Assembly (NCBI RefSeq): GCF_019297835.1
Contig: NZ_CP079203.1
Location: forward strand, 1,275,001-1,339,000
Direction of reading: 5' to 3'
Length of the DNA: 64,000 bases
Origin: Sphingomonas sanguinis
Lineage (GTDB): Bacteria; Pseudomonadota; Alphaproteobacteria; Sphingomonadales; Sphingomonadaceae
In this document: positions 1 to 64,000 of the stretch, one piece after another
Numbering within the stretch: position 1 is the first letter of the stretch
Layout: the number at the start of each line of letters is the position of its first letter
Made by a program: the position numbers and the translations under genes
Notes under the pieces: generated by a model
Seen by the model: only the letters and a program-made list of their open reading frames with translations
Databases searched by the model: none
What the model was told of the DNA's origin: nothing

Positions 1-293
1 TCCATGCGCTTCAGGCCCGTCACCTCGATCTGCTGGACGCGGAACCCGGCATGGCCCGCCTGTTCGGCGATCGCGGTACCGATCATGCCGGGCACGCCGA
101 CATAGGTCGCGACCGCCAGCACCGCCGCGCCCGCGCCGCCCAGGATCGTCCAGGTGACGGCCTTCTTGATCGTCTCCTCGCTGACCGGCACCTTGGCCAG
201 CAGGCGCTGCGCCAGCGTGACGCGCTTGACCGGCTGGCGGCGGCGGGGCGCCGGACGGCGCGGGGGGGGGCCGCGCTTGATCGTCCGGCTCAT
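1..293 (-). CDS. ftsQ: Cell division protein FtsQ (partial, N-terminal 97 residues)
   Basis: FtsQ is a bitopic inner-membrane divisome protein that links FtsA/FtsZ-side components to FtsW/FtsI through FtsB and FtsL. The visible part has a basic, Pro/Arg-rich cytoplasmic tail (residues 1-45), one hydrophobic segment (about 48-72) and the start of a POTRA domain, with FRVQQIEVTGLKRM near the cut. The ATG overlaps the ddl stop as ATGA, which fixes the start. The gene is last in the visible dcw operon and leaves the window at its 3' end. Codons 9-12 lie in a run of nine C (G on the plus strand, 262-270). Identity rests on position after ddl plus the TM/POTRA pattern. Confidence 0.88.
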   Translation of the reverse strand, partial: MSRTIKRGPPPRRPAPRRRQPVKRVTLAQRLLAKVPVSEETIKKAVTWTILGGAGAAVLAVATYVGVPGMIGTAIAEQAGHAGFRVQQIEVTGLKRM

Positions 294-1234
294 CCCGCCT
301 GATCCTTGTACCAAGCGATCGCCTCGTCCACGATCGCCTGAACCAGCGTGTCGTAATCCATGCCGACATGGCGGCCCTGTTCGGGCACCAGGCTGAGCGG
401 GGTCATACCCGGCTGGGTGTTGACCTCCAGCAGGAACAGCCCGTCGACCCCGCGCTCGTCATCCCAGCGGAAGTCGGAGCGCGAGGCACCGCGACAGCCC
501 AGGATGCGATGCGCCTCCAGCGCCAGCGACTTGCACGCCTCGGCGATCTCGTCGGGAATCTGCGCGGGGCAGACATGCTCGGTAAGGCCGTCGGTGTACT
601 TCGCGTCGAAGTCGTACCAGCCATTCTTGGGCTTCAACTCGGTCACGCCCAGCGCACGGTTGCCCAGCACGGCGGTGGTCAGCTCGCGGCCCCGGATATA
701 GGGCTCGGCCAGCAATTCCTCAAACTCGCCCCAGGGACCGGCGGCATCGCGCGCAATGGGCTGGCCATGGTTGCTGGTGTCGGTGACGATCGCGACGCCG
801 ACCGAGGAACCCTCGTTCACGGGCTTGAGCACATAGGGGCGCGGCAGCGGATCGGCGGCGAACAGATCCTCCGACTTCACGATGCGGCCGCCGGGCATCG
901 GAATGCCGTGCGGCACGAGCGCCTGCTTGGTCAGCACCTTGTCGATCGCGATGACCGAGGTGGCGAGGCCCGAATGGGTGTACGGAATGCCCATCAGGTC
1001 GAGCATGCCCTGCACCGTGCCGTCCTCGCCGGGTGAACCGTGCAGTGCGTTGAAGACGATATCGGGCTTGGCTTGCGTCAGCCTGGCCGCAAGGTCGCGG
1101 TCCATGTCGATCCGGGTAACGCGGTGGCCGTTTCGCTCCAGCGCGTCGGCGACGCCCGCCCCGGACATCAGCGACACCGGCCGCTCCGCCGACCAGCCGC
1201 CCATCAGAACCGCGATATGCAGATTGTCGGTCAC
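290..1234 (-). CDS. ddl: D-alanine--D-alanine ligase
   Basis: This cytoplasmic ATP-grasp ligase joins two D-Ala to make the dipeptide that MurF adds to the peptidoglycan precursor. From the GTG chosen here it is 314 residues, normal for the family. Visible signatures are GGWSAERPVS near the N-terminus, ALHGSPGEDGTVQG around residues 64-77, and the C-terminal metal/ATP region LEVNTQPGMTPLSLVPEQ. The GTG overlaps the murB stop (GTGA), in keeping with the rest of the operon. An upstream in-frame ATG eight codons earlier (MGNTKSGN) would lie inside murB and is less likely. The 3' end overlaps ftsQ by 4 nt. Confidence 0.95.
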   Translation of the reverse strand: MTDNLHIAVLMGGWSAERPVSLMSGAGVADALERNGHRVTRIDMDRDLAARLTQAKPDIVFNALHGSPGEDGTVQGMLDLMGIPYTHSGLATSVIAIDKVLTKQALVPHGIPMPGGRIVKSEDLFAADPLPRPYVLKPVNEGSSVGVAIVTDTSNHGQPIARDAAGPWGEFEELLAEPYIRGRELTTAVLGNRALGVTELKPKNGWYDFDAKYTDGLTEHVCPAQIPDEIAEACKSLALEAHRILGCRGASRSDFRWDDERGVDGLFLLEVNTQPGMTPLSLVPEQGRHVGMDYDTLVQAIVDEAIAWYKDQAG

Positions 1235-2118
1235 TTCGCGATTCCCACTCTTTGTATTTCCCATTCGAGGCAAACGCCCGACTGCGCCTTCACGCGGGCG
1301 CGCACATCCTCGCCCAGCGCCTCGATCTCCGCCGCCGTGGCGTTGCCGAGGTTGAGCAGGAAATTGCAATGCTTTTCCGACACCTGCGCGTCGCCCAGCG
1401 TCAGCCCGCGACAGCCCGCCGCATCGACCAGCGCCCAAGCCTTGTGCCCGTCCGGATTCTTGAAGGTCGAGCCGCCGGTCTTGGACCGCAGCGGCTGCGA
1501 CGCCTCACGCGCAGCGGCGATGCGGTCCATCTCGGCCTGGATGTCGGCAGGTTCGGCGGCATGGCCCCGAAAGGTCGCCTCGACCACCACCGTGCCGTCG
1601 GTCAGGTTGGAGTGGCGATAGGTATATTCCAGATCGACGATCCCCACCGTCTCGACCGTGCCGTCGCGACGCACAACCGTGGCGGAGACCAGCACGTCCG
1701 CCACCTCGCGGCCATAGGCGCCGCCGTTCATCCGCACGAAGCCGCCGACCGTGCCGGGGATCGAGCGCAGAAACTCCAACCCGCCAATGCCCGCATCGCG
1801 CGCGTTGGACGAGACCAGGATGCCCGAGGTGCCGCCGCCACAGGTGATGAGGTGCCCCTCCCCGGCCCGCGCATAGCTGAACGGCTTGCCGAGCCGGATC
1901 ACGACGCCCGGCACGCCGCCGTCGCGCACGATCAGATTGGAACCGAGGCCCAGCGCCATGACGGGCGTGTCGGCCCCGAGCGCCCGCAGGAACGCCGACA
2001 GGTCATCCGTGTCCTTGGGCTCCAGCAGATATTCGGCCGCTCCGCCCGCCTTGAACCACACGAGCGGCGCCAGCGGCGCGGCGTGCGTCAATCGACCGGC
2101 GGTGTCGGGCAGGTTCAT
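1231..2118 (-). CDS. murB: UDP-N-acetylmuramate dehydrogenase MurB
   Basis: MurB is the FAD enzyme that reduces UDP-GlcNAc-enolpyruvate with NADPH to UDP-MurNAc in the cytoplasm. The product is 295 residues. The FAD-binding region shows [13 protein letters not shown], followed by [20 protein letters not shown]. The catalytic segment is [11 protein letters not shown], and the C-terminal [14 protein letters not shown] is typical of the shorter type II MurB. The ATG overlaps the murC stop (ATGA). A longer reading frame starting inside murC (MGGGPGERH) was rejected because it would break the 4-nt overlap pattern of the operon. Confidence 0.95.
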
Positions 2119-3530
2119 CGGCGCGCCTCGATGGCGCTCGCCAGGCCCGCCGCCCATTTGGTGATGTCGCCCGCGCCCAGGCAGACGATCATGTCGTCCG
2201 CGCGGATCGAGCCTGCCAGTTCCTCGGCCAGCGCATCGGCGTCGGCGACCGTCGCGGTCGAGCGATGCCCGCGCCGCTTCAGCCCCTCGACCAGCGCCTG
2301 CGCGTCGACGCCCTCGATCGGCTGCTCTCCCGCCGCGAAGACCGGCGTCACCAGCACGCGATCGGCATCGTTGAAGGCGGTCTGGAACTCCTCCATCAGA
2401 TTGCCGAGCCGGGTGAAGCGGTGCGGCTGCACCACCGCGATCACACGACCACGTGCGCCTTCACGCGCGGCGGCCAGCACGGCACGGATCTCGACCGGGT
2501 GATGGCCGTAATCGTCGATCACGGTCGCCGTGCCGCCATCGACCGCGATCTCGCCGACCTTGGTGAAGCGGCGCTTGACGCCGCCGAACTGGCTGAAGCC
2601 CTGTTGGATGGTCGCATCGTCGATGCCCAGTTCCAGCGCCACGCCGATCGCAGCCAGCGCGTTCTGGACATTGTGACGGCCGGGCATGGGCAGCTCGATC
2701 CCCTCGATCGAACGGCTGGAGCCGTCGCGGTTGCGGATGATCGCCTCGAACCGGTTGCCGCCGGGAATCGGCGTGACATTGACGCCGCGCACGTCCGCCT
2801 GCGCCGAAAAGCCATAGGTCACGACGCGCCGGTCGCGCACGCGCGGCAGGATGTTCTGCACCTCCGGGTGGTCGAGGCAGAGCAAGGCCGCGCCGTAGAA
2901 GGGGACATTCTCGACGAACTCGACGAACGCGTCCTTCACCCGGTCGAACGAGCCATAATGGTCGAGATGCTCGGGATCGATATTGGTCACGACCGCGATC
3001 GTGCCGTCGAGGCGCAGGAAGCTGCCGTCGCTCTCGTCCGCCTCGACGACCATCCAGTCGCTGGCGCCCAGGCGCGCGTTCGAGCCATAGCTGTTGATGA
3101 TGCCGCCATTGATGACGGTCGGATCCACCCCGCCCGCATCCAGCAGCGCCGCGACCATCGAGGTGGTCGTGGTCTTGCCATGCGTACCCGCCACCGCGAC
3201 GGTGGACTTCAACCGCATCAGTTCGGCCAGCATCTCGGCACGGCGCACCACGGGGATGCGACGTTCCAGGGCCGCTTCGACTTCGGGGTTCGATCGGGTG
3301 ATCGCGGTCGAGGTGACGACCACCGCCGCATCGCCCAGATTGTCGGCGGCATGGCCGATCGCAACCGGAATGCCCTTGTCGCGCAGCCCTTGCACCACAT
3401 AACCCTCGGCCACGTCGGAGCCCTGCACCCGGTAGCCGAGATTCTTCATCACCTCGGCAATACCCGACATGCCGATGCCGCCGATGCCGACGAAATGGAT
3501 CGTGCCGATATCCGTGGCGACGCCCTTCAT
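2115..3530 (-). CDS. murC: UDP-N-acetylmuramate--L-alanine ligase MurC
   Basis: MurC is the first of the four Mur ligases and adds L-Ala to UDP-MurNAc using ATP. The product is 471 residues, the usual length. It opens with the UDP-binding Rossmann motif [14 protein letters not shown], has the ATP P-loop [12 protein letters not shown] around residues 110-121, and contains the central-domain segment [14 protein letters not shown]. The ATG overlaps the murG stop by 4 nt and the 3' end overlaps murB by 4 nt, so it sits in the middle of the dcw operon. Confidence 0.97.
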
Positions 3531-4678
3531 GCGCCTGCTCCCGCCAAATTCCGTGTCCTTTGCGATTTGCCCACCGGCAAGACCATGCGCGGCGCGTCGA
3601 GGCTTTCGACTAGATCGGCGAGGTCGCTCGCCGCCTCGGGCCGTCCGCAGGCGCGTGCGCGGCCCGCCGCATTCTCCAGCGCCGCCGGGTCGAGGCCCAG
3701 CTTCTGCATCTGCTTCGCCAGTTCCACGGGCGTGAAGTCGCCCTGCGCGATGGTCCGCGCGCCGCCCGCCTTCGTCATCTCTCGCGCGTTCACCGTCTGG
3801 TGATCGTCGGTCGCCGAGGGCAGCGGCACCAGGATCGCTGGGCGGCCCGCGACCGTCAGCTCGGCCAGGGTCGAGGCCCCTGCCCGCGCGATCACCAGAT
3901 GCGCCCAGGCGAGCTGCTCGGGCAGGTCGGGCAGATAGGTGGCGAGTTCGGCCGGAATCTCATGCTCGGCATATTTGGCGCGCACCGCGTCGATATCCTC
4001 GATCCGCGCCTGATGCGTCACCTGCAAGCGCCGCCGGAAGGTGACGGGCAGCATGGCGAGGCCATCGGGCACGACCTGGCTGAGGATGCTCGCCCCCTGG
4101 CTGCCGCCGGTGACGAGGACGCGGAAGATACCGTCCTCTTCCAACAGTGGATAGGGGCGCGAGCGCAGCGCCAGCACCTGATCGCGGACCGGATTGCCGA
4201 TCAGCCGGGTCTTGGCCGCATGCTTGGCGCTCAGCCGCTGCGTATCCTCATAGGATAGGGCGATCGCATCGACCTTGCCCGCGACCAGCCGGTTGACCCG
4301 GCCGAGCACGGCGTTCTGCTCGTGGATGGCGGTCGGAATCCCTTCCGCAAACGCCGCCAGCAAAGCGGGCATCGCCGGATAGCCGCCGAAACCGATCACC
4401 GCCGCCGGGCGGAACGTCTTGTAGAGTTCGCGCGCCATGGCCCGGCCGCGCCACATTTCGCGCAGTGCCTTGGCCCAGCCGACCGGCCCGCCCGAAAAGC
4501 GCCCGGCGGGCAGGACGTGGGTCTGGATATCCTCGAACAGTCCCGGGAAGCGCACGCCGCGCGCGTCGGATACCAAGGCGACGCGGTGGCCGCGCCGGGT
4601 CAGCTCGGCCGCCAGCGCGGCGGCGGGAACCATATGGCCGCCGGTACCCCCGGCGGCGAGGACGAAGTGACGGCTCAT
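3527..4678 (-). CDS. murG: UDP-GlcNAc:lipid I N-acetylglucosaminyltransferase MurG
   Basis: MurG is the peripheral inner-membrane GT-B glycosyltransferase that converts lipid I to lipid II. The product is 383 residues from the ATG that overlaps the ftsW stop. The N-terminal glycine loop AAGGTGGHM, the acceptor-side [12 protein letters not shown] and the donor-side [10 protein letters not shown] are all present, and a conserved [10 protein letters not shown] segment lies in the C-terminal domain. An alternative ATG four codons upstream (MERA) lies inside ftsW. The protein ends with a short basic and Ala-rich tail. Confidence 0.96.
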
Positions 4679-5907
4679 TGCCCGCTCCACCTGACTACAT
4701 AGGGGCTGCGCGTCAGGAACGGATTGCGCCGGGTGAATGCCAGCAACAACCCCATCCCGATCGACAGCGCGATCATCGACGAGCCGCCATAGCTGATGAA
4801 CGGCAGGGTCATCCCCTTGGACGGGGCCAGCCCCGTATTCACCGCCATCGAAATCAGCGCCTGCGCGCCGAACTGCACCGCCAGCCCGGAGGCCGCGTAG
4901 AGCTTGAACTCGTCCTGTTCGTCAAGCAGCTTCACGAACACGCGCACCACGATCGCCAGGAAGACGAGCGCGATGATCGAGCAGGCGATCAGCCCGAACT
5001 CCTCGCCGATCACCGAGAAGATATAGTCGGTATGCGCCTCCGGCAGGCCGAACTTGGCGGTGCCCCCGCCCGGCCCGGTCCCGGTCCAGCCCCCCGCGGT
5101 CAGGGTGTTGTGGGCGGCATTGACCTGGAAGTGGTCGGCCGCGCCCTCGCCGTCGACATCGGGGAAGAGGAATGCGTTGATGCGGTTCCGCGCCACGCTG
5201 TAGAACATATAGGCCGCCGTCAGCCCGACCGGCACCATGGCGGCGAGCCCCAGCATGATCCGCATCGGGGTGCCGGAGATCATCAGCAGCGCCGCCCAGA
5301 TCACGCAGAAGACGATGGTCTGGCCGAAATCCGGCTGCATCATCAACAGTCCGGCGACCAACCCGGTCAGCCCCATGGTGATCAGCGTGGCGGGCAGATC
5401 GCGCTCCCTGGCCTTGAGCGACAGGAGCCAGGCGGTCGTCACGACGAACATCGGCTTCAGGAATTCGGACGGCTGGAACTGCGCGAAACCGAAGCCTATC
5501 CAGCGCCGCGCGCCGTTGATCTCCACCCCGATAAAGGGCGTGACCGCCAGGATCGCGATCAGCACGCCCGTCCCCAGCACCGCCATGCGCCGCGCGGTCA
5601 CGACGGGCAGCATCGACACGGCGAACAGCACGGGCAGCGAGACGCCGACCCACATCACCTGTCGCCAGAAATAATAAAGCGGCGCGAACTTCCGATGCTC
5701 GCCCGAATAGCGCATCGCCGTGGCCGGGCTGGCGGCCGCGACTGCGATCAGGCCAATCGCGATCAGGAACAGGGTGAGCAGCAGCAACACCCGGTCGATA
5801 TCCCAGAACCAGGTACCCAGCGGCGAGCGGTCGCCACGCCCGCCCCGGCCCTTGATCGATCCGATCAGGCCGGGGCGCGGGGTGGCTTTGGATGCACGCT
5901 CTTTCAT
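4675..5907 (-). CDS. ftsW: Peptidoglycan glycosyltransferase FtsW (SEDS family)
   Basis: FtsW is the polytopic SEDS glycosyltransferase that polymerises septal glycan strands together with FtsI. The 410-residue product has a basic cytoplasmic N-terminus (residues 1-32) followed by about ten hydrophobic segments. SEDS hallmarks are GARRWIGFGFAQFQPSEF, MMQPDFGQT in the middle, and the late segment LPFISYGGSSMIALSIGMG. It overlaps murD and murG by 4 nt at either end. It is FtsW rather than RodA because of its place between murD and murG. Confidence 0.96.
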   Translation of the reverse strand: MKERASKATPRPGLIGSIKGRGGRGDRSPLGTWFWDIDRVLLLLTLFLIAIGLIAVAAASPATAMRYSGEHRKFAPLYYFWRQVMWVGVSLPVLFAVSMLPVVTARRMAVLGTGVLIAILAVTPFIGVEINGARRWIGFGFAQFQPSEFLKPMFVVTTAWLLSLKARERDLPATLITMGLTGLVAGLLMMQPDFGQTIVFCVIWAALLMISGTPMRIMLGLAAMVPVGLTAAYMFYSVARNRINAFLFPDVDGEGAADHFQVNAAHNTLTAGGWTGTGPGGGTAKFGLPEAHTDYIFSVIGEEFGLIACSIIALVFLAIVVRVFVKLLDEQDEFKLYAASGLAVQFGAQALISMAVNTGLAPSKGMTLPFISYGGSSMIALSIGMGLLLAFTRRNPFLTRSPYVVRWSGQ

Positions 5908-7205
5908 GCCAGAGCCTCCACCGCCGCGCGGAAGGCGTCGCCCCGCGCTTCGTAATCGCGAAACTGGTCGAAGCTGGCGCAGGCCGGGGACAGCAACACC
6001 GTGTCGCCGGGCTGCGCTGCGGCAGCCGCATGGGCAACCGCTGTCTCCAGCGTGCCCGACCGCTCGACCACGGGCACCTTGTCCTTCAACAGGTCGAAGA
6101 ACAGCGGCGCGGCCTCGCCGATGGTATAGGCCGCGACGACATGGTCCAGATGGGCGGCGCAGGCGTCAAGATCGTCGCCCTTGCGCTTGCCGCCGACGAT
6201 CCAGTGGACGCGGGAGAACGCCGCCAGTGCGGGCGCGGTGGATTCGGGGTTGGTCGCCTTGGAGTCGTTGACGAACGCCACGCCGTTCCGGGTCGCGACA
6301 TACTGCATCCGGTGCGGCAGGCTGGCATAGGTGCGCAGACCCGTCCGAATAGTCTCCACATCAAGGCCCAGAATATCGCATACCTCGACGGCGGCACGGG
6401 CGTTATGCCGGTTATGTGGTCCCTGCAAAGCAGGCCACTCGCGCTGTTCGCGATCGTCGATAGGCTTGAAGTCGAAAGCATCCTCAATAAAGCTCGCGAC
6501 TAAGCCCTTTGAGCCGCCCAAAGCATCATGATCGGCTGCAGAGACGACATCGACCACCGCATTACGCCCGGCCGACTGCATCGAAAACAGCCGCGCCTTG
6601 GAAGCTGCGTACCCCTCGAACCCGTCATAGCGGTCGAGATGGTCGGGCGTGATGTTGAGCAGCACCGCAACGTCGCAATCCAGGCTCTGCGTCAGGTCGA
6701 TCTGATAGCTGGACAGCTCCAGCACATAGACGCCACCCTCGGGCAGAGGCTCCTGGCCCAGGATCGGCAGGCCGATATTGCCGCCCATCAGGGTCGGCAC
6801 GCCCGCCGTCTTCAGGATGTGGTGGACCAGCGCGGTCGTGGTCGACTTGCCGTTGGTGCCGGTGATGCCGACAACCTTGTGCGGCGGCAGGTCTTTGCGG
6901 GCTTGTGCAAACAGCTCGATATCGCCGATCACCGGCACGCCCGCCGCCCGCGCGGCGGCGGCCAGCGGGTGCGTGTTGAGCGGCACACCCGGCGACACGA
7001 CCAGCGCGTCGAAGCCCGACAGGTCGTCGAGCGGCGCGATGCTCAGCCGGTCATGCGCGGCAAAGGCCCCGCGCTTGGCGGGATCGCTGTCCCACGCCAC
7101 TACGCTCGCCCCGCCCTGCAACAGCGCCGAAACGGTCGCGGCGCCGGAGCGTGCGAGCCCCAGCACCGCGTAACGTTTCCCCGCCCAGTCGCTGGCGACG
7201 ATCAT
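5904..7205 (-). CDS. murD: UDP-N-acetylmuramoyl-L-alanine--D-glutamate ligase MurD
   Basis: MurD adds D-Glu to UDP-MurNAc-L-Ala. The product is 433 residues. It begins with a nucleotide-binding [14 protein letters not shown] segment, carries the ATP loop [15 protein letters not shown] at about residues 113-127, and has the [16 protein letters not shown] motif typical of Mur ligases. [10 protein letters not shown] and [10 protein letters not shown] are C-terminal MurD signatures. The start and stop overlap mraY and ftsW by 4 nt. Confidence 0.96.
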
Positions 7206-8272
7206 CGCAGCTTCAACGTCGACAAGCCCGCCAGCGCCAGCACGAAGGCGATGATCCAGAAACGGATCACCACGGTCGGCTCCGACCAGCCGAGCTGTTC
7301 GAAGTGATGGTGGATCGGCGCCATGCGGAACACGCGCTTGCCTGTCCGCTTGTAGAAGAAGACCTGGATGATGACCGACATCGCCTCGACCACGAACAGG
7401 CCGCCGATGATGCCCAGCACGATCTCGTGATGCGCGACCACTGCGATGGTGCCGAGCGCGCCGCCCAAGGCCAGGCTGCCGGTGTCGCCCATGAATACCG
7501 CCGCCGGTGGGGCATTGAACCAGAGGAAGGCAAGGCCCGCCCCGACCACCGCGCCGCAGAAGATCGCCAACTCGCCTGCGCCCGGCACATGCGGGATGCC
7601 CAGATAATCGGCGAACTTCACGTTACCGGCCAGATACACGATGACCATGAACGCGACGCTGGCGATGATGACCGGCATGGTCGCCAGGCCGTCCAGCCCG
7701 TCGGTCAGGTTCACCGCATTGCCGAACGCGACGATCGTGAAGGCGGCGAACAGCGGATAGAAATAGCCCAGGTCGATATACATGCGCGAGGTGAAGGGCA
7801 GGTACAGATGCGGCCCGTTCTGCCCCATGATGATCCATGCCGCGACGCCCGCAATGGCGAACTCCAGCAGCAGCCGGGTCTTGCCAGACACACCCGCCGT
7901 CGAGGCCTTCCGCACCTTGTCGTAATCGTCGAGGAAGCCGATCGCGCCGAACCCGAGCGTCACGAACAGGCACGCCCAGACGAACGGGTTGAAGACGTTC
8001 ATCCAGATCAGGATGGATAGCGTCATGCTGGTCAGGATCATCAGCCCGCCCATGGTCGGCGTGCCGCGCTTGGCGAGGTGGGTCTGCGGCCCGTCGGCGC
8101 GGATCGGCTGCCCCTTGCCCTGGCGGACGCGCAGCCAGCCGATGAAGCGCGGCCCGATGATCAGGCCGATGAACAGCGCGGTCGCCACCGTCGCGCCAGT
8201 GCGGAACGACTGGTAACGGATGAGGTTGAGAAGCCCCGGAAACCCGAGATGCTCCGCGATCCAGTACAGCAT
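7202..8272 (-). CDS. mraY: Phospho-N-acetylmuramoyl-pentapeptide-transferase MraY
   Basis: MraY transfers phospho-MurNAc-pentapeptide to undecaprenyl phosphate, forming lipid I in the inner membrane. The product is 356 residues with about ten membrane segments. Catalytic aspartate regions are visible as GFLDDYDKV and [10 protein letters not shown], and the conserved HHHFEQLGW motif is near the C-terminus. It begins 5 nt after the murF stop, one of the few dcw junctions here without an overlap. Confidence 0.97.
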
Positions 8273-8277
8273 CTAAC

Positions 8278-9651
8278 TCACGCCCCGCCCGTTGGGGTAT
8301 CGCCGCGCAGGGCCGCCACGACACGCGACAGCCCAACCCCGTTCGACCCCTTGATCAGCACCACGTCATCCGGTGCGATGATAGCGGCCATCGCCTCGCG
8401 CGCGGCCTTCGCATCCGCCACATGGACGAAATCGACCCGCCCCTCAAGCGCGGCCGCCAGCGGCGCCATCGATTCGCCGACCAGCAGCGCCCGTTCGACG
8501 CGCGCCGCAATGATCGGTTCGGCCAGCCCGGCGTGATAATCGGCCGAGTCCTCGCCCAGTTCGCGCATCTCGCCCAGCACCGCGACATGCTGCCCCGGCT
8601 CCTCGGCCAGCACGGCCAGCGTCGCGCGCATCGAGGCGGGATTGGCGTTATAGCTCTCGTCGATGACCAGTGCGCCATTGGCCGCCCGGAACCGCGCGCC
8701 CCGCCCTGCCAGGCCACCCAGTTCGGCCAGCGCGAGGCCCGCCAGCCCCAGATCGCCGCCTGCCGCGTCGATGGCGGCGAGCACCGCCAGTGCATTCGAC
8801 ACCCAATGCCGCCCCGGCTGGGACAAAGTGAAGTTCAGTTCCTTGTCGCCCAGCTTGGCGGTCACGAAGCTGCCCCCGGTCGCGCCGCGCATCGCCTCGA
8901 CCGCGCGGACATCGGCGGCGGGATCAAAGCCGAAGGTCACGATCCGGTCGGCATGGGGTTTGGCGGCGGCGATCAGCCGGTCGCGGTGCGGGCTGTCATA
9001 AGGGATGATCGCCGTGCCGCCGGGTTGGAGACCCTGGAAAATCTCGCCCTTGGCGTCGGCGATGGCGGATTCGTCGGGGAAGAATTCGGTATGCGCAGGC
9101 GCGATGGCGGTGACGATCGCGATATGCGGGCGCACCATCGCGGTCAGCGCGGACAGTTCGCCCGCATGGTTCATCCCCATCTCGAACACGCCAGCGCGAA
9201 CGTCGCGCGGCATCCGCGCAAGGCTCAGCGGCACGCCGGTATGGTTGTTGTAGCTTTTGACCGAGCGGTGCACCGCGCCGCGCCAGCCACGTTCGAGCGC
9301 CGCGTAGAGCGCCTCCTTCGCGCTGGTCTTGCCGACCGAACCAGTGACACCGATGATCGTCGCCGGAGTCCGCGCCCGGCTGGCACGGGCCAGATCCTCC
9401 AGTGCGTGGAAGCTGTCGGCGACCCGAACATGCGGATGGTCGGTCGGGTTGCTGACCAGAGCCCCCGCCGCACCTTGCGCGAACGCCTGATCGAGGAAGC
9501 GATGACCATCGGTCGCCTCGCCCGACATGGCGACGAACAGGTCGCCGGGGCCGACCTCACGGCTGTCGAAGGCAACGCCCGAAACGGCGAAGTCGGCGGA
9601 GGCCGTGCCGCCGGTCGCCGCCGCGATCTCCTGCGCGGTCCACAAGTTCAT
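8278..9651 (-). CDS. murF: UDP-MurNAc-tripeptide--D-alanyl-D-alanine ligase MurF
   Basis: MurF attaches the D-Ala-D-Ala dipeptide made by Ddl and completes the cytoplasmic pentapeptide precursor. From the chosen ATG it is 457 residues. The P-loop is VTGSVGKTSAKEAL; ESYNANPASMRATL and AVLGEMRELGEDS are MurF C-terminal signatures. The ATG overlaps the stop of the 43-codon gene upstream, not murE directly. A longer open frame upstream reads into that small gene in another frame and has no family similarity, so it was not used. Confidence 0.95.
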   Translation of the reverse strand: MNLWTAQEIAAATGGTASADFAVSGVAFDSREVGPGDLFVAMSGEATDGHRFLDQAFAQGAAGALVSNPTDHPHVRVADSFHALEDLARASRARTPATIIGVTGSVGKTSAKEALYAALERGWRGAVHRSVKSYNNHTGVPLSLARMPRDVRAGVFEMGMNHAGELSALTAMVRPHIAIVTAIAPAHTEFFPDESAIADAKGEIFQGLQPGGTAIIPYDSPHRDRLIAAAKPHADRIVTFGFDPAADVRAVEAMRGATGGSFVTAKLGDKELNFTLSQPGRHWVSNALAVLAAIDAAGGDLGLAGLALAELGGLAGRGARFRAANGALVIDESYNANPASMRATLAVLAEEPGQHVAVLGEMRELGEDSADYHAGLAEPIIAARVERALLVGESMAPLAAALEGRVDFVHVADAKAAREAMAAIIAPDDVVLIKGSNGVGLSRVVAALRGDTPTGGA

Positions 9652-9779
9652 TTGCGTTCCTCGGCCGTTTTCGCCCCATAATGCAGCGACAGCTTGGGCC
9701 GCACCCGTGCGGGCGCGTCCGGCTGTGCGGCATCGGCCTTGTCCACCGGGGGCGTCTTGGTCGGAGCCTGCGCCGTCAT
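9648..9779 (-). CDS. Small 43-residue protein encoded between murE and murF
   Basis: A short open frame exactly fills the gap between murE and murF. Its ATG overlaps the murE stop (ATGA) and its stop overlaps the murF start in the same way, so both junctions have the pattern seen through the rest of the operon. The product starts MTAQAPTKTPPVDKAD, is Pro/Ala/Lys rich in its first 25 residues and ends with KLSLHYGAKTAEERK. There is no signal peptide or membrane segment. I do not recognise a family. The arrangement argues that it is translated and may couple murE to murF translation; whether the peptide has its own function is unknown. Confidence 0.65.
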   Translation of the reverse strand: MTAQAPTKTPPVDKADAAQPDAPARVRPKLSLHYGAKTAEERK

Positions 9780-11206
9780 GCCGCACACTCCCGCGCGACG
9801 GTGACATCGTCGAAGGGCAGGACGAGGTCGCCGACGATCTGGCCCTGCTCATGCCCCTTGCCCGCGATCAGCACAATGTCCTGCTCCCCCGCCTCGGCGA
9901 TGGCGGCGGCGATGGCTTCGCGACGGTCGCCGATCTCGATCGCCCCGGTCGCACCGCGCATCACCTGTGCGCGGATCGCGGCGGGGTCTTCGGTGCGGGG
10001 GTTGTCGTCGGTCACGATCACCCGGTCGGCATGCATCGAAGCAACCTGCCCCATCGCCTCGCGCTTGCCCGGATCGCGGTCGCCGCCCGCGCCGATCACG
10101 ACGATCAGGCGTCCGCCCGCATGGGGCTTCAGCGCAGCGATCGCCGCCTCGATCGCATCGGGGGTATGCGCATAGTCGACATAGACCGGCGCACCGCTGC
10201 GCGCGATGGCGGCGCGCTCCAACCGCCCGCGCACCGGCTGCAACCGGGCGAGGTTCGCGATGGTCGTGACCAGATCGCCGCCCGTCGCCAGCACCAGTCC
10301 CGCCGCGACCAGCGCATTGGCGGCCTGATAGGCGCCGATCAGCGGCAGTTGCACCTTGTACGCCTGCCCATGCTCGTCCTCGATCACCAGCCCCTGGCCC
10401 AGCAGGGTCGGATGCCGCTCGACCAGTTTCAGCGTCGATCCGCGCGTCCCCACCGTGACCAGCTTGTTGCCGCGCGCCCGTGCCAGGTCGATCACCCGGC
10501 CGCTCTGAACGTCATCGGCCCAGACGACCGCCGTGCCCTCGGGCGACAGCACTTCGGAGAAAAGCCGCATCTTCGCCGCGAGATAGGCGCCCATGTCGCC
10601 ATGATAGTCGAGATGATCGCGCGACAGGTTGGTGAAGGCCGCCGCCGACACCTCCAGCCCTTCGGTCCGATACTGGGTCAGGCCGTGGCTCGACGCCTCA
10701 AACGCCAAATGGGTCACGCCCTCGCGTGCGAGCCCAGCGACGTTGGACAGGAAGGTCACGACATCGGGCGTGGTCAGCCCGGTATAGGTCCGCTCGTCGG
10801 CGGTGGTGACGCCGAGCGTCCCGATCGAGGCGGCGTGATGCCCCGCCATACGCCAGAGCTGGCGCGTCATTTCGACCGTGGAGGTCTTGCCGTTGGTGCC
10901 GGTCACTGCCACCGCCGTCGCCGGGAACGGCGCAAAGAACGCCGCCGCCAGCCGGGCAAAGGTCGCGCGCGGCTCGTCGGAGGCGATGTGGACCGCGCCC
11001 TCGACCGTCACGCCCGGTCGCGCGACGACCGCCACCGCACCGCTGCGCACCGCATCGGCGATGAAGTCCTCGCCATTCACCCGCGCGCCCTGGAACGCGC
11101 CGAAGATCGTGCCGGGCGCGACCTTGCGGTGATCGATCGCGAAACCGGAGACGAGGGCGTCGCCGCCCTCGCCCGTGATGCCATGGTCCAACTGGTTCAG
11201 CTTCAT
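9776..11206 (-). CDS. murE: UDP-MurNAc-tripeptide synthetase MurE (meso-diaminopimelate adding)
   Basis: MurE adds the third stem-peptide residue. The product is 476 residues from the ATG used here (MKLNQLDHG), which has a GAGGGG ribosome binding site about 6 nt upstream. An in-frame ATG seven codons earlier (MDDEGRG) overlaps the ftsI end and is the alternative. The P-loop is VTGTNGKTSTVEM and the central motif is NLSRDHLDYHGD. The substrate-specificity motif reads DDNPR, which indicates meso-DAP rather than L-Lys, as expected for a Gram-negative cell. The 3' end overlaps the 43-codon gene by 4 nt. Confidence 0.95.
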   Translation of the reverse strand: MKLNQLDHGITGEGGDALVSGFAIDHRKVAPGTIFGAFQGARVNGEDFIADAVRSGAVAVVARPGVTVEGAVHIASDEPRATFARLAAAFFAPFPATAVAVTGTNGKTSTVEMTRQLWRMAGHHAASIGTLGVTTADERTYTGLTTPDVVTFLSNVAGLAREGVTHLAFEASSHGLTQYRTEGLEVSAAAFTNLSRDHLDYHGDMGAYLAAKMRLFSEVLSPEGTAVVWADDVQSGRVIDLARARGNKLVTVGTRGSTLKLVERHPTLLGQGLVIEDEHGQAYKVQLPLIGAYQAANALVAAGLVLATGGDLVTTIANLARLQPVRGRLERAAIARSGAPVYVDYAHTPDAIEAAIAALKPHAGGRLIVVIGAGGDRDPGKREAMGQVASMHADRVIVTDDNPRTEDPAAIRAQVMRGATGAIEIGDRREAIAAAIAEAGEQDIVLIAGKGHEQGQIVGDLVLPFDDVTVARECAA

Positions 11207-11216
11207 GCCGCGCCCC

Positions 11217-12935
11217 TCATCGTCCATCCACCGGCGGCGATTTCGGATCCTGCCACAGGGTCGGCAGGATGTCCGACTCGTCGATATCCTTGGTGGCGTC
11301 GGGCACCACGCCCAGCATCGCGCCGACCCGCGTAATCGTCCGCCCGACGACCGGCGCGGCGTTCCAGGCTGCGGTCTTCCACCCTCCGGTCTCCTTCGTC
11401 CCCTTTGGCGAGTCGAGCATCGCCAGCACCACATAGCGCGGCGCATCCATCGGGAAGGCCGCCGCGAAGGTAGCGACGTTGCGCGACCGATCATAGCCGC
11501 CCGCGACCGCCGCCTCGGCAGTGCCGGTCTTGCCGCCGACGCGGTAGCCGGGCGCATCGCCCTTGCGCCCCGTGCCGCGCATCACGATCAGGCGCAGCAT
11601 CTGCCGCATCTTGTAGCTGGTCGTCTCGCTGATTACCCGCCGGCCGGCCGCGGCATGGCCCGGCGCGACCTTCATCAGCGTCGCGGGGCGCCAGATGCCG
11701 CCATTGACCAGCGCCGCATAGGCCGAGGCCAGATGCAGCGGCGTCACCGCGATGCCGTGACCATAAGCGGTGGTCATCGTCGTCGTGCGCGCCCAATAGG
11801 TCGGCAGCAGCGGACGTCCCTTTTCGCGAAGCTCGATATCGGGCTTGGTATCGAAGCCCAGCTTCTTGAACATGGTCTGCATCCGCTGCGGCCCGATCTC
11901 GTCGGCGATGCGCGCGGTGGCGATGTTGGACGAATAGATCAAAGTCTCGGCCATGTTCAGCCAGCGCTTCGGATCGCCCGCTTCGTCATGGATGGTATAG
12001 CCGCCGACCTTGAGCGGATGGGTCGCGTCGAAGCGCCGCTGCATCGAGGTGACGACGCCATTCTCCATCGCGGTCGCCATGGTGATCGGCTTGAAGGTCG
12101 AACCCAGCTCGAACACGCTCTGCGTCGTGATGTTGCGCAGTTCCTCGGTGCCCGCCATGCCGACCCGGTTGGGGTTGAAGGTGGGCAGCGAGACCATCGC
12201 GATCACTTCGCCGGTATGCACGTCCAGGATGATGCCGCCGCCGCCCCGCGCGGAGAAGGTGTTCATCGCGCGGCCGAGTTCGCTTTCCAGCGCAGCCTGG
12301 GCGCGGGTGTCGATCGACAGGGCGACGGGCTTGCCCGTCTGCGCCGGGTTGAGCAGCCGCTCGTCGAGCACGCGCTCCATACCGCTCATTCCGTGCCCGT
12401 CGGTCGACAGGAAGCCCAGCGCATGGGCGGCGAGCGAGGATTGCGGATAGAGGCGCTGCGTCTCACGGTCGAAGACGAGGCCGGGTTCGCCGATGGCGTT
12501 GACCTGCTCGACCAGCGTCGGGCTGGCGCGGCGTTGCAGATAGACGAAATTGGCCTTGCGGGTCAGCTGGTTATAGAACCACGCCTGATCGCCGCGATCG
12601 GGCATCAGCGCGGCGAGCCGCGCGGCGATCTCCATCGGGTCGCCGATCAGCTTCTTCGGATGGACCGCGATCGTCCAGCTGTCGATGGTGCGGGCAAGCG
12701 GCGCGCCGTTGCGGTCGACGATGTCGCCGCGCGCCGCCAGCGTGGCGGTCCGCGCCGCCGCATCGGCAGGTCCGGCGAACACCGCCAGCAGCATCAGCCG
12801 CCCGATCACGACGAGCACCGCCGCGCCGAACAGCATCATCAGCATCATCAGACGCATATGCGTCGTCGCGACCAGCGCGTGGCGCTGGCCGGCGGTACGC
12901 TGCGTTCCGGCGGGACGCGCGACCAGAACGCTCAA
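11217..12935 (-). CDS. ftsI: Septal peptidoglycan transpeptidase FtsI (PBP3)
   Basis: FtsI is the class B penicillin-binding protein that cross-links septal peptidoglycan in complex with FtsW. The 572-residue product has a short cytoplasmic tail, one N-terminal membrane anchor at about residues 28-50, a PBP dimerisation domain and a C-terminal transpeptidase domain. The three catalytic motifs are present: STFK (in ELGSTFKPITMAT), SSN (in IYSSNIATARI) and KTGT (in VGGKTGTAEAA). The ATG overlaps the ftsL stop by 4 nt. Confidence 0.96.
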   Translation of the reverse strand: MSVLVARPAGTQRTAGQRHALVATTHMRLMMLMMLFGAAVLVVIGRLMLLAVFAGPADAAARTATLAARGDIVDRNGAPLARTIDSWTIAVHPKKLIGDPMEIAARLAALMPDRGDQAWFYNQLTRKANFVYLQRRASPTLVEQVNAIGEPGLVFDRETQRLYPQSSLAAHALGFLSTDGHGMSGMERVLDERLLNPAQTGKPVALSIDTRAQAALESELGRAMNTFSARGGGGIILDVHTGEVIAMVSLPTFNPNRVGMAGTEELRNITTQSVFELGSTFKPITMATAMENGVVTSMQRRFDATHPLKVGGYTIHDEAGDPKRWLNMAETLIYSSNIATARIADEIGPQRMQTMFKKLGFDTKPDIELREKGRPLLPTYWARTTTMTTAYGHGIAVTPLHLASAYAALVNGGIWRPATLMKVAPGHAAAGRRVISETTSYKMRQMLRLIVMRGTGRKGDAPGYRVGGKTGTAEAAVAGGYDRSRNVATFAAAFPMDAPRYVVLAMLDSPKGTKETGGWKTAAWNAAPVVGRTITRVGAMLGVVPDATKDIDESDILPTLWQDPKSPPVDGR

Positions 12936-13597
12936 CGCCGCCGCCGCGATTCGGTCTTGGCGCCCTTCAGAATGTCACCCAGCGTCGTGTCGGAGAGCAG
13001 CTGGCGGTCGAGCATCGCCACGGCTTCCGGCCGAACCTTCGCAACGGCGGCGGCGGTGCGGACGGTCGCGATCGGCGCAGTCTTGGCCTTCTTGGCGCTG
13101 ACGACATGCTCCGACACGGCCTGGACAATCTGGGGCTTGGGCAGGTCGACCTTGGCGAGACGGACGACGGGAGCAGGCGCGTTGGGCTTGGCCGGGGCGG
13201 CAGGCGCGGCGGCGGCCACGGCTTCCGGCTGGACGATCACGGGCGCGGGCTGCGAGGGGACGAGCAGCGCGGCGGTCTGGATCGCGCCCTCGGCCGGACC
13301 ACGGGTCACGTCGAGCGAGGCGAGCTGCGCCTCGTCACCGACGAACTGGCCCGCGACCGGCGCGGTCAGCGCCAGCGTATCGCCATTCCACTTTTCCAGC
13401 TGGACCAGATTGGCGCGGGTGTCGAACTCGGTCTCCAGCGCGCGGATGTCCCGCTGCGCAGCGGCGATGCGGCCGTTGACGTCGTCGAGCTTCTTGCGCT
13501 CCGCCGCCACCTGCAAGGAGACCAGGTAGAATCCCAGGACGACCGCCACGCAGCTCCCGAACCACCCTATCCCCTTCAACCGATACGCCGCCGTCAT
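12932..13597 (-). CDS. ftsL: Cell division protein FtsL-like (bitopic, long Ala/Pro tail)
   Basis: The product is 221 residues. It has one N-terminal membrane segment (about 10-30), then a coiled-coil stretch ([19 protein letters not shown] and on to about residue 65), then an Ala/Pro/Lys-rich periplasmic region. FtsL forms a complex with FtsB and FtsQ and activates FtsWI. Sequence is poorly conserved in this family, so the call depends on the position between rsmH and ftsI and the membrane plus coiled-coil layout. It is longer than the typical 100-120 residues of enterobacterial FtsL, mostly because of the C-terminal tail. It overlaps both neighbours by 4 nt. Confidence 0.83.
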
Positions 13598-14580
13598 ACG
13601 CCAAACTCCTGACTCAACTCGCCCCCCGGCGCCCTTCCCCGTAACCCGTCATGACCCGCCGACCAGGCGGGCGCTTCCGTACGCGTCGCAAAACGTAGCG
13701 TCGCCGAACGCGCGCGCGGATTGCGAGCCAGTTCAGCCTCGCCCGCGCGCACCGCCTTGCCGACCTGGGCAAAGCTGGGTGCCCGCGCCGCCGCCTGTTC
13801 CGGCAGGTGGCGCGACCCGCCCGGCATCTGCCCGGCACGCTCACGGAAGAAGCGCTTGACCATGCGATCTTCCAGACTGTGGAACGTGACCACCGCCAGG
13901 CGACCACCCGGCTTCAGCGCGCGCTCGGCCGCTGCAAGCCCCTCTGCTAGTTCGTCCAGTTCGCGGTTCACATGGATGCGGATCGCCTGGAAGGTCCGCG
14001 TCGCCGGGTCCTTCTTGTCATGCGGGCGATAGCCCAGCGCCCGGCGGACCACGGCGGCCAGCTCGCCGGTGCGGGTCAGCGGGCGCGCGGCGACGATCGC
14101 CTGCGCGACGCGGCGCGAACGCGGCTCCTCGCCATAATGATAGAGGACATCGGCGATGGCGGCTTCATCGGCAGTGTTGAGGAAATCGGCCGCCGACTCG
14201 CCCGCCTGCGCCATGCGCATGTCGAGCGGGCCGTCACCCTGGAACGAAAATCCGCGCTCTGCCTGGTCGAGTTGCATCGAGGATACCCCGATATCCAGCA
14301 CCACACCATCAACGCGGGCCGACAGCTCCTGATCCAGATTGGAAAATTCGCGGTGGATCAGGGTCAGGCCCGGCTCGGCGGCGACCAGCGCCTGGCCATT
14401 GGCGATGGCATCAGGATCGCGGTCGAAGGCCACGACCTTCGCGCCGCGCCCCAGCATCGCGCGGGTATAGCCGCCGGCGCCGAACGTGCCGTCGACATGC
14501 GTCTCACCGGGGGCGATGGCGAGCGCGTCGAGAACCTCGTCGAGCAGGACGGGGATGTGCGGGGCGTCGGCTGTGCTCAC
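13594..14580 (-). CDS. rsmH: 16S rRNA (cytosine(1402)-N4)-methyltransferase RsmH
   Basis: RsmH (MraW) is the SAM-dependent methyltransferase that modifies C1402 of 16S rRNA in the decoding centre. The product is 328 residues from a GTG that overlaps the mraZ stop (GTGA). It begins [13 protein letters not shown], has the SAM loop [14 protein letters not shown] and the family segments [29 protein letters not shown] and [13 protein letters not shown]. It lies between mraZ and ftsL as in most dcw clusters. Confidence 0.96.
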
Positions 14581-15077
14581 AGCGCGATCCCCTTTTCCTG
14601 GCAATGGAAGCGTGCAGCGGAGATCATCTTGGCGGGCAGGCCCGGCGTCTCGACCAGCGTCTTGGGGTCCCAGATTTCGATATAGTCGAACGTGCCCCAG
14701 AAAAAGGCATGGCCAGTGATCCCGGCATGGAAGCGGGGAAAGCCCGGCATGATGAAACGTCCCGACCCGTCGAAGGGCACCGCCTCGCCATTCGCCAGGT
14801 CGCGCTTGATATTGTAATCGATGCGGCCGTCCGGCCCGCGCGACATCTCAGTCCGCGCGTCCAGTTCCTTTTTCAGCACGGCAACATAACCCGGATCATA
14901 GGCGATCAGACAACGCTCGGTTTCATGGACCGCAATGATGATGGTCCCGCCATCCTTTCCGTCGGGGCGCGGCGCATTTTGAGCCAGCGTAGAGCGGAGC
15001 GCATTAGGGATGGCAACGCGACCCTTGTCGTCGACAAGGCCAATGCCACTTCCCTGATACAAACCCCTTTCGGACAC
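14577..15077 (-). CDS. mraZ: Transcriptional regulator MraZ
   Basis: MraZ is the AbrB-like (SpoVT-AbrB fold) DNA-binding protein that autoregulates the dcw operon. The first domain reads [16 protein letters not shown], and the second includes [14 protein letters not shown] start it at the GTG at 15077 (166 residues) because a GAGG ribosome binding site lies 5 nt upstream and the family begins a few residues before the VDxKGR motif. In-frame ATGs 15 and 51 nt further upstream are alternatives. It is the first gene of the cluster and is followed by a 4-nt overlap with rsmH. Confidence 0.87.
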
Positions 15078-15202
15078 GCCAACCTCGCACATGGCGCGCA
15101 CGGCCTCGCTGCTTCGGAACACGGCCACCGCCGCATTCCGACCATTTCTGGTTCACAGTGAGCCTGCCCCTCTGTTGAGATTTGGTTTACCTATAGCAGA
15201 AC

Positions 15203-15238
15203 CGGGAGGCAACGGGATTTTTGGGGAGAAGCGGGGAA
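15203..15238. promoter_or_regulatory. Candidate MraZ operator: four GGGA repeats with 10-bp period
   Basis: On the plus strand GGGA begins at 15204, 15214, 15224 and 15234, an exact 10-bp period, about 125-160 bp upstream of the mraZ start. Known MraZ operators in E. coli are TGGGN repeats separated by 5 nt, which gives the same period. Here the base before GGGA is C or G instead of T, and the repeats lie on the strand opposite to mraZ. No convincing -35/-10 pair was found beside it. Confidence 0.5.
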
Positions 15239-15502
15239 ATCAGGTCTGGAAGCGGGGTTATGCGACCAACGGCTGGTCGATATGCGGGATCAGCCGCATC
15301 GCCCCGGTGAAGGAAAGTGTTGGAATTCCGCCGATCGGGGCGATTTCCCCGATTTTCCCCGGTCCGATCGACGCAGGAAGACGATCACTGTGAGCTTAAC
15401 TTTTATTAAGCAAAAAGTCCGGTCCGGCCGCGAATGGCGGGTCGCTGGTCGGGACTCGATCGGGGGAAAGGGCGCTCGTCAGGCCGCCGCCGACGACGAC
15501 GC

Positions 15503-15781
15503 TCAGTGCGCCGCTTCGGCCGGGGCCTGGGTATTGACGGGTGCGGGAGCGACGCCCAGTTCGGCCAGCGGCTCGCTGCTCGACGGAGTGGCGGCGTTGG
15601 CCATCGTCATGTCGGCAACCATGTTGGACTGCGCCGCACCGGCCGCCACGACCGGCGGCTCGTCATGTTTCAGCGAGCCCAGGATCGTACTGGCAATCGC
15701 GATCAGCAGGATGACGGCGGCCAGGCCGATCATGCCGACTTTCACGCGCTGCATGATATGATGATGGTCGGGTGACTTCAT
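15503..15781 (-). CDS. Small single-pass membrane protein of unknown function
   Basis: A 92-residue protein with a His-rich N-terminus (MKSPDHHHIMQRVK), one membrane segment at about residues 15-36, and an Ala/Pro-rich, acidic, low-complexity tail likely to be outside the cytoplasm. I do not recognise a named domain. It is the only plausible gene between mraZ and the cysteine synthase gene and reads on the same strand as both. It is kept as real because of the clear N-in membrane anchor and codon use matching the genome. Function is unknown. Confidence 0.65.
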   Translation of the reverse strand: MKSPDHHHIMQRVKVGMIGLAAVILLIAIASTILGSLKHDEPPVVAAGAAQSNMVADMTMANAATPSSSEPLAELGVAPAPVNTQAPAEAAH

Positions 15782-15844
15782 GGAATTCGGTAATAGTATC
15801 TCGTACGCCGCGTTCTGTCGACCTCCGGCGCGAAAGGGTGGCGG

Positions 15845-16810
15845 CTATAGCCCCTTCTCAGCCCGCCACGCCGGGTTGTGGAGCGTGGAGAGGTAGCGAA
15901 ACCCGGTATCGCACAAAATGGTTGCGATGCGCTTATCAGGCCCCAGCGCCCGTGCCAGCGCCACCGCGCCCGCGACGTTGATGCCGGAGGACAGGCCCAG
16001 GCACAACCCCTCCTCGCTCAGCAACCGCTGCACCCAATACCAGCCCTCCGCGTCCGAAATCCGAAATTGGGTATCGATCGGCGCACCTTCCAGATTGGCG
16101 GTGATCCGCCCTTGCCCGATGCCCTCGGCGACCGAGGAGCCTTCGGACTTCAGTTCGCCATGCGCGTAATAATCGTACAGCGCGGCGCCATGCGGATCGC
16201 TGAGCGCGATCGTCACCGATTCGTCATGGGCCTTCAGCCCAAGCCCGACACCCGCCAGCGTACCGCCGGTCCCGGCCGCGCAGGTGAAGCCGTCAACCCG
16301 CCCGCCCATCTGGTTCCAGATTTCCTCAGCGGTGCCGACGATGTGCGCGCGGCGATTGGCGATATTGTCGAACTGGTTGGCCCAGACGGCATTGTCCGTC
16401 TCCTCGGCGATCCGGCGCGAGGTGTGGACGAAATGACAGGGGCTGGAATAGGGCGCGGCGGGCACCAGCACCAGCTCGGCCCCCAGCGCGCGCAGCGTGT
16501 CCATCTTCTCGCGGCTCTGCGTCTCGGGCATCACGATGATCGTGCGATAGCCCTTGGCGTTGGCGACCAGCGCCAGGCCGATGCCGGTATTGCCCGCCGT
16601 CCCCTCGACGATCGTGCCGCCAGGACGCAGCAGTCCGCGCGCCTCGGCATCCTCGACGATGAACAGCGCCGCGCGGTCCTTCACGCTGGCGCCCGGATTG
16701 GCGAATTCGCACTTGCCGTAAATGTCGCAGCCCGTGGCCTCGCTCGGCCCTTTCAGGCGGACGAGCGGGGTGTTGCCGATCAGGGCCAGCGTGTCGGAGA
16801 TCACTTCCAT
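15845..16810 (-). CDS. Cysteine synthase (PLP-dependent, CysK/CysM family)
   Basis: This enzyme converts O-acetylserine and sulfide to cysteine. From the ATG at 16810 the product is 321 residues. The PLP lysine is K44 in NPGASVKDRAAL, the substrate/phosphate loop is GTAGNTGIGLA, and a glycine-rich PLP phosphate loop AAGTGGTLAG lies near residue 180. It opens with the family start LIGNTPLVRL. The longer frame upstream of this ATG has no family similarity. Motifs do not separate CysK from CysM with certainty, so no symbol is given. Confidence 0.93.
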   Translation of the reverse strand: MEVISDTLALIGNTPLVRLKGPSEATGCDIYGKCEFANPGASVKDRAALFIVEDAEARGLLRPGGTIVEGTAGNTGIGLALVANAKGYRTIIVMPETQSREKMDTLRALGAELVLVPAAPYSSPCHFVHTSRRIAEETDNAVWANQFDNIANRRAHIVGTAEEIWNQMGGRVDGFTCAAGTGGTLAGVGLGLKAHDESVTIALSDPHGAALYDYYAHGELKSEGSSVAEGIGQGRITANLEGAPIDTQFRISDAEGWYWVQRLLSEEGLCLGLSSGINVAGAVALARALGPDKRIATILCDTGFRYLSTLHNPAWRAEKGL

Positions 16811-16983
16811 GCCGCCTAGATGGCCCCTGCTCCGCCGTCGGGCAAGCCAAGCCTTGCTTGTGCGCCGCCAAGCATAAGGAGGGTCGGGCGGGCGCGGGCG
16901 CGCGAAATGTGGGACATTCGGACACATGACGCGCAGGTCACGCTTGACGCCGGGTTGCTGCATTTGCGAAGCACCGCCTCGCT

Positions 16984-17370
16984 ATGAAGAGCCTCCTCCC
17001 CCTCATCGTCGCCGCACCGCTGCTCGCCCTGGCAGCGTGCAATTCCAAGCCCAGCCAGCCCGAGGTCGTCGACACCAATCCCGACCCCATGGCCAACATC
17101 CTCGCCAATCGCGCCCCGGTCGAACTGCCGCCCGCGATCAAGGCGGACAAGAGCTTCCGCTGCAAGGACAACAGCCTCGTCTTCGTCACCTTCTTCCAGG
17201 GCGACAAGCAGGCCAATGTTCGCCTGAAGGAAGGCGAAACCCCGGTCGTGCTGAAGGCACCGGCCGCCGGTGAACCGCTGACCGCCGAGGGCGGCTGGAA
17301 GATGACCGGCGACGAAAAGGCCGTCACCCTGACCACGCCGAAGAAGGCCGCGCAGGTCTGCCACATCTGA
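16984..17370 (+). CDS. Lipoprotein with MliC-like C-terminal domain
   Basis: A 128-residue exported lipoprotein. The signal peptide MKSLLPLIVAAPLLALAAC ends in the lipobox LAAC (Cys19). The mature part has a linker and then a domain with two cysteines, from SFRCKDNSLVFVTFF to the terminal QVCHI. This pattern (Cys, short beta strands, a late lysine/Gly segment, Cys at the end) resembles MliC-type inhibitors of c-type lysozyme, but the match is by eye and weak. It starts a plus-strand unit and is followed by a rho-independent terminator at 17430-17462. Confidence 0.72.
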   Translation: MKSLLPLIVAAPLLALAACNSKPSQPEVVDTNPDPMANILANRAPVELPPAIKADKSFRCKDNSLVFVTFFQGDKQANVRLKEGETPVVLKAPAAGEPLTAEGGWKMTGDEKAVTLTTPKKAAQVCHI

Positions 17371-17429
17371 TCTGCGTCCAATCCGTCCTTGGCGTCGCTT
17401 GATCGACGATAAGGACTTGATCGAAAACC

Positions 17430-17462
17430 GGCCGGCGGGGATATCTCCGTCGGCCTTTTTTT
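17430..17462 (+). terminator. Rho-independent terminator after the lipoprotein gene
   Basis: A stem with GGCCG/CGGCC at its base and a GATATC-containing apex is followed directly by seven T. It lies 60 nt after the lipoprotein stop and 31 nt before the ParA-family start. Confidence 0.8.
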
Positions 17463-17493
17463 ATGGGCCAAATGGGAGGTCGGAAACCAAGCC

Positions 17494-18207
17494 GTGGCCG
17501 CGATCGCGATCTACAGCCTGAAGGGGGGCGTCGGAAAGACCAGCATGGCGGTCAATCTGGCCTGGTGCGCCGCCAGCCTGTGCGCGCGCCGGACCCTGTT
17601 ATGGGATCTCGACCCGCAGGCCGCCTCGACCTGGCTGCTGGGCGGGCCGGCGCATAGCGACCGGGCGCAGGCCGCCTTCTCCCGCGACATTCCCGTCGAG
17701 CGGCTGGTCCGCCAGACCGACATCCCGCGCCTGTCGCTGATCGGCGCGGACGATTCGCTGCGCGGCCTTGACCTGCTCTTCCATACGATCGACAAGAAGA
17801 AGCGGCTGGGCAAGCTGATCGACGGGCTGGACGATTATGACAGCGTGATCCTGGACTGCCCGCCCGGCCTGACCGAGACGACGGAGCAGGTGCTGCGCGC
17901 GGTCGACCTGATCGTGGTGCCGGTCGTGCCCTCCGCGCTCGCCACCCGCGCGCTCGAGGTGGTGGACGGCCATGTCCGGGGCCGCGTGCCGCTGCTCCCC
18001 GTACACGTCATGGTCGACCGCCGCCGCCGCCTCCATGCCGAGGCGCTGGCCGCGCATCCCGACTGGCCGGTCATCCCGATGGCCAGCCTGGTCGAGGCGA
18101 TGGGTGAACATCGCGCCCCCGTCGGCGCCTTCGCCCCGCGCAGCAGCGCCGCCAGGGCCTATGCCGATCTGTGGCGCAGCGTCGAGCGGCGACTGGCCGG
18201 GGGATGA
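17494..18207 (+). CDS. ParA/MinD-family ATPase (orphan)
   Basis: A 237-residue P-loop ATPase that starts at a GTG. The deviant Walker A motif KGGVGKT is at residues 10-16 (with the signature lysine at position 10), followed by WDLDPQAAS and the Walker B segment VILDCPPG. Family members use ATP-dependent dimerisation to position plasmids, chromosomes, chemoreceptors or polysaccharide complexes. No parB or parS-like site is beside it, so the cargo is unknown. Its stop overlaps the aat start as ATGA, which suggests joint translation, although no functional link is known. Confidence 0.88.
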   Translation: MAAIAIYSLKGGVGKTSMAVNLAWCAASLCARRTLLWDLDPQAASTWLLGGPAHSDRAQAAFSRDIPVERLVRQTDIPRLSLIGADDSLRGLDLLFHTIDKKKRLGKLIDGLDDYDSVILDCPPGLTETTEQVLRAVDLIVVPVVPSALATRALEVVDGHVRGRVPLLPVHVMVDRRRRLHAEALAAHPDWPVIPMASLVEAMGEHRAPVGAFAPRSSAARAYADLWRSVERRLAGG

Positions 18208-18962
18208 GCCGCCGCGACGCCCCCGGCGCCGTCGAACGGCTGACCCCGCATCTGGTGCTGGGCGCCTATGCGGTCGGGGTGTTTCCCATGGCGGACACGC
18301 GCGACACCGATCATGTCTATTGGGTCGAGCCGCGCAAGCGTGCCGTCCTGCCGCTCGACGGTTTTCATCTGTCGCGCTCGCTGCGCAAGACGGTGGCGAA
18401 GGACCGGTTCCGCGTGACCGCCGACACCGCCTTCGAATCGATCATCCGCTTGTGTGCCGAAAGCGTCCCGGACCGACCCGAGACGTGGATCAACTACGCC
18501 ATCGAGCGGGTGTTCATCGACCTGTTCGACATGGGCTTTGCCCATTCGATCGAATGCTGGGACGGTGACGAGCTGGTCGGCGGGCTGTACGGCCTGTCGC
18601 TGGGCCGCGCCTTTTTCGGCGAGTCGATGGTCAGCCGTCGCACCGATGCGTCGAAGGTCGCCCTGGTCTGGCTGGTCGCCCGCTTACGCGCCGGGGGATA
18701 CAGCCTGCTCGACTGCCAGTTCCAGACCAGCCATTTGTCGACCATGGGCGCGGTCGAGATCGGGCGTGAGGATTATGTCGCGCTGCTGTCCGACGCGTTG
18801 GCGGGCGTGGTCGCGCCGGGCGCGTCCGCCGCGGGCGTATCGGCCTCGGGCGATTTCGCGGCGCTCGACCGCTTGGGAGCGGCGCCGGGCAGCGAGGCGG
18901 GAACCGTCTCCGGCCCCGTTTCGGGCCAGGACATCGTGCAGCTCTTGGCCCAGACGTCATAG
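18204..18962 (+). CDS. aat: Leucyl/phenylalanyl-tRNA--protein transferase
   Basis: Aat adds Leu or Phe from aminoacyl-tRNA to proteins with N-terminal Lys or Arg, marking them for ClpS/ClpAP. The 252-residue product has the family start LVLGAYAVGVFPMA, then YWVEPRKRAVLPL, GGLYGLSLGRAFFGESM and DCQFQTSHLSTMGA. The ATG overlaps the parA stop. Its last 63 codons overlap the convergent DUF2155 gene. The core ends around residue 205; the tail is Ala/Gly rich but ends in DIVQLLAQTS, which looks like a genuine C-terminus. Confidence 0.94.
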   Translation: MSRRDAPGAVERLTPHLVLGAYAVGVFPMADTRDTDHVYWVEPRKRAVLPLDGFHLSRSLRKTVAKDRFRVTADTAFESIIRLCAESVPDRPETWINYAIERVFIDLFDMGFAHSIECWDGDELVGGLYGLSLGRAFFGESMVSRRTDASKVALVWLVARLRAGGYSLLDCQFQTSHLSTMGAVEIGREDYVALLSDALAGVVAPGASAAGVSASGDFAALDRLGAAPGSEAGTVSGPVSGQDIVQLLAQTS

Positions 18963-19438
18963 ACCGGGTGGAGCACGACGTTGAGCGCAGGCCGCTCCTT
19001 GTAGAGCCAGCCTGAAAATACCCGCTGCCACCGTTGATCCGCACCACGCACGTCGAGTTGGACGAAGGCGCCGGTCAACTGCTCCGGCTCCCACGACGCC
19101 GTCTTCTCGCAGGCACGGAGGCGCACGACGACATCGCCAACGCGAACCGCCTGGCCGGGTTTCAGCGTCAGGTCGCGCGAGATGCCGTTGCGCTTGTTGA
19201 GCAGGCCGATCACCGCGACGCGCTCGGCCATCGGGGTGCCGCCGCTGGGCAGGTTCGCCTGCGCGCCGTCGACCGATTCGATCCCCGATGCAGCGCCGGG
19301 GCTGTCGGGCAAAATCTGGCTGACCGCCGATTCGGTGGAATCACCGCCGCGATCGGTCAGCGCCTGATAGCCGAACCAGCCACCGACCCCCAGCAAGGCG
19401 ACCAGCGCACCGCTGGCCAGCCAGCGCGACGTCTTCAC
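18773..19438 (-). CDS. DUF2155 domain protein, membrane anchored
   Basis: A 221-residue protein with one N-terminal membrane segment (about residues 7-27), then the DUF2155 domain with KPGQAVRVGDVVVRLRACE and a second Cys in YDVWAKSC, then an Ala/Pro-rich tail. Function is unknown. The GTG start overlaps the NDUFA12 stop (GTGA). The last 190 nt overlap the convergent aat gene; the domain's final VYDVW lies just at the aat stop, so only the low-complexity tail is shared. Confidence 0.88.
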   Translation of the reverse strand: MKTSRWLASGALVALLGVGGWFGYQALTDRGGDSTESAVSQILPDSPGAASGIESVDGAQANLPSGGTPMAERVAVIGLLNKRNGISRDLTLKPGQAVRVGDVVVRLRACEKTASWEPEQLTGAFVQLDVRGADQRWQRVFSGWLYKERPALNVVLHPVYDVWAKSCTMSWPETGPETVPASLPGAAPKRSSAAKSPEADTPAADAPGATTPANASDSSAT

Positions 19439-19827
19439 CCCTCGGGGGTCCAGGCTTCGTAGTCGCCGGTCGCAGCCTGACGCTGGCCACCCTTTTCGAG
19501 CGCACCCGACGGACGATAGGCCATGGCCGTGCCAGTCATGTTCGGCATGGCGGGCTTCTGCCACGCGCGGCGCGGCGGCAGCGAACGGTCGGGCACATCG
19601 TCGACCTGATGATGCAGCCAGCTGAACCATTCCGCCGGAACCCGGCTGGCATCGTTCGAGCCGCTATAGATCACCCAGCGGCGCGGGCGACCGGCGGTGT
19701 CGCTGCCGCCCTCGTAATAGACGTTGCCATGCGCGTCCTCGCCAACCTGCGCCTTGCCGCGCAGACCGAACCAGGTGCCGATGGTGGCGCCGTTCCACCA
19801 GGTGAAGGGGTTGAGGTTGATGCCCAT
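19435..19827 (-). CDS. NADH:ubiquinone oxidoreductase subunit NDUFA12 homologue
   Basis: A 130-residue protein matching the NDUFA12 (B17.2) accessory subunit of respiratory complex I, found in mitochondria and alphaproteobacteria. The segments TWWNGATIGTWFG, GNVYYEG and RRWVIYSGSNDASRVPAEW are typical, followed by WLHHQVDDVP and a variable tail. The ATG at 19827 gives the normal start just before LNPFTWW. It is translationally linked (GTGA) to the DUF2155 gene downstream. The core nuo operon is not in this window. Confidence 0.92.
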   Translation of the reverse strand: MGINLNPFTWWNGATIGTWFGLRGKAQVGEDAHGNVYYEGGSDTAGRPRRWVIYSGSNDASRVPAEWFSWLHHQVDDVPDRSLPPRRAWQKPAMPNMTGTAMAYRPSGALEKGGQRQAATGDYEAWTPEG

Positions 19828-19973
19828 GACGCGCCGTGTAGCCCGGCTCTCGCCGCCCTTCAACTGCGTTCGTGTCTGGCGAGGCTTGGGGGCTTGGTCA
19901 TTCCTCCACCTGAGGTGCCCTCTTTTCGACCGGAAAGACGGGGCCGGGGCGCATGGCGGTAGGCGACACGCTC

Positions 19974-20225
19974 GGTGAGACACCTTGCCCACCCCCAACC
20001 CCTCCCGCCTGCGGGAGGGGAGAAGCGCTTGGCACTAAGACGTCTCATTAAGCCCCTCCTCCCGGCAGGGGGGAGGGGTTTGGGGTGGGGGCATGCCGCA
20101 AGCGACAGTCTCGGTGAGACACCGGCCCTCCCCCGCCCCAGTTTAAGGTAAACGATGCCCCGCATCGTTTAGGCCATGCCGGAGGCATGACCGACCTGAA
20201 ACTCGCCTGCGGGAGGGGAGAAGTG
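19974..20225. repeat. Cluster of REP-like GC-rich inverted repeats
   Basis: The 473 bp between NDUFA12 and the DUF192 gene hold no gene I can support. They contain several CCCCTCCC/GGGAGGGG hairpins (for example 20007-20025 and 20056-20076), and a stretch beginning CTCGGTGAGACACC that occurs twice about 140 bp apart. This is the pattern of extragenic palindromic elements seen in sphingomonads. The cloverleaf-like element at 20140-20203 lies within it. Confidence 0.6.
20140..20203. repeat. 64-bp cloverleaf-like element (outer stem with two hairpins)
   Basis: An outer stem pairs AGTTTAAGGT (20140-20149) with ACCTGAAACT (20194-20203) at 9 of 10 positions. Inside it are two perfect hairpins: AAACGATGC/GCATCGTTT with a 3-nt loop (20150-20170) and CATGCC/GGCATG with a 3-nt loop (20175-20189). 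It could be a small mobile repeat or a structured RNA; the sequence alone does not decide. Confidence 0.55.
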
Positions 20226-20300
20226 CGGGGCAAGGCACCTTCGCATGCCCCCCACCTGCGAAAAGGCAGCGGCTTGGTTTAAACGGTCTACCTCAGGCGA

Positions 20301-20792
20301 TCACTTCGACCAGGAAACCGAATCGCCCTCCGATATCCCCAGTTCCGCCGAGCGCCCGCCGACCAGCTCCAGCACCGCCGCGATCGGCTCGCCCGAGGGG
20401 ATCTGCGCCTCGCTGAACGGCACGGTATTTTCCGCGATCCGCGCGATCGTGCCGTCGGCGCGGATGAACAGGATGTCGAGCGGCGTCGGCGTGTTCTTCA
20501 TCCAAAAGCTCGCCGCGCGCGGCCCGCCGCCTTCGGGCGGATAGGGCGCGAACAACATGCCGCCATCGGGTTTCAGGTCGGTGCGGTACATCAGCCCCTG
20601 CGCCTGCTCGGCGGCGGTGCGCGCGGCCTCGACCTGGAACCGGTGCTCGCCCTGCGCCGTCCTGATGGTGACGGGCACCGTCGCGACCTGGCGCCCCGCC
20701 TGCCCCGCCGCTTCGGAAGACGATTTCTCCGCCGAACACCCCGCCAACCCGGCACCGGCCAAGGCCAGCGCCATCACACTCATCCGTATCAT
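20301..20792 (-). CDS. DUF192 family lipoprotein
   Basis: A 163-residue exported lipoprotein. The signal peptide ends in the lipobox LAGC at about residue 19. The DUF192 domain follows, with RTAAEQAQGLMYR, GGMLFAPYPPEGG, SFWMKNTPTPLDILFI and a final LELVGGRSAELGI. DUF192 proteins are small beta-barrel proteins without an established reaction. Its ATG overlaps the stop of the cold-shock gene upstream by 4 nt, a pair that often travels together in sphingomonads. Confidence 0.92.
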   Translation of the reverse strand: MIRMSVMALALAGAGLAGCSAEKSSSEAAGQAGRQVATVPVTIRTAQGEHRFQVEAARTAAEQAQGLMYRTDLKPDGGMLFAPYPPEGGGPRAASFWMKNTPTPLDILFIRADGTIARIAENTVPFSEAQIPSGEPIAAVLELVGGRSAELGISEGDSVSWSK

Positions 20793-21361
20793 CCGGCTCC
20801 TCTCGGCGTCACGACGACCGCCAGGGGACCTTTCGGCCCCTCGACCACGCGCGCCGCCAGCGGCTGACCCGGTTCGACGTCCAGGATTCCGCCGCGACGC
20901 AGCGTCTCCATATGGACGAAGACGTCCGCGCCGTCACGGTCTCGCAGCAGAAAGCCATAGCCTTTCAGCCGATTGAACCATTTGACCGCGACCTGTTCGG
21001 GGTCCCCCGCTTCACCGACCAGCGCCACCGGATCGATCCGGTCGGGCGAGCGGGGCCGCTTGGGTAGTTCCGGCACCGCATGGGTCAGGTCGATGGTCAG
21101 CACCTCGCGCGCCTGATAGCCGCGACCGCCGCGCGCACCGAGCAGCTCGACGCGCGCGCCCTCGGGCAGACTGCGCCGCCCATGCGCCTGCAACACAGAG
21201 AAGTGCACCAGCACATCCCCGTAGATCGGATCGTCCGCCACCACGAAGCCGAAGCCCCGCGTCACGTCGAACCATTTCACGACCCCCGCCAGCCTTACGG
21301 CCGTTTCCGCCGTTTCACTGTCGATGCCGCCCCCTTGATTTGGCGTTTCTTCCAGCATCAT
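20789..21361 (-). CDS. Cold-shock protein with two cold-shock domains
   Basis: A 190-residue protein with two OB-fold cold-shock domains. Domain 1 reads GVVKWFDVTRGFGFVVADD (RNP1-like) with VLVHFS; domain 2 reads VKWFNRLKGYGFLLRDRDG with VFVHME. Such proteins bind single-stranded nucleic acid and act as RNA chaperones. I use the ATG at 21361 (MMLEETPNQ), which has an AAGGG ribosome binding site 4 nt upstream; a more upstream ATG at 21406 is possible. It leads the unit with the DUF192 gene. Confidence 0.93.
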   Translation of the reverse strand: MMLEETPNQGGGIDSETAETAVRLAGVVKWFDVTRGFGFVVADDPIYGDVLVHFSVLQAHGRRSLPEGARVELLGARGGRGYQAREVLTIDLTHAVPELPKRPRSPDRIDPVALVGEAGDPEQVAVKWFNRLKGYGFLLRDRDGADVFVHMETLRRGGILDVEPGQPLAARVVEGPKGPLAVVVTPRGAG

Positions 21362-21490
21362 CGCACCCTTGTGCCCGAACGCTAGCATCATTGTTCGCAC
21401 TCGCAATGCAATGACGTTCGCTTTTTTGCTGGTCCGGAGTGGGACGATGCCCGGAAAATTGAGGCTGGCGCCGTATATCGTTGCGCTGGA

Positions 21491-22021
21491 TCAGAAATCC
21501 TCGTCGCCCAGCATCTCGCCGGGCGCCGCCGATACGATCCGGCGCGACACATCCATGGCATGTCCGGCGCGCATCATCGCCGCGAACTGCTTTTCGCGGG
21601 TCGGACGATCGACCTCCTCGGTCCCGTAAGGCCCGATTCGCCGCCGCCGGGCAAAGGCGAGCGCGGCCTCGCGCGCCGCCCCGGCCACCTGGGGCGCGAT
21701 CGCCTCATGATCCTCCGCCCCGACCCGCGCGGCGTGCAGCGCCTGCGCCACGCGGCGCGCGCCCATGCCCCGCCGGGCGAGCGAGGCGGCCTTGGCCTCC
21801 GCATAGGCGCGGTCGTCGATATAGCCGAGTTCCACCATGCGCGCCGCCAGCCCGCGCGGGTCCGGCGCGCCCTCCCCCGCCCAACCGCGTTCTCGCAGCT
21901 TGCGCGTCAGATAATCGACCAGCTTGCCTTCGGTAGTGGCAAATCGCTCCACATAGCGTAGCGCAAGATTTTCCAGCATTCTGGGGTCAAGGGGTTTGGG
22001 CGGGCGACGATCGGCGGACAC
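21491..22021 (-). CDS. recX: Regulatory protein RecX
   Basis: RecX binds RecA filaments and limits recombinase activity. The product is 176 residues from the GTG used here. It has the RecX layout: KPLDPRMLENLALRYVERF, KLRERGW, VELGYIDDRAYAEAKA and a run of three-helix repeats to the end. The start is uncertain. An ATG 17 codons upstream (22072) would add residues encoded by less GC-rich, rare-codon DNA, which looks non-coding, so the GTG was preferred. recA is not in the window. Confidence 0.85.
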   Translation of the reverse strand: MSADRRPPKPLDPRMLENLALRYVERFATTEGKLVDYLTRKLRERGWAGEGAPDPRGLAARMVELGYIDDRAYAEAKAASLARRGMGARRVAQALHAARVGAEDHEAIAPQVAGAAREAALAFARRRRIGPYGTEEVDRPTREKQFAAMMRAGHAMDVSRRIVSAAPGEMLGDEDF

Positions 22022-22150
22022 GCCTTGTTTGTGCCACACTGACACCGGATTTAGAACGCGGGAAGCCGCCATTTCTTGGTGGAAAAGAATCACTCGCCCC
22101 CGCGCGTTCATTGGCGGCGGCGCAAAAGCATAAGGAACGAAGGCAAGGCC

Positions 22151-23905
22151 ATGACGATCGAGCACCATCAGGACGACGCGCGCGCCATCATCGCGACGCC
22201 GACCGAGGATGCGCTGCCGCGCCGCTTCGCCGACTTCGATACGCTGGGCGAAGCGCTGGACTATGCTGCCTCGGGCACGCGCGGCCTGAACTTCCACGAT
22301 GCACGCGGAACGCTGACCCGCCCCTATCCCTTCGCCGAGCTGCGCGAGGATGCGCTGACCTGCGCGCGTCGCCTGATCGCCAGCGGCGTGAAGCCGGAAG
22401 AGCGGGTCGCGCTGGTCGCCGAGACGGGGCCGGAATTCGCCGCCCTGTTCTTCGGCGTGGTCTATGCGGGTGCGTGGCCGGTGCCGCTGCCGCTGCCGAC
22501 CTCGTTCGGCGGGCGCGACAGCTATATCGAACAGCTTCGCGTCCAGCTGGCCAGCTGCGACCCCAAGATGCTGATCTTCCCGCCCGAACTGGCCCAGATG
22601 GCGGGTGCCGCCGCCGAGGCCGCGGGCGTCGAGGGGATCGACTGGGACAGCTTCGCCACCCGCGAGGCGCCCGAGGCGACGCTGCCCGAGGCCAAGTCGG
22701 ACGCGATCGCTTATCTGCAATATTCCAGCGGCTCGACCCGTTTCCCGCATGGCGTGGCGATCACCCATCATGCGCTCCTGAACAATCTGGCCGCCCACAG
22801 CCATGGCATGAAGATCCAGGAAAGCGATCGCTGCATCTCATGGCTGCCCTGGTATCACGACATGGGTCTGGTCGGTTGCTTCCTGTCGCCGATCGCCAAC
22901 CAGGTCTCGACCGATTATCTGAAGACCGAGGATTTCGCGCGGCGTCCGCTGGCATGGCTGGACATGATCAGCCGTAATCCTGGTACCTCGGTCAGCTATT
23001 CGCCGACCTTCGGCTATGACATTTGCGCGCGCCGCATCTCGTCGCAGACCAAGGCGTCGGACCGTTTCGACCTGTCGCGCTGGCGTCTGGCGGGCAATGG
23101 CGCGGACATGATCCGCCCCGACGTCATGCAGTCCTTCGTCGACGCGTTCGCCGATGCGGGCTTCCAGGCGACCGCCTTCCTGCCCTCCTATGGCCTGGCC
23201 GAGGCGACGCTGGCTGTGTCGATCATGCCGCCGGGCGAAGGCATTCGCGTCGAGCTGGTCGAAGAGACGCAGCTTTCGGGTGGCGCGCAAGGCACCGACC
23301 GGCCGCAACGTTTCCGCGCCATCGTCAATTGCGGCAAGCCCGCGCGCGACATGGTGATCGAGATCCGCGAAGAGGACGGCACCCCCCTGCCCGACGGCGC
23401 CATCGGCAAGGTATGGTGCAAGGGCCCGTCGGTCATGGTCGGCTATTTCCGCGACCAGGCCGCGACCGATGCCTGCATGGTCGACGGCTGGCTCGACACC
23501 GGCGACATGGGCTATATGTCCAAGGGCTATATCTACATCGTCGGCCGCGCCAAGGACATGATCATCGTCAATGGCCGCAACCACTGGCCGCAGGACATCG
23601 AATGGGCGGTCGAGCAGCTGCCGGGCTTCAAGGCGGGCGACATCGCCGCCTTCGCCATCACCACGCCGGGCGGCGAGGAAACCCCCGCCGTGCTGGTCCA
23701 GTGCCGCAGCTCGGACGATGAGGAGCGCCTGCGCCTGCGCGACGAAATCCGCGAGCGCGTGCGCGCGGTGACGGGCATGAACTGCGTGATCGAACTGATC
23801 CCGCCGCGCACCCTGCCGCGCACCAGCTCGGGCAAGCTGAGCCGGGCCAAGGCGCGCAACCTGTATCTGGCGGGCGAGATCAAGCCCTACGACGTCGCGG
23901 CCTGA
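22151..23905 (+). CDS. Fatty acyl-AMP ligase / acyl-ACP synthetase
   Basis: A 584-residue ANL-superfamily adenylating enzyme of the fatty acyl-AMP ligase type, which activates a fatty acid with ATP and passes it to an acyl carrier protein. Seen are the ATP loop YSSGSTRFPHGVAITH, the FAAL-like SWLPWYHDMGLVGCFLSP, LPSYGLAEATLAVS, the hinge region DTGDMGY and VGRAKDMIIVNGRNHWPQDI, and the C-terminal catalytic lysine in RTSSGKLSR. The usual PKG of the ATP loop is PHG here. It stands alone and is followed by a strong terminator. The lipid it serves is unknown. Confidence 0.9.
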   Translation: MTIEHHQDDARAIIATPTEDALPRRFADFDTLGEALDYAASGTRGLNFHDARGTLTRPYPFAELREDALTCARRLIASGVKPEERVALVAETGPEFAALFFGVVYAGAWPVPLPLPTSFGGRDSYIEQLRVQLASCDPKMLIFPPELAQMAGAAAEAAGVEGIDWDSFATREAPEATLPEAKSDAIAYLQYSSGSTRFPHGVAITHHALLNNLAAHSHGMKIQESDRCISWLPWYHDMGLVGCFLSPIANQVSTDYLKTEDFARRPLAWLDMISRNPGTSVSYSPTFGYDICARRISSQTKASDRFDLSRWRLAGNGADMIRPDVMQSFVDAFADAGFQATAFLPSYGLAEATLAVSIMPPGEGIRVELVEETQLSGGAQGTDRPQRFRAIVNCGKPARDMVIEIREEDGTPLPDGAIGKVWCKGPSVMVGYFRDQAATDACMVDGWLDTGDMGYMSKGYIYIVGRAKDMIIVNGRNHWPQDIEWAVEQLPGFKAGDIAAFAITTPGGEETPAVLVQCRSSDDEERLRLRDEIRERVRAVTGMNCVIELIPPRTLPRTSSGKLSRAKARNLYLAGEIKPYDVAA

Positions 23906-23932
23906 TCCTGCCGATCCGAATGGGAAAGAGAA

Positions 23933-23959
23933 GGCTCGGTCGAAAGACCGGGCCTTTTT
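23933..23959 (+). terminator. Rho-independent terminator after the acyl-AMP ligase gene
   Basis: Stem GGCTCGGTC/GACCGGGCC with a GAAA tetraloop (one G-T pair), followed by five T. It ends the acyl-AMP ligase transcript. Confidence 0.88.
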
Positions 23960-24054
23960 CATAGAGTTACAAAAGTCCGTTCGCGCACCCATGGACGCTT
24001 GATACGTCTGCAATGCTGACGCATCCTGCCGCGATCCAAGGGGAGACGACCGGC

Positions 24055-24321
24055 ATGAACTACGCCCGCGCAATGATGATGACCCTGGCCGTCATGGCGA
24101 CCGCCGCCCCGGCCCTCGCGCAATCGGAACAGGCGGCGGAGAAGCCCAAGGTCAAGAAGACTTGTCGCTCGCTGACACCGACCGGCTCGCTCCTGCCCAC
24201 CCGTGTCTGCAATACTGAGGCGGAATGGCAGAAGTTCGACGGCATCGGCCAGCAGGGCGTGGGTGAGTTTCGCCGGGCGCTGAACATGACCAGCACGAAC
24301 GAGCGCAGCCGCCCCAACTGA
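24055..24321 (+). CDS. Small exported protein of unknown function
   Basis: An 88-residue protein with a clear signal peptide (MNYARAMMMTLAVMATAAPALAQ, cleavage after ALA/Q). The 65-residue mature part is basic and contains two Cys, in KKTCRSLTPTGSLLPTRVC, then a Trp-containing EAEWQKFDG. The Cys pair (CRxxxPTGSxxPxRxC) could form a disulfide in the periplasm. A GGGGAG ribosome binding site precedes the ATG. I cannot assign a family beyond small sphingomonad-type secreted proteins. Confidence 0.78.
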   Translation: MNYARAMMMTLAVMATAAPALAQSEQAAEKPKVKKTCRSLTPTGSLLPTRVCNTEAEWQKFDGIGQQGVGEFRRALNMTSTNERSRPN

Positions 24322-24339
24322 GCGACCGACCGGCCTCGC

Positions 24340-24678
24340 TCAATCCTTCAGCGGATCATGGCCCCAGTTCATCAGCGAATAGCGCCAGGGCGAATGTTCG
24401 ACATCCTTGTCCGGTCCGCCCTGTTTCAGATGCCGGTGAACATAGCCGACGACCTTCTTCATATGGGCATAGTCGTCGTCGGTCAGATCGGCCTTCTTCT
24501 TGCGCTTGATCTCCACGATCCGGCGACCCGATTCATGCCCGACGCTCTCGCTTGACCCGCCCTTCTTCTGGCCGACGTCCTGCGACTCGTCGGTGTCGAG
24601 AAATTTCTCCAGCTCGGCCGGGGCCATGTTCACGGCCTCCTTGAAATCGGCATAAACCTGCTCGTGATCCTCGGCCAT
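24340..24678 (-). CDS. DUF3140 domain protein
   Basis: A 112-residue soluble, highly charged protein. The segment ADFKEAVNMAPAELEKFLDTDES and the later basic IVEIKRKKKADLTDDDYAHMKKVVGYVHRHLKQ match the DUF3140 pattern; members are annotated as small DNA-binding-like proteins without tested function. It is convergent with the small exported protein gene, with 18 nt between stops, and has a GAAAGGAGC ribosome binding site upstream of the ATG. Confidence 0.88.
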   Translation of the reverse strand: MAEDHEQVYADFKEAVNMAPAELEKFLDTDESQDVGQKKGGSSESVGHESGRRIVEIKRKKKADLTDDDYAHMKKVVGYVHRHLKQGGPDKDVEHSPWRYSLMNWGHDPLKD

Positions 24679-24725
24679 ATGCGGCTCCTTTCGGGGCGCT
24701 CAACGTCGGGCACGGGCTTTGGGGT

Positions 24726-26108
24726 TCAGATCAGCATAGCGTCATAGCTTTGCGGCGGCAGCGGCAGGGTGGCGCGCGCGATCCCGCCGACGATCAGCAC
24801 CACCACCAGCACCGCCCCCGTTACCCGGACGATCCGCCTATCGCCATGCCAGGGCTTGGCGATAATCAGCCCCAGCGCGCAGGCGACGATCGGCCAGAGA
24901 TGATAGCGAAAGTCCGACGCCACGCTGATGACAAGGAAGCTCACCTCCAGCCCCAGCGCCGAGCCGAACAGCGCCCCCGCAAAGCCATCCCCGCGTGTCA
25001 CCGCCAATCCTCCGGCGGCCACCACCAGCCAGACGATCGGCCACATGATCGGCGTGTCGACCCAGGGACTTGCCATCTTCTGCCAGGCGAGCGCTGTCCG
25101 GCCCGGCAGGCCCAGATGATCGTCGTTCGGCTCGCTGCCCTGCGGCGGCGCGGCGTTGATCCAGCGCGCAGGTACCCAGAAGCGCCAGGTTGAGTTCAGA
25201 TGCGCTAGCCGCTGTTCCGCATAGGCCAGCGGATGATGCAGGATGGCGGGCACGAGCTTGGCATAGATCTGCCCCGGCGGGGTCGTCTCGAACCGCTGAA
25301 GCACGGTGCCGCAGCGGGCAGGCTCGCCCAGCGGGTCCCAGAAGAAGGGCTTCACGCAATGCCGGGCGCGTATCTCGGCGACCTCGGCGGGCGACAGCCC
25401 CATCCGGGGATCATAGGGCAGCCGCACCGCGATCCCCGCCAGATCGTACAGCGCCTGGGTCCGCGCGACGCCGCTGTCCGCCGCGCCCAGCAGCCGGTGG
25501 TTGATGAATGGCGCCACCGCCAGCGTCGCGAGGGTCAATGCGACGGTGATCGCGATGCGGCGCGGCCAGCGCTCCGTCACCAGCAGCGCGACGAGCGGTG
25601 CGATCGCGAAGATCGCATTGGCGCGCACCAGCGCGGCATAGGCGAGCAGCAGCCCCGCCGCGACCCAGGCTCCGCGCGGCACCGCCTGCCCGCGCAACCG
25701 CCACCAGCCGATGATCCCAACCGCACCCAGCGTCGCGCCGGTCATCTGCGCATCCTTCAGGATCGCCACCTGCCAGCCGAGCCAGGGCGGGACCAGTCCG
25801 ACCGCCAGCACCATCAACGCCGCACGCGGCCGCCGGTCGACGATCGCCGCCGCCAGCGCGCCCAGCCCCAGCCACCAGCCGGCCAGTTGCAACACCAGCA
25901 TCGGCCCTGCGCCGTTTGGCACGAACAACGACCACAGTCGCGCCATGATCGGCGGGTGCCAATCGTTGTAATGCCCGGTCAGCGCCTGCTCATATTGGCC
26001 GACGCTGTCATATTGGACGAAGCCCGGCGCGAAGATGGCGACGCTCAGCCCGAACAGGATCAGGGCCGAGACAATGATGCGCAAACGATGGCTATGGGCT
26101 CGGGTCAT
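24726..26108 (-). CDS. Polytopic membrane protein (glycosyltransferase-like)
   Basis: A 460-residue inner-membrane protein with about ten to twelve hydrophobic segments. The first periplasmic loop contains QYDSVGQYEQALTGHYNDWHPPI, an acidic and aromatic loop resembling the catalytic loop of GT-C type transferases (PMT/ArnT/Wzy-like). A large soluble loop lies around residues 240-330 (RARHCVKPFFWDPLGEPARC). No lipid-linked sugar operon adjoins it. The ATG at 26108 is used; a TTG eight codons upstream is less likely. The function is inferred only from the topology and loop. Confidence 0.75.
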   Translation of the reverse strand: MTRAHSHRLRIIVSALILFGLSVAIFAPGFVQYDSVGQYEQALTGHYNDWHPPIMARLWSLFVPNGAGPMLVLQLAGWWLGLGALAAAIVDRRPRAALMVLAVGLVPPWLGWQVAILKDAQMTGATLGAVGIIGWWRLRGQAVPRGAWVAAGLLLAYAALVRANAIFAIAPLVALLVTERWPRRIAITVALTLATLAVAPFINHRLLGAADSGVARTQALYDLAGIAVRLPYDPRMGLSPAEVAEIRARHCVKPFFWDPLGEPARCGTVLQRFETTPPGQIYAKLVPAILHHPLAYAEQRLAHLNSTWRFWVPARWINAAPPQGSEPNDDHLGLPGRTALAWQKMASPWVDTPIMWPIVWLVVAAGGLAVTRGDGFAGALFGSALGLEVSFLVISVASDFRYHLWPIVACALGLIIAKPWHGDRRIVRVTGAVLVVVLIVGGIARATLPLPPQSYDAMLI

Positions 26109-26254
26109 GACGGATGCGACCGATGCGGCCAAAGCTTGATGTTTCGCAAGCGGAATGCGCTAGGTCGCATCCTGTCGGCGTCATCGGAGGGCCGATCCGG
26201 TTGTCGATGGCCCTGGAGGCGCCTAACCGACATGCTCGCAACGGGGGAAAACGT

Positions 26255-26803
26255 ATGGACACCGACACCGCACTGGTCATCATCGACATGCAGATGGAGA
26301 TGCAGCACCGGATCGATGCCGGGCAGCCCCATATCAACCCGCATGCCCCCGCGGCCATAGCGGCGCTGGCGGCGGCGTTTCGTGACGCCGGGCATCCCGT
26401 CATCCATGTCCGCCATGCCGAGGGGGATTCGACCTCGCCCCTGCATCCCGATGCACCAGGCTATCCGCCCATGGAATGCGCGCGCGAGCGGCCCGGCGAG
26501 GCGGTGTTCGTAAAGTGCAGTTCCTCGGCCTTTGCGACCACCGGGCTGGAAGCGCATCTGCGCGAACGGGGGATTGCGCATATCCATGTCGTGGGGGCCG
26601 TGGCGGGGTTCTGCGTCAACTCCACGGTGCGTGCCGCCTCGGACCTGGGGTTTCGCGTGACGGTGGTGCGCGACGCGGTGATCGGGTTCGACCTGCCCTC
26701 TGCCGGGTTGGAGGCCGGGGTGATCTTCGACGTCACCATGGGGTTGCTCGCGGCGGATTTCGTCGCGGTGGCGGGGAGTGAGGCGGTCTTGGCTCGGTTG
26801 TGA
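26255..26803 (+). CDS. Cysteine hydrolase, isochorismatase-like family
   Basis: A 182-residue member of the isochorismatase/nicotinamidase fold. It starts MDTDTALVIIDMQMEMQ (catalytic Asp in IDMQ), has the K of VFVKCSSSAFATTGLEAHL, and the nucleophile Cys in VVGAVAGFCVNSTVRAA, giving the Asp-Lys-Cys triad. Members hydrolyse amide or vinyl ether bonds in small molecules; the substrate here is unknown. A GGGGAA ribosome binding site precedes the ATG. It is divergent from the membrane protein gene and followed by a 28-bp inverted repeat. Confidence 0.92.
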   Translation: MDTDTALVIIDMQMEMQHRIDAGQPHINPHAPAAIAALAAAFRDAGHPVIHVRHAEGDSTSPLHPDAPGYPPMECARERPGEAVFVKCSSSAFATTGLEAHLRERGIAHIHVVGAVAGFCVNSTVRAASDLGFRVTVVRDAVIGFDLPSAGLEAGVIFDVTMGLLAADFVAVAGSEAVLARL

Positions 26804-26814
26804 GGGTTTCCCTT

Positions 26815-26899
26815 GGCCTTCGACTTCGCTCAGGCTGAACGGAGCGAGGGAATCGGGCTGACTCCCAAACGCCGTTCAGCCTGAGCGAAGTCGAAGGCC
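26815..26899. repeat. REP-type element: perfect 28-bp inverted repeat
   Basis: The arms 26815-26842 and 26872-26899 are perfect reverse complements over 28 bp, separated by 29 nt. The arm contains CTTCGACTTCGCTCAGGC, a repeat core common between genes in many GC-rich proteobacteria. It lies between convergent genes (cysteine hydrolase and lpd), where it may also act as a transcription end. Confidence 0.85.
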
Positions 26900-26915
26900 A
26901 CGCTACCCCCCAAAG

Positions 26916-26944
26916 AAAAAGGGGCCCGCCACAGCGAACCCCTT
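26916..26944 (-). terminator. Rho-independent terminator after lpd
   Basis: Read on the minus strand, AAGGGG pairs with CCCCTT across a 14-nt loop and is followed by more T. It lies 24 nt after the lpd stop. Confidence 0.65.
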
Positions 26945-26967
26945 CCCCATAACCTCAATCCCGAAAA

Positions 26968-28380
26968 TCAGATGTGCAGCGCACGCCCATAGGCGGCCAG
27001 CACCGACTCGTGCATCGATTCGGAAATGGTCGGGTGCGCGAACACCGTTTCCATCAGCTCGGCCTCGGTCGTCTCCAGCTGGCGGGCGACGACATAGCCC
27101 TGGATCATCTCGGTCACTTCCGCGCCGACCATGTGCGCGCCCAGCAATTCGCCGGTCTTGGCGTCGAACACGGTCTTCACAAAGCCTTCCGCCTCGCCCA
27201 GCGCAATCGCCTTGCCGTTGCCGATGAAGGGGAACTTGCCGACCTTCACCTGATAACCGGCTTCCTTGGCCTTCGCCTCGGTGAAGCCGACGCTGGCGAC
27301 CTGCGGGCGCGAATAGGTGCAGCCCGGAATGTTGCCCTTGTCCATCGCGTGCGGGTGGACGTCCTTGTTGCCCAGCGCCTGCGCGATGGCCTCGGCGGCG
27401 ATCACGCCCTCATGGCTCGCCTTGTGCGCAAGCCACGGCGCGCCGGTCACGTCGCCGATCGCCCAGATGCCTTCGACGTTCGTGCGGCAGAAGCCGTCGG
27501 TCTTGATGTGACCGCGATCGGTGGCGATGCCCAGCTTTTCCAGGCCGATATTCTCGGTGTTGGGGACGATGCCGATGGCGACGATCGCGTGGCTGAATTC
27601 GGCGGTTTCGACCTTGCCGTCCGGACCCTTCATCGCGGCCTTCACGCCCGAGGCCGTCGCTTCCAGCTTCTCAAGGCCGGTCTTGGTCTTGATGGTCATG
27701 CCGAACTTGGTCAGCTGCTTGGTCATGAACTCGCTGACTTCGGCGTCCTCGACCGGCATGATCCGGTCGAGCATCTCGACGATGGTCACTTCCGCGCCCA
27801 TGTCGTTGTAGAAGCTGGCGAACTCGACGCCGATCGCGCCCGAGCCGATGACCAGCAGCTTGGTCGGCATGGCAGGCGGGACCATCGCGTGGCGATAGGT
27901 CCAGATGCGCTCGCCATCCGCCTTGGCGAAGGGCAGGTCGCGCGCACGCGCGCCGGTCGCGACGATGATGTGCTTGGCGGTCAGCTCGGTGGTCTTGTCA
28001 CCCTGGACGACCGACAGCTTGCCCTTTCCGGTGATGGTGCCGACACCCTCATGGACGGCGACCTTGTTCTTCTTCATCAGGCCCTTGACGCCCGCGTTGA
28101 GCTGGCCCGCCACCTTGCGGCTGCGGTCGACCACCTTGTCGAGGCTGAACGAGGGCTTTTCGACCGACAGGCCGTATTGCGCGGCATGGGTCATGTAGTG
28201 ATAGACCTCGGCCGAGCGCAGCAGCGCCTTGGTCGGGATACAGCCCCAGTTGAGGCAGATGCCGCCCAGCCGCTCGCGCTCGACGATCGCGACCTTCAGG
28301 CCGAGCTGGCTCGCGCGGATCGCCGCGACATAGCCGCCGGGACCCGAGCCGAGGACGATAAGGTCGTAAGTGTCAGCCAC
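26968..28380 (-). CDS. lpdA: Dihydrolipoyl dehydrogenase (E3)
   Basis: E3 re-oxidises dihydrolipoyl groups of 2-oxoacid dehydrogenase complexes with FAD and NAD. The product is 470 residues from a GTG. The FAD motif is VLGSGPGGYVAA, the redox disulfide is GGICLNWGCIPTKALL, the NAD loop is VIGSGAIGVEFASF, and the C-terminal interface holds the catalytic His-Glu in FAHPTISESMHESV. It is the last gene of a minus-strand group with pyruvate dehydrogenase E2, so it most likely serves that complex. A longer frame upstream of the GTG runs through the thioesterase region in a different frame and was not used. Confidence 0.96.
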   Translation of the reverse strand: MADTYDLIVLGSGPGGYVAAIRASQLGLKVAIVERERLGGICLNWGCIPTKALLRSAEVYHYMTHAAQYGLSVEKPSFSLDKVVDRSRKVAGQLNAGVKGLMKKNKVAVHEGVGTITGKGKLSVVQGDKTTELTAKHIIVATGARARDLPFAKADGERIWTYRHAMVPPAMPTKLLVIGSGAIGVEFASFYNDMGAEVTIVEMLDRIMPVEDAEVSEFMTKQLTKFGMTIKTKTGLEKLEATASGVKAAMKGPDGKVETAEFSHAIVAIGIVPNTENIGLEKLGIATDRGHIKTDGFCRTNVEGIWAIGDVTGAPWLAHKASHEGVIAAEAIAQALGNKDVHPHAMDKGNIPGCTYSRPQVASVGFTEAKAKEAGYQVKVGKFPFIGNGKAIALGEAEGFVKTVFDAKTGELLGAHMVGAEVTEMIQGYVVARQLETTEAELMETVFAHPTISESMHESVLAAYGRALHI

Positions 28381-28442
28381 TTTGATCTTCCTTCTGAACG
28401 CGCGCCTTGGCGGTGCGTGGGGGTGCGACCCCCGAGTAAATG

Positions 28443-28838
28443 TCAGTTTTTCGCCGGGTCCATCGGCGGAACGGTGCGCGGCTTGCGGTCCTTGTCGGTA
28501 GCGACGAAGACGAAGCGCGCCTGGGTCACCTTGGTCGCGTCCTCCATGTGGCGGGCGCGGCGCCAGGCTTCGACCTCGATGGTCATCGACGTGTTGCCGA
28601 CGCGGACGAGGGTGGCATAGACCGACACCTCGTCGCCGACGAGCACGGGGGCGTGGAACTTCATCCCCTCCGCCGCGATCGTGACCGCACGACCGCCGGA
28701 GTGGCGCGACGCCACCGAACCCGCCGCCAGATCCATCTGGCCCATCAGCCAGCCGCCGAAGATGTCGCCGTACGGATTGGCGTCCGACGGCATGGCGGTG
28801 ACGCGGATGGTGGGGTGCTGATCGGGAAGCGTGCTCAT
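28443..28838 (-). CDS. Acyl-CoA thioesterase (hotdog fold, YciA-like)
   Basis: A 131-residue single hotdog-domain thioesterase. The segments MPSDANPYGDIFGGWLMGQMD, TIAAEGMKFHAPVLVGDEV and ARFVFVATDKDRKPR match the YciA/BACH acyl-CoA hydrolase family; the Asp of GDIFGGW is the usual catalytic acid. It hydrolyses acyl-CoA esters in the cytoplasm. It lies between E2 and lpd and overlaps the 70-residue membrane protein gene upstream by 4 nt, so it may help balance acyl-CoA pools near pyruvate dehydrogenase. Confidence 0.93.
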   Translation of the reverse strand: MSTLPDQHPTIRVTAMPSDANPYGDIFGGWLMGQMDLAAGSVASRHSGGRAVTIAAEGMKFHAPVLVGDEVSVYATLVRVGNTSMTIEVEAWRRARHMEDATKVTQARFVFVATDKDRKPRTVPPMDPAKN

Positions 28839-29047
28839 TGTTCGCTATGCCTGCGGGCCATGCGGTCGGCGATGCGCGCGCGGTGGAGCGGGCCGATGCC
28901 CATCGCCACCGTCGCAAGCGCCGCGCCCGCGCCGCACCACCAGATTTCGGTGCGCGCGAGCGGATAGGCCCAGGCGGCGGCCCAGGTCATGACCAGCGCC
29001 GCCACCAGCCCCAGGCCGATATAAAACAGCTCGATCCCGACCCGCAT
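28835..29047 (-). CDS. Small two-helix membrane protein of unknown function
   Basis: A 70-residue protein with two membrane segments (about residues 7-29 and 36-52) and a basic, cytoplasmic C-terminus ending ARRHSEQ. It starts 18 nt after the E2 stop, and its stop overlaps the thioesterase start as ATGA, so it belongs to the same transcript. No family recognised. Confidence 0.75.
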   Translation of the reverse strand: MRVGIELFYIGLGLVAALVMTWAAAWAYPLARTEIWWCGAGAALATVAMGIGPLHRARIADRMARRHSEQ

Positions 29048-29065
29048 GGCCCCCGCCCTATCCTA

Positions 29066-30397
29066 TCAGGCCAGCATGGCGAGCGGACGCTCGACCAGTT
29101 CCTTGAACACCTTCATCAACTCGGCGCCGTCGGCCCCGTCGATGGCACGGTGGTCAAAGCTGCCGGTCGCCGACATGACGGTCGCCACGCCCAGCTGGTC
29201 GTCGACGATGTACGGACGCTTCTCGCCCGCGCCGATCGCCAGGATCATGCCCTGCGGCGGATTGATGACCGCCTCGAACTGCTTGATGCCGAACATGCCC
29301 ATGTTCGAGATCGAGGCCGTGCCGCCCTGGAATTCATGCGGCTGCAGCTTGTTGTCGCGGGCGCGGGTGGCGAGGTCCTTCATCGTGGTGGAGATGGACG
29401 ACAGCGAACGCGTATCCGCCTCCGACACGATCGGAGTGATCAGGCCCGCCGGGGTCGACACCGCGACCGAGATGTCGGCGCGCTTGAAGCTGATGAGCTG
29501 GTCCGGCGTGAACATGACGTTGCACTTCGGCACCGCCATCAGCGACACGCCCAGCGCCTTGATCAGCATGTCGTTGACCGACAGCTTCACGCCGCGCGAT
29601 TCGAGACCGGCGTTCAGCTCGCCACGCAGCTTGAGCAGCGCATCGAGACGGATATCCACCGTCAGGTAGATGTGCGGAACCTGCTGCTTCGATTCGGTCA
29701 GGCGACGCGCGATCGTCTTGCGCATGTTCGACAGCTTCGACGCTTCGTGCGGGATGTCCGGCACCTGCGCGGGCTTGGGCGCAGCGGCGGGAGCCGAAGC
29801 GGTTTCCGCCGGAGCCGATGCGGCAGGAGCAGCGGCCTTGGCCTGGCCCGGCTGCGCGTTCTCGACATCGACCTTCACGATACGGCCGTTCGGGCCCGAG
29901 CCGGTCAGCGCCGACAGGTCCAGGCCCTTTTGCGAGGCGATGCGGCGCGCCAGCGGGCTGGCGATCGCGCGGCCGTTTCCGGCCTTGCTGCCCGAATCGG
30001 CGGGCTTGCCGTGATCCTCGGCCTGCTCGAGCGTGCGCTCGGCGGGCTTGGCTTCGCTGCCGGTCTTGTTGGGATCGGTCGGGTCGGTCGGCATGGGGTT
30101 GGCCGGAGCCGGGGTTTCCGACTTGGTGGGCGCCTGGACCGACGAGGCATCCTCGCCCTCTTCGGCCAGGATCGCGATGACGGTGCCGACCTTCACATTG
30201 TCGGAGCCCTCGGAGACGAGGATCTTGGCGATGACGCCTTCGTCCACCGCCTCAAATTCCATGGTGGCCTTGTCGGTTTCAATCTCGGCCATGATATCGC
30301 CGGACTTCACCGTGTCCCCTTCCTTCACCAGCCATTTGGCCAGCGTGCCTTCCTCCATGGTCGGCGACAGCGCGGGCATCTTAATCTCGATCGACAT
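29066..30397 (-). CDS. Pyruvate dehydrogenase complex E2, dihydrolipoamide acetyltransferase
   Basis: E2 forms the core of the pyruvate dehydrogenase complex and transfers acetyl groups to CoA. The 443-residue product has one lipoyl domain (residues 1-78, with lipoylated K43 in ETDKATME), an Ala/Pro/Glu-rich linker, a peripheral subunit-binding domain ([18 protein letters not shown]) and the catalytic domain ending with the active-site motif [13 protein letters not shown]. The [10 protein letters not shown] start is typical of alphaproteobacterial and mitochondrial PDH E2. The E1 genes (pdhA, pdhB) usually found upstream are absent here; the next gene upstream is divergent. Confidence 0.95.
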
Positions 30398-30526
30398 GGA
30401 GGTCCTCTCGGGGAAAACGAATTCCGTAGCGGCCCGTCTCTTGCGCCCGAATTGCGCTCGGTCAAGTCATGGCCTTGCACGAAATACTAAGTAACGGCAT
30501 CCGTGGTACACAATTTGGGGGCCGCC

Positions 30527-30982
30527 ATGCGTATCTATCTGGTCGTGATCGACGACAGTCCGGAATCGAAAATCGCATTGCGCTTCGCCGCGCGGCGTGC
30601 GGTGAAGACCGGCGGCGGGGTCGAAATCTTGACCGTGTTGCCGCCGCAGGAGTTCATCGCGTTCGGCGGCGTACAGGCGACGATCGAGGACGAAGCTCGC
30701 CAGCAAGCCGAGGCGCTGCTTGCCAGCGCGGCGGGCACGATCCTGGACGAATCGGGCCTGCGCCCTTCGATCACCGTGCGCGAGGGCGACGGGCCGAAGG
30801 TGATCCGCGAGATCATCGCGGCCAATCCGGATATCGCCGCGCTGGTGCTGGGCGCGGCGGCGAGCGGCGCGCCGGGCAAGCTGGTCAGCCACTTTTCCGG
30901 CACCGACGCAGGCGCCCTGCCCGTGCCGATCATGATCGTGCCGGGGTCGCTGACGCCCGAAGCGATCGACCGGCTGAGTTGA
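30527..30982 (+). CDS. Universal stress protein family protein
   Basis: A 151-residue UspA-fold protein. It starts MRIYLVVIDDSPESKIALRFAAR, the usual first strand and helix with an Asp pair, and has a degenerate nucleotide loop VLGAAASGAPGKLVSHF and the closing strand VPIMIVPGSLT. UspA proteins act in stress tolerance, some by binding ATP. A GGGG ribosome binding site lies before the ATG at 30527; an upstream in-frame start is weaker. It is divergent from the E2 gene and convergent with trxB. Confidence 0.9.
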   Translation: MRIYLVVIDDSPESKIALRFAARRAVKTGGGVEILTVLPPQEFIAFGGVQATIEDEARQQAEALLASAAGTILDESGLRPSITVREGDGPKVIREIIAANPDIAALVLGAAASGAPGKLVSHFSGTDAGALPVPIMIVPGSLTPEAIDRLS

Positions 30983-30987
30983 TCTTA

Positions 30988-31120
30988 AAATCCTCCCCGG
31001 CACGGGGAGGTGGCAGCCCGCAGGGCTGATGGAGGGGGGCTTCCACATAGGTCGCACCTTGCGGCGATCCCCCTCCACCATGCTGCGCATGGTCCCCCTC
31101 CCCTTGCAGGGGAGGATTTT
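30988..31120. repeat. REP-like composite palindrome between usp and trxB
   Basis: The 138 bp between the convergent usp and trxB genes is nearly all inverted repeat. AATCCTCCCC and GGGGAGGATT mark the two ends. Internal hairpins include CCTCCCC/GGGGAGG around 31000 and ACCATGCTGCGCATGGT around 31078-31094. The same layout occurs at 35028-35166. It may also terminate both convergent transcripts. Confidence 0.75.
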
Positions 31121-32089
31121 TTACTCCGCCGCCTTGGCCAATTCCTCGAACTCGGCCGCTGCCAGGAAGCGTTCGGCATCCAGTGCAGCCATGCAGCCGG
31201 TGCCCGCCGCCGTCACCGCCTGGCGGTACACCTTATCCGCCACGTCGCCGCAGGCGAAGACGCCCGGCACGCTGGTCCGGGTCGAGCCCGTCTCGACCGC
31301 GATATAGCCGTCCGAATCCAGCTCCAGATGCCCCCGGAACAGCTCGGTTGCCGGATGGTGGCCGATCGCGACGAAGCCGCCCTCGACATCCAGGCGACTA
31401 TGCTCGCCCGTCACCGTGTCGAGCAGGTCGAGCGCGACGAGCCCTGCATTGCCGCCGCCGTCGACGAACTCGCGGACTTCCTTATTCCACAGCACCTTCA
31501 CGTTCGGGTGCGCGAACAGCCGCTCCTGCAGGATACGCTCGGCCCGCAGCGAATCGCGGCGGTGGATCAGCGTCACGTCGTCGCTATGGTTGGTCAGGTA
31601 GAGCGCCTCTTCGACGGCGGTGTTGCCGCCGCCGATCACCGCGACCTTCTTGCCACGATAGAAGAAGCCGTCGCAGGTCGCGCAGGCCGACACGCCCTTG
31701 CCCTTCATCGCCTCTTCGCTGTCGAGGCCCAGCCACTTGGCCTGAGCACCCGTCGCGATGACCAGAACCTCGCCCTCATAGACATCGCCGCCATCGCCGA
31801 TCAGGCGGAACGGGCGGTTCGTCAGGTCCACTTCCGTGATCGTGTCCCACATCATCCGCGCGCCGACATGCTCGGCTTGGCGTTGCATCTGCTCCATCAG
31901 CCAGGGCCCCTGGATGACGTCGGCGAAACCGGGATAATTCTCGACATCGGTGGTGGTGGTCAGCTGGCCGCCCGGCTGGATGCCCTGCACCACGATCGGC
32001 TGCATGCCCGCACGCGCGCCATAAATGGCGGCGGAGAGCCCGGCGGGGCCCGAGCCGAGGATGAGCATACGCGTGGTGTGGGTGGTCAT
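31121..32089 (-). CDS. trxB: Thioredoxin-disulfide reductase
   Basis: TrxB uses NADPH and FAD to reduce thioredoxin. The product is 322 residues from the ATG at 32089. It has the FAD loop ILGSGPAGLSAAIYGARA, the redox motif CATC (in VSACATCDGFFYRG), the NADPH loop VIGGGNTAVEEALYL and the C-terminal FAD segment FACGDVADKVYRQAVTAAG. Upstream in-frame codons in the intergenic region have no family similarity. Confidence 0.96.
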   Translation of the reverse strand: MTTHTTRMLILGSGPAGLSAAIYGARAGMQPIVVQGIQPGGQLTTTTDVENYPGFADVIQGPWLMEQMQRQAEHVGARMMWDTITEVDLTNRPFRLIGDGGDVYEGEVLVIATGAQAKWLGLDSEEAMKGKGVSACATCDGFFYRGKKVAVIGGGNTAVEEALYLTNHSDDVTLIHRRDSLRAERILQERLFAHPNVKVLWNKEVREFVDGGGNAGLVALDLLDTVTGEHSRLDVEGGFVAIGHHPATELFRGHLELDSDGYIAVETGSTRTSVPGVFACGDVADKVYRQAVTAAGTGCMAALDAERFLAAAEFEELAKAAE

Positions 32090-32208
32090 GTCCGAGTCCT
32101 GTGAAACGATTTGCCTCCAGATAGGCGCTGCTCGTCCAAAAATGAACCGCTTCCCATGCGGCCAATCGGCGCTAGCTTCGTTCATCGTTGCAAGTGGAGA
32201 TTTGCCCG

Positions 32209-34497
32209 ATGCGCGACGACGACGATGTGAAGATCACTGAATATACCGCCCCCGCCGGCGGTTGGGGTTCGATGAAGGGCATGGCCAAGATCCTTCCCAA
32301 GGAGGGGCTCGGCCCGGAGACGCTCGACACGCTGCGTCGTCAGAACAAGCCCGGCGGCGTGATGTGCGTGAGTTGTGCCTGGGGCAAACCGGCCAAGCCG
32401 CATATTGCCGAGTTCTGTGAGAACGGCGCCAAGGCGACCGCATGGGAACTCAGCAGCCTGCGCGTCACGCCGGATTTCTTCGCCAAGCATAGTGTCACGG
32501 AGTTGGAGGCATGGCCCGACCATGACCTGGAACAGGCCGGCCGCCTGACCCATCCGATGCGGTACGACCGCGCGTCGGACAAATATGTCGCGGTCAGCTG
32601 GGACGAGGCGTTCGCCGCCATCGGCGCCAAGCTGAAGGCCTGCGATCCGACCAAGGTGGTGCTCTACGCCTCGGGCCGCGCCAGCCTGGAAACCTCGTTC
32701 ATGTATTCGCTGTTCGCGCGGATGTGGGGGCAGCAGAACCTGCCCGACAGCTCGAACATGTGCCACGAGACGACCTCGGTCGGCCTCAAGTCCGCCATCG
32801 GATCGCCCGTCGCGACGATCCAGATGGAGGATTACGACAAATGCGACGCGATCTTCTCCTTCGGGCAGAATGTTGCGACCAACGCGCCCCGGATGCTCCA
32901 CAACCTGCAAGCCTGCGCCAAGCGCGGGGTGGAGATCGTGACCTTCAATCCGCTGCGTGAGCGCGGTTGGGAGCGCTTCGCCTCGCCGCAGAACCCCGTC
33001 CAGATGCTCACGGGTAGCTCGACCGACATCTCGACGCAGTATCATCAGGTGAAGGCGGGCGGCGACATCGCCGCGCTGACCGGCATCTGCAAGCTGGTGA
33101 TCGAGGAGGACGACCGCGCGGTGGCGAAGGGCACCAAGCGCATCCTCGACCATCATTTCATCGAGCAGCACACGACCCGGTTCGAGGATTTCGCGAACTA
33201 CTGCCGCAACGCCGCGTGGAGCGACATTATCCGCGATTCAGGTCTGACCCGCGACGCGATCGAACAGTCGGCGCGCGTCTATATGAAGTCGGAACGCGTG
33301 ATCGCGGTGTACGGCATGGGCATCACCCAGCACCGCTATGGCATCGACGCGCTTCACATGATCGTGAACCTGCTCCTGCTGCGCGGCAATATCGGGCGCG
33401 AGGGGGCCGGACCGGGCCCGGTACGCGGGCACAGCAACGTTCAGGGTCAGCGCACGGTCGGCATCACCGAGAAGACCGAACTCGCCCCCGTCGAGCGGCT
33501 GAAGGAGCTGTTCGAATTCGAGCCGCCGACCGAAAATGGCTGGGACACGGTCGAGGCCTGCCGCCAGATCATCGCGGGGACGGCGCAGGGCTTCGTCCAG
33601 CTCGGCGGCAACTTCCTGCGCGCGACGCCGGAACATGCCAAGATGAAGGCGGCGTGGAGCAAGCTGCCCATCACCGTCCACATCGCCACCAAGCTCAACA
33701 AGAGCCATCTGGTGCCCGGCGAAGAGAGCTATATCCTCCCCTGCCTCGGCCGGTTGGAGACGGACATGCAGAAGGGCGGTCGCCAAGCCGTATCGATGGA
33801 GGATTCGTTCAGCCATATCTATGGCTCGGTCGGCAAGGCGACGCCCGCCGCCGATACCTTGCTGTCCGAACCCGCCATCGTCGCTGGGATCGCCAAGGCG
33901 GTGCTGGAACCCAACCCGAACGTGCCGTGGGACGAGTGGGTCGGCGACTATGGCCTGGTCCGCGACGCGATCGAGAATGTCTATCCTGACAAGTTCGCCA
34001 ACTTCAACGAACGGTTGTTCGAGCCGGGCGGCTTCTGGAAGGGCAATCCCGCCTCGCACCGGAAGTGGGAGACGGAGAGCGGCAAGGCCGAGTTCAACGT
34101 GCCGCGCGCGATGGACGCCTCGGGCATCACCCCCGCCGAGGGACGGATGCGGCTCATCACGCTGCGCTCCAACGACCAGTTCAACACGACCATCTATGGC
34201 TATGACGATCGCTTCCGGGGGATCAGCGGGACACGGATGGTCGCGATGATGAACAAGGCCGATATCGCGCGGCTGGGCCTGACCGATGGCCAGACCATCG
34301 CGCTGGAGGGCGACGCCGATGACGGTGAGGAGCGCGTGGTCGAGGGGCTGCGGGTGGTCGAATACAACATCCCCGAAGGTTGTATCGGCGGCTATTATCC
34401 CGAGCTCAACTATCTGATCCCGCTGGAGCATCATGCGCTGGAAAGCCATGTCCCGGCAGGCAAGTCGGTGCCGGTGAAGGTCCGCATCCCCGCATGA
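32209..34497 (+). CDS. FdhF/YdeP-type molybdopterin oxidoreductase
   Basis: A 762-residue bis-MGD molybdopterin oxidoreductase of the YdeP type, a relative of formate dehydrogenase alpha subunits. The N-terminus has CVSCAWGKP and a later C in AEFCENGA, a possible reduced iron-sulfur ligand set. DSSNMCHETTSVGL provides a Cys at the usual Sec/Cys molybdenum ligand position. The MGD-binding C-terminal domain includes TLRSNDQFNTTIYGYDDR. E. coli YdeP is linked to acid resistance, but the reaction is unsettled. Its stop overlaps the mobA start, and fdhD follows, so cofactor insertion genes are coupled to the enzyme. Confidence 0.92.
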   Translation: MRDDDDVKITEYTAPAGGWGSMKGMAKILPKEGLGPETLDTLRRQNKPGGVMCVSCAWGKPAKPHIAEFCENGAKATAWELSSLRVTPDFFAKHSVTELEAWPDHDLEQAGRLTHPMRYDRASDKYVAVSWDEAFAAIGAKLKACDPTKVVLYASGRASLETSFMYSLFARMWGQQNLPDSSNMCHETTSVGLKSAIGSPVATIQMEDYDKCDAIFSFGQNVATNAPRMLHNLQACAKRGVEIVTFNPLRERGWERFASPQNPVQMLTGSSTDISTQYHQVKAGGDIAALTGICKLVIEEDDRAVAKGTKRILDHHFIEQHTTRFEDFANYCRNAAWSDIIRDSGLTRDAIEQSARVYMKSERVIAVYGMGITQHRYGIDALHMIVNLLLLRGNIGREGAGPGPVRGHSNVQGQRTVGITEKTELAPVERLKELFEFEPPTENGWDTVEACRQIIAGTAQGFVQLGGNFLRATPEHAKMKAAWSKLPITVHIATKLNKSHLVPGEESYILPCLGRLETDMQKGGRQAVSMEDSFSHIYGSVGKATPAADTLLSEPAIVAGIAKAVLEPNPNVPWDEWVGDYGLVRDAIENVYPDKFANFNERLFEPGGFWKGNPASHRKWETESGKAEFNVPRAMDASGITPAEGRMRLITLRSNDQFNTTIYGYDDRFRGISGTRMVAMMNKADIARLGLTDGQTIALEGDADDGEERVVEGLRVVEYNIPEGCIGGYYPELNYLIPLEHHALESHVPAGKSVPVKVRIPA

Positions 34498-35000
34498 GCA
34501 TATTGGGTGCGGTCCTGACGGGAGGGCGTTCGTCGCGCTTCGGGTCGAACAAGGCGGTCGCAGTGCTGGGCGACCGGACGCTGGTGGCCCATGCCCGCGC
34601 GACGATCGCCCCGCACTGCGCGCGTGTGATCCAGGTCGGTGGCGCCGATGGGGTGCCGGACATGCCCGCCCCCGGCCTGGGGCCGCTCGGCGGGATCGCG
34701 GGGGCGCTGGATTATGCGGCGAGCCATGGCTTTCGCTGCGTCCTGACCATCGGATGCGACATGCCGCGCCTGCCCGAAGGGCTAATCGAGGCGATACTGT
34801 GGCGGGAGCCGAGCTATTGCCGGGATGCGCCGGTGCTGGGGCTGTGGCCCGCCGCGCTGGGCGCGCATCTGATGGCGCATCTCTCGCTGGGACAGGATCG
34901 TTCGGTGCGCGGCTGGGTCCGCGCGATCGGGGCCATCCCCATCGCCTCGCCCGAGCCGATCGCCAATATAAACACACCCGCTGATCTCGCCGCGCTGTGA
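34494..35000 (+). CDS. mobA: Molybdenum cofactor guanylyltransferase MobA
   Basis: MobA attaches GMP to molybdopterin to make the MGD cofactor needed by the oxidoreductase encoded upstream. The 168-residue product has the nucleotidyltransferase signature AVLTGGRSSRFGSNKA at residues 5-20, PLGGIAGALDYA, and the metal-binding CDMPRLPEGLI. It is shorter than the E. coli enzyme (about 194). The start overlaps the YdeP stop (ATGA). Confidence 0.93.
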   Translation: MSILGAVLTGGRSSRFGSNKAVAVLGDRTLVAHARATIAPHCARVIQVGGADGVPDMPAPGLGPLGGIAGALDYAASHGFRCVLTIGCDMPRLPEGLIEAILWREPSYCRDAPVLGLWPAALGAHLMAHLSLGQDRSVRGWVRAIGAIPIASPEPIANINTPADLAAL

Positions 35001-35027
35001 GGCGGAAGCCAAGGTTCTTGACCGCTT

Positions 35028-35166
35028 TCCTCCCCTTGCAGGGGAGGTGGCAGGGCGAAGCCCTGACGGAGGGATGTCGCGGTCAGAGAGCGCAGACCGC
35101 CCTCGCGAGCGGGGATACCCCTCCACCATGCTTCGCATCGTCCCCCTCCCCTGCAAGGGGAGGAAT
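35028..35166. repeat. REP-like composite palindrome between mobA and fdhD
   Basis: CCTCCCCTTGCAGGGGAGG (about 35031-35049) opens the block and CCCTCCCCTGCAAGGGGAGG (about 35145-35164) closes it. CTCCACCATGCTTCGCAT occurs between, much like the block at 30988-31120. The element lies between two genes on the same strand, so fdhD may be separated from the mobA transcript. Confidence 0.75.
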
Positions 35167-35199
35167 GGCCTCGGCCGCGACAGGATCGGGCGTTCTTCG

Positions 35200-36006
35200 T
35201 TGAGCGTTACCCATGATCCCGCTCGCCCGCTGACGCTGATCCGCCTGTCCTCGGATGGCGCCACAGCTTCGATCGAACGCGAGGTTGCCGTCGAGTGCCC
35301 GGTCGCGATCGAAGTGGACGGGTTCGGCTATGCGGTGATGATGATGACGCCCGAGCGGCTGGAGGATTTCGCCACCGGCTTCCTCCTGACCGAAAGGCTG
35401 GTCGACGCGCCCGGCGACATTCTGGCCATCGAACCCTTTGCGGCGGAGAGCGGCTGGATCGTTCGCGTGACGCTGGCCGAGCATCTGCGCGGGCGGATGC
35501 AGGACCGGGTCCGCCACCGCACCAGCGACACCAGTTGCGGGCTATGCGGGCTGTCGGGGCTGGAGCAGATCGCCCGTCCCGTCACCAAGCGCCCTCCCCG
35601 ACCCCAGGTGGGCGTCGAGGCTCTGTTCCGGACGCTGGGCACGATTCGGGCGCATCAGCCGCTCAATGCCCGGACGGGCGCGGTTCATGCCGCCATCGCC
35701 TGCGACGGGGTCGGTATGGTGCTGGCGGCGGCGGAGGATGTCGGGCGGCACAATGCCCTCGACAAGCTGGTCGGCACGCTGGCGCGCGAGGCGGCGCTGC
35801 GCCCCGACTTCATCCTCGTCACCTCGCGGATCAGCTATGAAATGGTCGACAAGGCGCTGGTGGCCGGGGTCGGCCTGCTGGTCGGAATATCCGCGCCGAC
35901 GAGCTTGGCAATCGATCATGCCCGCGCGCATGGTCTGAGCCTGATCGCGCTCGCCCGACCCGATGCGATGCTGGTCGCGCACGATCCGCACGGCTGTTTC
36001 GCCTGA
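35200..36006 (+). CDS. fdhD: Formate dehydrogenase accessory sulfurtransferase FdhD
   Basis: FdhD moves sulfur from a cysteine desulfurase to the molybdenum cofactor of formate-dehydrogenase-type enzymes. Visible are ECPVAIEVDGFGYAVMMMT, ERLEDFATGFLLTERLV, the essential C-x-x-C in DTSCGLCGLSGLE, RTGAVHAAI, and EDVGRHNALDKLVG near residues 180-195. The start is uncertain. TTG at 35200 gives 268 residues; an ATG at 35128 lies inside the repeat element and would add 24 repeat-encoded residues. It completes a YdeP-mobA-fdhD group. Confidence 0.92.
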   Translation: MSVTHDPARPLTLIRLSSDGATASIEREVAVECPVAIEVDGFGYAVMMMTPERLEDFATGFLLTERLVDAPGDILAIEPFAAESGWIVRVTLAEHLRGRMQDRVRHRTSDTSCGLCGLSGLEQIARPVTKRPPRPQVGVEALFRTLGTIRAHQPLNARTGAVHAAIACDGVGMVLAAAEDVGRHNALDKLVGTLAREAALRPDFILVTSRISYEMVDKALVAGVGLLVGISAPTSLAIDHARAHGLSLIALARPDAMLVAHDPHGCFA

Positions 36007-36010
36007 CGGA

Positions 36011-37228
36011 TCAGCCCGTGGCGAGCCTCGGCATCTCTGTCCAGTCGATGCCTTCGCGCTCGGCGGAGCGGTCGATGGGCTCCTGTAAGATCCGGTCACG
36101 CCCGGCCCGCTTGGCGCGGTAGGCGAGTTGGTCGCCGCGGGCGATCATGCCCTCCAGCGTCTCGCCTGCCCGGTGATGCACGATGCCACCGCTGACCGTG
36201 AGAGCGGGCAGCCCCTGTGCGGCGAAGAGGTGGAGGGCGTCGCGAAGCGCATCGCCCAGCCGCATCGCGCGATTGTCCGTTCCGTTGCTGTGAGCGTCGG
36301 GGATGAGGATGGCGAATTCCTCGCCACCCATACGCACCGCCAGCATGTCGCGCGCGGCAATATCCCGCAGGACACGGGCGAAGGCGACCAGCACCGTGTC
36401 GCCCATCGCATGGCCATGACGGTCGTTGATCGCCTTGAAGTGATCGAGGTCCAGGACCAGGGCGTGCAACCCCTCTCCACGCAGCATCGCCTCGGCCATC
36501 ATGCGCGGCCCGACGCGGTGCAGCCCCCGCCGGTTGGCAAGGCCGGTCAGCGGATCGGTCTCGGCATCGAGAATGGTCTCCTCCAGCGCCTTCTGGATCA
36601 CCAGCAGCAGCAGGCACAGGCCCGCCCCGACCAGCAGCACGCCGGTCGAAATCTGCGAGATGGCGGCATAGACACTGCCCAGATAGACCTTGGGCGTGGC
36701 CCCCGACCCCAGCGACAGGACCAGGAACGGCTTGATCAGGAAATGCGCGCCGATGGCCCCGAATATGCCGATCAGCATGGCGCGGATTGGCCCGGTCTGC
36801 TCGATCCGGCACGCCGCCAGCATGACCACCGCGGAGCCGATGGCGAAGGGAAGCTGGAACAGCAGCTCATAGGGCATGGTGTTGCGCGGTCCGCCCCAGA
36901 TCGCCAGCCGCAGCGCCATCCCGGCGCCCCATAGCAACAGCGCAAACCGCCAGGGCGGCCGATGTCCGACAAAGGCCTGGATACCCACCGCCATCATCAG
37001 GATGCCGCCCAGGAATACGCCGTAGCCAAGGATCGAAAATAGCGCGACCTGATCGGTATAGAGAACCAACAGGTGGCAGATGGGCGTCAGGAACCCGAAC
37101 AGGTAACTGACCATGAACCAGACCGTCGCCCGCTGCCGCGCATAGGACAGCGCGATCACGCCGTAGGTCACGACGAAAAGCGCCGCCATGCAGCTATTGG
37201 CTATCAAGGCGTAGACAGCGGCATTCAC
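36011..37228 (-). CDS. Membrane-anchored diguanylate cyclase (GGDEF)
   Basis: A 405-residue protein with seven or so N-terminal hydrophobic segments (residues 1-220) followed by a cytoplasmic GGDEF domain that makes cyclic di-GMP from two GTP. The domain starts DAETDPLTGLANRRGL, and the active loop is MGGEEF, which is a functional variant. No RxxD inhibitory site is seen upstream of it in the usual place. There is no EAL domain. It is convergent with fdhD (4 nt between stops). The signal sensed by the membrane part is unknown. Confidence 0.93.
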   Translation of the reverse strand: MNAAVYALIANSCMAALFVVTYGVIALSYARQRATVWFMVSYLFGFLTPICHLLVLYTDQVALFSILGYGVFLGGILMMAVGIQAFVGHRPPWRFALLLWGAGMALRLAIWGGPRNTMPYELLFQLPFAIGSAVVMLAACRIEQTGPIRAMLIGIFGAIGAHFLIKPFLVLSLGSGATPKVYLGSVYAAISQISTGVLLVGAGLCLLLLVIQKALEETILDAETDPLTGLANRRGLHRVGPRMMAEAMLRGEGLHALVLDLDHFKAINDRHGHAMGDTVLVAFARVLRDIAARDMLAVRMGGEEFAILIPDAHSNGTDNRAMRLGDALRDALHLFAAQGLPALTVSGGIVHHRAGETLEGMIARGDQLAYRAKRAGRDRILQEPIDRSAEREGIDWTEMPRLATG

Positions 37229-37551
37229 GATCTTTGACCAACGCTCCCCTGGGAAATCGTGACGCAGACCTATTCGGCAGAGGGAAAGGAGAGGTTAAGG
37301 CGCAGCACACGCCCCGGGCCCCCAGGCCTTGTCCCTCTCCAAACAGGTGGGAGGATATAGGAGTCGGGAGCGATATGCCATGCGGGCCAGGGGCCGAATC
37401 CACGAAATGTGATCAATCCAGATCATTTTCCTGACGGAAAGATCGCGCCAAGGCGTATGCGACGCGAGGCGTAAAGCCTCCCATCCGCGCGCAAATCGGA
37501 CGATTGCGGGGCGACGGGGGCCACTATCATAATAGGGGAAAATACACCGGG
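37229..37551. other. Intergenic stretch left of the prophage, no gene seen
   Basis: 323 bp between the GGDEF gene start and the tRNA fragment. No open frame with matching codon use was found. It should contain the GGDEF promoter and the original flank of the tRNA gene. Confidence 0.5.
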
Positions 37552-37596
37552 TGGTAGCGAAGGAGGGACTTGAACCCCCGACACGCGGATTATGAT
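37552..37596 (-). pseudogene. 3' half of a tRNA gene with CAU anticodon (likely attL core)
   Basis: On the minus strand the sequence fits a tRNA from the anticodon loop to the end: loop ATCATAA (anticodon CAT), stem TCCGC, variable GTGTC, T arm GGGGG-TTCAAGT-CCCTC, acceptor strand CTTCGCT, then ACCA. No D arm or 5' acceptor strand follows to the right. This is the usual scar of a phage that integrates in a tRNA gene. The tRNA is Met or the CAU-type Ile. The intact copy should be at the right end, outside the window. Confidence 0.75.
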
Positions 37597-37626
37597 TCCC
37601 CAAGAAGGCGTTGAATAAACTCGGCT

Positions 37627-37648
37627 TTTTTCCCAAATCAGGGAAAAA
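37627..37648. promoter_or_regulatory. Inverted repeat upstream of the winged-helix gene
   Basis: TTTTTCCC and GGGAAAAA form a perfect 8-bp stem with a 6-nt loop, 54 nt before the start of the winged-helix gene. It could be an operator or a bidirectional terminator. Confidence 0.4.
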
Positions 37649-37701
37649 CCACCCGTGCAAAATCAATGGGTTAGCAGCCGCCTTCCAACCGGATACGCCG
37701 C

Positions 37702-38442
37702 ATGACCGCGCGATTCGGGGATCTCGCCGCTTCCATTCTTTCGACCACGCCAGGCCACCGCAAGGAAGGCGATGCGACCGATCCGGTGCGCCGGGGAAGC
37801 TTCCACGAAGATAGCCGCCAAGCAAAGCCTTGGCGCCGACACGGCGATGGCGACAGGCGGAAGTGGAATGTCTTCAAGGGCGCAGCGCTCGGCGCCTTCG
37901 ACAAGCTGTACAAGGCGCACTGTCTCCAGCTGCGCCAGGAGCGTGCCGATCGCCGTGCAGGAAAGCGCGACGACGTGATCGATCCACGCAAGCGGTTGCA
38001 CGGCGACGATCGCGCGGTCCTCGCCTATATGCTCGATCGCTTCAATCACATGACCGGCGAGCTTTTCCCCCGGATCGACACCATCGTCGACGCGGTCGGT
38101 AAGAGCGAGGGCTATGTAAAGGCAGCGCTGGCGCGGCTTCGCGATTTCGGCTTCCTCTGCTGGGTGCGCCGCACCAAGACCAAGGAGGGCTCCGAGGGGC
38201 AGGCCGGTCCGCAGCTGGAGCAGACCTCCAACGCCTATTATTTCGCCTGGGGCGAGAAGCTCGTCCAGGAGGCCAAGGGCGCATTCCAGAATCTGTTGAC
38301 GATCGGCCTGAAGAAGCTCCGCGCTGCCACGGGCATCGCCAAGCCCTCCTGGCCCACTGACCCCGCCCTCTCGGCCGCCCTCGCCGGGGTCCGCGATGGG
38401 CTCGATCGCCGCGATGTTGTCATACCTAGCGCAAAGACATAA
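37702..38442 (+). CDS. Winged-helix protein, probable replication or plasmid-type Rep-like protein
   Basis: A 246-residue protein. The N-terminal 70 residues are basic (HEDSRQAKPWRRHGDGDRRKW). The centre has KRLHGDDRAVLAYMLDRFN and then a winged-helix-like unit, FPRIDTIVDAVGKSEGYVKAALARLRDFGFL, where a recognition helix is followed by a wing (CWVRRTKTKEG). This resembles helix-turn-helix replication proteins of alphaproteobacterial plasmids and phages. TGCATCA repeats and an AT-rich tract lie 220-440 bp downstream, which fits an initiator role. It could instead be a transcription regulator. Confidence 0.7.
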   Translation: MTARFGDLAASILSTTPGHRKEGDATDPVRRGSFHEDSRQAKPWRRHGDGDRRKWNVFKGAALGAFDKLYKAHCLQLRQERADRRAGKRDDVIDPRKRLHGDDRAVLAYMLDRFNHMTGELFPRIDTIVDAVGKSEGYVKAALARLRDFGFLCWVRRTKTKEGSEGQAGPQLEQTSNAYYFAWGEKLVQEAKGAFQNLLTIGLKKLRAATGIAKPSWPTDPALSAALAGVRDGLDRRDVVIPSAKT

Positions 38443-38661
38443 TTTGCCCGCTACCCGGTGGAAGATTTAATATAAAAAGGAAACGCTTCGCGTTGCGCAG
38501 TTAGATGGCAACCCTTCTCCTAAACCGACCGGATTTTACCGTACCCGATCGCCAAGCCCTGGCGGATGGGAGCGTCGGCTATGCCGACGCGGTGCTGCCT
38601 GGGGAGCAGCAAGCGGCTTTTGCACGCTCTTCCCACAGGACGCCCGCCTAGCGCATCTGGG

Positions 38662-38749
38662 TGCATCAGGATGCATCACGCCCTGATGCCTCTTTTCGCC
38701 TCTGTACGCCCCGGAAAACCGAGCTGCATCAAATCTCGACAATGCATCA
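38662..38749. repeat. Four TGCATCA direct repeats (iteron-like)
   Basis: TGCATCA occurs at 38662, 38672, 38725 and 38743 on the plus strand; the first two are exactly 10 bp apart. No convincing gene spans this stretch. Direct repeats next to an AT-rich tract and downstream of a Rep-like gene suggest a replication origin, but an operator is also possible. Confidence 0.5.
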
Positions 38750-38819
38750 AAAGCGACCAAAAAAGCAGGCGGGCGAGGCGGGGGGTCTTGCGCGGAAATC
38801 GGGGTCGCGACTTTTTCGA

Positions 38820-38880
38820 GCGATTTTGTGTAATATTATTACATATAATAAAATTACAATGATTTTGAAACAATATTGCC
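38820..38880. other. AT-rich tract, candidate DNA-unwinding element
   Basis: In a region of about two-thirds GC, this stretch is mostly A/T. It contains the inverted repeat GTAATA-T-TATTAC at 38830-38842 and TAATAAAATTACAATG after it. It lies just past the TGCATCA repeats and runs up to the 3' end of the 94-residue gene. Confidence 0.5.
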
Positions 38881-38888
38881 CGGATTTG

Positions 38889-39173
38889 TTATACGATTTC
38901 TTTGATTGTGCCGGGTGGCAGCACGTCGAACAAGTGAGGTTCGTCCTGACCCCAGCGCCCCTCTCGGTTGCCTATGCGGTCCCGAATCGCACTAGGCCGA
39001 AGGATCACCGCCTCGTTGAACGGTGTGCCCATGACGCGCGTCAATATGTCCTCGACCATCCGATCGAGTTGCGTGTCGACCTCGATCCCGAACCTCTTCT
39101 TTTCGGTCCGCTTATACAGCCCAAGCGCTATGCGCAGCGTAAGGCGCAGGTGATCGCGCGACACCCGGTCCAT
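38889..39173 (-). CDS. 94-residue phage protein of unknown function
   Basis: The product starts MDRVSRDHLRLTLRIALGLYKRTEKKRFG and is mostly helical and charged, with LDRMVEDILTRVMGTPFNEAVIL in the middle. The ATG overlaps the stop of the YozE-like gene as TAATG, so the two are translationally coupled. A start 15 nt upstream is possible. No family recognised. It shares the LexA-type promoter of the gene upstream and is therefore predicted to be induced by DNA damage. Confidence 0.65.
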   Translation of the reverse strand: MDRVSRDHLRLTLRIALGLYKRTEKKRFGIEVDTQLDRMVEDILTRVMGTPFNEAVILRPSAIRDRIGNREGRWGQDEPHLFDVLPPGTIKEIV

Positions 39174-39400
39174 TAGAACGACATCCAATCAAGCTCCGCA
39201 TCATCGAGCGCCGCGAAGGCATCGCCATCGGCTCCCATGTCGCGCAGGCGCTGGCGGACCTGGTCCGGCGTCCCAGTGCGAGGAAAGCCGCGATCAGCGC
39301 GCGCGGCCGCCGCGATCGGGTCGATCCAGTCGCCGCGATCCTTTTGCGCCATTAGCCAGGCGCCAAAGGGCTCCTGGGCCTGTCCATACTCAGCGAGCAT
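39173..39400 (-). CDS. YozE SAM-like domain protein
   Basis: A 75-residue protein resembling the YozE SAM-like domain (sterile alpha motif-like helical bundle): FGAWLMAQKDRGDWIDPIAAAARADRGFP then VRQRLRDMGADGDAFAALDDAELDW. The domain's function is not established; it is often a small protein on phages and plasmids. The ATG at 39400 has a GGAGG ribosome binding site 5 nt upstream; an ATG one codon earlier is equally in frame. It leads a two-gene unit with its own sigma70-like promoter and LexA-type box. Confidence 0.75.
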   Translation of the reverse strand: MLAEYGQAQEPFGAWLMAQKDRGDWIDPIAAAARADRGFPRTGTPDQVRQRLRDMGADGDAFAALDDAELDWMSF

Positions 39401-39429
39401 CATCACCTCCATCGACTCGACAGAGGTAG

Positions 39430-39458
39430 ATAATATCAGTGTTCTTATTATGTTCCAA
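39430..39458 (-). promoter_or_regulatory. Sigma70-like promoter of the YozE-like gene pair
   Basis: On the minus strand TTGGAA (39458-39453) and TATTAT (39435-39430) are separated by exactly 17 bp. The expected start of transcription is near 39423, leaving a leader of about 22 nt with a GGAGG site. The spacer and -35 overlap the LexA-type repeat. Confidence 0.7.
39441..39455. promoter_or_regulatory. LexA-type box, GTTC-N7-GTTC
   Basis: GTTC at 39441-39444 and GTTC at 39452-39455 are separated by exactly 7 bp (TTATTAT). This direct repeat is the known LexA operator form of alphaproteobacteria. It overlaps the -35 hexamer and spacer of the promoter at 39430-39458, so bound LexA would block it. 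Confidence 0.7.
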
Positions 39459-39507
39459 TCGGCGACGTGCCGATGCGCGCCCGACCTATGTTAGCCAGGC
39501 GTACCGA

Positions 39508-40608
39508 TCAGGCCGCCGGTGCCGCCAACAGCTGTATCGGCATATCCTCGATCGCCTGCCTCGGCTGGACCGCCAGCGCGCCGACCACCTCGTTGATGCG
39601 CAGGAAGCGTGACAGCAGCGGGATGATCTCCAGCATCCAGAACATCCCCGTGGCGTCGCGGGGATTGCCAAAAGCCGAGCCCTGGGCGGGCACGATACCC
39701 AGGAGCTGAGGCGGCACCCGGTGCGCCGCCAGGACATCATCCCGCGTCGCATTCTTGATTTCCAGGAAGACGTCCTTCGCCCCCTGCTCGGCGACGGGGA
39801 TAATCTTTAGGCTCCCCTCTTTCCCGGCCGGAGCGTGGACGAAGAGGTTGCGGAAATTGCCGGGCCCCTTCGACGCGCGGAGGGCGGCGCGCAGCTTCGT
39901 CGTGTCCCGCTCGTCGATATCGCCGGTGGCATAGAGGATATATCCGGCGTGGCTCCCATTGAGGTAATAGCGACGCCGGAATAGCGTCGCGGCTTCATTC
40001 AGCAGCGCCGACTGGATCGCCGAGAGATATTCCGGCGACCCATAGATCTCCTGGTTGATGTCGGGCTGCATGATCTGCACCACCGCCCCGGCCGGATACT
40101 CAACCTCCGGCGCACCGCCCGGCACATACCAGAAGACGCCAGGCACGACCCCGCGCCGCATATATTTGGCGGGAAGATAGTCGAGCCGCACCAGGCCACC
40201 GAAGCGATTGACGATCTTCAACAGATAGCATTCGCCGAAGACCAGAAAGTCCTGGATCGCCCGCTCGGCCACCGCGCTGGCCAGATAGGGCGACGCCCTA
40301 AGCTCGCTGACGACGATATTGCGCTTGAGCAGGATGGCGCTGCTGTGGTGCGGCGACGCATTGAACGACCGCGCCAAGCCGTCGCGGGAGATGGGCGGTT
40401 CGTACCAGCGGTCGTTGCGATACACCTGCATGACCGTATCGAGCAGGGTGCGCCGGTCGAGCACCGACTCCGGGTCCCCGAAGGTAAAGGCATCCATGCC
40501 CGCCCGATCGGCGACCGCCTGCCCGTTCGTGCCGTCGGAGATAGCCATATTCGCCGTCGAAATCTTCTCCGCCGACGTCATGCGACGGATCTTGGTCTTC
40601 TTCGTCAC
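39508..40608 (-). CDS. Phage portal protein (P2 gpQ-like, PBSX family)
   Basis: The portal is the dodecameric ring at the capsid vertex through which DNA enters. The product is 366 residues from a GTG with a GGAG site 7 nt upstream; P2 gpQ is 344. Typical segments are NDRWYEPPISRDGLARSFNASPHHSSAI, SGSPEYLSAIQSALL-like QEIYGSPEYLSAIQSALL, and VPPQLLGIVPAQGSAFGN near the C-terminus. An ATG nine codons further in is the alternative start. It lies downstream of the terminase on the same strand, the P2 order, and the two reading frames overlap by 311 nt. Confidence 0.92.
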   Translation of the reverse strand: MTKKTKIRRMTSAEKISTANMAISDGTNGQAVADRAGMDAFTFGDPESVLDRRTLLDTVMQVYRNDRWYEPPISRDGLARSFNASPHHSSAILLKRNIVVSELRASPYLASAVAERAIQDFLVFGECYLLKIVNRFGGLVRLDYLPAKYMRRGVVPGVFWYVPGGAPEVEYPAGAVVQIMQPDINQEIYGSPEYLSAIQSALLNEAATLFRRRYYLNGSHAGYILYATGDIDERDTTKLRAALRASKGPGNFRNLFVHAPAGKEGSLKIIPVAEQGAKDVFLEIKNATRDDVLAAHRVPPQLLGIVPAQGSAFGNPRDATGMFWMLEIIPLLSRFLRINEVVGALAVQPRQAIEDMPIQLLAAPAA

Positions 40609-42427
40609 CGAGGATCTCCATGCGCGTCTTGGGTCGGGTCTGACCGTCGAGCGGCTCATTGATGAAAATATGCATCGCCGCCCACGCCATGTCGGCATGG
40701 CCGGTATCGTCGGCGCGGCTGGCCTTGAAGGTGATCGCCTTGCCAGACTGGGTCAGCGCCTTTTTGATCGACAGGAATGCGGATTGCAGGTCGGTCCACC
40801 CGCCGTCGAATTCGACGCGACCGCGCGAGATCGTGTGCTGCGCCTTCATGACCATCTGCGTCTTGCTCTCCAGCGAATACTGGATCTTGACGACGCCGCG
40901 ATGCCGATCCTTCAGGATCTGATAGACGCCAGCACCGACGCCCGAGGCGTCGACCCCGACATAGGTGCAATTGTAGCGCTTCAGGCGGGCCAGGATGAAT
41001 TCGACCTGCTCCTGGAAGTCCGCGCCGCGCAGTTGGTGCTTTTCGATCAGGCGGAATTTTTCATTCGGCCCGTCCGGGGGCAGGGCGATGACCAGAGCGG
41101 CATTGTCGCCGTCCGTGCTTTCCTGCGGATCATAGCCCGCCCAGACCTCCCGCTCGCCGACCGGCCGATCGGCGAGCAGATTGATATCGCGCCAGTCGAC
41201 ATCGGCATCGACCGTGCAGCGCTGTAGCTCATTGAATTTGAAGGCGCTCAAGGAGTCGTCGACGAATTGGCACCCGTACAGATTGGCATATTCGTCGGGC
41301 GCATTTTCGTCCCGCACCTCGGCCAGGTCGAAAAGGTCGCACCCCTGCGCGGCCGCATCCTCCAGCGTCAGCATGTGGCGCCAGATCCGATCGGCGCCGA
41401 GCTGCCCCGCCTTCAGCGCGTCATAGCTGACATCGATCGCGACTTGGTCCGCCTTTTTCCGGCGCCGGTTATAGGCCGCGCCGGTCCACAGCGAATAGGC
41501 CTGGTGCGCCACCGTCGACGGGGTCGACAGATACGTCTTCCGCCAATGCTTGTGGCTGGCCATCGCCTTGGCGACCTTGTTCAGCTCCTCGAACCCGAAC
41601 GTCCAGAAAAATTCGTCGAAATAGAAATTGCCGGTATACCCCTGCGCGGTGCGCGCATTGGTGCCCAGGAAGATCAGCTTGGCGGTCGGCTTATCCTCGG
41701 GCAGACCCTCGGCCGAGACGACGATCGGATCGCCCTTCAGCTTGACGCCGACCCGCGCCGCAAATTCGATGATGTAATTCTTGAAGACATGCGCCTGATT
41801 TTTTGACGCGGACAGGAATATCTGGTTGCCACCGCCCTTTAACGCGTCGAGCAGTGCTTCGCGCGCGAAATAGAAGGTCGCACCGATCTGGCGCGACTTG
41901 AGCACCATGCGCGTGCGCTGGTGCCTGTTCTCCCACCACAACTCATTATATTCGAAATTCTCTTCGTGGAAGATTTCCTCCAGCCGCGCGATCTGATCGG
42001 CGGTGAAGTGATTGGCCGGGGCCCTGTCCTTGCGCTCGCCCGCATTGCGATTGGCGACCTTCTCGTTCAGGTCGCCCTCATGCCCGCCCGGCGCCTGATA
42101 TCGCCGGACACGCGCACCCGCCACGACCTGGCGCATCAGCAGGTCGATTTCCTTGAAATCGCCGCCTGTCTTATTGTCCTTGGCGATCAGCGTGTTGAGG
42201 CGGCATTCCAGCGCGTCCTCGATCTTGGACAGCGACGGCGCCTCGTCCCATCGATCGCGCTGCTTCCAGCTTTCGACCGTCGCCCGCTTCAGCCCCAGCT
42301 CGTTGGCGACCTGGGTGACGCCCCACCCACGCCAATACAGGCTGCGCGCCTGGCGCTTCGCGTCGACCGGGATCGGCATCGTCGACGCGGGCAGCGGCAT
42401 GTCATGATCGGGCGGGAGCTTGTCCAT
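40298..42427 (-). CDS. Phage terminase large subunit (P2 gpP-like ATPase)
   Basis: This subunit powers DNA packaging. An N-terminal helix-turn-helix (YWRGWGVTQVANELGLKRAT) is followed by the ATPase with KSRQIGATFYFAREAL (Walker A region) and TGNFYFDEFFW (Walker B), and a nuclease-like C-terminal region with YVGVDASGVGAGVYQIL. The open frame gives 709 residues, but similarity to the family ends near residue 605 (DGQTRPKTRMEIL). The remaining 100 or so residues are out-of-frame reading of the portal gene. The natural stop may have been lost, or there is an indel near 40600. Confidence 0.9.
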   Translation of the reverse strand: MDKLPPDHDMPLPASTMPIPVDAKRQARSLYWRGWGVTQVANELGLKRATVESWKQRDRWDEAPSLSKIEDALECRLNTLIAKDNKTGGDFKEIDLLMRQVVAGARVRRYQAPGGHEGDLNEKVANRNAGERKDRAPANHFTADQIARLEEIFHEENFEYNELWWENRHQRTRMVLKSRQIGATFYFAREALLDALKGGGNQIFLSASKNQAHVFKNYIIEFAARVGVKLKGDPIVVSAEGLPEDKPTAKLIFLGTNARTAQGYTGNFYFDEFFWTFGFEELNKVAKAMASHKHWRKTYLSTPSTVAHQAYSLWTGAAYNRRRKKADQVAIDVSYDALKAGQLGADRIWRHMLTLEDAAAQGCDLFDLAEVRDENAPDEYANLYGCQFVDDSLSAFKFNELQRCTVDADVDWRDINLLADRPVGEREVWAGYDPQESTDGDNAALVIALPPDGPNEKFRLIEKHQLRGADFQEQVEFILARLKRYNCTYVGVDASGVGAGVYQILKDRHRGVVKIQYSLESKTQMVMKAQHTISRGRVEFDGGWTDLQSAFLSIKKALTQSGKAITFKASRADDTGHADMAWAAMHIFINEPLDGQTRPKTRMEILGDEEDQDPSHDVGGEDFDGEYGYLRRHERAGGRRSGGHGCLYLRGPGVGARPAHPARYGHAGVSQRPLVRTAHLPRRLGAVVQCVAAPQQRHPAQAQYRRQRA

Positions 42428-42471
42428 CGCCAGGGACGGTAGCCACCGCCCCCCGCCGCCCGCGCCGTCCC

Positions 42472-42500
42472 GCTTGTGTAGAACGCTGTTCTACACAAGC
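42472..42500. promoter_or_regulatory. 29-bp palindrome, copy 1, between divergent late operons
   Basis: The arm GCTTGTGTAGAAC (42472-42484) is perfectly repeated in inverse at 42488-42500 with 3 nt between. It lies in the 159-bp gap between the leftward terminase/portal genes and the rightward scaffold/capsid genes. Nearly the same element occurs at 51432-51460 and 57004-57032. In P2, late promoters carry a dyad TGT-N12-ACA bound by Ogr; here the inner dyad is TGT-N13-ACA. Confidence 0.7.
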
Positions 42501-42586
42501 ACCGCGTTGCGCCCAAGCGGCCCTTAGCCCCTGTTCTGGCCTGCAAATCGGCCCGTCCAGGGCGCCAATCAGGGATCGCTACAGCG

Positions 42587-43423
42587 ATGGGCACCAAGAG
42601 CAAATTTTTCCGCGCCTTCGTCGAAGGCAACACGATCAGCGACGGCCGCACCATCACCGCCGCCATGATCGATGAGATCGTCGCCACCTTCAACCGCGAC
42701 ACCTACAGCCCACGCATCAATGTCGAGCATATCGCGGGCTACAGCCCCGAGCCGCCCTTCAACGGCTATGGCGACGTCTATGCGGTGAAGGCACAGGACG
42801 ATGACATCACGGTCGCGGGCAAGACCGAAAAGCGCCGCGCTCTCTATGTCCAGGTCGACGCCAATGACCAGCTGCTCAATCTCGCCGCGACCGACCAGAA
42901 GCCCTATCCCTCGGTCGAGCTGACCCCGTCCTATGCGGGCTGTGGCAAGACGGGCATCGTCGGGCTGGCCTTCACCGACAATCCCGCCTCGATCGCGACC
43001 CAGCGCCTGCAATTTTCGCGCTCGGCGCCGGGCACCTTCCACGCGCACGGCGCCGAGGCGGTCGCCCTGGAATTCGACGCCGCGCCGATCGACGTCACCA
43101 AGCCCGACGGCGCCATCGCCAATTTCTTCAATACGCTGGCGTCGAAATTCGGCCGCCCCGTAGAGGAAAAGCCCAAGGAAGAGCCGAAGCCGAAGCCCCA
43201 GCCCGCGAACGACAATGCCTTCGACGCGGGCAATTTCGCCACCGAGGTCGGCAAGACCGTCGCCCAGTCGATCGCCGCAGCCATGAAGCCGGTCACCGAC
43301 GCCCATGCCAAGCTGGCCGAGGATTTCTCGGCACTCCAGGCGAAGCTGGAAAAGGCCCCGGTCGACACCTTCAGCCGCCCGCCCGCCACCGGAGGCAGCA
43401 CCGCCGTCCTCACCGACTGCTGA
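42587..43423 (+). CDS. Capsid scaffolding/maturation protease (P2 gpO-like)
   Basis: gpO-type proteins combine an N-terminal serine protease with a C-terminal scaffold and are cleaved during head maturation. The 278-residue product (P2: 284) begins KSKFFRAFVEGNTISDGRTI, has INVEHIAGYSPEPPFNGYGDV and YPSVELTPSYAGCGKTGIVGLAF, then a Pro/Lys/Glu linker (EEKPKEEPKPKPQP) and a C-terminal helical scaffold region. It is the first gene of the rightward head operon. Confidence 0.93.
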   Translation: MGTKSKFFRAFVEGNTISDGRTITAAMIDEIVATFNRDTYSPRINVEHIAGYSPEPPFNGYGDVYAVKAQDDDITVAGKTEKRRALYVQVDANDQLLNLAATDQKPYPSVELTPSYAGCGKTGIVGLAFTDNPASIATQRLQFSRSAPGTFHAHGAEAVALEFDAAPIDVTKPDGAIANFFNTLASKFGRPVEEKPKEEPKPKPQPANDNAFDAGNFATEVGKTVAQSIAAAMKPVTDAHAKLAEDFSALQAKLEKAPVDTFSRPPATGGSTAVLTDC

Positions 43424-43469
43424 TCGGCCCCGCCCGCCCCCGCCCGCAAGCACAGGACCGCCCCCTACC

Positions 43470-44567
43470 ATGAAGAATAATACCCGCACCGCCTTCAATG
43501 CGATGCTCGGCCAGATCGCCACCATCAATGGCGTCGAGTCCGATGTCGTGCGCGGCGAAAAGCAATTCTCGGTCGCTCCCGCCGTCGAGCAGAAGCTGGA
43601 GGAGGTGATCCAGCAGTCGAGCGAATTCCTCGGCAAGATCAATATCATCCCCGTGGATGCGCAGGAAGGTGCGAAGGTCGGCATGGGCGTCACCCGCCCG
43701 ATCGCCAGCCGCACCCTGACCAATGCCGCCACCGGCGTGCGCCGCAAGCCCATCGACCCCACCGACACCAGCGACCGGGGTCGCTACTTCTGCGCCCAGA
43801 CCAACTCGGACACGGCGATCAAGTACGGCAAGTTGGACATGTGGGCGCACAAGCCCGAGTTCCAGACCCTCTATCGCAACACGATCGTCGCCCAGCAGGG
43901 CCGCGACCGCATCATGATCGGCTGGAACGGCGTCGCCCGCGCCGACACCACCGACATCGTCGCCTTCCCGCTGCTTCAGGACGTCAATTTCGGCTGGCTC
44001 TACAAGATCCGCTATTACGCGCCTGCGCGCCACATGGCGGGCGGTGCCCTGACCCCGGCCACCCGCGATGCCACGACCGGCCGCGTCACGGTCGCGGGCA
44101 AAATCTACGTCGCCCAGGGCACGCCCGGCACCGATGTCGATTTCGTCAATATCGACGCGCTGGTCACCGACGCGATCGAGGTCATGGATGAATGGCATCG
44201 CGACGATACCGACCTGGTCGTGATCGTCGGTCGCGATCTGGTGTCCGACCGCTTCCTCAATGTCATCAATGCGGCGGGCGACAAGGCGACCGAGATGGAG
44301 GCGCGCAATCGCATCCTGACGCTGCCGAAGCAGGTCGGCGGCAAGACGGCCGTGCTCGTGCCCTTCTTCCCCGCCAATGCCATCCTCGTGACGAAGCTCG
44401 ATAATCTGTCGATCTATGTCCAGAACGGTTCCCGCCGACGCACCATCCGCGAAGAGCCGGAATACGACCAGGTCGCCGACTATCAGTCGGTCAACGAGTC
44501 CTATGTCGTCGAGGATTACGGCTGCGCCGTCCTCATCGAGAATATTCAGCAGAGCAAGAAGGCCTAA
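43470..44567 (+). CDS. Major capsid protein (P2 gpN-like)
   Basis: The 365-residue product (P2 gpN: 357) forms the capsid shell. It starts MKNNTRTAFNAMLGQIATING and includes EFLGKINIIPVDAQEGAKVGMG, KPEFQTLYRNTIVAQQGRDRIMIGWNG and IRYYAPARHM, all typical of the HK97-fold capsid proteins of P2-like phages. An N-terminal cleavage by the upstream protease is expected. The ATG at 43470 follows an AGGA site. Confidence 0.95.
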   Translation: MKNNTRTAFNAMLGQIATINGVESDVVRGEKQFSVAPAVEQKLEEVIQQSSEFLGKINIIPVDAQEGAKVGMGVTRPIASRTLTNAATGVRRKPIDPTDTSDRGRYFCAQTNSDTAIKYGKLDMWAHKPEFQTLYRNTIVAQQGRDRIMIGWNGVARADTTDIVAFPLLQDVNFGWLYKIRYYAPARHMAGGALTPATRDATTGRVTVAGKIYVAQGTPGTDVDFVNIDALVTDAIEVMDEWHRDDTDLVVIVGRDLVSDRFLNVINAAGDKATEMEARNRILTLPKQVGGKTAVLVPFFPANAILVTKLDNLSIYVQNGSRRRTIREEPEYDQVADYQSVNESYVVEDYGCAVLIENIQQSKKA

Positions 44568-44613
44568 GCGGCCGCTCGCTGTCACCCTGTAGCCCGTCAC
44601 CCAGGACACGCAA

Positions 44614-45576
44614 ATGAGCCTCGCTCGTCAGACCCGCGACCATGTGTTGTCGCTTATCGCTGCCGCCAGTGCGTCCGCTCCTGCTGGTGGCGGGCTCACC
44701 CCCGCCCTGCACCGCGAAGAACAGCCCCTCTACACCCCGGCCATCGAAATTGCAGCCAAGCAGATCAGCTTGCGCCTGACCCACGACCTGCGCCGCCTGA
44801 AGGACATCAAGTCCCGCCCGCTGAAGATCGCCGCCAAGCGCGAGATGATCCCCGAATATCGCGCCTGGATCGATGGCGAGCTGGCCGCCGGGGAAGCCGT
44901 CGAGCGCGGCCAGATCGCGGCCTCGCCCGCGATCGAGGTCCTGCCGACCGTCATGGTCTGGGCGATCGACACCGACAATTGGCCGCTGGTCCTGCGCCTG
45001 GCCGCCCATGTCCTGCGCCACGACGTACCCCTTCCCGCCCGCTACGAGCGCGACGCCGCCACCCTCATCCTGGAGGAAGTCGCCGAGGCGGCGCTGCGCG
45101 CCCAGAATGCGGGCCAGAGCTTCCCGCTCGACGTGCTGCAAGAGGTCGAGGCTCTGGTCGACGGCATCGACATGCACGACCAGCCGCGCGCCAAGATGCT
45201 GAAGGCGATCGGCACCGAGCTGATCCGCGCCAGCGAGATCCACGCCGAGGGCACCGCCGATCGCGCCCAGGCCGCCGCCCAGGCGATCGAGCCGCTGCGC
45301 CAGGCCTTCGCGCTCGACCCGCGCATCGGCGTCAAGACCGTCATCCAACGGCTGGAAAAGGTCATCGCCAAGACCGCGCCTGACGCGCTCCAGACCGATC
45401 TGGATCGCATCCGCATCGAAGCGCTTGCCCTGGGCGTATCGGACGCGGACTTCGCGATCTGGCTCCAGACGGTCGACGCCGCGACCGATAGCCGCCCGAT
45501 CGACCTGATCGCCGACGGCAAGGCCGACAGCGTGATCGATGCCCTCAAGGCCGCTGCCCAGGGCGGCAATTCCTGA
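44614..45576 (+). CDS. Terminase endonuclease subunit (P2 gpM-like)
   Basis: gpM cuts the cos site together with the large subunit. The product is 320 residues, longer than P2 gpM (247); the N-terminal 100 residues match the family best (TPALHREEQPLY, LTHDLRRLKDIKS, EYRAWIDGELAAG, DTDNWPLVLRLAAHVL). The C-terminal 100 residues are an Ala-rich helical extension. It follows the capsid gene by 46 nt. Confidence 0.9.
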   Translation: MSLARQTRDHVLSLIAAASASAPAGGGLTPALHREEQPLYTPAIEIAAKQISLRLTHDLRRLKDIKSRPLKIAAKREMIPEYRAWIDGELAAGEAVERGQIAASPAIEVLPTVMVWAIDTDNWPLVLRLAAHVLRHDVPLPARYERDAATLILEEVAEAALRAQNAGQSFPLDVLQEVEALVDGIDMHDQPRAKMLKAIGTELIRASEIHAEGTADRAQAAAQAIEPLRQAFALDPRIGVKTVIQRLEKVIAKTAPDALQTDLDRIRIEALALGVSDADFAIWLQTVDAATDSRPIDLIADGKADSVIDALKAAAQGGNS

Positions 45577-45598
45577 TCCTCGAAAGAACGGACTGACA

Positions 45599-45985
45599 AT
45601 GCGCCTCTCCAAGCTCGCCCTGATCTGCGCCGCCTCCCTCGCCGCCCTGCCACTCGCCGCCTGCGGCCCGACCGCCCAGGAGCGATGCACGGGCGCGAAG
45701 GACGCCGTGACCTGCATGGCCGTCGCCAGCTCGGGCGGCGACGTGAAGGACTATCTGGTCGGCGGCCTGGCGGGTGCCGCGCTGGCATCGCAGCTTTCCG
45801 GCGGATCGGCTCGCCCGACCGTGATCCACCATCACGCGCCCGCCACCTACTATCCCCGCACCGCCTATCAAGCGCCGATCCACACCCGGACGGTCACGAC
45901 CACCACCCGCCGAGGTCTTTTCGGCGGTGGCTCGGTCACGCGCACCACCACCAGCTATCGATCGAGCTTCCGCTCGCGTCGCTGA
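45599..45985 (+). CDS. Phage-encoded lipoprotein (cargo gene)
   Basis: A 128-residue protein with a signal peptide and lipobox (ALPLAAC, Cys22). The mature part has a Gly-zipper-like segment (GGLAGAALASQLSGG), then a His/Tyr-rich stretch and a Thr/Arg/Ser-rich C-terminus. It lies between the terminase endonuclease and head completion genes, where P2 has nothing, and is followed by a GC palindrome (45995-46010). Phage lipoproteins are often superinfection-exclusion or envelope-altering factors; that role is a guess. No family recognised. Confidence 0.75.
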   Translation: MRLSKLALICAASLAALPLAACGPTAQERCTGAKDAVTCMAVASSGGDVKDYLVGGLAGAALASQLSGGSARPTVIHHHAPATYYPRTAYQAPIHTRTVTTTTRRGLFGGGSVTRTTTSYRSSFRSRR

Positions 45986-46097
45986 CCAGCTCGCCCCCCG
46001 GCGCCGGGGGCGGATCGCGCGTGGCGGGAGGGGTCTTCGGACCTGAGGGCCGCCACGGACCCGATCCCCACCCCTGGATCTCCTGAAGGACCCGCCC

Positions 46098-46331
46098 ATG
46101 CCCAGCCTCCTGATCCTCATCGCCGCGATCTGCCAGGGGCTCGGAGCATGGGCGGCACTGGCCGGTGCGCTGGCGCTGGCCTGTCAATTCGACCCCGCCA
46201 CCATCGGCCTGCCCGCCATCCACCGCACCCACGCACGCTGCGCGCTCTGGGCGCTGGTCTTCGCGATCGGCATCGCCCTGACGATCGTGGGCGCGGGGCT
46301 CGCCGCCCAGGTCATCGGCGCACCGGCATGA
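46098..46331 (+). CDS. Small two-helix membrane protein in the head operon
   Basis: A 77-residue protein with two hydrophobic segments (about residues 4-30 and 48-73) and a short polar loop with several His and Arg (HRTHARC). Its stop overlaps the head completion gene start (ATGA). With two membrane helices it could be a holin or antiholin, but a better holin candidate lies at 47032. It and the lipoprotein gene form an insertion relative to the P2 order. Confidence 0.68.
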   Translation: MPSLLILIAAICQGLGAWAALAGALALACQFDPATIGLPAIHRTHARCALWALVFAIGIALTIVGAGLAAQVIGAPA

Positions 46332-46819
46332 GCGCGACCTTCATCCCTACCGTACTGCCCGGCGATCCCGCGCCCGTGGTCACCCCGCCCGCGCCGATCG
46401 TCACGGGCGGGTGGTTCCCGCCCATCGACCCCGCGCTTTTCCGCGATGAGCAGCGCGTCGACGCCAATGCGATCACTGACGCCCGCGTCCGCCAGGCGCT
46501 GATCTCGGCGATCATCCGGGTGGGTCGCGACTTGGAGGATTGGCGGCTGACCCAAGTGACGGCGGGCTTCGCCACACTCGATCAGGTGCCAGCGCTGCGG
46601 ATCGATGACCAGTCCGAACTGGCGATCCTATACCGCCGCGCCGTCTTCACCGCCGCCAAGGCTGAGATCGTCGAGCGCTTCGTCGACGTGGACCTAACCG
46701 GGCGTGGCGAGCGTGAGGCCAGCCAGCTCGATCCCACCGTCGCCGAGCTGAGGCGCGACTCGGTCCATGCCGTGCGCGAAATCCTCGGCGTCGGGCGCAT
46801 GACCGTGGACCTGATCTGA
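46328..46819 (+). CDS. Head completion/stabilisation protein (P2 gpL-like)
   Basis: gpL-type proteins stabilise filled heads and join head to tail. The 163-residue product (P2 gpL: 169) has GGWFPPIDPALFRDEQRVDANAITDARVRQALISAI and a C-terminal helical half with YRRAVFTAAKAEIVERFVDVDLTGRGE, both typical. The ATG at 46328 overlaps the previous stop, and its own stop overlaps the tail X start (TGATG). Confidence 0.92.
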   Translation: MSATFIPTVLPGDPAPVVTPPAPIVTGGWFPPIDPALFRDEQRVDANAITDARVRQALISAIIRVGRDLEDWRLTQVTAGFATLDQVPALRIDDQSELAILYRRAVFTAAKAEIVERFVDVDLTGRGEREASQLDPTVAELRRDSVHAVREILGVGRMTVDLI

Positions 46820-47028
46820 TGGACCAGCTGCGCGCCCGCGCCGGTGACACGCTCGACGCGCTGATCTGGCGCGCACGCGGCCTCGGCCCCGACGATCTGC
46901 CCGCCGTGCTTGCCCTCAATCCCGGCCTCGCCGCGCTCGGGCCCGTGCTGCCGATCGGCACCCCCGTGACCCTTCCCGACGCCCCGCCCGCCACACGGCA
47001 GCGCGATGTCGTCCAGCTTTGGACCTGA
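46819..47028 (+). CDS. Tail protein X (P2 gpX-like)
   Basis: A 69-residue protein with a LysM-like core: RAGDTLDALIWRARGLGPDDLPAVLALNPGLAALGPVLPIGTPVTLP. gpX is an essential tail protein in P2. The start shares the A of the preceding TGA. Confidence 0.9.
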   Translation: MDQLRARAGDTLDALIWRARGLGPDDLPAVLALNPGLAALGPVLPIGTPVTLPDAPPATRQRDVVQLWT

Positions 47029-47031
47029 CCT

Positions 47032-47373
47032 ATGCAGAAAATCATCCACGATGTCGGCGACGCGCTGCTCGCCTTTCTCATCACCCTGGTCCCCGGTGCG
47101 GCGGGCGCGGCGGTCAGCTTGGTCTATGAGCAGGGCCTGAGCTGGTCGAAACGCGTGACCCAGATGATGGTCGGTATCACCGTCAGCTATTTCGCGCGCA
47201 ATCTCGCCCATAGCCTGACCGGCTGGGACGATTACCTGCTCCAGGCGGTGGGCTTCGTCGTCGGCATGACCGCGTTCAAGGCCACCCCGGCGCTGATCGC
47301 CGGACTGGTGGAGCGCACGCCACTCGTCCTCACGCTGGTCGACCGCGTCCTGGGCAAAAAGGAAGCGAAATGA
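47032..47373 (+). CDS. Putative holin
   Basis: A 113-residue protein with hydrophobic segments at about residues 10-33, 43-58 and 69-92 and a charged C-terminus (RVLGKKEAK). It takes the place of P2 gene Y (holin) directly before the lysozyme gene, with which it overlaps by 4 nt. Holins form the membrane lesions that release the endolysin at lysis time. The assignment is by position and topology. Confidence 0.75.
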   Translation: MQKIIHDVGDALLAFLITLVPGAAGAAVSLVYEQGLSWSKRVTQMMVGITVSYFARNLAHSLTGWDDYLLQAVGFVVGMTAFKATPALIAGLVERTPLVLTLVDRVLGKKEAK

Positions 47374-47888
47374 CTTACGACCGCGCCCGCCTGGCGCGCG
47401 AGATCGCGCGTGACGAAGGCGACAAGCTGACCGTCTACCGCTGCACCCAAGGCTTCCGTACGATCGGCAAGGGCCGCAACCTCGACACGGTCGGGATCTC
47501 GCCCGCTGAGACGGCCGCGCTGGGCCTCACCGTGGCGAGCTGCCTCGCACGCGGTATCACCCAGGCCCAGAGCGATGCCCTTTTTGGCAATGACATCGCC
47601 CGCACGGAAGCGGATCTCGATCGCCACATGCCCTGGTGGCGCCAGCTGGATCCCGTTCGCCAGCGGGTGATGCTCAATATGTGCTTCAATCTGGGCATTG
47701 GCTATCCGCCGACCCGGACCCGCAAAGGGGTAGGCCTGCGCGCCTTCGTCAATACCTTGCCCGCGATCGAACGTGGCGATTGGCCGCGCGCGGTCGCCGG
47801 GATGCGCGCATCGCTCTGGCACCGCCAGGTCGGTGACCGCGCCGAGCGGCTGGAGGCGATGATGCTGACCGGAAAGGACCCCCGATGA
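47370..47888 (+). CDS. Endolysin: T4-type lysozyme (GH24) with Glu-Cys-Thr triad
   Basis: The 172-residue product cleaves peptidoglycan at lysis. The T4-lysozyme core reads ARDEGDKLTVYRCTQGFRTIGKGRNLD. The triad spacing Glu-8-X-5-Thr is kept (E16, residue 25, T31), but residue 25 is Cys where T4 has Asp20. A Cys at this position is known to support activity. The C-terminal lobe includes NMCFNLGI and SLWHRQVGDRAERLEAMML. There is no signal sequence, so release depends on the holin. Confidence 0.93.
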   Translation: MTYDRARLAREIARDEGDKLTVYRCTQGFRTIGKGRNLDTVGISPAETAALGLTVASCLARGITQAQSDALFGNDIARTEADLDRHMPWWRQLDPVRQRVMLNMCFNLGIGYPPTRTRKGVGLRAFVNTLPAIERGDWPRAVAGMRASLWHRQVGDRAERLEAMMLTGKDPR

Positions 47889-48358
47889 TCTGGATTCGGA
47901 AACTCTGGGGTGGCCTGCGCACCGAGCTGCCGTTCATCATCCTGCTGATCGTCGGCGCGGTCGGCGCCTGGCTCTACGTCCAGGCCCGCCATGCCGAACG
48001 GGATCGTGACGATGTCACCCGCCGCGCCGAACTGGTCTGCGCCAAGATCGGGGTCGACTGGCGCGAAAAGCACCCGCGCGGCCCCGGCACCGCCTGTGCC
48101 GATCGCGCCGCCCAGCTGCGCGCCGATCGCGAAGCGACCGATCGGGAGACGGCACGCCTGCTGTCCGCCGCCATGGCGCGCGGCAATGCCCTGTCCGCAT
48201 CCGATGCCCAGGCAGCCCGCACCGCCCTTGCCCGTGCCCAGGCCGCCGAGCGGAAAATGGAGAATGCCAATGCCCAAGCTGATGCGACCGACCATGTCCG
48301 CGCTGACTGGATCGCTGCTCTTAACGGCCTTGCCGGGCTGCGCCACGCGCCGCGCTGA
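47885..48358 (+). CDS. Inner-membrane spanin (Rz-like)
   Basis: A 157-residue protein with an N-terminal membrane anchor (about residues 15-35) followed by a long charged, Ala-rich coiled coil (DREATDRETARLLSAAMAR and onward). It overlaps the lysozyme gene by 4 nt. Spanins bridge inner and outer membranes and disrupt the outer membrane in the last step of lysis. The partner lipoprotein starts inside its 3' end. Confidence 0.83.
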   Translation: MIWIRKLWGGLRTELPFIILLIVGAVGAWLYVQARHAERDRDDVTRRAELVCAKIGVDWREKHPRGPGTACADRAAQLRADREATDRETARLLSAAMARGNALSASDAQAARTALARAQAAERKMENANAQADATDHVRADWIAALNGLAGLRHAPR

Positions 48359-48596
48359 TCTGACCCCACCCGCGCCGGTGGCGGTCGCGGTCGAGCCGCC
48401 GCGCCCGCCCGCCGAGCTGCTCGCCTGCGCCGATCGCGCACCCGCCCTCCCCGAGGATCCAGCGCTGATGGCGAAGATCCCCGCCGCCTGGCGCAAGGGC
48501 CTGATCGGCCTGGCGCGGGCCGCTGGCGTCAACGCCGATCGCCTCGACCGCCTGACCAATTGGATCGCGCCGGGCAGCTGCCCGGCACAGGAGTGA
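48270..48596 (+). CDS. Outer-membrane spanin lipoprotein (Rz1-like), nested start
   Basis: A 108-residue lipoprotein beginning 89 nt inside the Rz-like gene in another frame. The signal peptide MSALTGSLLLTALPGC ends in a lipobox (ALPGC), followed by a Pro-rich stretch (TPPAPVAVAVEPPRPPAEL), the hallmark of Rz1. The C-terminal 50 residues are an extension beyond the usual Rz1 length. A GGAG site lies 7 nt before the ATG at 48270. Confidence 0.85.
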   Translation: MPKLMRPTMSALTGSLLLTALPGCATRRADLTPPAPVAVAVEPPRPPAELLACADRAPALPEDPALMAKIPAAWRKGLIGLARAAGVNADRLDRLTNWIAPGSCPAQE

Positions 48597-48598
48597 CC

Positions 48599-48934
48599 AT
48601 GACCGCATCTACCATCATGCAGCGCCGCGCGATCTATGAGCGTACCGCCGACCGCTCCGGCGAGGCTTTCCAGCTGGTCAATGCCAATGTCTCCGCCGGA
48701 CAAGTGAAGGTCGCGGGCGGGGATTACGTATTCGCACAGACTGGCGCGACCTATGGGACGGTGACGCTTCAGGTGCTCGGTCCCGATGGGAATACATGGC
48801 TGACCCTGGTGACGAAAAGCGCGTCCGACGCCGGGTCGGGGACTGGCGTCACGCTTGCCGCCAATGCGGTGCTCCGCGTGACCGTCGCGGGCACGATCGG
48901 CTGCTATGCCAGCCTGTCGCGGGTGCCCGCCTGA
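48599..48934 (+). CDS. Phage protein of unknown function, beta-rich
   Basis: A 111-residue protein with alternating beta-type segments (GQVKVAGGDYVFAQTGATYGTVTLQVLGPDGNTW, LAANAVLRVTVAGTIGCYA). Its stop overlaps the start of the SGNH esterase gene (TGATG). By position and content it is probably a small virion or tail-decoration protein made with the esterase. No family recognised. Confidence 0.75.
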   Translation: MTASTIMQRRAIYERTADRSGEAFQLVNANVSAGQVKVAGGDYVFAQTGATYGTVTLQVLGPDGNTWLTLVTKSASDAGSGTGVTLAANAVLRVTVAGTIGCYASLSRVPA

Positions 48935-50286
48935 TGGTCCGCTTTCTCGGCACCCAGGCGGTCGGCGGTGGTCAGGTTCCCGGCTTCGTCCCGCCCCCGA
49001 TCCCGACTTTCCCGGCCGCTGTCCTGGCGAGGGCGCAACGGATCATTTCTACTGCGGGCACTATCACTCCAATCGATCAGGTGGCAGCCATCCCGATCAC
49101 CGTGACGCCGGGGGCGTCGGCTGGAAATTCGCTGCTTGATCCAAGCATAACCTTCGGCTCTGACGGAAAGTACAACGTCCAGGACGCGACACGCTTCGAG
49201 CAGATCGCTGGGTTGCTGGCTATCTCCAGCGGCAACACGCGCACCGGTCAGGGGCGTATCAGCAACGTCACGACCGGGACGCGCGGCTCGACCTTCGGGA
49301 ATGGCGTCCGCTTCCGCTATGCCGGGAAGAGGTTCGAGTTTTTCAGCAGCGGTTCGGGGAAGGCCATCGTGTACCTGACCAACCCGGCTACCGGCGTCCG
49401 GGAGCGCGGTCGCTCGCTCGATTTCACGACGGGCACGAACGTCTTCGTCATGGTCGACCTCGGCAGTTATGCTGACCGCATTATTGAGGTGGCTCAGTCC
49501 GGGTCTAATGTCTGGCGTGGGTTCGTACCGGAAAGTGGGTATGATTTCACCCTTCCGCCTGCACGACCCAGCAAGCCCTCCATCGTCCTGATCGGTGACA
49601 GCTGGTATGCCGGAACGCTCTCCGCTCCCTCTGGCCAGTCTATTGCGGACACCGGCGTCAAGATCGGCGTAGGTTCGATGCTTGGTGCCTATCTGGGTGA
49701 CGAAAACGCCTGGATTTCCTCGACCGGCGGTACGGGACACCTTTTCGGATCGCCCGCCTTTCGAGGAACAAGTGGAGCCACGGCGGGCGGCTACCGCGAC
49801 CGTGTTAACCCCACCGTCGCGGCGGTCGGTGATATCGACGTGTCGCTTGTCGGCGCGCGCGATGCGATCATCATCCGCAACAGCCTCAACGACAACGAGC
49901 AGTCGGGCAATACCAACAAGCCGACCGATGCCGAAGAGCGCGAGGAAACTCGCCTCGCAACGCAGGCGGCCATGGCAAAGCAGCCAAACGCATTGATCAT
50001 CGGGATGGGGCCGCAGCGTGCCTACAACGGCACGACGGGGACCAATCCGACCCAGGCGCGATATGATGCCTGTCGCGACGGCTTCCTGGCGGCGATCGGA
50101 AGCGACCCCCGTTGCGTCTGGGTCGATATCAGCCCTGCGGGCTACGCTGTCTACGCTGATACGGCTGCGAACGCACAGTATATTGGCCAGGATGGCGTCC
50201 ACCCCACGGACGCGGGGATGCGCTTCTATGCACAACGGGAGGCCAATGCGATAATCGGCACCCTGAAAGCGAAGTACGGCCTGTGA
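48934..50286 (+). CDS. Tail-associated SGNH/GDSL hydrolase (putative deacetylase)
   Basis: A 450-residue protein. The N-terminal 210 residues look like a beta-rich receptor or structural region; the C-terminal half is an SGNH hydrolase with the nucleophile Ser223 in IVLIGDSWYAG, an Asn block in IIIRNSLNDNEQ and the catalytic DGVHPTDAG (D420, H423). Such enzymes remove acetyl groups from polysaccharides. It lies between the lysis genes and tail completion genes. It may deacetylate the host capsule or LPS during adsorption; that role is inferred. Confidence 0.85.
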   Translation: MVRFLGTQAVGGGQVPGFVPPPIPTFPAAVLARAQRIISTAGTITPIDQVAAIPITVTPGASAGNSLLDPSITFGSDGKYNVQDATRFEQIAGLLAISSGNTRTGQGRISNVTTGTRGSTFGNGVRFRYAGKRFEFFSSGSGKAIVYLTNPATGVRERGRSLDFTTGTNVFVMVDLGSYADRIIEVAQSGSNVWRGFVPESGYDFTLPPARPSKPSIVLIGDSWYAGTLSAPSGQSIADTGVKIGVGSMLGAYLGDENAWISSTGGTGHLFGSPAFRGTSGATAGGYRDRVNPTVAAVGDIDVSLVGARDAIIIRNSLNDNEQSGNTNKPTDAEEREETRLATQAAMAKQPNALIIGMGPQRAYNGTTGTNPTQARYDACRDGFLAAIGSDPRCVWVDISPAGYAVYADTAANAQYIGQDGVHPTDAGMRFYAQREANAIIGTLKAKYGL

Positions 50287-50768
50287 AGAAGGTCGACGCC
50301 CTCCGCGCGCTGCTGGTCCGCTCCGTCCCCGCACTGACGGCCGATCCGTCCAAGCTGGCGATCTTCGTCGATCGCGGACGGGTCGGCGCGCGGCTGGGCA
50401 ATCTCTCTTTCGAATATCGCTACAGCGTCAATCTGGTGCTCCTGGATTATGCGGGCGACCAGGATGCGGTGATCGTGCCGATCATCGCCTGGATCGCCGA
50501 GCATCAGCCTGAACTGCTCCAGCGCCAGGACAGCGAGCCCTTCGGCTTCGAAAGCGAATGGCTCGCCCAGGACAAGCAGGACCTGTCGATCACGATCGAC
50601 CTGACCGAGCGGGTGGCGGTCCAGCGGGTGGCAGGCGGCGTCACCATCGAACACCTTGCAGACACCCTGCCCCCCGACATCTTCCCCGGCGCCGAGGATG
50701 CCCGGCTCTGGCAGGGCCTTGCCGAGGATCTGGCCGCAGGCGAGACGGCGATCGTCGCAGCCCGATGA
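50283..50768 (+). CDS. Tail completion protein (P2 gpR-like)
   Basis: A 161-residue protein (P2 gpR: 155) with KVDALRALLVRSVPALTADPSKLAIFVDRGRV and FEYRYSVNLVLLDYAGDQDAVIVPIIAWI, then ITIDLTERVAV. gpR and gpS are needed to finish tails so heads can join. The GTG start overlaps the esterase stop (GTGA), and the 3' end overlaps gpS by 4 nt. Confidence 0.92.
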   Translation: MKKVDALRALLVRSVPALTADPSKLAIFVDRGRVGARLGNLSFEYRYSVNLVLLDYAGDQDAVIVPIIAWIAEHQPELLQRQDSEPFGFESEWLAQDKQDLSITIDLTERVAVQRVAGGVTIEHLADTLPPDIFPGAEDARLWQGLAEDLAAGETAIVAAR

Positions 50769-51430
50769 GCGAGGATTTCGCCCCCATCGAGCAACTGGCG
50801 GGCAATCTGCTGCAAAGCCTGTCGGCGCCGGAGCGCCGGTCCCTGCTCCGCAAGTTGGCCCGCGCGTTACGCGCCACCCAGTCGGAGCGGATCGGTCGGC
50901 AGCACAATCCCGACGGATCGGCCTATGTCGCCCGCCGTCCCCGCCGCGAGCTAAAGCCGGGCAATTTTGCGGTGAAATTCCTGTACCCCAAGGGCGATGC
51001 CAATGCCCGCCTGGTCTTCATGAAATCATGGGTGCGCCAAGGACCGCTCCTGACCGGCTTCGACGCTGAGGCGGGCGCGATCCGCTCCTTTTTCTGGGAC
51101 AAGGTCGACCGCTTCCTGCCCGTCGAGCCCGAGGATCAGAATAAGGCGGCGGGAAAGCTTCGCCGTCGCGGCAATATCCGCCGCCAGGCGATGTTCCGCA
51201 AACTGCGCTCCGGCCGCTTCCTGCGCTCCGGTGCCACGGACAGCGAGGCCTGGATCGGCTTCACCGGCCGCGCCTCCATGATTGCGTCTATCCACCAGGA
51301 CGGCAAGATGGATGCGCCGAAGCTGGGCGGTCGCCAGATCCGCTATGCCCAGCGCGGGCTGCTCGGCCTGACCGAGCGGGAACGCGGGCTGGCGATCGAC
51401 ATGCTGCTCGATCACGTCGCCAGCCGCTAA
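50765..51430 (+). CDS. Tail completion/virion morphogenesis protein (P2 gpS-like)
   Basis: A 221-residue protein. It starts with LAGNLLQSLSAPERRSLLRKLARALRATQSERIGRQHNPDG, the common start of this family, and has RSGATDSEAWIGFTGRASMIASIHQDG and RQIRYAQRGLLGLTERE near the end. It is longer than P2 gpS (150) by an internal insertion around residues 75-150. It is the last gene before the second 29-bp palindrome. Confidence 0.9.
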   Translation: MSEDFAPIEQLAGNLLQSLSAPERRSLLRKLARALRATQSERIGRQHNPDGSAYVARRPRRELKPGNFAVKFLYPKGDANARLVFMKSWVRQGPLLTGFDAEAGAIRSFFWDKVDRFLPVEPEDQNKAAGKLRRRGNIRRQAMFRKLRSGRFLRSGATDSEAWIGFTGRASMIASIHQDGKMDAPKLGGRQIRYAQRGLLGLTERERGLAIDMLLDHVASR

Positions 51431-51431
51431 A

Positions 51432-51460
51432 GCTTGTGTAGAAGGCCATTCTACACAAGC
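51432..51460. promoter_or_regulatory. 29-bp palindrome, copy 2, upstream of the baseplate J gene
   Basis: GCTTGTGTAGAA (51432-51443) and TTCTACACAAGC (51449-51460) are perfect 12-bp arms with a 5-nt centre. The element lies in the 73-bp gap between the gpS-like and gpJ-like genes. Confidence 0.7.
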
Positions 51461-51503
51461 ACACGCTGGCCACCCTATCGCACCCCGATCGACATGGGCG
51501 GCG

Positions 51504-52400
51504 ATGGCCGCCAATCCCTCCACCACCGTCGATCTGTCGCGTCTCGATCGCCCGACCATCGTGGCGCCGGTCGATTATGAGGCGACGCTGGCTCGCATGA
51601 TCGCACGGGTGAAGGCGATCCTGCCCAGCTTCGACGCGACGGTCGACAGCGACCCTGCGGTGAAGGTCCTTCAGGTCGCCGCCTATGTTCAGATCCTGGA
51701 TCAGCAGGATTTCAACGAGCGCCTGGTATCGCGCCTGGTCGCCTATGCGACGGGCGCGACGCTCGACCATATCGGCGCCGCGATCGGCGTCGCCCGTCTG
51801 ACCCTGACCCCGGCCAATCCCGCCAACGGCATCCCCGCCGTCATGGAGGATGACGAGAGCTTTCGCGCCCGCATCGTCCTGGGCCCCGAAAAATTCGCGG
51901 CGGCCGGGCCCGAGCTGGCCTATGTCGCTCATGCCAAGGACGCCAGCGCCCAGGTGCTCGACGCCAGCGCCACGTCCCCGGCGCCGGGCGAGGTCCGGAT
52001 CACCGTCCTGTCGCGGCAAGGTGACGGCACCGCCTCGGCGGATCTGCTGGCGGCGGTGCGCGCGATCGTCGCCGATCCCGCCATCCGGCCGCTCGGCGAC
52101 CTGGTCAGCGTCGCCACTGCCACTCTGATCCCCTTCACGGTGACCGCACGGCTCTGGACCTTCGCCGGACCCGATGCCGCCCTGGTCGTGGCCACCGCCC
52201 GCGCCAGCCTCGACGCTTATCTCGCCCGCTCCCGCAAGCTCGGTCGCAATATCACCCTGTCTGGCCTGTGCGCCGCGCTGACCGTCGAAGGGGTCCAGCG
52301 CGTCGTGCTGGACGCGCCGGTTGCCGAGATCGTCTGTGACGCCACCCAGGCGGCCCGCTGTATCGCCATCACCGTCACCCATGCGGGCTATGATGAATAG
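51504..52400 (+). CDS. Baseplate assembly protein (P2 gpJ-like)
   Basis: A 298-residue protein (P2 gpJ: 302) of the baseplate wedge. Its start TTVDLSRLDRPTIVAPVDYEATLARMI matches the usual gpJ opening, followed by DPAVKVLQVAAYVQILDQQDFNERL and the DESFRARIVLGPEKFAAAGPELAYVAHA segment. It is first in the third late unit here, whereas in P2 it follows V and W. Confidence 0.94.
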   Translation: MAANPSTTVDLSRLDRPTIVAPVDYEATLARMIARVKAILPSFDATVDSDPAVKVLQVAAYVQILDQQDFNERLVSRLVAYATGATLDHIGAAIGVARLTLTPANPANGIPAVMEDDESFRARIVLGPEKFAAAGPELAYVAHAKDASAQVLDASATSPAPGEVRITVLSRQGDGTASADLLAAVRAIVADPAIRPLGDLVSVATATLIPFTVTARLWTFAGPDAALVVATARASLDAYLARSRKLGRNITLSGLCAALTVEGVQRVVLDAPVAEIVCDATQAARCIAITVTHAGYDE

Positions 52401-53049
52401 CCTGCTCCCCCCCAATGCCACCCGTCTGGAACGGGCACTGGAGGCGGGCGTGTGTCTGCCTGCCGAAATCGACGCGGCCGCCCTGGCCGATGTGGTCGCC
52501 AACCCGATGACCGCACCGGCTTTTCTGCTCCCCTGGCTGGCCTGGGGCGAGTCGGTGGATACATGGGACGCCGACTGGTCGGAGGCGGACAAGCGCGCCA
52601 CGATCGCCGCGTCGATCGCGCAACACCGGATCAAGGGCACCCGCGCCTCGGTTGAAATGGTGCTCGCCCGTTTCGACCAGCTTGCCCGCCTGGTCGAATG
52701 GCATCAGGCGTCGCCGCACCGCCCCGCCCACACCTTTGACGTGATCGTGCCGATGGTCCTGCCCGATGGCACCGCCCCCGGCGGGCGCCGATCGTCGGCG
52801 GCATTCGCCGATGCGATCATCCGCGAGATCGCGCGGGTCAAGCCGCTGCGCGAACATATGCGCCTGGTCCAGGAAATTGCCGTGGCGGGCGCGATCGGCA
52901 TCACCGGCGTCGCCCGCGCGGTCACTTACACCCGTGCCGATGCCGATGTCGTCATCGACCAGTCGCCCGATTGGGCCGCTTACCTCCAGACCGAGGATGG
53001 CGAGCCCCTCCAGTCGAACGACGGCACCTTTCTGGACACCCGCCTATGA
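52390..53049 (+). CDS. Tail protein I (P2 gpI-like)
   Basis: A 219-residue baseplate protein (P2 gpI: 176). SLLPPNATRLERALE and LPWLAWGESVDTWDADWSEADKRATIAASIAQHRIKGTRASVE are strong family signatures. It overlaps the gpJ gene by 11 nt; a start one codon later is equally possible. It has a longer C-terminus than P2 gpI. Confidence 0.93.
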   Translation: MMNSLLPPNATRLERALEAGVCLPAEIDAAALADVVANPMTAPAFLLPWLAWGESVDTWDADWSEADKRATIAASIAQHRIKGTRASVEMVLARFDQLARLVEWHQASPHRPAHTFDVIVPMVLPDGTAPGGRRSSAAFADAIIREIARVKPLREHMRLVQEIAVAGAIGITGVARAVTYTRADADVVIDQSPDWAAYLQTEDGEPLQSNDGTFLDTRL

Positions 53050-54062
53050 CCGCGCTCAAACTGACCATGACCACCGCCGGGCTGGGCCGCTTCACCGCCG
53101 CACAAGGCGGCGACGATATCGACCTAACCATCGCACGGGTCGGCTTGACCGCCAGCGGCTTCGTCGCCGCGCCCACGCTCACCGCGCTGCCTGGCGAATT
53201 CAAACGGCTCGCGACCGTGTCGGGTTCGGTCGAAGCGCAGAACATCGTCCATATGACGATCACCGACGACGACGCGGCGACCTACACGGTTCGCGGCTTC
53301 GGCCTGTTCCTCGCCGATGGAACGCTGTTCGCCGTCTATGGCCAGTCCACGCCCATCGCCGAGAAGTCGATCGGCGCGATGCTGGCGCTGGCGATCGACA
53401 TCGCCTTCCCGGTCGCGGGCGTGGAAAACATCACCTTCGGATCGACCAACTTCCTCAACCCGCCGGGGTCCGAAGAGCGCAAGGGGGTGGTCGAGCTGGC
53501 GACGCTGGCCGAGGCGAATGCAGGCGATACGACCCGTGTGACCACTGGATCCGTGGTGAAGGCGATGATTGCCGCCGCGATCGATGCCGTATCCCAAGCG
53601 CTGGCCGGAATCACGTCGCGCACCATCTTCGGATCGGGTCTGGTCAAGGGAGGCGGCGATCTGACCGCCAATCGCACCCTGACGGTCGACGCCGCCAGCG
53701 CAGCCGAGGTGTTGGCGGGCACGCGCGGCGATGTGGCGATCACCCCGGCCGGGCTGGCGGCGCTGGCGGCATCCATCGGCACGACGGGCGAATTCCAGCT
53801 TGCCCCCGGCGTCTATTGCAAGATCGGCTATCTGCCGGGGCCACATGGCGAGGGTGCCGTCCCGATCAATTTCGTCACACCCTTCCCCAATGCCTGCCTG
53901 ATTGCGGTGCCGATCGTGCGAAATGCCGCCGGTGACATTCGCTGCGACAGCTATGGGCAAGAGCGCGATCTGACACGGACCACCTTCACCGCATTCATCC
54001 AAAAGCAAGCGGCGGACAGCGTCAGCATCGACGCGATCCGCTGGATCGCCATCGGCTGGTAA
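53046..54062 (+). CDS. Tail fibre protein (P2 gpH-like N-terminus)
   Basis: A 338-residue protein. The N-terminus (MTALKLTMTTAGLGRFTAAQ) and the following TYTVRGFGLFLADGTLFAVYGQ, GSTNFLNPPGSEERKGVVELAT are typical of P2-like fibre baseplate-attachment domains; the C-terminal third, with CLIAVPIVRNAAGDIRCDSYG, is a short beta-rich tip. It is much shorter than P2 gpH (669). The start overlaps the gpI stop by 4 nt. Confidence 0.88.
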   Translation: MTALKLTMTTAGLGRFTAAQGGDDIDLTIARVGLTASGFVAAPTLTALPGEFKRLATVSGSVEAQNIVHMTITDDDAATYTVRGFGLFLADGTLFAVYGQSTPIAEKSIGAMLALAIDIAFPVAGVENITFGSTNFLNPPGSEERKGVVELATLAEANAGDTTRVTTGSVVKAMIAAAIDAVSQALAGITSRTIFGSGLVKGGGDLTANRTLTVDAASAAEVLAGTRGDVAITPAGLAALAASIGTTGEFQLAPGVYCKIGYLPGPHGEGAVPINFVTPFPNACLIAVPIVRNAAGDIRCDSYGQERDLTRTTFTAFIQKQAADSVSIDAIRWIAIGW

Positions 54063-54071
54063 GGACGTATC

Positions 54072-56027
54072 ATGGCCAAGATTTCCGAGCTGCCGACCCT
54101 CGCCAATCCCCTCGGGACCGAGCTGGTGCCCGCGATCGACGCAGGCGGGCGGACCGTCAAGGCACCCATCGGCGGCCTCGTCGATGCCGCCGTCACACCC
54201 GCCGTCGTCAAGGCCGAGGCGGCCGCTATGCAGGCGACGCAGGCCGCCGATCAGATGCTGGGTGCCCGACGCGACGTGGACCCCGGCGACTTTGCGCCGG
54301 GCACGATGGTCGACGCCACAGGTCGGGTGGTCGTGGGCGTGGGGCGCGACGGTCGCGTTCGCATTCCCCTGCTCGACGGACGATCGGGCAAGCGGCCCTT
54401 CGCGATCCCCGCGGAGCTGGACGGCCTGGTCGACGGGGAGGTGGATGAGGCGACCGGCGCGCTGGTCTGGGGCGTTCACGCGACGCGCGGGTTCTTCACG
54501 CCCCAGAGCGACTTTCGCGACTGGCAGGCACGGGGGATGGACAATATCCGCAAAGCCACCAGTTACCGCACGATCGCCGTCGCCCTGACCGCCGGTCAGT
54601 CCAACGGCGCCGATGCGCTCGATTATGGCCAGCTCCATCGCCAGCCCGCACCCTTCGGGGAATATCCCACCGGCTATAACGGTGAATTGGATGCAGCCAC
54701 CGTCACCCGTACCACCGACGCCAGGGTCTTCAGTCAATTCGGCTTCGATCCGTCACAGGATCGGCTGGTTCAGATCGGCTCCCCCGATGGGCAGGCCCAA
54801 TATGGCATCTGGGAGACCTATCAGGGTACGGAGTCGAAGCTGCGCGGCTTCGCGCTGCGGATGCGCCGCCTCTATCCCGACTTGGCATGGGCGCTGAGCC
54901 AGGCCTTTGCCGAGGGCGGACAGCCGCTCAACTTCCTCGACCGGCCCAGCGAGGCCCAAATCCTCGCCGGGGTGATGGAAACGACTTCGGTCCTGGGCAA
55001 CGTCACGATCCCCAAGTCGTCGGCGGAATATCGGATGCTGATCGCCGGACAGCCGCTGTCGGAAATCTGGCGCTATAGCCATTTCGACTGCGCTACCCGC
55101 TTCTACAAGGGCGCGCGGGCGCTTGCCGCCATCTGCAACACCGCCTGGCGGGACATGCGGCTGCTCGCGATCGTCGCCACCGTGATCGTCAGCCATATGG
55201 AGGACGCGACCCAGGAGGCGACCTATCAGGACGCCTATGGGCGCTACCTCGACAATCTTCGCGACGCGGTGAAGGCGATCACCCGCCAGTCGGTCGACCC
55301 CGTCTTCGTCGTCTCGATCCCCGGAGTGTCCGATTACCACGAACAGGCCGGGTGGGCCGCGTGGAAGGCCAGCGGCTTCGCCGCCTCCTATGCCTATGGC
55401 GGCGCGAACAGTGCCTATATCGAGGATGAGTCGCTTCGAAAGAACGACGTCGCCAGCCGCGTCATCAAGGGCACCGACGCCATCGCCCGTCGCCCCTGGG
55501 CCTATATCGGCTATAGCCGGTCGTTCCGGGAAAACAGGATCCATTCCGAGCCTTTCACCATGCGCGAGCAGGGCGAGTACACCGCCGAGCTTGTCGCCGA
55601 TGTCGCCTTCCGCCAGCGCCCCCGTACGCAAGGGTTCCGCGTCGTTCGCCATGAGGTGATCGGCCAGCACTTGGCGCTGCATGTCGAGACGCCGCTCGGC
55701 GAGCCGATCGCGTTCGAGGTGCCGACCAGCACCGGCACCCACATGATCCGCGCCGGGATGCCTTACGGCTTCGAATATTGGGCCCAGGACGGGGCGGGCG
55801 GCTGGACGTTCAAGCCGCTGGCGCAATCGGATGTCACCACGGACGGACGACGCATCCTCATCAAGCTGCCCGCCGGTTGGGCTCCGGGTGATCGCTTCGG
55901 CTACAATATCGGATCGCGCGCGGGATCGGTGGTCACCACCGGTGCGCCCGCCGCCCTGTGGAACTGGCGCGATGGCCAGCCCAATCGACTGCACCACCGA
56001 TTGCTCACCTTCCAGCGCTACCTCTGA
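54072..56027 (+). CDS. Tail fibre with SGNH esterase domain (sialate O-acetylesterase-like)
   Basis: A 651-residue protein. The N-terminus MAKISELPTLANPLGTELVPAIDAGG is a common phage-tail opening domain. From residue 165 there is an SGNH hydrolase of the SASA type, with TAGQSNGADALDY (nucleophile Ser177), QPLSEIWRYSHFD, VIVSHMEDATQE and NRIHSEPFTMREQ (His491), and a C-terminal beta-rich part. Members cleave acetyl esters from sugars. It is the second esterase-like tail protein in the prophage. Confidence 0.85.
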   Translation: MAKISELPTLANPLGTELVPAIDAGGRTVKAPIGGLVDAAVTPAVVKAEAAAMQATQAADQMLGARRDVDPGDFAPGTMVDATGRVVVGVGRDGRVRIPLLDGRSGKRPFAIPAELDGLVDGEVDEATGALVWGVHATRGFFTPQSDFRDWQARGMDNIRKATSYRTIAVALTAGQSNGADALDYGQLHRQPAPFGEYPTGYNGELDAATVTRTTDARVFSQFGFDPSQDRLVQIGSPDGQAQYGIWETYQGTESKLRGFALRMRRLYPDLAWALSQAFAEGGQPLNFLDRPSEAQILAGVMETTSVLGNVTIPKSSAEYRMLIAGQPLSEIWRYSHFDCATRFYKGARALAAICNTAWRDMRLLAIVATVIVSHMEDATQEATYQDAYGRYLDNLRDAVKAITRQSVDPVFVVSIPGVSDYHEQAGWAAWKASGFAASYAYGGANSAYIEDESLRKNDVASRVIKGTDAIARRPWAYIGYSRSFRENRIHSEPFTMREQGEYTAELVADVAFRQRPRTQGFRVVRHEVIGQHLALHVETPLGEPIAFEVPTSTGTHMIRAGMPYGFEYWAQDGAGGWTFKPLAQSDVTTDGRRILIKLPAGWAPGDRFGYNIGSRAGSVVTTGAPAALWNWRDGQPNRLHHRLLTFQRYL

Positions 56028-56041
56028 AGGACGCGATACCT

Positions 56042-56977
56042 ATGACCTTTCTGTCCATCACCTCGACGCCGTCCATGGCCCTGGTGCCCGGTCACCCGAT
56101 GATCGACATGACGCCGATGACCACGGACATCCCCGATGGCATGTGGCACGGCCTGCAATTCTGGCTGGAGCCGTCCAGCTATGCCGGGGTGGCGACGCCC
56201 CCCTATGCGGTGGTGGGGCCGGACGCCGCAGGAAATTTCTCCGGCAGGCTGATCGATCAATCCCGACGCCTGGCATGGCTCGACGCGGCGGGCGTGCGGC
56301 AGGGCATCGCCACCTATTATAACCCCGTGAAGAATCAGCTTTTCATCCCGCAGCTTTCCACTGCATTGGCGGGGATCAATGGTCGACCGGCCCTGCTGAT
56401 CGACCGGACCCAGACCGGGCTATTCGTGCCCCAGGAATTCGGGCTTTGGCCGGATTGGAAACCAGGTCTGGCCCAGCTGCTGACCGACAGCTACACCCTG
56501 GTCGCCATCGCCAGCATGAAGGCGGTCGCGGTGGGCGGCATCTTCAGCACCGGCAGTGCCGATGCGGCCCATACGGATGCGACTTGCGGAATGCGCCTGG
56601 GCTTCAGCGAGCCCGGTCGCCTGCTTTATCAGCATAGCGCGGCGGCATCTGATCGCGTCATCGTCGATTGCCCGGTCGCCGACGATCGGCCGATGCTTTT
56701 CATCGTCACCGCACGTCGCACGCCGGCCGGGACGCATGACGGTCGCATCCGCGTGGTGACGGGCGGGACGGTGATCGACAAAAGCTTCAGCTTTGCGGGC
56801 GCCATCAAATGGGATGGACTGGCGGGGCCGGTGCCCCATTGGGGAAGCCAAGGCCCTGGTGCCGGAAACGCCACCCTTCGCAAGCTGGGGGCGCTGGGCC
56901 GCACGAACCGCTTCATCGGCGACGACGAATTCGAGCGCCTGACGCTGGAGCTGCGCGCGCGGCGCGGGCCCTTCTGA
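56042..56977 (+). CDS. Phage tail-associated protein of unknown function
   Basis: A 311-residue, mostly beta protein with many Trp and aromatic residues (GMWHGLQFWLEPSSYAG, EFGLWPDWKPG, IKWDGLAGPVPHWG). A lectin-like jelly roll is plausible but not shown. Position after two fibre genes suggests a receptor-binding or fibre tip component. It is followed by the third 29-bp palindrome. Confidence 0.8.
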   Translation: MTFLSITSTPSMALVPGHPMIDMTPMTTDIPDGMWHGLQFWLEPSSYAGVATPPYAVVGPDAAGNFSGRLIDQSRRLAWLDAAGVRQGIATYYNPVKNQLFIPQLSTALAGINGRPALLIDRTQTGLFVPQEFGLWPDWKPGLAQLLTDSYTLVAIASMKAVAVGGIFSTGSADAAHTDATCGMRLGFSEPGRLLYQHSAAASDRVIVDCPVADDRPMLFIVTARRTPAGTHDGRIRVVTGGTVIDKSFSFAGAIKWDGLAGPVPHWGSQGPGAGNATLRKLGALGRTNRFIGDDEFERLTLELRARRGPF

Positions 56978-57003
56978 CCCGCATAGTCACCCATTAGCCG
57001 AAA

Positions 57004-57032
57004 GCTTGTGTAGAAGCCCATTCTACACAAGC
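57004..57032. promoter_or_regulatory. 29-bp palindrome, copy 3, upstream of the spike gene V
   Basis: GCTTGTGTAGAA (57004-57015) and TTCTACACAAGC (57021-57032) are perfect 12-bp arms with a 5-nt centre. It differs from copy 2 only in the centre and lies about 40 bp before the spike gene. Confidence 0.7.
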
Positions 57033-57073
57033 GCCCCCTCGTCACGCTTGCGCGAGCGCGCATGGTCGCGGTT

Positions 57074-57628
57074 ATGGCCGATCCCGCCGATATCCAGCGC
57101 CTTGTGGGCGATCTCCTGCGCGAAGGGCTGGTCGCGTCCGTCGACCATGACGCGGGTACCTGTACTGTCGACTTGTCCGATGATCTGACCACCGGCCCTG
57201 TCCCCTTCCTGTCGCCGCGCATGGGTAATGTCCGCGTCTGGCTTCCCCCCGCGATCGGGGAGCAGGTCCTGGTGCTGGCGCCCGAGGGCGATACGGCGCG
57301 TGGGATCGTCATCGGCGGCTTGGCCAGCGATGCGCGCCCCCAGGTTGGGCGCGGCCCCGGCGCCGCGATCGAATTCGGCGATGGCGCACGCCTGGCCTAT
57401 GATCCCCAGACCCATGGCCTGACCATCACCCTCCCCGCTGGCGGCACCGCCGCGATCGTCGCCGATGGCGGCCTGTCGCTGAAGGGTCCGCTGTCCGTCG
57501 AAGGCGCGGTGGACATCACAGGCAAACTGACCGCCAGTGACGATGTCGTGGGCGGCGGCAAGAGCCTGAAGGGTCATATCCACGACAAGGTCCAGCCCGG
57601 ACAGGGCGTGTCGGGCAAGCCGGTATGA
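57074..57628 (+). CDS. Baseplate spike protein (P2 gpV-like)
   Basis: A 184-residue protein (P2 gpV: 211) forming the membrane-piercing tip. It starts MADPADIQRLVGDLLREGLVASVD like gpV, has the OB-fold segment VWLPPAIGEQVLVLAPEGD, a beta-helix section and the C-terminal His-x-His iron site in GHIHDKVQPG. An ATG 12 nt upstream is an alternative start. Its stop overlaps the gpW-like gene. Confidence 0.92.
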   Translation: MADPADIQRLVGDLLREGLVASVDHDAGTCTVDLSDDLTTGPVPFLSPRMGNVRVWLPPAIGEQVLVLAPEGDTARGIVIGGLASDARPQVGRGPGAAIEFGDGARLAYDPQTHGLTITLPAGGTAAIVADGGLSLKGPLSVEGAVDITGKLTASDDVVGGGKSLKGHIHDKVQPGQGVSGKPV

Positions 57629-57999
57629 TCGGCATGGACCGCCACACCGGACGTTCGCTCGGCGGGGCCGATCACCTGATCCAGTCGATCGACGATCGCC
57701 TGTCCACCCCGCTCGGCACGCGCATCGGACGCCGCGACTATGGCAGCCTGGTTCCCGAGCAGCTCGACCAGCCCAATAATGCGCTGGGTCGCCTGCGCGT
57801 GATCGCGGCGGCCGCGCTGGCGCTGATGACCGAACCCCGCGCGCGGGTACGCCGCATCACCCTGGCCGCCGGGCCCGACGCGCAGAGCGTCGTGCTGACC
57901 GTCAGCGGCACCCGCACCGATATCGCCGGGCGCCCCGGCTTCACCGCCACCTCCACCATCCGCGCGCTGTCCGCGCTTTCGCAAAGGGCCACCCCATGA
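57625..57999 (+). CDS. Baseplate wedge protein (P2 gpW-like, gp25 family)
   Basis: A 124-residue member of the GPW/gp25 family, which initiates sheath assembly. It has DRHTGRSLGGADHLIQSIDDRLSTPLGTRIGRRDYGS, with the PxGTRxxRxxYGS signature, and overlaps both neighbours by 4 nt. Confidence 0.94.
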   Translation: MIGMDRHTGRSLGGADHLIQSIDDRLSTPLGTRIGRRDYGSLVPEQLDQPNNALGRLRVIAAAALALMTEPRARVRRITLAAGPDAQSVVLTVSGTRTDIAGRPGFTATSTIRALSALSQRATP

Positions 58000-59168
58000 G
58001 CTTTCTCCACGGCATCAATGTCCGAGAGGTCACGCGCCAGCCGCGCGGGATCGCCACCGTCGCGACCGCCGTCATCGGCCTGGTCGCGACCGCGCCCGCT
58101 GCCGATGCCGCCGCCTTCCCGCTCGATACGGCGGTGAAGATCACCAATATCCAGGATGCGATGGCGAAGGCCGGGAATACCGGCACGCTGCTGCCCGCGC
58201 TGCGCGCCATCGCGGGCCAGGTCGACACCACCATCGTCGTGGTGCGCGTTCAGCCGGGCGGAACCGATGCACTGACTACCTCGGCGATCATCGGCGCCGA
58301 TGTCGCAGGCGCCAAGACCGGAATGCAGGCCCTGCTGACCGCCCCGGCCCAGCTCAATCTCCAGCCGCGCATCCTCGGCGCGCCGGGCCTCGAATCTGAG
58401 GCGGTGACCAAGGCGCTGGTGACGGTCGCCAAGAAACTGCGCGCCCGCGTTTATGCCAAGGCGATCGGCCTCGATCGCGGGCAGGCTATCGCCCACCGCG
58501 CGCTTTTCCCCGACGCGCGCGAGCTGACGCTGCTCTGGCCGGGCGTCACCGCGCCCTATGGCCCGAATGGCGCGTCGATCGCCGTGCCCGTCGCAGCCAT
58601 CGCCATGGGCGCGCGCGCCGCGATCGATGCGACGCAGGGCTGGCACAAGACCCTGTCCAATGTGCCCCTGGCGGATCTCGACGGCCTGACCGATGACGTG
58701 ACCTTCGACCTTCAGGACGAGACGTGCGACGCCAATGTCCTGAATGCCTCCGAGCTGGTGACGGTGGTGCGCCTGGCCGGTGAGCTGCGCTTCTGGGGCA
58801 ACCGCACCTGCGCGGTGCAGGGCAGCGATTTCGCCTTCGAAAGCGCGGTGCGCACCGCCCAGATCCTCGCCGACAGCGTCGCCCTCGGCCTCGCCTGGGC
58901 GCTCGACAAGCCGCTGCTGCCCAGCCTGGTCAAGGACATCGTCGAGCAGGTGAATGAGCTCTTCCGTGTCGAGAAGCGTGCCGGGCGCATCTTCGGTGCC
59001 GTGGCGAGCTTCGATCCCGCCAAGAATCCCACCGCCTCGCTGAAGGCGGGCAAGCTGCTGCTCGGCTTCAGCTACACGCCCGTCCCCCCGCTCGAAAATC
59101 TAGGGATCGAGCAGGAGATCACCGGCGAATTCCTGCTCGATTTCGCCGCCCTCTCGGTCGCGGCCTGA
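57996..59168 (+). CDS. Contractile tail sheath protein (P2 gpFI-like)
   Basis: The 390-residue product (P2 FI: 396) is the sheath subunit whose contraction drives the tube. It starts MSFLHGINVREVTRQPRGIATVATAVIGLVATAP, typical of P2 sheaths, and ends with IFGAVASFDPAKNPTASL and GIEQEITGEFLLDF. The start overlaps the gpW stop. Confidence 0.95.
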   Translation: MSFLHGINVREVTRQPRGIATVATAVIGLVATAPAADAAAFPLDTAVKITNIQDAMAKAGNTGTLLPALRAIAGQVDTTIVVVRVQPGGTDALTTSAIIGADVAGAKTGMQALLTAPAQLNLQPRILGAPGLESEAVTKALVTVAKKLRARVYAKAIGLDRGQAIAHRALFPDARELTLLWPGVTAPYGPNGASIAVPVAAIAMGARAAIDATQGWHKTLSNVPLADLDGLTDDVTFDLQDETCDANVLNASELVTVVRLAGELRFWGNRTCAVQGSDFAFESAVRTAQILADSVALGLAWALDKPLLPSLVKDIVEQVNELFRVEKRAGRIFGAVASFDPAKNPTASLKAGKLLLGFSYTPVPPLENLGIEQEITGEFLLDFAALSVAA

Positions 59169-59201
59169 TCGCCTGACCATCCCCCTTTAGAAGGATAGCC
59201 C

Positions 59202-59717
59202 ATGTCTTTCCCCCGTAAGCTGAAGCAGATGATGATTTTCGTCGACGGCGTCGGCTATGCCGCCGATACCGAAAGCGTCACCTTGCCCAAGCTGGAGCGC
59301 AAGCTGGAGAAATGGCGCGGCGGTGGCCTCGGCCGCCCCGCCAATATCGACCTTGGCGGTGGCGACGATCTCACCGTCGAACACAGCTATGGCGGCCCGG
59401 TCCGTGCCCTGATCCGCCAATTCGGCGCGCCGGGCATGAGCGACGTGCAGATCCGCTTCGCGGGTTCCTACCAGGACGATAGCACCGGCCAGATCCACAG
59501 CTGCATCATCACCCTGCGCGGCCGCCACCAGGAGATCGATCGGGGCGAGCAGAAAGTCGGCGAGGCGGGCAGCTTCAAGGTCAAGTCGGAGTGCGTCTAC
59601 TACAAGGAGGAGTGGGACGGCGTCACCGATGTCGAGATCGACGTGCTCGGCATGATCGAGATCGTGGGCGGTGTCGATTTGATGGCCGGTCACCGCGACG
59701 CCCTGGGCCTTGCCTGA
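59202..59717 (+). CDS. Tail tube protein (P2 gpFII-like)
   Basis: The 171-residue product (P2 FII: 172) forms the inner tail tube. FPRKLKQMMIFVDGVGYA, MDVTLPKLERK-like SVTLPKLERKLEKWRGGG, and SECVYYKEEWDGVTDVEIDVLGMIEIVGGVDLMA are family hallmarks. It follows the sheath by 33 nt. Confidence 0.95.
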   Translation: MSFPRKLKQMMIFVDGVGYAADTESVTLPKLERKLEKWRGGGLGRPANIDLGGGDDLTVEHSYGGPVRALIRQFGAPGMSDVQIRFAGSYQDDSTGQIHSCIITLRGRHQEIDRGEQKVGEAGSFKVKSECVYYKEEWDGVTDVEIDVLGMIEIVGGVDLMAGHRDALGLA

Positions 59718-59736
59718 TCCCCTGACCCTTCCCGGC

Positions 59737-59754
59737 CGGGCGCTGCGGCGCCCG
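59737..59754. other. GC-rich hairpin between tube and chaperone genes
   Basis: CGGGCGC (59737-59743) pairs perfectly with GCGCCCG (59748-59754) over a 4-nt loop, with no T run. It may protect the tube mRNA end or lower expression of the downstream chaperone. Confidence 0.4.
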
Positions 59755-59779
59755 CCCCCACCATGACCGGACCCACGCC

Positions 59780-60100
59780 ATGACCGATGTCAAGAAAGCC
59801 GTCACCATCACGCTCGATGAAGACGCCGTGACCGAAAGCGGTCAAGTCCTGATGCCCAAGGGCACTCAGATCCTCCTGCGCCGCCCCCTTGGCGGGGCGC
59901 TGCGCGGCGTCAATCTCGGCGGCCTGGTCCGCATGGATTACGACCAGGTCGCGCTGGTGGCGCCGCGCGTATCGACCCCGCCACTGCTCCCCGACATTTT
60001 CGAGGTGCTCGCCACGTCGGACGTGACCCAGGTCGCGGGCGAGCTGGCAAATTTCTGTCTGACGAATGCGGCGCGGGAGGCGCTCTTCCCGTCCACGTAG
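59780..60100 (+). CDS. Tail assembly chaperone E (P2 gpE-like)
   Basis: A 106-residue protein of the P2 gpE type (P2 E: 91), a chaperone that escorts the tape measure during tail assembly. It includes KKAVTITLDEDAVTESGQVL, LRRPLGGALRGVNLGGLV and DVTQVAGELANFCLTNA. The frame contains a slippery heptamer at 60049-60055 (codons 91-92). A -1 shift there joins it to E' and yields a product of 151 residues. Confidence 0.92.
   Translation: MTDVKKAVTITLDEDAVTESGQVLMPKGTQILLRRPLGGALRGVNLGGLVRMDYDQVALVAPRVSTPPLLPDIFEVLATSDVTQVAGELANFCLTNAAREALFPST
60049..60055 (+). promoter_or_regulatory. Programmed -1 frameshift site A_AAT_TTC
   Basis: In the E frame the bases read GCA-AAT-TTC, so the heptamer A_AAT_TTC has the X_XXY_YYZ form. 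After a -1 slip the frame stays open through the E stop and enters E' in phase (60055 to 60231, 59 codons). P2 makes E+E' in the same way, with a different heptamer. Confidence 0.8.
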
Positions 60101-60108
60101 AGGACGCG

Positions 60109-60234
60109 ATGGCGGATGTCGCATTCGTCTTTCACTGGCCGCCCCAGGCGATGGACCCTCTCTCCGTCGCCGAGCTGATGTCCTGGCGAAGCCAGGCCGC
60201 CCGCCGTCACGACCCGGAGCGTCATGGATCGTAA
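60109..60234 (+). CDS. E' extension of the tail assembly chaperone (P2 gpE'-like)
   Basis: A 41-codon frame, MADVAFVFHWPPQAMDPLSVAELMSW..., resembling the E' part of P2 gpE+E' (aromatic FHWPP start, then SVAELMSWRSQAARRH). It lies in the -1 frame relative to E, with no stop between the slippery site and its ATG. It is probably made mainly as the E-E' fusion. Its end overlaps the tape measure start by 11 nt. Confidence 0.83.
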   Translation: MADVAFVFHWPPQAMDPLSVAELMSWRSQAARRHDPERHGS

Positions 60235-62785
60235 TCTCCGCCTCAGCCTCATCATCCAGGCCGGTGATCGCGCCACCCGCCCGCTGCGCGATATCGCGGG
60301 TGGGTCGCGTGCCGCGTCACAGGCCCTGGCGGGCACCCGCGACCGGCTGAAGGATCTGGAACGCGCCCAGGGCGATATCGCGGGCTTTCGCGCGCTGAAG
60401 ATGGGCCTGCGTTCGACCGAGGGCGAATTGCAGGCCGCCCGCCAGCGCGTGACCGAGCTGGGCCGCGCCATGGGCCAGACCAGCAATCCCACCCGCGCCA
60501 TGACCCGCGATTTCCAGCGCGCCAAGCAGGAAGCCGAGCGGCTGGAACGCCAGCACGCGCAGGAGACGCGCCGGCTCGGCGACCTGCGCACCCGCCTCGG
60601 CCAGGCCGGGATCGCCACCACCGATCTCGCCCGCCATGAGCGCGAATTGCGTCGCCAGGTGGAGGGCGCCAATCAGGAGCTGACCGAGCAGGAGCGCCGC
60701 CTGGCGCGCACCGCCGATCGCGAACGGCGCATGGCGTCGGGCCGCGCCCGCTTCGGCCGGGCCCAGGGCATCGCCACTGGCATGGCCGCCAGCGGCGCGG
60801 CCGGGATCGGCACCGGCATGGCGATGGCCGCACCGATCATCGCCGGGATCCACGCCGCCCAGGAATATGAGTCGACCATGACCGATATCGGTCAGAAGGC
60901 CGATCTGTCGCGACCCAAGACCGAGGCGCTGGGCAAAGGCCTGCTGATTGCCGCCCGCGCCGCCAATCAGATGCCCGCCGATATGCAGGCCGGGGTGGAT
61001 GCGCTGGCGGGTCTGGGCGCCAGCGTGCCCGATGCGGTGGCGATGATGACGCCGATCGGCCGCGCCGCCACAGCATACAAGGCCGAGATCGCCGACCTGT
61101 CCAATGCCAGCTTCGCCGCCACCGACAATCTGAAGGTGCCGATCGGCCAGACGCAGAAGGTGATCGACATCATGGCCGCCGCTGGCAAGGCGGGGGCTTT
61201 CGAGATCAAGGACATGGCGGGCGTCTTCCCCTCGCTGACCGCCGCCTATCAGGCGCTGGGGCAGAAGGGCACCGGCGCCGTCGCAGATCTGGCGGCCGGG
61301 CTCCAGATTGCTCGGAAAGGCGCGGGCGACAGCGCCAGCGCCGGGACCAATCTGGCCAATGTCCTGCAAAAGATCAGCTCGCCCGCGACCGTCAAGGCCT
61401 TCGACAAGATGGGCGTCAATCTGCCCAATGCACTGAAAAAAGCCTATAGGGAGGGCAAGACACCCCTGGAGGCGATTGCCGAGATCACCAACAAGACGCT
61501 GAAGGGCGATCTGTCCAAGCTCGGTTATCTTTTCGAGGACAGCCAGGTGCAGCAGGGCCTGCGCCCGCTGATCCAGAATATGGAGCTGTTCCGCAAGATC
61601 CGCGCGGACGCGATGAAATCGGACGGCACCACCGACCGCGATTTCGCCGAGCGGATGAAGGACTCGGCGGAGCAGTCGAAAGCCTTGTCGACCAATGCTG
61701 CCACTCTGGCCATCACGCTGGGCGCGCAGCTGCTGCCGACCGTCAATGCCGGGCTGGTCGCAGTGAATGGCTTTGCCACGTCGATCGGCGATGCGGCCAA
61801 GCGCCATCCGACGCTGGCGAAGGCGCTGGCGATCGGCGCGGCCGCCTTCGCGACCCTCTTCCTGGTGCTGGGTGGCGGCGCGATCGTCATGGCGGGCCTC
61901 ATGGCGCCATTCGCCGCACTCAGCTTCGCGGCCGGGGCGCTGGGCATCGGGCTGCTCCCCGTCATCGGGATCGCAGCCGCCGTGGTGGCGGGGGTCGCCG
62001 CGCTCGGCGGTGCGGCCTATCTGGTCTATTCGAATTGGGGCGGCATCGCGGCATTCTTCGGCGGCCTCTGGGCTGGCGTCAAATCGATCTTCACGATGAG
62101 CATCGGCGATATCGGCGCGAGCATCGGCTATTTCGTCGGCTACGCAATCGGATCGCTCTACGATTTCGGGTCGAAGGCCCTGGCCTTCCTGACCGGCCGC
62201 TTGCCAGGCATCCTGAGCGCCGGGTGGTCCATGGCCTGGTCGGGCTTCAAGACCGCGATCCATGCCGCCTTCATCACCCTTCCCGCGATCTTCTACGACC
62301 TCGGCGCGATGGTCATCCAAGGGCTCTGGAATGGCATCAAGAGCGCGCCGGGTCGGCTGTGGGACGCGGGCATCCGCATGGCCCATGCCTTGTCGGGCGG
62401 CTTCCGCGCCGCCAATAAGATCCGGTCGCCGAGCCGCGTCTTTATGGAGCTCGGCGGCCATGTGATCGACGGCCTGACCATGGGGCTCGCAGCCCAGGAA
62501 TCGGAGCCGGTCCAGCGCATGGACAGCTTGTCCCGCCGCCTTACCGCCGCGATCGTCACCGGATCCGCGCTGCCCGGCATGGCGATGGCCGCACCTGGCG
62601 CAGGCGGTCGCGGTCCTGCCCCGGTCGCTTCAGTCCCTGCCCCCATCACGATCGTCATCAATGGCGCACCGGGCCAAAGCGAGGATGCTATCGCCGAGAT
62701 GGTCGCCCGCAAGCTGCGCGAGCTGGGCATCGGCGGACCCGGCCCCGACTCGCCCAGCTTCGCCGACCGGCCGGATTGGGAGTAA
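60224..62785 (+). CDS. Tail tape measure protein (P2 gpT-like)
   Basis: The 853-residue product (P2 gpT: 815) sets tail length. An N-terminal coiled coil (residues 40-180, with repeats such as QRVTELGRAMGQ and AQETRRLGDLRTRLG) is followed by the phage tape measure core (EYESTMTDIGQKADLSRP, ADMQAGVDALAGLGAS, FEIKDMAGVFPSLTAAYQ), two strong hydrophobic segments around residues 530-610, and a C-terminal region with NKIRSPSRVFMELGGHVIDG. The start overlaps E'. Confidence 0.95.
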   Translation: MDRNLRLSLIIQAGDRATRPLRDIAGGSRAASQALAGTRDRLKDLERAQGDIAGFRALKMGLRSTEGELQAARQRVTELGRAMGQTSNPTRAMTRDFQRAKQEAERLERQHAQETRRLGDLRTRLGQAGIATTDLARHERELRRQVEGANQELTEQERRLARTADRERRMASGRARFGRAQGIATGMAASGAAGIGTGMAMAAPIIAGIHAAQEYESTMTDIGQKADLSRPKTEALGKGLLIAARAANQMPADMQAGVDALAGLGASVPDAVAMMTPIGRAATAYKAEIADLSNASFAATDNLKVPIGQTQKVIDIMAAAGKAGAFEIKDMAGVFPSLTAAYQALGQKGTGAVADLAAGLQIARKGAGDSASAGTNLANVLQKISSPATVKAFDKMGVNLPNALKKAYREGKTPLEAIAEITNKTLKGDLSKLGYLFEDSQVQQGLRPLIQNMELFRKIRADAMKSDGTTDRDFAERMKDSAEQSKALSTNAATLAITLGAQLLPTVNAGLVAVNGFATSIGDAAKRHPTLAKALAIGAAAFATLFLVLGGGAIVMAGLMAPFAALSFAAGALGIGLLPVIGIAAAVVAGVAALGGAAYLVYSNWGGIAAFFGGLWAGVKSIFTMSIGDIGASIGYFVGYAIGSLYDFGSKALAFLTGRLPGILSAGWSMAWSGFKTAIHAAFITLPAIFYDLGAMVIQGLWNGIKSAPGRLWDAGIRMAHALSGGFRAANKIRSPSRVFMELGGHVIDGLTMGLAAQESEPVQRMDSLSRRLTAAIVTGSALPGMAMAAPGAGGRGPAPVASVPAPITIVINGAPGQSEDAIAEMVARKLRELGIGGPGPDSPSFADRPDWE

Positions 62786-62788
62786 GAC

Positions 62789-63175
62789 ATGCTGCTCGCC
62801 CTCGGCCTCTTCGCCTTCGGCATCGACACGCTGGCCTTTGACGAGATCCAGCGCAAGTCGAGCTGGCGGCACGCCACCGCCATCCGCATCGGCGCCCGCG
62901 ACGCCAGCCAATATACCGGGCCGGGTGACGAGACGATCTCTCTCCCCGGCTCGGTCTTCACCGAGATCGCGGATGGCAAGGTCTCGCTCGACGAGATTCG
63001 CCGCATGGCCAATACTGGCGACGCCTGGCCGCTGGTCGATGGGCGCGGCTATGTCTACGGCGCCTATGTCATCACCGGCCTGACCGAGACACTCAAGCAC
63101 CTCTGGCCCGATGGCAGTCCGCGCCAGATCGATTTCACCATCGATCTGCTTTGCGTCGACCAGGATACCGCATGA
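62789..63175 (+). CDS. Tail protein U (P2 gpU-like)
   Basis: A 128-residue protein (P2 gpU: 159) found at the tail end or baseplate. MLLALGLFAFGIDTLAFDEIQRKSSWRHAT and ETISLPGSVFTEI are typical, with WPLVDGRGYVYGAYVI and the closing RQIDFTIDLL. It lies 3 nt after the tape measure gene and overlaps the D gene by 4 nt. Confidence 0.94.
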   Translation: MLLALGLFAFGIDTLAFDEIQRKSSWRHATAIRIGARDASQYTGPGDETISLPGSVFTEIADGKVSLDEIRRMANTGDAWPLVDGRGYVYGAYVITGLTETLKHLWPDGSPRQIDFTIDLLCVDQDTA

Positions 63176-64000
63176 CCCAGCCCATTCCCGATTACCGCGT
63201 CACCGTCGACGGGAGCGACATCACCCAGATCATTCGCGGCCAGGTGGCGCTTTCTGGCGGTCGCACCCGCCCTCGCCTCATCTCCATGGGCATCTCCGAA
63301 AAGCGCGGCGAGGAAGCCGACACCTTCGACCTGGTGCTCGACGACAGCGACGATGCGCTCGATCTGCCCCCGACCGGCGCGAAGATCCGCGTGTCGCTCG
63401 GCTGGGCGCGTGGGACAGGCGTGACGCCCGGCCTGGTCGACAAGGGCGAATTCCATGTCGAGTCGATCGACCATGGCGGCTCGCCCCCCGCCCTGACCAT
63501 CCGCGCCAAGGCGGCGGACTTTACCGCCGGGCTGAAGCAGCGCCGCGAAAAGGGCTATCACGGCACCACCCTGGGCGCGATAGTGGCCGAGGTGGCGCAG
63601 CGCCATGGCCTCAATCCCCGCTGCGCAAGCGCCCTGGCATCGATCGCAGTTGCTACCAAGGCACAGAGCCGCGAAAGCGATCTCGCCTTCCTGCGCCGCC
63701 TGGGGCGCGAATTTGACGCGGTGGCGACGGTGAAGGCGGGCACGCTGATCTTCAAGCCGGTCGGCGACGGCAAATCGCCCTCCGGCGCCGCCCTGCCGAC
63801 CGTCACCATCACCAAGCGCAGCGGCGACGCCCACCAATATGGCCGCCAGAAGCGCGACGATGCCGAGGGGGTGGAGGCGCAGTGGCACAATCGCGCCACC
63901 GGCAAGCGGGAGACCTTCACCACCGGCAAGGCCAAGGGTGACGGCGCCAAGGCCCGCCGCCTGTCCCGCGTCTACCCCACCGAGGAAGCCGCCCGCCAGG
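63172..64000 (+). CDS. Late control protein D / tail hub (P2 gpD-like, partial)
   Basis: The first 276 residues of a gpD-type baseplate hub protein, which sits under the spike and joins tube to baseplate (T4 gp27-like). Seen are PDYRVTVDGSDITQIIRGQ, DTFDLVLDDSDDALDLPPTGAKIRVSLGW, KGEFHVESIDHGGSPPALTIRAKAADF and RESDLAFLRRLGREFDAVATVKAG. It runs off the right edge before its stop. In P2 the ogr gene, att site and integrase follow. Confidence 0.93.
   Translation, partial: MTQPIPDYRVTVDGSDITQIIRGQVALSGGRTRPRLISMGISEKRGEEADTFDLVLDDSDDALDLPPTGAKIRVSLGWARGTGVTPGLVDKGEFHVESIDHGGSPPALTIRAKAADFTAGLKQRREKGYHGTTLGAIVAEVAQRHGLNPRCASALASIAVATKAQSRESDLAFLRRLGREFDAVATVKAGTLIFKPVGDGKSPSGAALPTVTITKRSGDAHQYGRQKRDDAEGVEAQWHNRATGKRETFTTGKAKGDGAKARRLSRVYPTEEAARQ

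What the first reader, a model, noticed from the sequence alone, without database searches (positions are those of the whole stretch)
42472..57032. Three near-identical 29-bp palindromes mark the phage late promoters
GCTTGTGTAGAA-N5-TTCTACACAAGC occurs at 42472, 51432 and 57004, each time in a short gap at the start of a late transcription unit (P/Q and O-S, J-fibres, V-D) and nowhere else that I found. P2 late promoters carry TGT-N12-ACA dyads bound by the zinc-finger activator Ogr. Here the dyad is longer and the inner spacing is TGT-N13-ACA, so the activator is probably different, and copy 1 may serve both directions.
Basis: partly seen in the sequence, partly recalled or inferred. Interest (0 to 1): 0.75.

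Follow-up and report, generated by a model that had tools for sequence, protein, structure and literature searches.

The report
P2-type phage late-promoter activator sites
Three identical DNA palindromes in a prophage are most likely the docking sites of the phage's own Ogr-type activator, which switches on its head and tail genes as in phage P2; related prophages carry their own versions of the palindrome.

Summary
In detail: three exact 29-bp palindromes, none elsewhere in the 4.37-Mb genome at up to 3 mismatches. They lie in a P2-type prophage before the P/Q, O, J and V operons. The activator is not of another kind: an Ogr/Delta zinc-finger gene (PF04606, 6e-13) lies in the same prophage, 7 kb past the window end. 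In 38 of 42 related stretches with a visible late-operon start I found a prophage-specific dyad at these places. Dyad sequence tracks Ogr at least as well as any of 14 other phage genes. Aligned on the dyad, -35/-10-like blocks recur at fixed distance and put it near -55, as annotated in P2; the first dyad serves P and O divergently, as in P2. V, J and P start codons lie at predicted +1 to +7 in 34/34, 31/31 and 25/25 promoters without Shine-Dalgarno motifs: probably leaderless or nearly so; O is not. A degenerate fourth dyad follows ogr. Ralstonia P2-like phages have published N13 sites, so this is a variant of a known kind. Binding and transcript starts are inferred.

The parts
42472..42500 (.). 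Dyad copy 1, between P (-) and O (+); predicted shared activator site of both promoters
   Evidence: one shared site annotated in P2
51432..51460 (+). Dyad copy 2, predicted activator site of the J operon; begins just after the stop codon of the upstream gene
57004..57032 (+). Dyad copy 3, predicted activator site of the V-D operon. (Further parts lie past the window end, in L010: ogr at L010:7073-7405, degenerate fourth dyad at L010:8244-8272, gapR-like gene at L010:8330-8590)
42436..42441 (-). Predicted -10 element (TACCGT) of the P promoter; predicted transcript start about 42430
   Evidence: position inferred by alignment on the dyad
40298..42427 (-). P, terminase large subunit; start codon 42427 about 3 nt after the predicted transcript start
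   Evidence: Terminase_6N 1.3e-51, Terminase_5 6.3e-22
42507..42512 (+). -35-like hexamer TTGCGC of the O promoter (TTGAG in most relatives aligned)
42530..42536 (+). -10-like CCTGTTC of the O promoter; predicted transcript start about 42542, about 45-nt leader
42587..43423 (+). O, capsid scaffold
   Evidence: PF05929 2.4e-51
51467..51472 (+). -35-like TGGCCA of the J promoter
51491..51497 (+). Conserved -10-like GACATGG of the J promoter; predicted transcript start about 51502
51504..52400 (+). J, baseplate; start codon 2 nt after the predicted transcript start
   Evidence: PF04865 2.2e-25
57061..57068 (+). -10-like CATGGTCG of the V promoter (the least conserved of the four blocks); predicted transcript start about 57074
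57074..57628 (+). V, baseplate spike; start codon at the predicted transcript start (predicted leaderless)
   Evidence: PF04717 2e-11

Best explanation
The palindromes are binding sites of the prophage's own Ogr/Delta-family zinc-finger activator. One dyad sits about 55 bp upstream of each late transcript start; bound there, Ogr recruits RNA polymerase to promoters with weak -35/-10 elements. The copy between P and O fires both ways. V, J and P messages begin at or a few bases before their start codon; O has a leader. Shown: dyads, Ogr gene, conserved spacing, conserved downstream blocks, start-codon positions, co-variation with Ogr. Inferred: binding, activation and the transcript starts themselves.
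For: Ogr/Delta protein in the prophage. P2-type genes at each dyad. 24 of 35 prophages with at least two late-operon starts had a shared dyad scoring above all 20 random placements of the same windows. Dyads recur with different but symmetrically changed arms, e.g. GCTTTTGTAGAA, GCAATCGTAGAG, CCTGTGGAA, TGTTGTAGGT. Mantel dyad~Ogr r=0.56-0.63 in 13 of 14 comparisons and 0.49 in the n=29 one, p=0.001 in all; still significant given each of 14 other genes. Blocks at fixed distance in a set of 27 representatives (21-24 per promoter). P2's annotated centre-to-start distances are 55-58. Environmental contigs with 82-98% identical proteins keep the P/O and V arms while the central five bases change.
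Against: No expression or binding data. Exact TGT-N12-ACA not met (N13; N14 in five relatives). FII (0.56 against Ogr 0.57) and, in the n=29 subset, HTH (0.48 against 0.49) follow the dyad about as well as Ogr; FII, W, HTH, I, O and V keep some correlation given Ogr (0.18-0.37). 11 of 35 prophages did not beat their controls; 8 of these 11 were later given a dyad by hand-picked seed, G465 only a weak different one, G362 and G448 none. The same kind of search found no convincing long shared dyad in 4 of 4 outgroup phages, so extended dyads are not general to Ogr phages. The P promoter lacks a recognisable -35.
Confidence: 0.9

Rival explanations
1. Late-promoter activator sites, but bound by another prophage regulator (the HTH/Cys-rich protein after ogr, the conserved 164-aa protein before it, or the LuxR-like protein).
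For: The HTH protein's distance correlates with dyad distance as well as Ogr's does in the 29 prophages that have both (0.48 against 0.49; partial 0.31 given Ogr). The 164-aa protein is as widespread as Ogr (50 of 51).
Against: HTH homologue in 36 of 51 stretches, LuxR-like in 8 of 51, Ogr in 50 of 51 (the 51st, G374p, is probably one half of a prophage split over two contigs). The 164-aa protein's correlation vanishes given Ogr (-0.09). Ogr is the established late activator of P2.
Confidence: 0.06
2. Operators of a repressor that silences late genes in the lysogen.
For: Perfect symmetry and short gaps before operons.
Against: The centre lies about 55 bp upstream of the predicted start, outside the -35/-10 region that a simple repressor would cover; weak or absent -35 elements suggest activator dependence; dyads co-vary with Ogr.
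Confidence: 0.03
3. Intrinsic terminators or processing hairpins between operons.
For: Two copies follow a stop codon closely and could form a hairpin.
Against: No run of T after either arm. Copy 1 lies between divergent start codons, where there is nothing to terminate. Conserved blocks follow at fixed distance.
Confidence: 0.01

Closest known systems
Phage P2 late promoters pP/pO, pV, pF and Ogr (record AF063097)
   Same: One site annotated for P and O; site centre 55-58 bp from the annotated transcript starts; annotated V transcript start equals the V start codon; ogr in the same phage; 3 sites for 4 promoters
   Different: P2's annotated sites are only weakly palindromic (by eye); here 12-bp perfect arms, N13; operon grouping is J.. 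| V..D instead of V..G | FI..D; P2's P has a leader of about 23 nt; here ogr is not next to D
Ralstonia phages phiRSY1 and phiRSA1 (PMC5694545, passages seen)
   Different: Different arm sequence; not examined as sequence (the accession I recalled for phiRSA1 was not held)
Stenotrophomonas phage Smp131 (PMC3931495, passages seen; record JQ809663)
   Same: PP', PO', PJ', PV' proposed, with the same J.. | V..D operon split and an Ogr-like protein with CX2CX22CX4C; PP' and PO' given at one place
   Different: No convincing shared dyad found by my scans; the published PP'/PO' coordinates fall inside the annotated P gene of the record

Membership tests
Ogr/Delta activators (PF04606) | Profile match over the curated cut-off | tested here: met
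   48.9 bits against a cut-off of 26.3
Ogr/Delta activators (PF04606) | CX2CX22CX4C zinc motif (as given in PMC3931495) | tested here: met
   CPHC-22 residues-CKNPDC, counted by eye on the translation
P2-type late promoters | Dyad centred about 55 bp upstream of the transcript start | tested here: inconclusive
   Predicted from conserved -35/-10-like blocks; transcript starts not measured
P2-type late promoters | One site shared by divergent P and O | tested here: met
   One dyad, blocks at equal distance on both sides; one site annotated in P2
P2-type late promoters | TGT-N12-ACA consensus | tested here: not met
   N13 here. Exact TGT-N12-ACA also absent from all 3 P2 sites as annotated, so I do not treat it as a usable strict criterion
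P2-type late promoters | Transcription depends on Ogr | not testable with these tools
   Only co-variation available

The most novel reading that the evidence does not exclude
Prophages of this host genus each run on a private late-promoter 'dialect': Ogr and its dyads diversify together, so that co-resident or superinfecting P2-like phages and satellites cannot switch on each other's late genes. The same promoters also fix translation: three late operons (P, J, V) are made from leaderless mRNAs and only O from a led one, and a weakened fourth Ogr site adds a delayed or weaker output (GapR-like or other genes) behind ogr.
Probability: 0.4. Interest if true: 0.6.

Novelty: new variant of a known kind. 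Interest (0 to 1): 0.4.

Why it matters
It supplies 38 natural Ogr/site pairs for reading the DNA code of a small C4 zinc-finger activator that had no sequence relative in the PDB copy searched, and predicts nearly to the base which phage late operons are translated without a leader. It also gives a way to annotate late promoters in P2-like prophages of this group.

Tried and rejected
Rejected: terminator (no T run, copy 1 between divergent starts); repressor operator (position); a different activator class (Ogr present). P2's strict TGT-N12-ACA as a yardstick: none of the 3 annotated P2 sites holds it.

Led nowhere: the shared-dyad search in Burkholderia FLC5 and KL3, Acidovorax Acica and Smp131 gave nothing convincing (judged by eye, no control run); TGTTGT-N13-ACAACA in Smp131 was at chance level (5 matches, 6.19 expected); PDB search for Ogr empty; the paper search for leaderless transcripts in Sphingomonas returned 0 papers.

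Rows dropped and choices made by hand: I fetched 48 of the 61 Ogr hits, the own one included. Dyad half-sites ('seeds') for one search were picked by eye. Of the 42 stretches with a late-operon start 4 have no seed: G532b (V at the contig edge), G465 (a weak, different dyad with the right geometry), G362 and G448 (none found). For some searches I excluded the fourth copies and weak hits by list; two V sites (G451, G567), where the V start lies about 590 bp off, were left out of the start-codon count, as were the P and O sites of G374p. The consensus used 28 of 35 prophages and left out 5 sites by hand. Dyads had been sought near predicted gene starts (200 bp before to 120 bp after for V and J), which does not force the 54-60 position but is not fully independent of it.

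Full report
Observation. The 29-bp palindrome is exact at all three coordinates and confined to them in window and genome at up to 3 mismatches. The first copy lies between P (start 42427, minus) and O (start 42587, plus), the second before J (51504), the third before V (57074). Pfam supports P2-type identities for P, O, J, V and D.

The regulator. The prophage runs past the window. In the next 17 kb (L010) there is a 110-aa Ogr/Delta protein at L010:7073-7405 (PF04606, 48.9 bits against a cut-off of 26.3; phrog_603 'transcriptional regulator'), with CX2CX22CX4C. A phage integrase gene follows at L010:10395-11474.

Relatives. A scan of 396 genomes of the order for the palindrome at up to 3 mismatches found it in 4 of 396 (own included), all in the same genus, with mostly symmetrical arm changes in the other three (the reversed control pattern also matched once in each of 4 genomes, so single weak matches mean little). 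Ogr/Delta was found in 54 of 295 genomes of the genus (52 over the cut-off), 61 hits. I fetched stretches around 48 of the 61 and, with a second contig of one genome (G374) and two environmental contigs, worked on 51 stretches. In 42 of them at least one late-operon start (V, J or P/O) is visible; in 38 of 42 I found a dyad family. In 35 with two or more starts, the best shared dyad beat all 20 random window placements in 24. The families differ: GCTCTTGTAGAA, GCAATCGTAGAG, GGTGTGGCG, CCTGTGGAA, TGTTGTAGGT and others. The spacing is N13-type (odd) in 33 of 38 and N14 in 5 (G473, G479, G607, G615, G621) as seeded.

Who reads the dyad. Over 38 prophages (27-38 by gene), dyad distance correlates with Ogr distance: rank Mantel r 0.56-0.63 in 13 of 14 subsets, 0.49 in the n=29 HTH subset, p=0.001 with 999 permutations. 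Of 14 other genes the best are FII (0.56), W and O (0.50) and HTH (0.48); the gene before ogr gives 0.19. Given each other gene, Ogr keeps a partial r of 0.32-0.56 (p at most 0.002). Given Ogr, FII (0.37), W (0.31), HTH (0.31), I (0.23), O (0.23) and V (0.18) keep some signal (p at most 0.037); the other eight do not. So Ogr is the best single predictor, narrowly over FII and HTH. Shared ancestry is only partly removed by this test.

Geometry. Counting from the innermost base of the promoter-proximal arm as 1, O promoters have TTGAG at 19-23 and a -10-like block at 42-48; J has TRGCC at 19-23 and GACATGG at 43-49; P has a GTGGCTAGG-type block at about 38-46; V has CGC at 20-22 and a weaker block at about 39-45 (27 representatives under 75% Ogr identity, 21-24 per promoter). 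Reading the O blocks as -35 and -10 places the transcript start near 54 and the dyad centre near -55. P2's record gives centre-to-start distances of 56, 55, 55.5 and 58 and one site for pO and pP.

Leaderless prediction. An in-frame start codon lies at 54-60 in 34 of 34 V, 31 of 31 J and 25 of 25 P promoters, but 1 of 25 O promoters. AGGA/GGAG/GAGG precedes 0 of 34, 0 of 31 and 0 of 25 of these, and 18 of 24 O starts. Caveat: by a lenient count such motifs are scarce before some other genes too (W 5 of 40, I 9 of 36, ogr 14 of 50, the gene before ogr 12 of 50, D 20 of 47), though common before N (27 of 28) and FII (35 of 42). In P2 the annotated V transcript start equals the V start codon. That alphaproteobacteria often use leaderless messages is recalled, not checked.

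Fourth site. Of 37 seeded prophages with at least 1.4 kb behind ogr, 16 have a further copy 723-1275 bp behind it. Its promoter-proximal inner six bases match a half-site of the same prophage in 16 of 16, the distal ones in 5 of 16; CTGGC, as in the J promoter's -35-like position, stands at 18-22 in 10 of 16. Two of the 16 (G621, G401) score only 17 of 24; stray hits elsewhere scored mostly 15-19, and one 21. In the home prophage the copy (L010:8244-8272) precedes a GapR-like gene (L010:8330-8590, PF10073). Two environmental contigs keep its arms unchanged while the central five bases differ by one.

Independent conservation. Six viral contigs carry the core pattern. Five are relatives (proteins 82-98% identical) with the palindrome at P/O, J or V; at P/O and V the arms are unchanged and the central five bases differ. 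In the one J copy (L006) the arm next to J and the central five bases are unchanged and the distal arm has 2 changes. The sixth contig (L009) matched none of the nine prophage proteins searched and is probably chance.

Comparison with print. Smp131 (PMC3931495, passages seen) has the same operon split, an Ogr-like protein and PP'/PO' at one place. phiRSY1 (PMC5694545, passages seen) has TGTTGT-(X)13-ACAACA at four late promoter regions. I saw no paper on this host group's late promoters in the listings (searches listed 15 of 18 and 25 of 33), in a library of open-licence papers only. The host genus is unnamed in the tools; that it is a sphingomonad is my guess.

Verdict. P2-type late promoters, very probably Ogr-dependent, with long, prophage-specific dyads: a variant of a known kind. 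The parts worth attention are the natural series of Ogr/dyad pairs, the leaderless prediction and the degenerate fourth site.

Noticed in passing
L010:8244-8590 (window numbering continued: 72244-72590): Degenerate fourth dyad directly before a GapR-like nucleoid-protein gene; gapR-like genes were found in 20 of 51 related stretches, behind ogr.
   Followed up: partly
40298-42427 and 39508-40608: The terminase P frame stays open for about 110 codons past its last Pfam domain and overlaps the portal gene Q by about 300 bp in another frame; in P2 the two genes overlap by 1 base.
   Followed up: no
L010:3192-3713: LuxR/GerE-type regulator gene on the minus strand between D and ogr; a homologue was found in only 8 of 51 related stretches.
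   Followed up: no
L129 (Smp131) 4381-4398: Published PP'/PO' coordinates fall inside the annotated P gene of the deposited record, and no shared dyad was found there.
   Followed up: partly
G396 stretch, 21233: A further copy of this prophage's dyad (19 of 24) 1.3 kb upstream of J may mark an extra late operon there.
   Followed up: no
G373 stretch, P/O versus J and V: Within one prophage the half-site spacing appears to be N14 at P/O and N13 at J and V, suggesting a tolerance of one base (read by eye).
   Followed up: no
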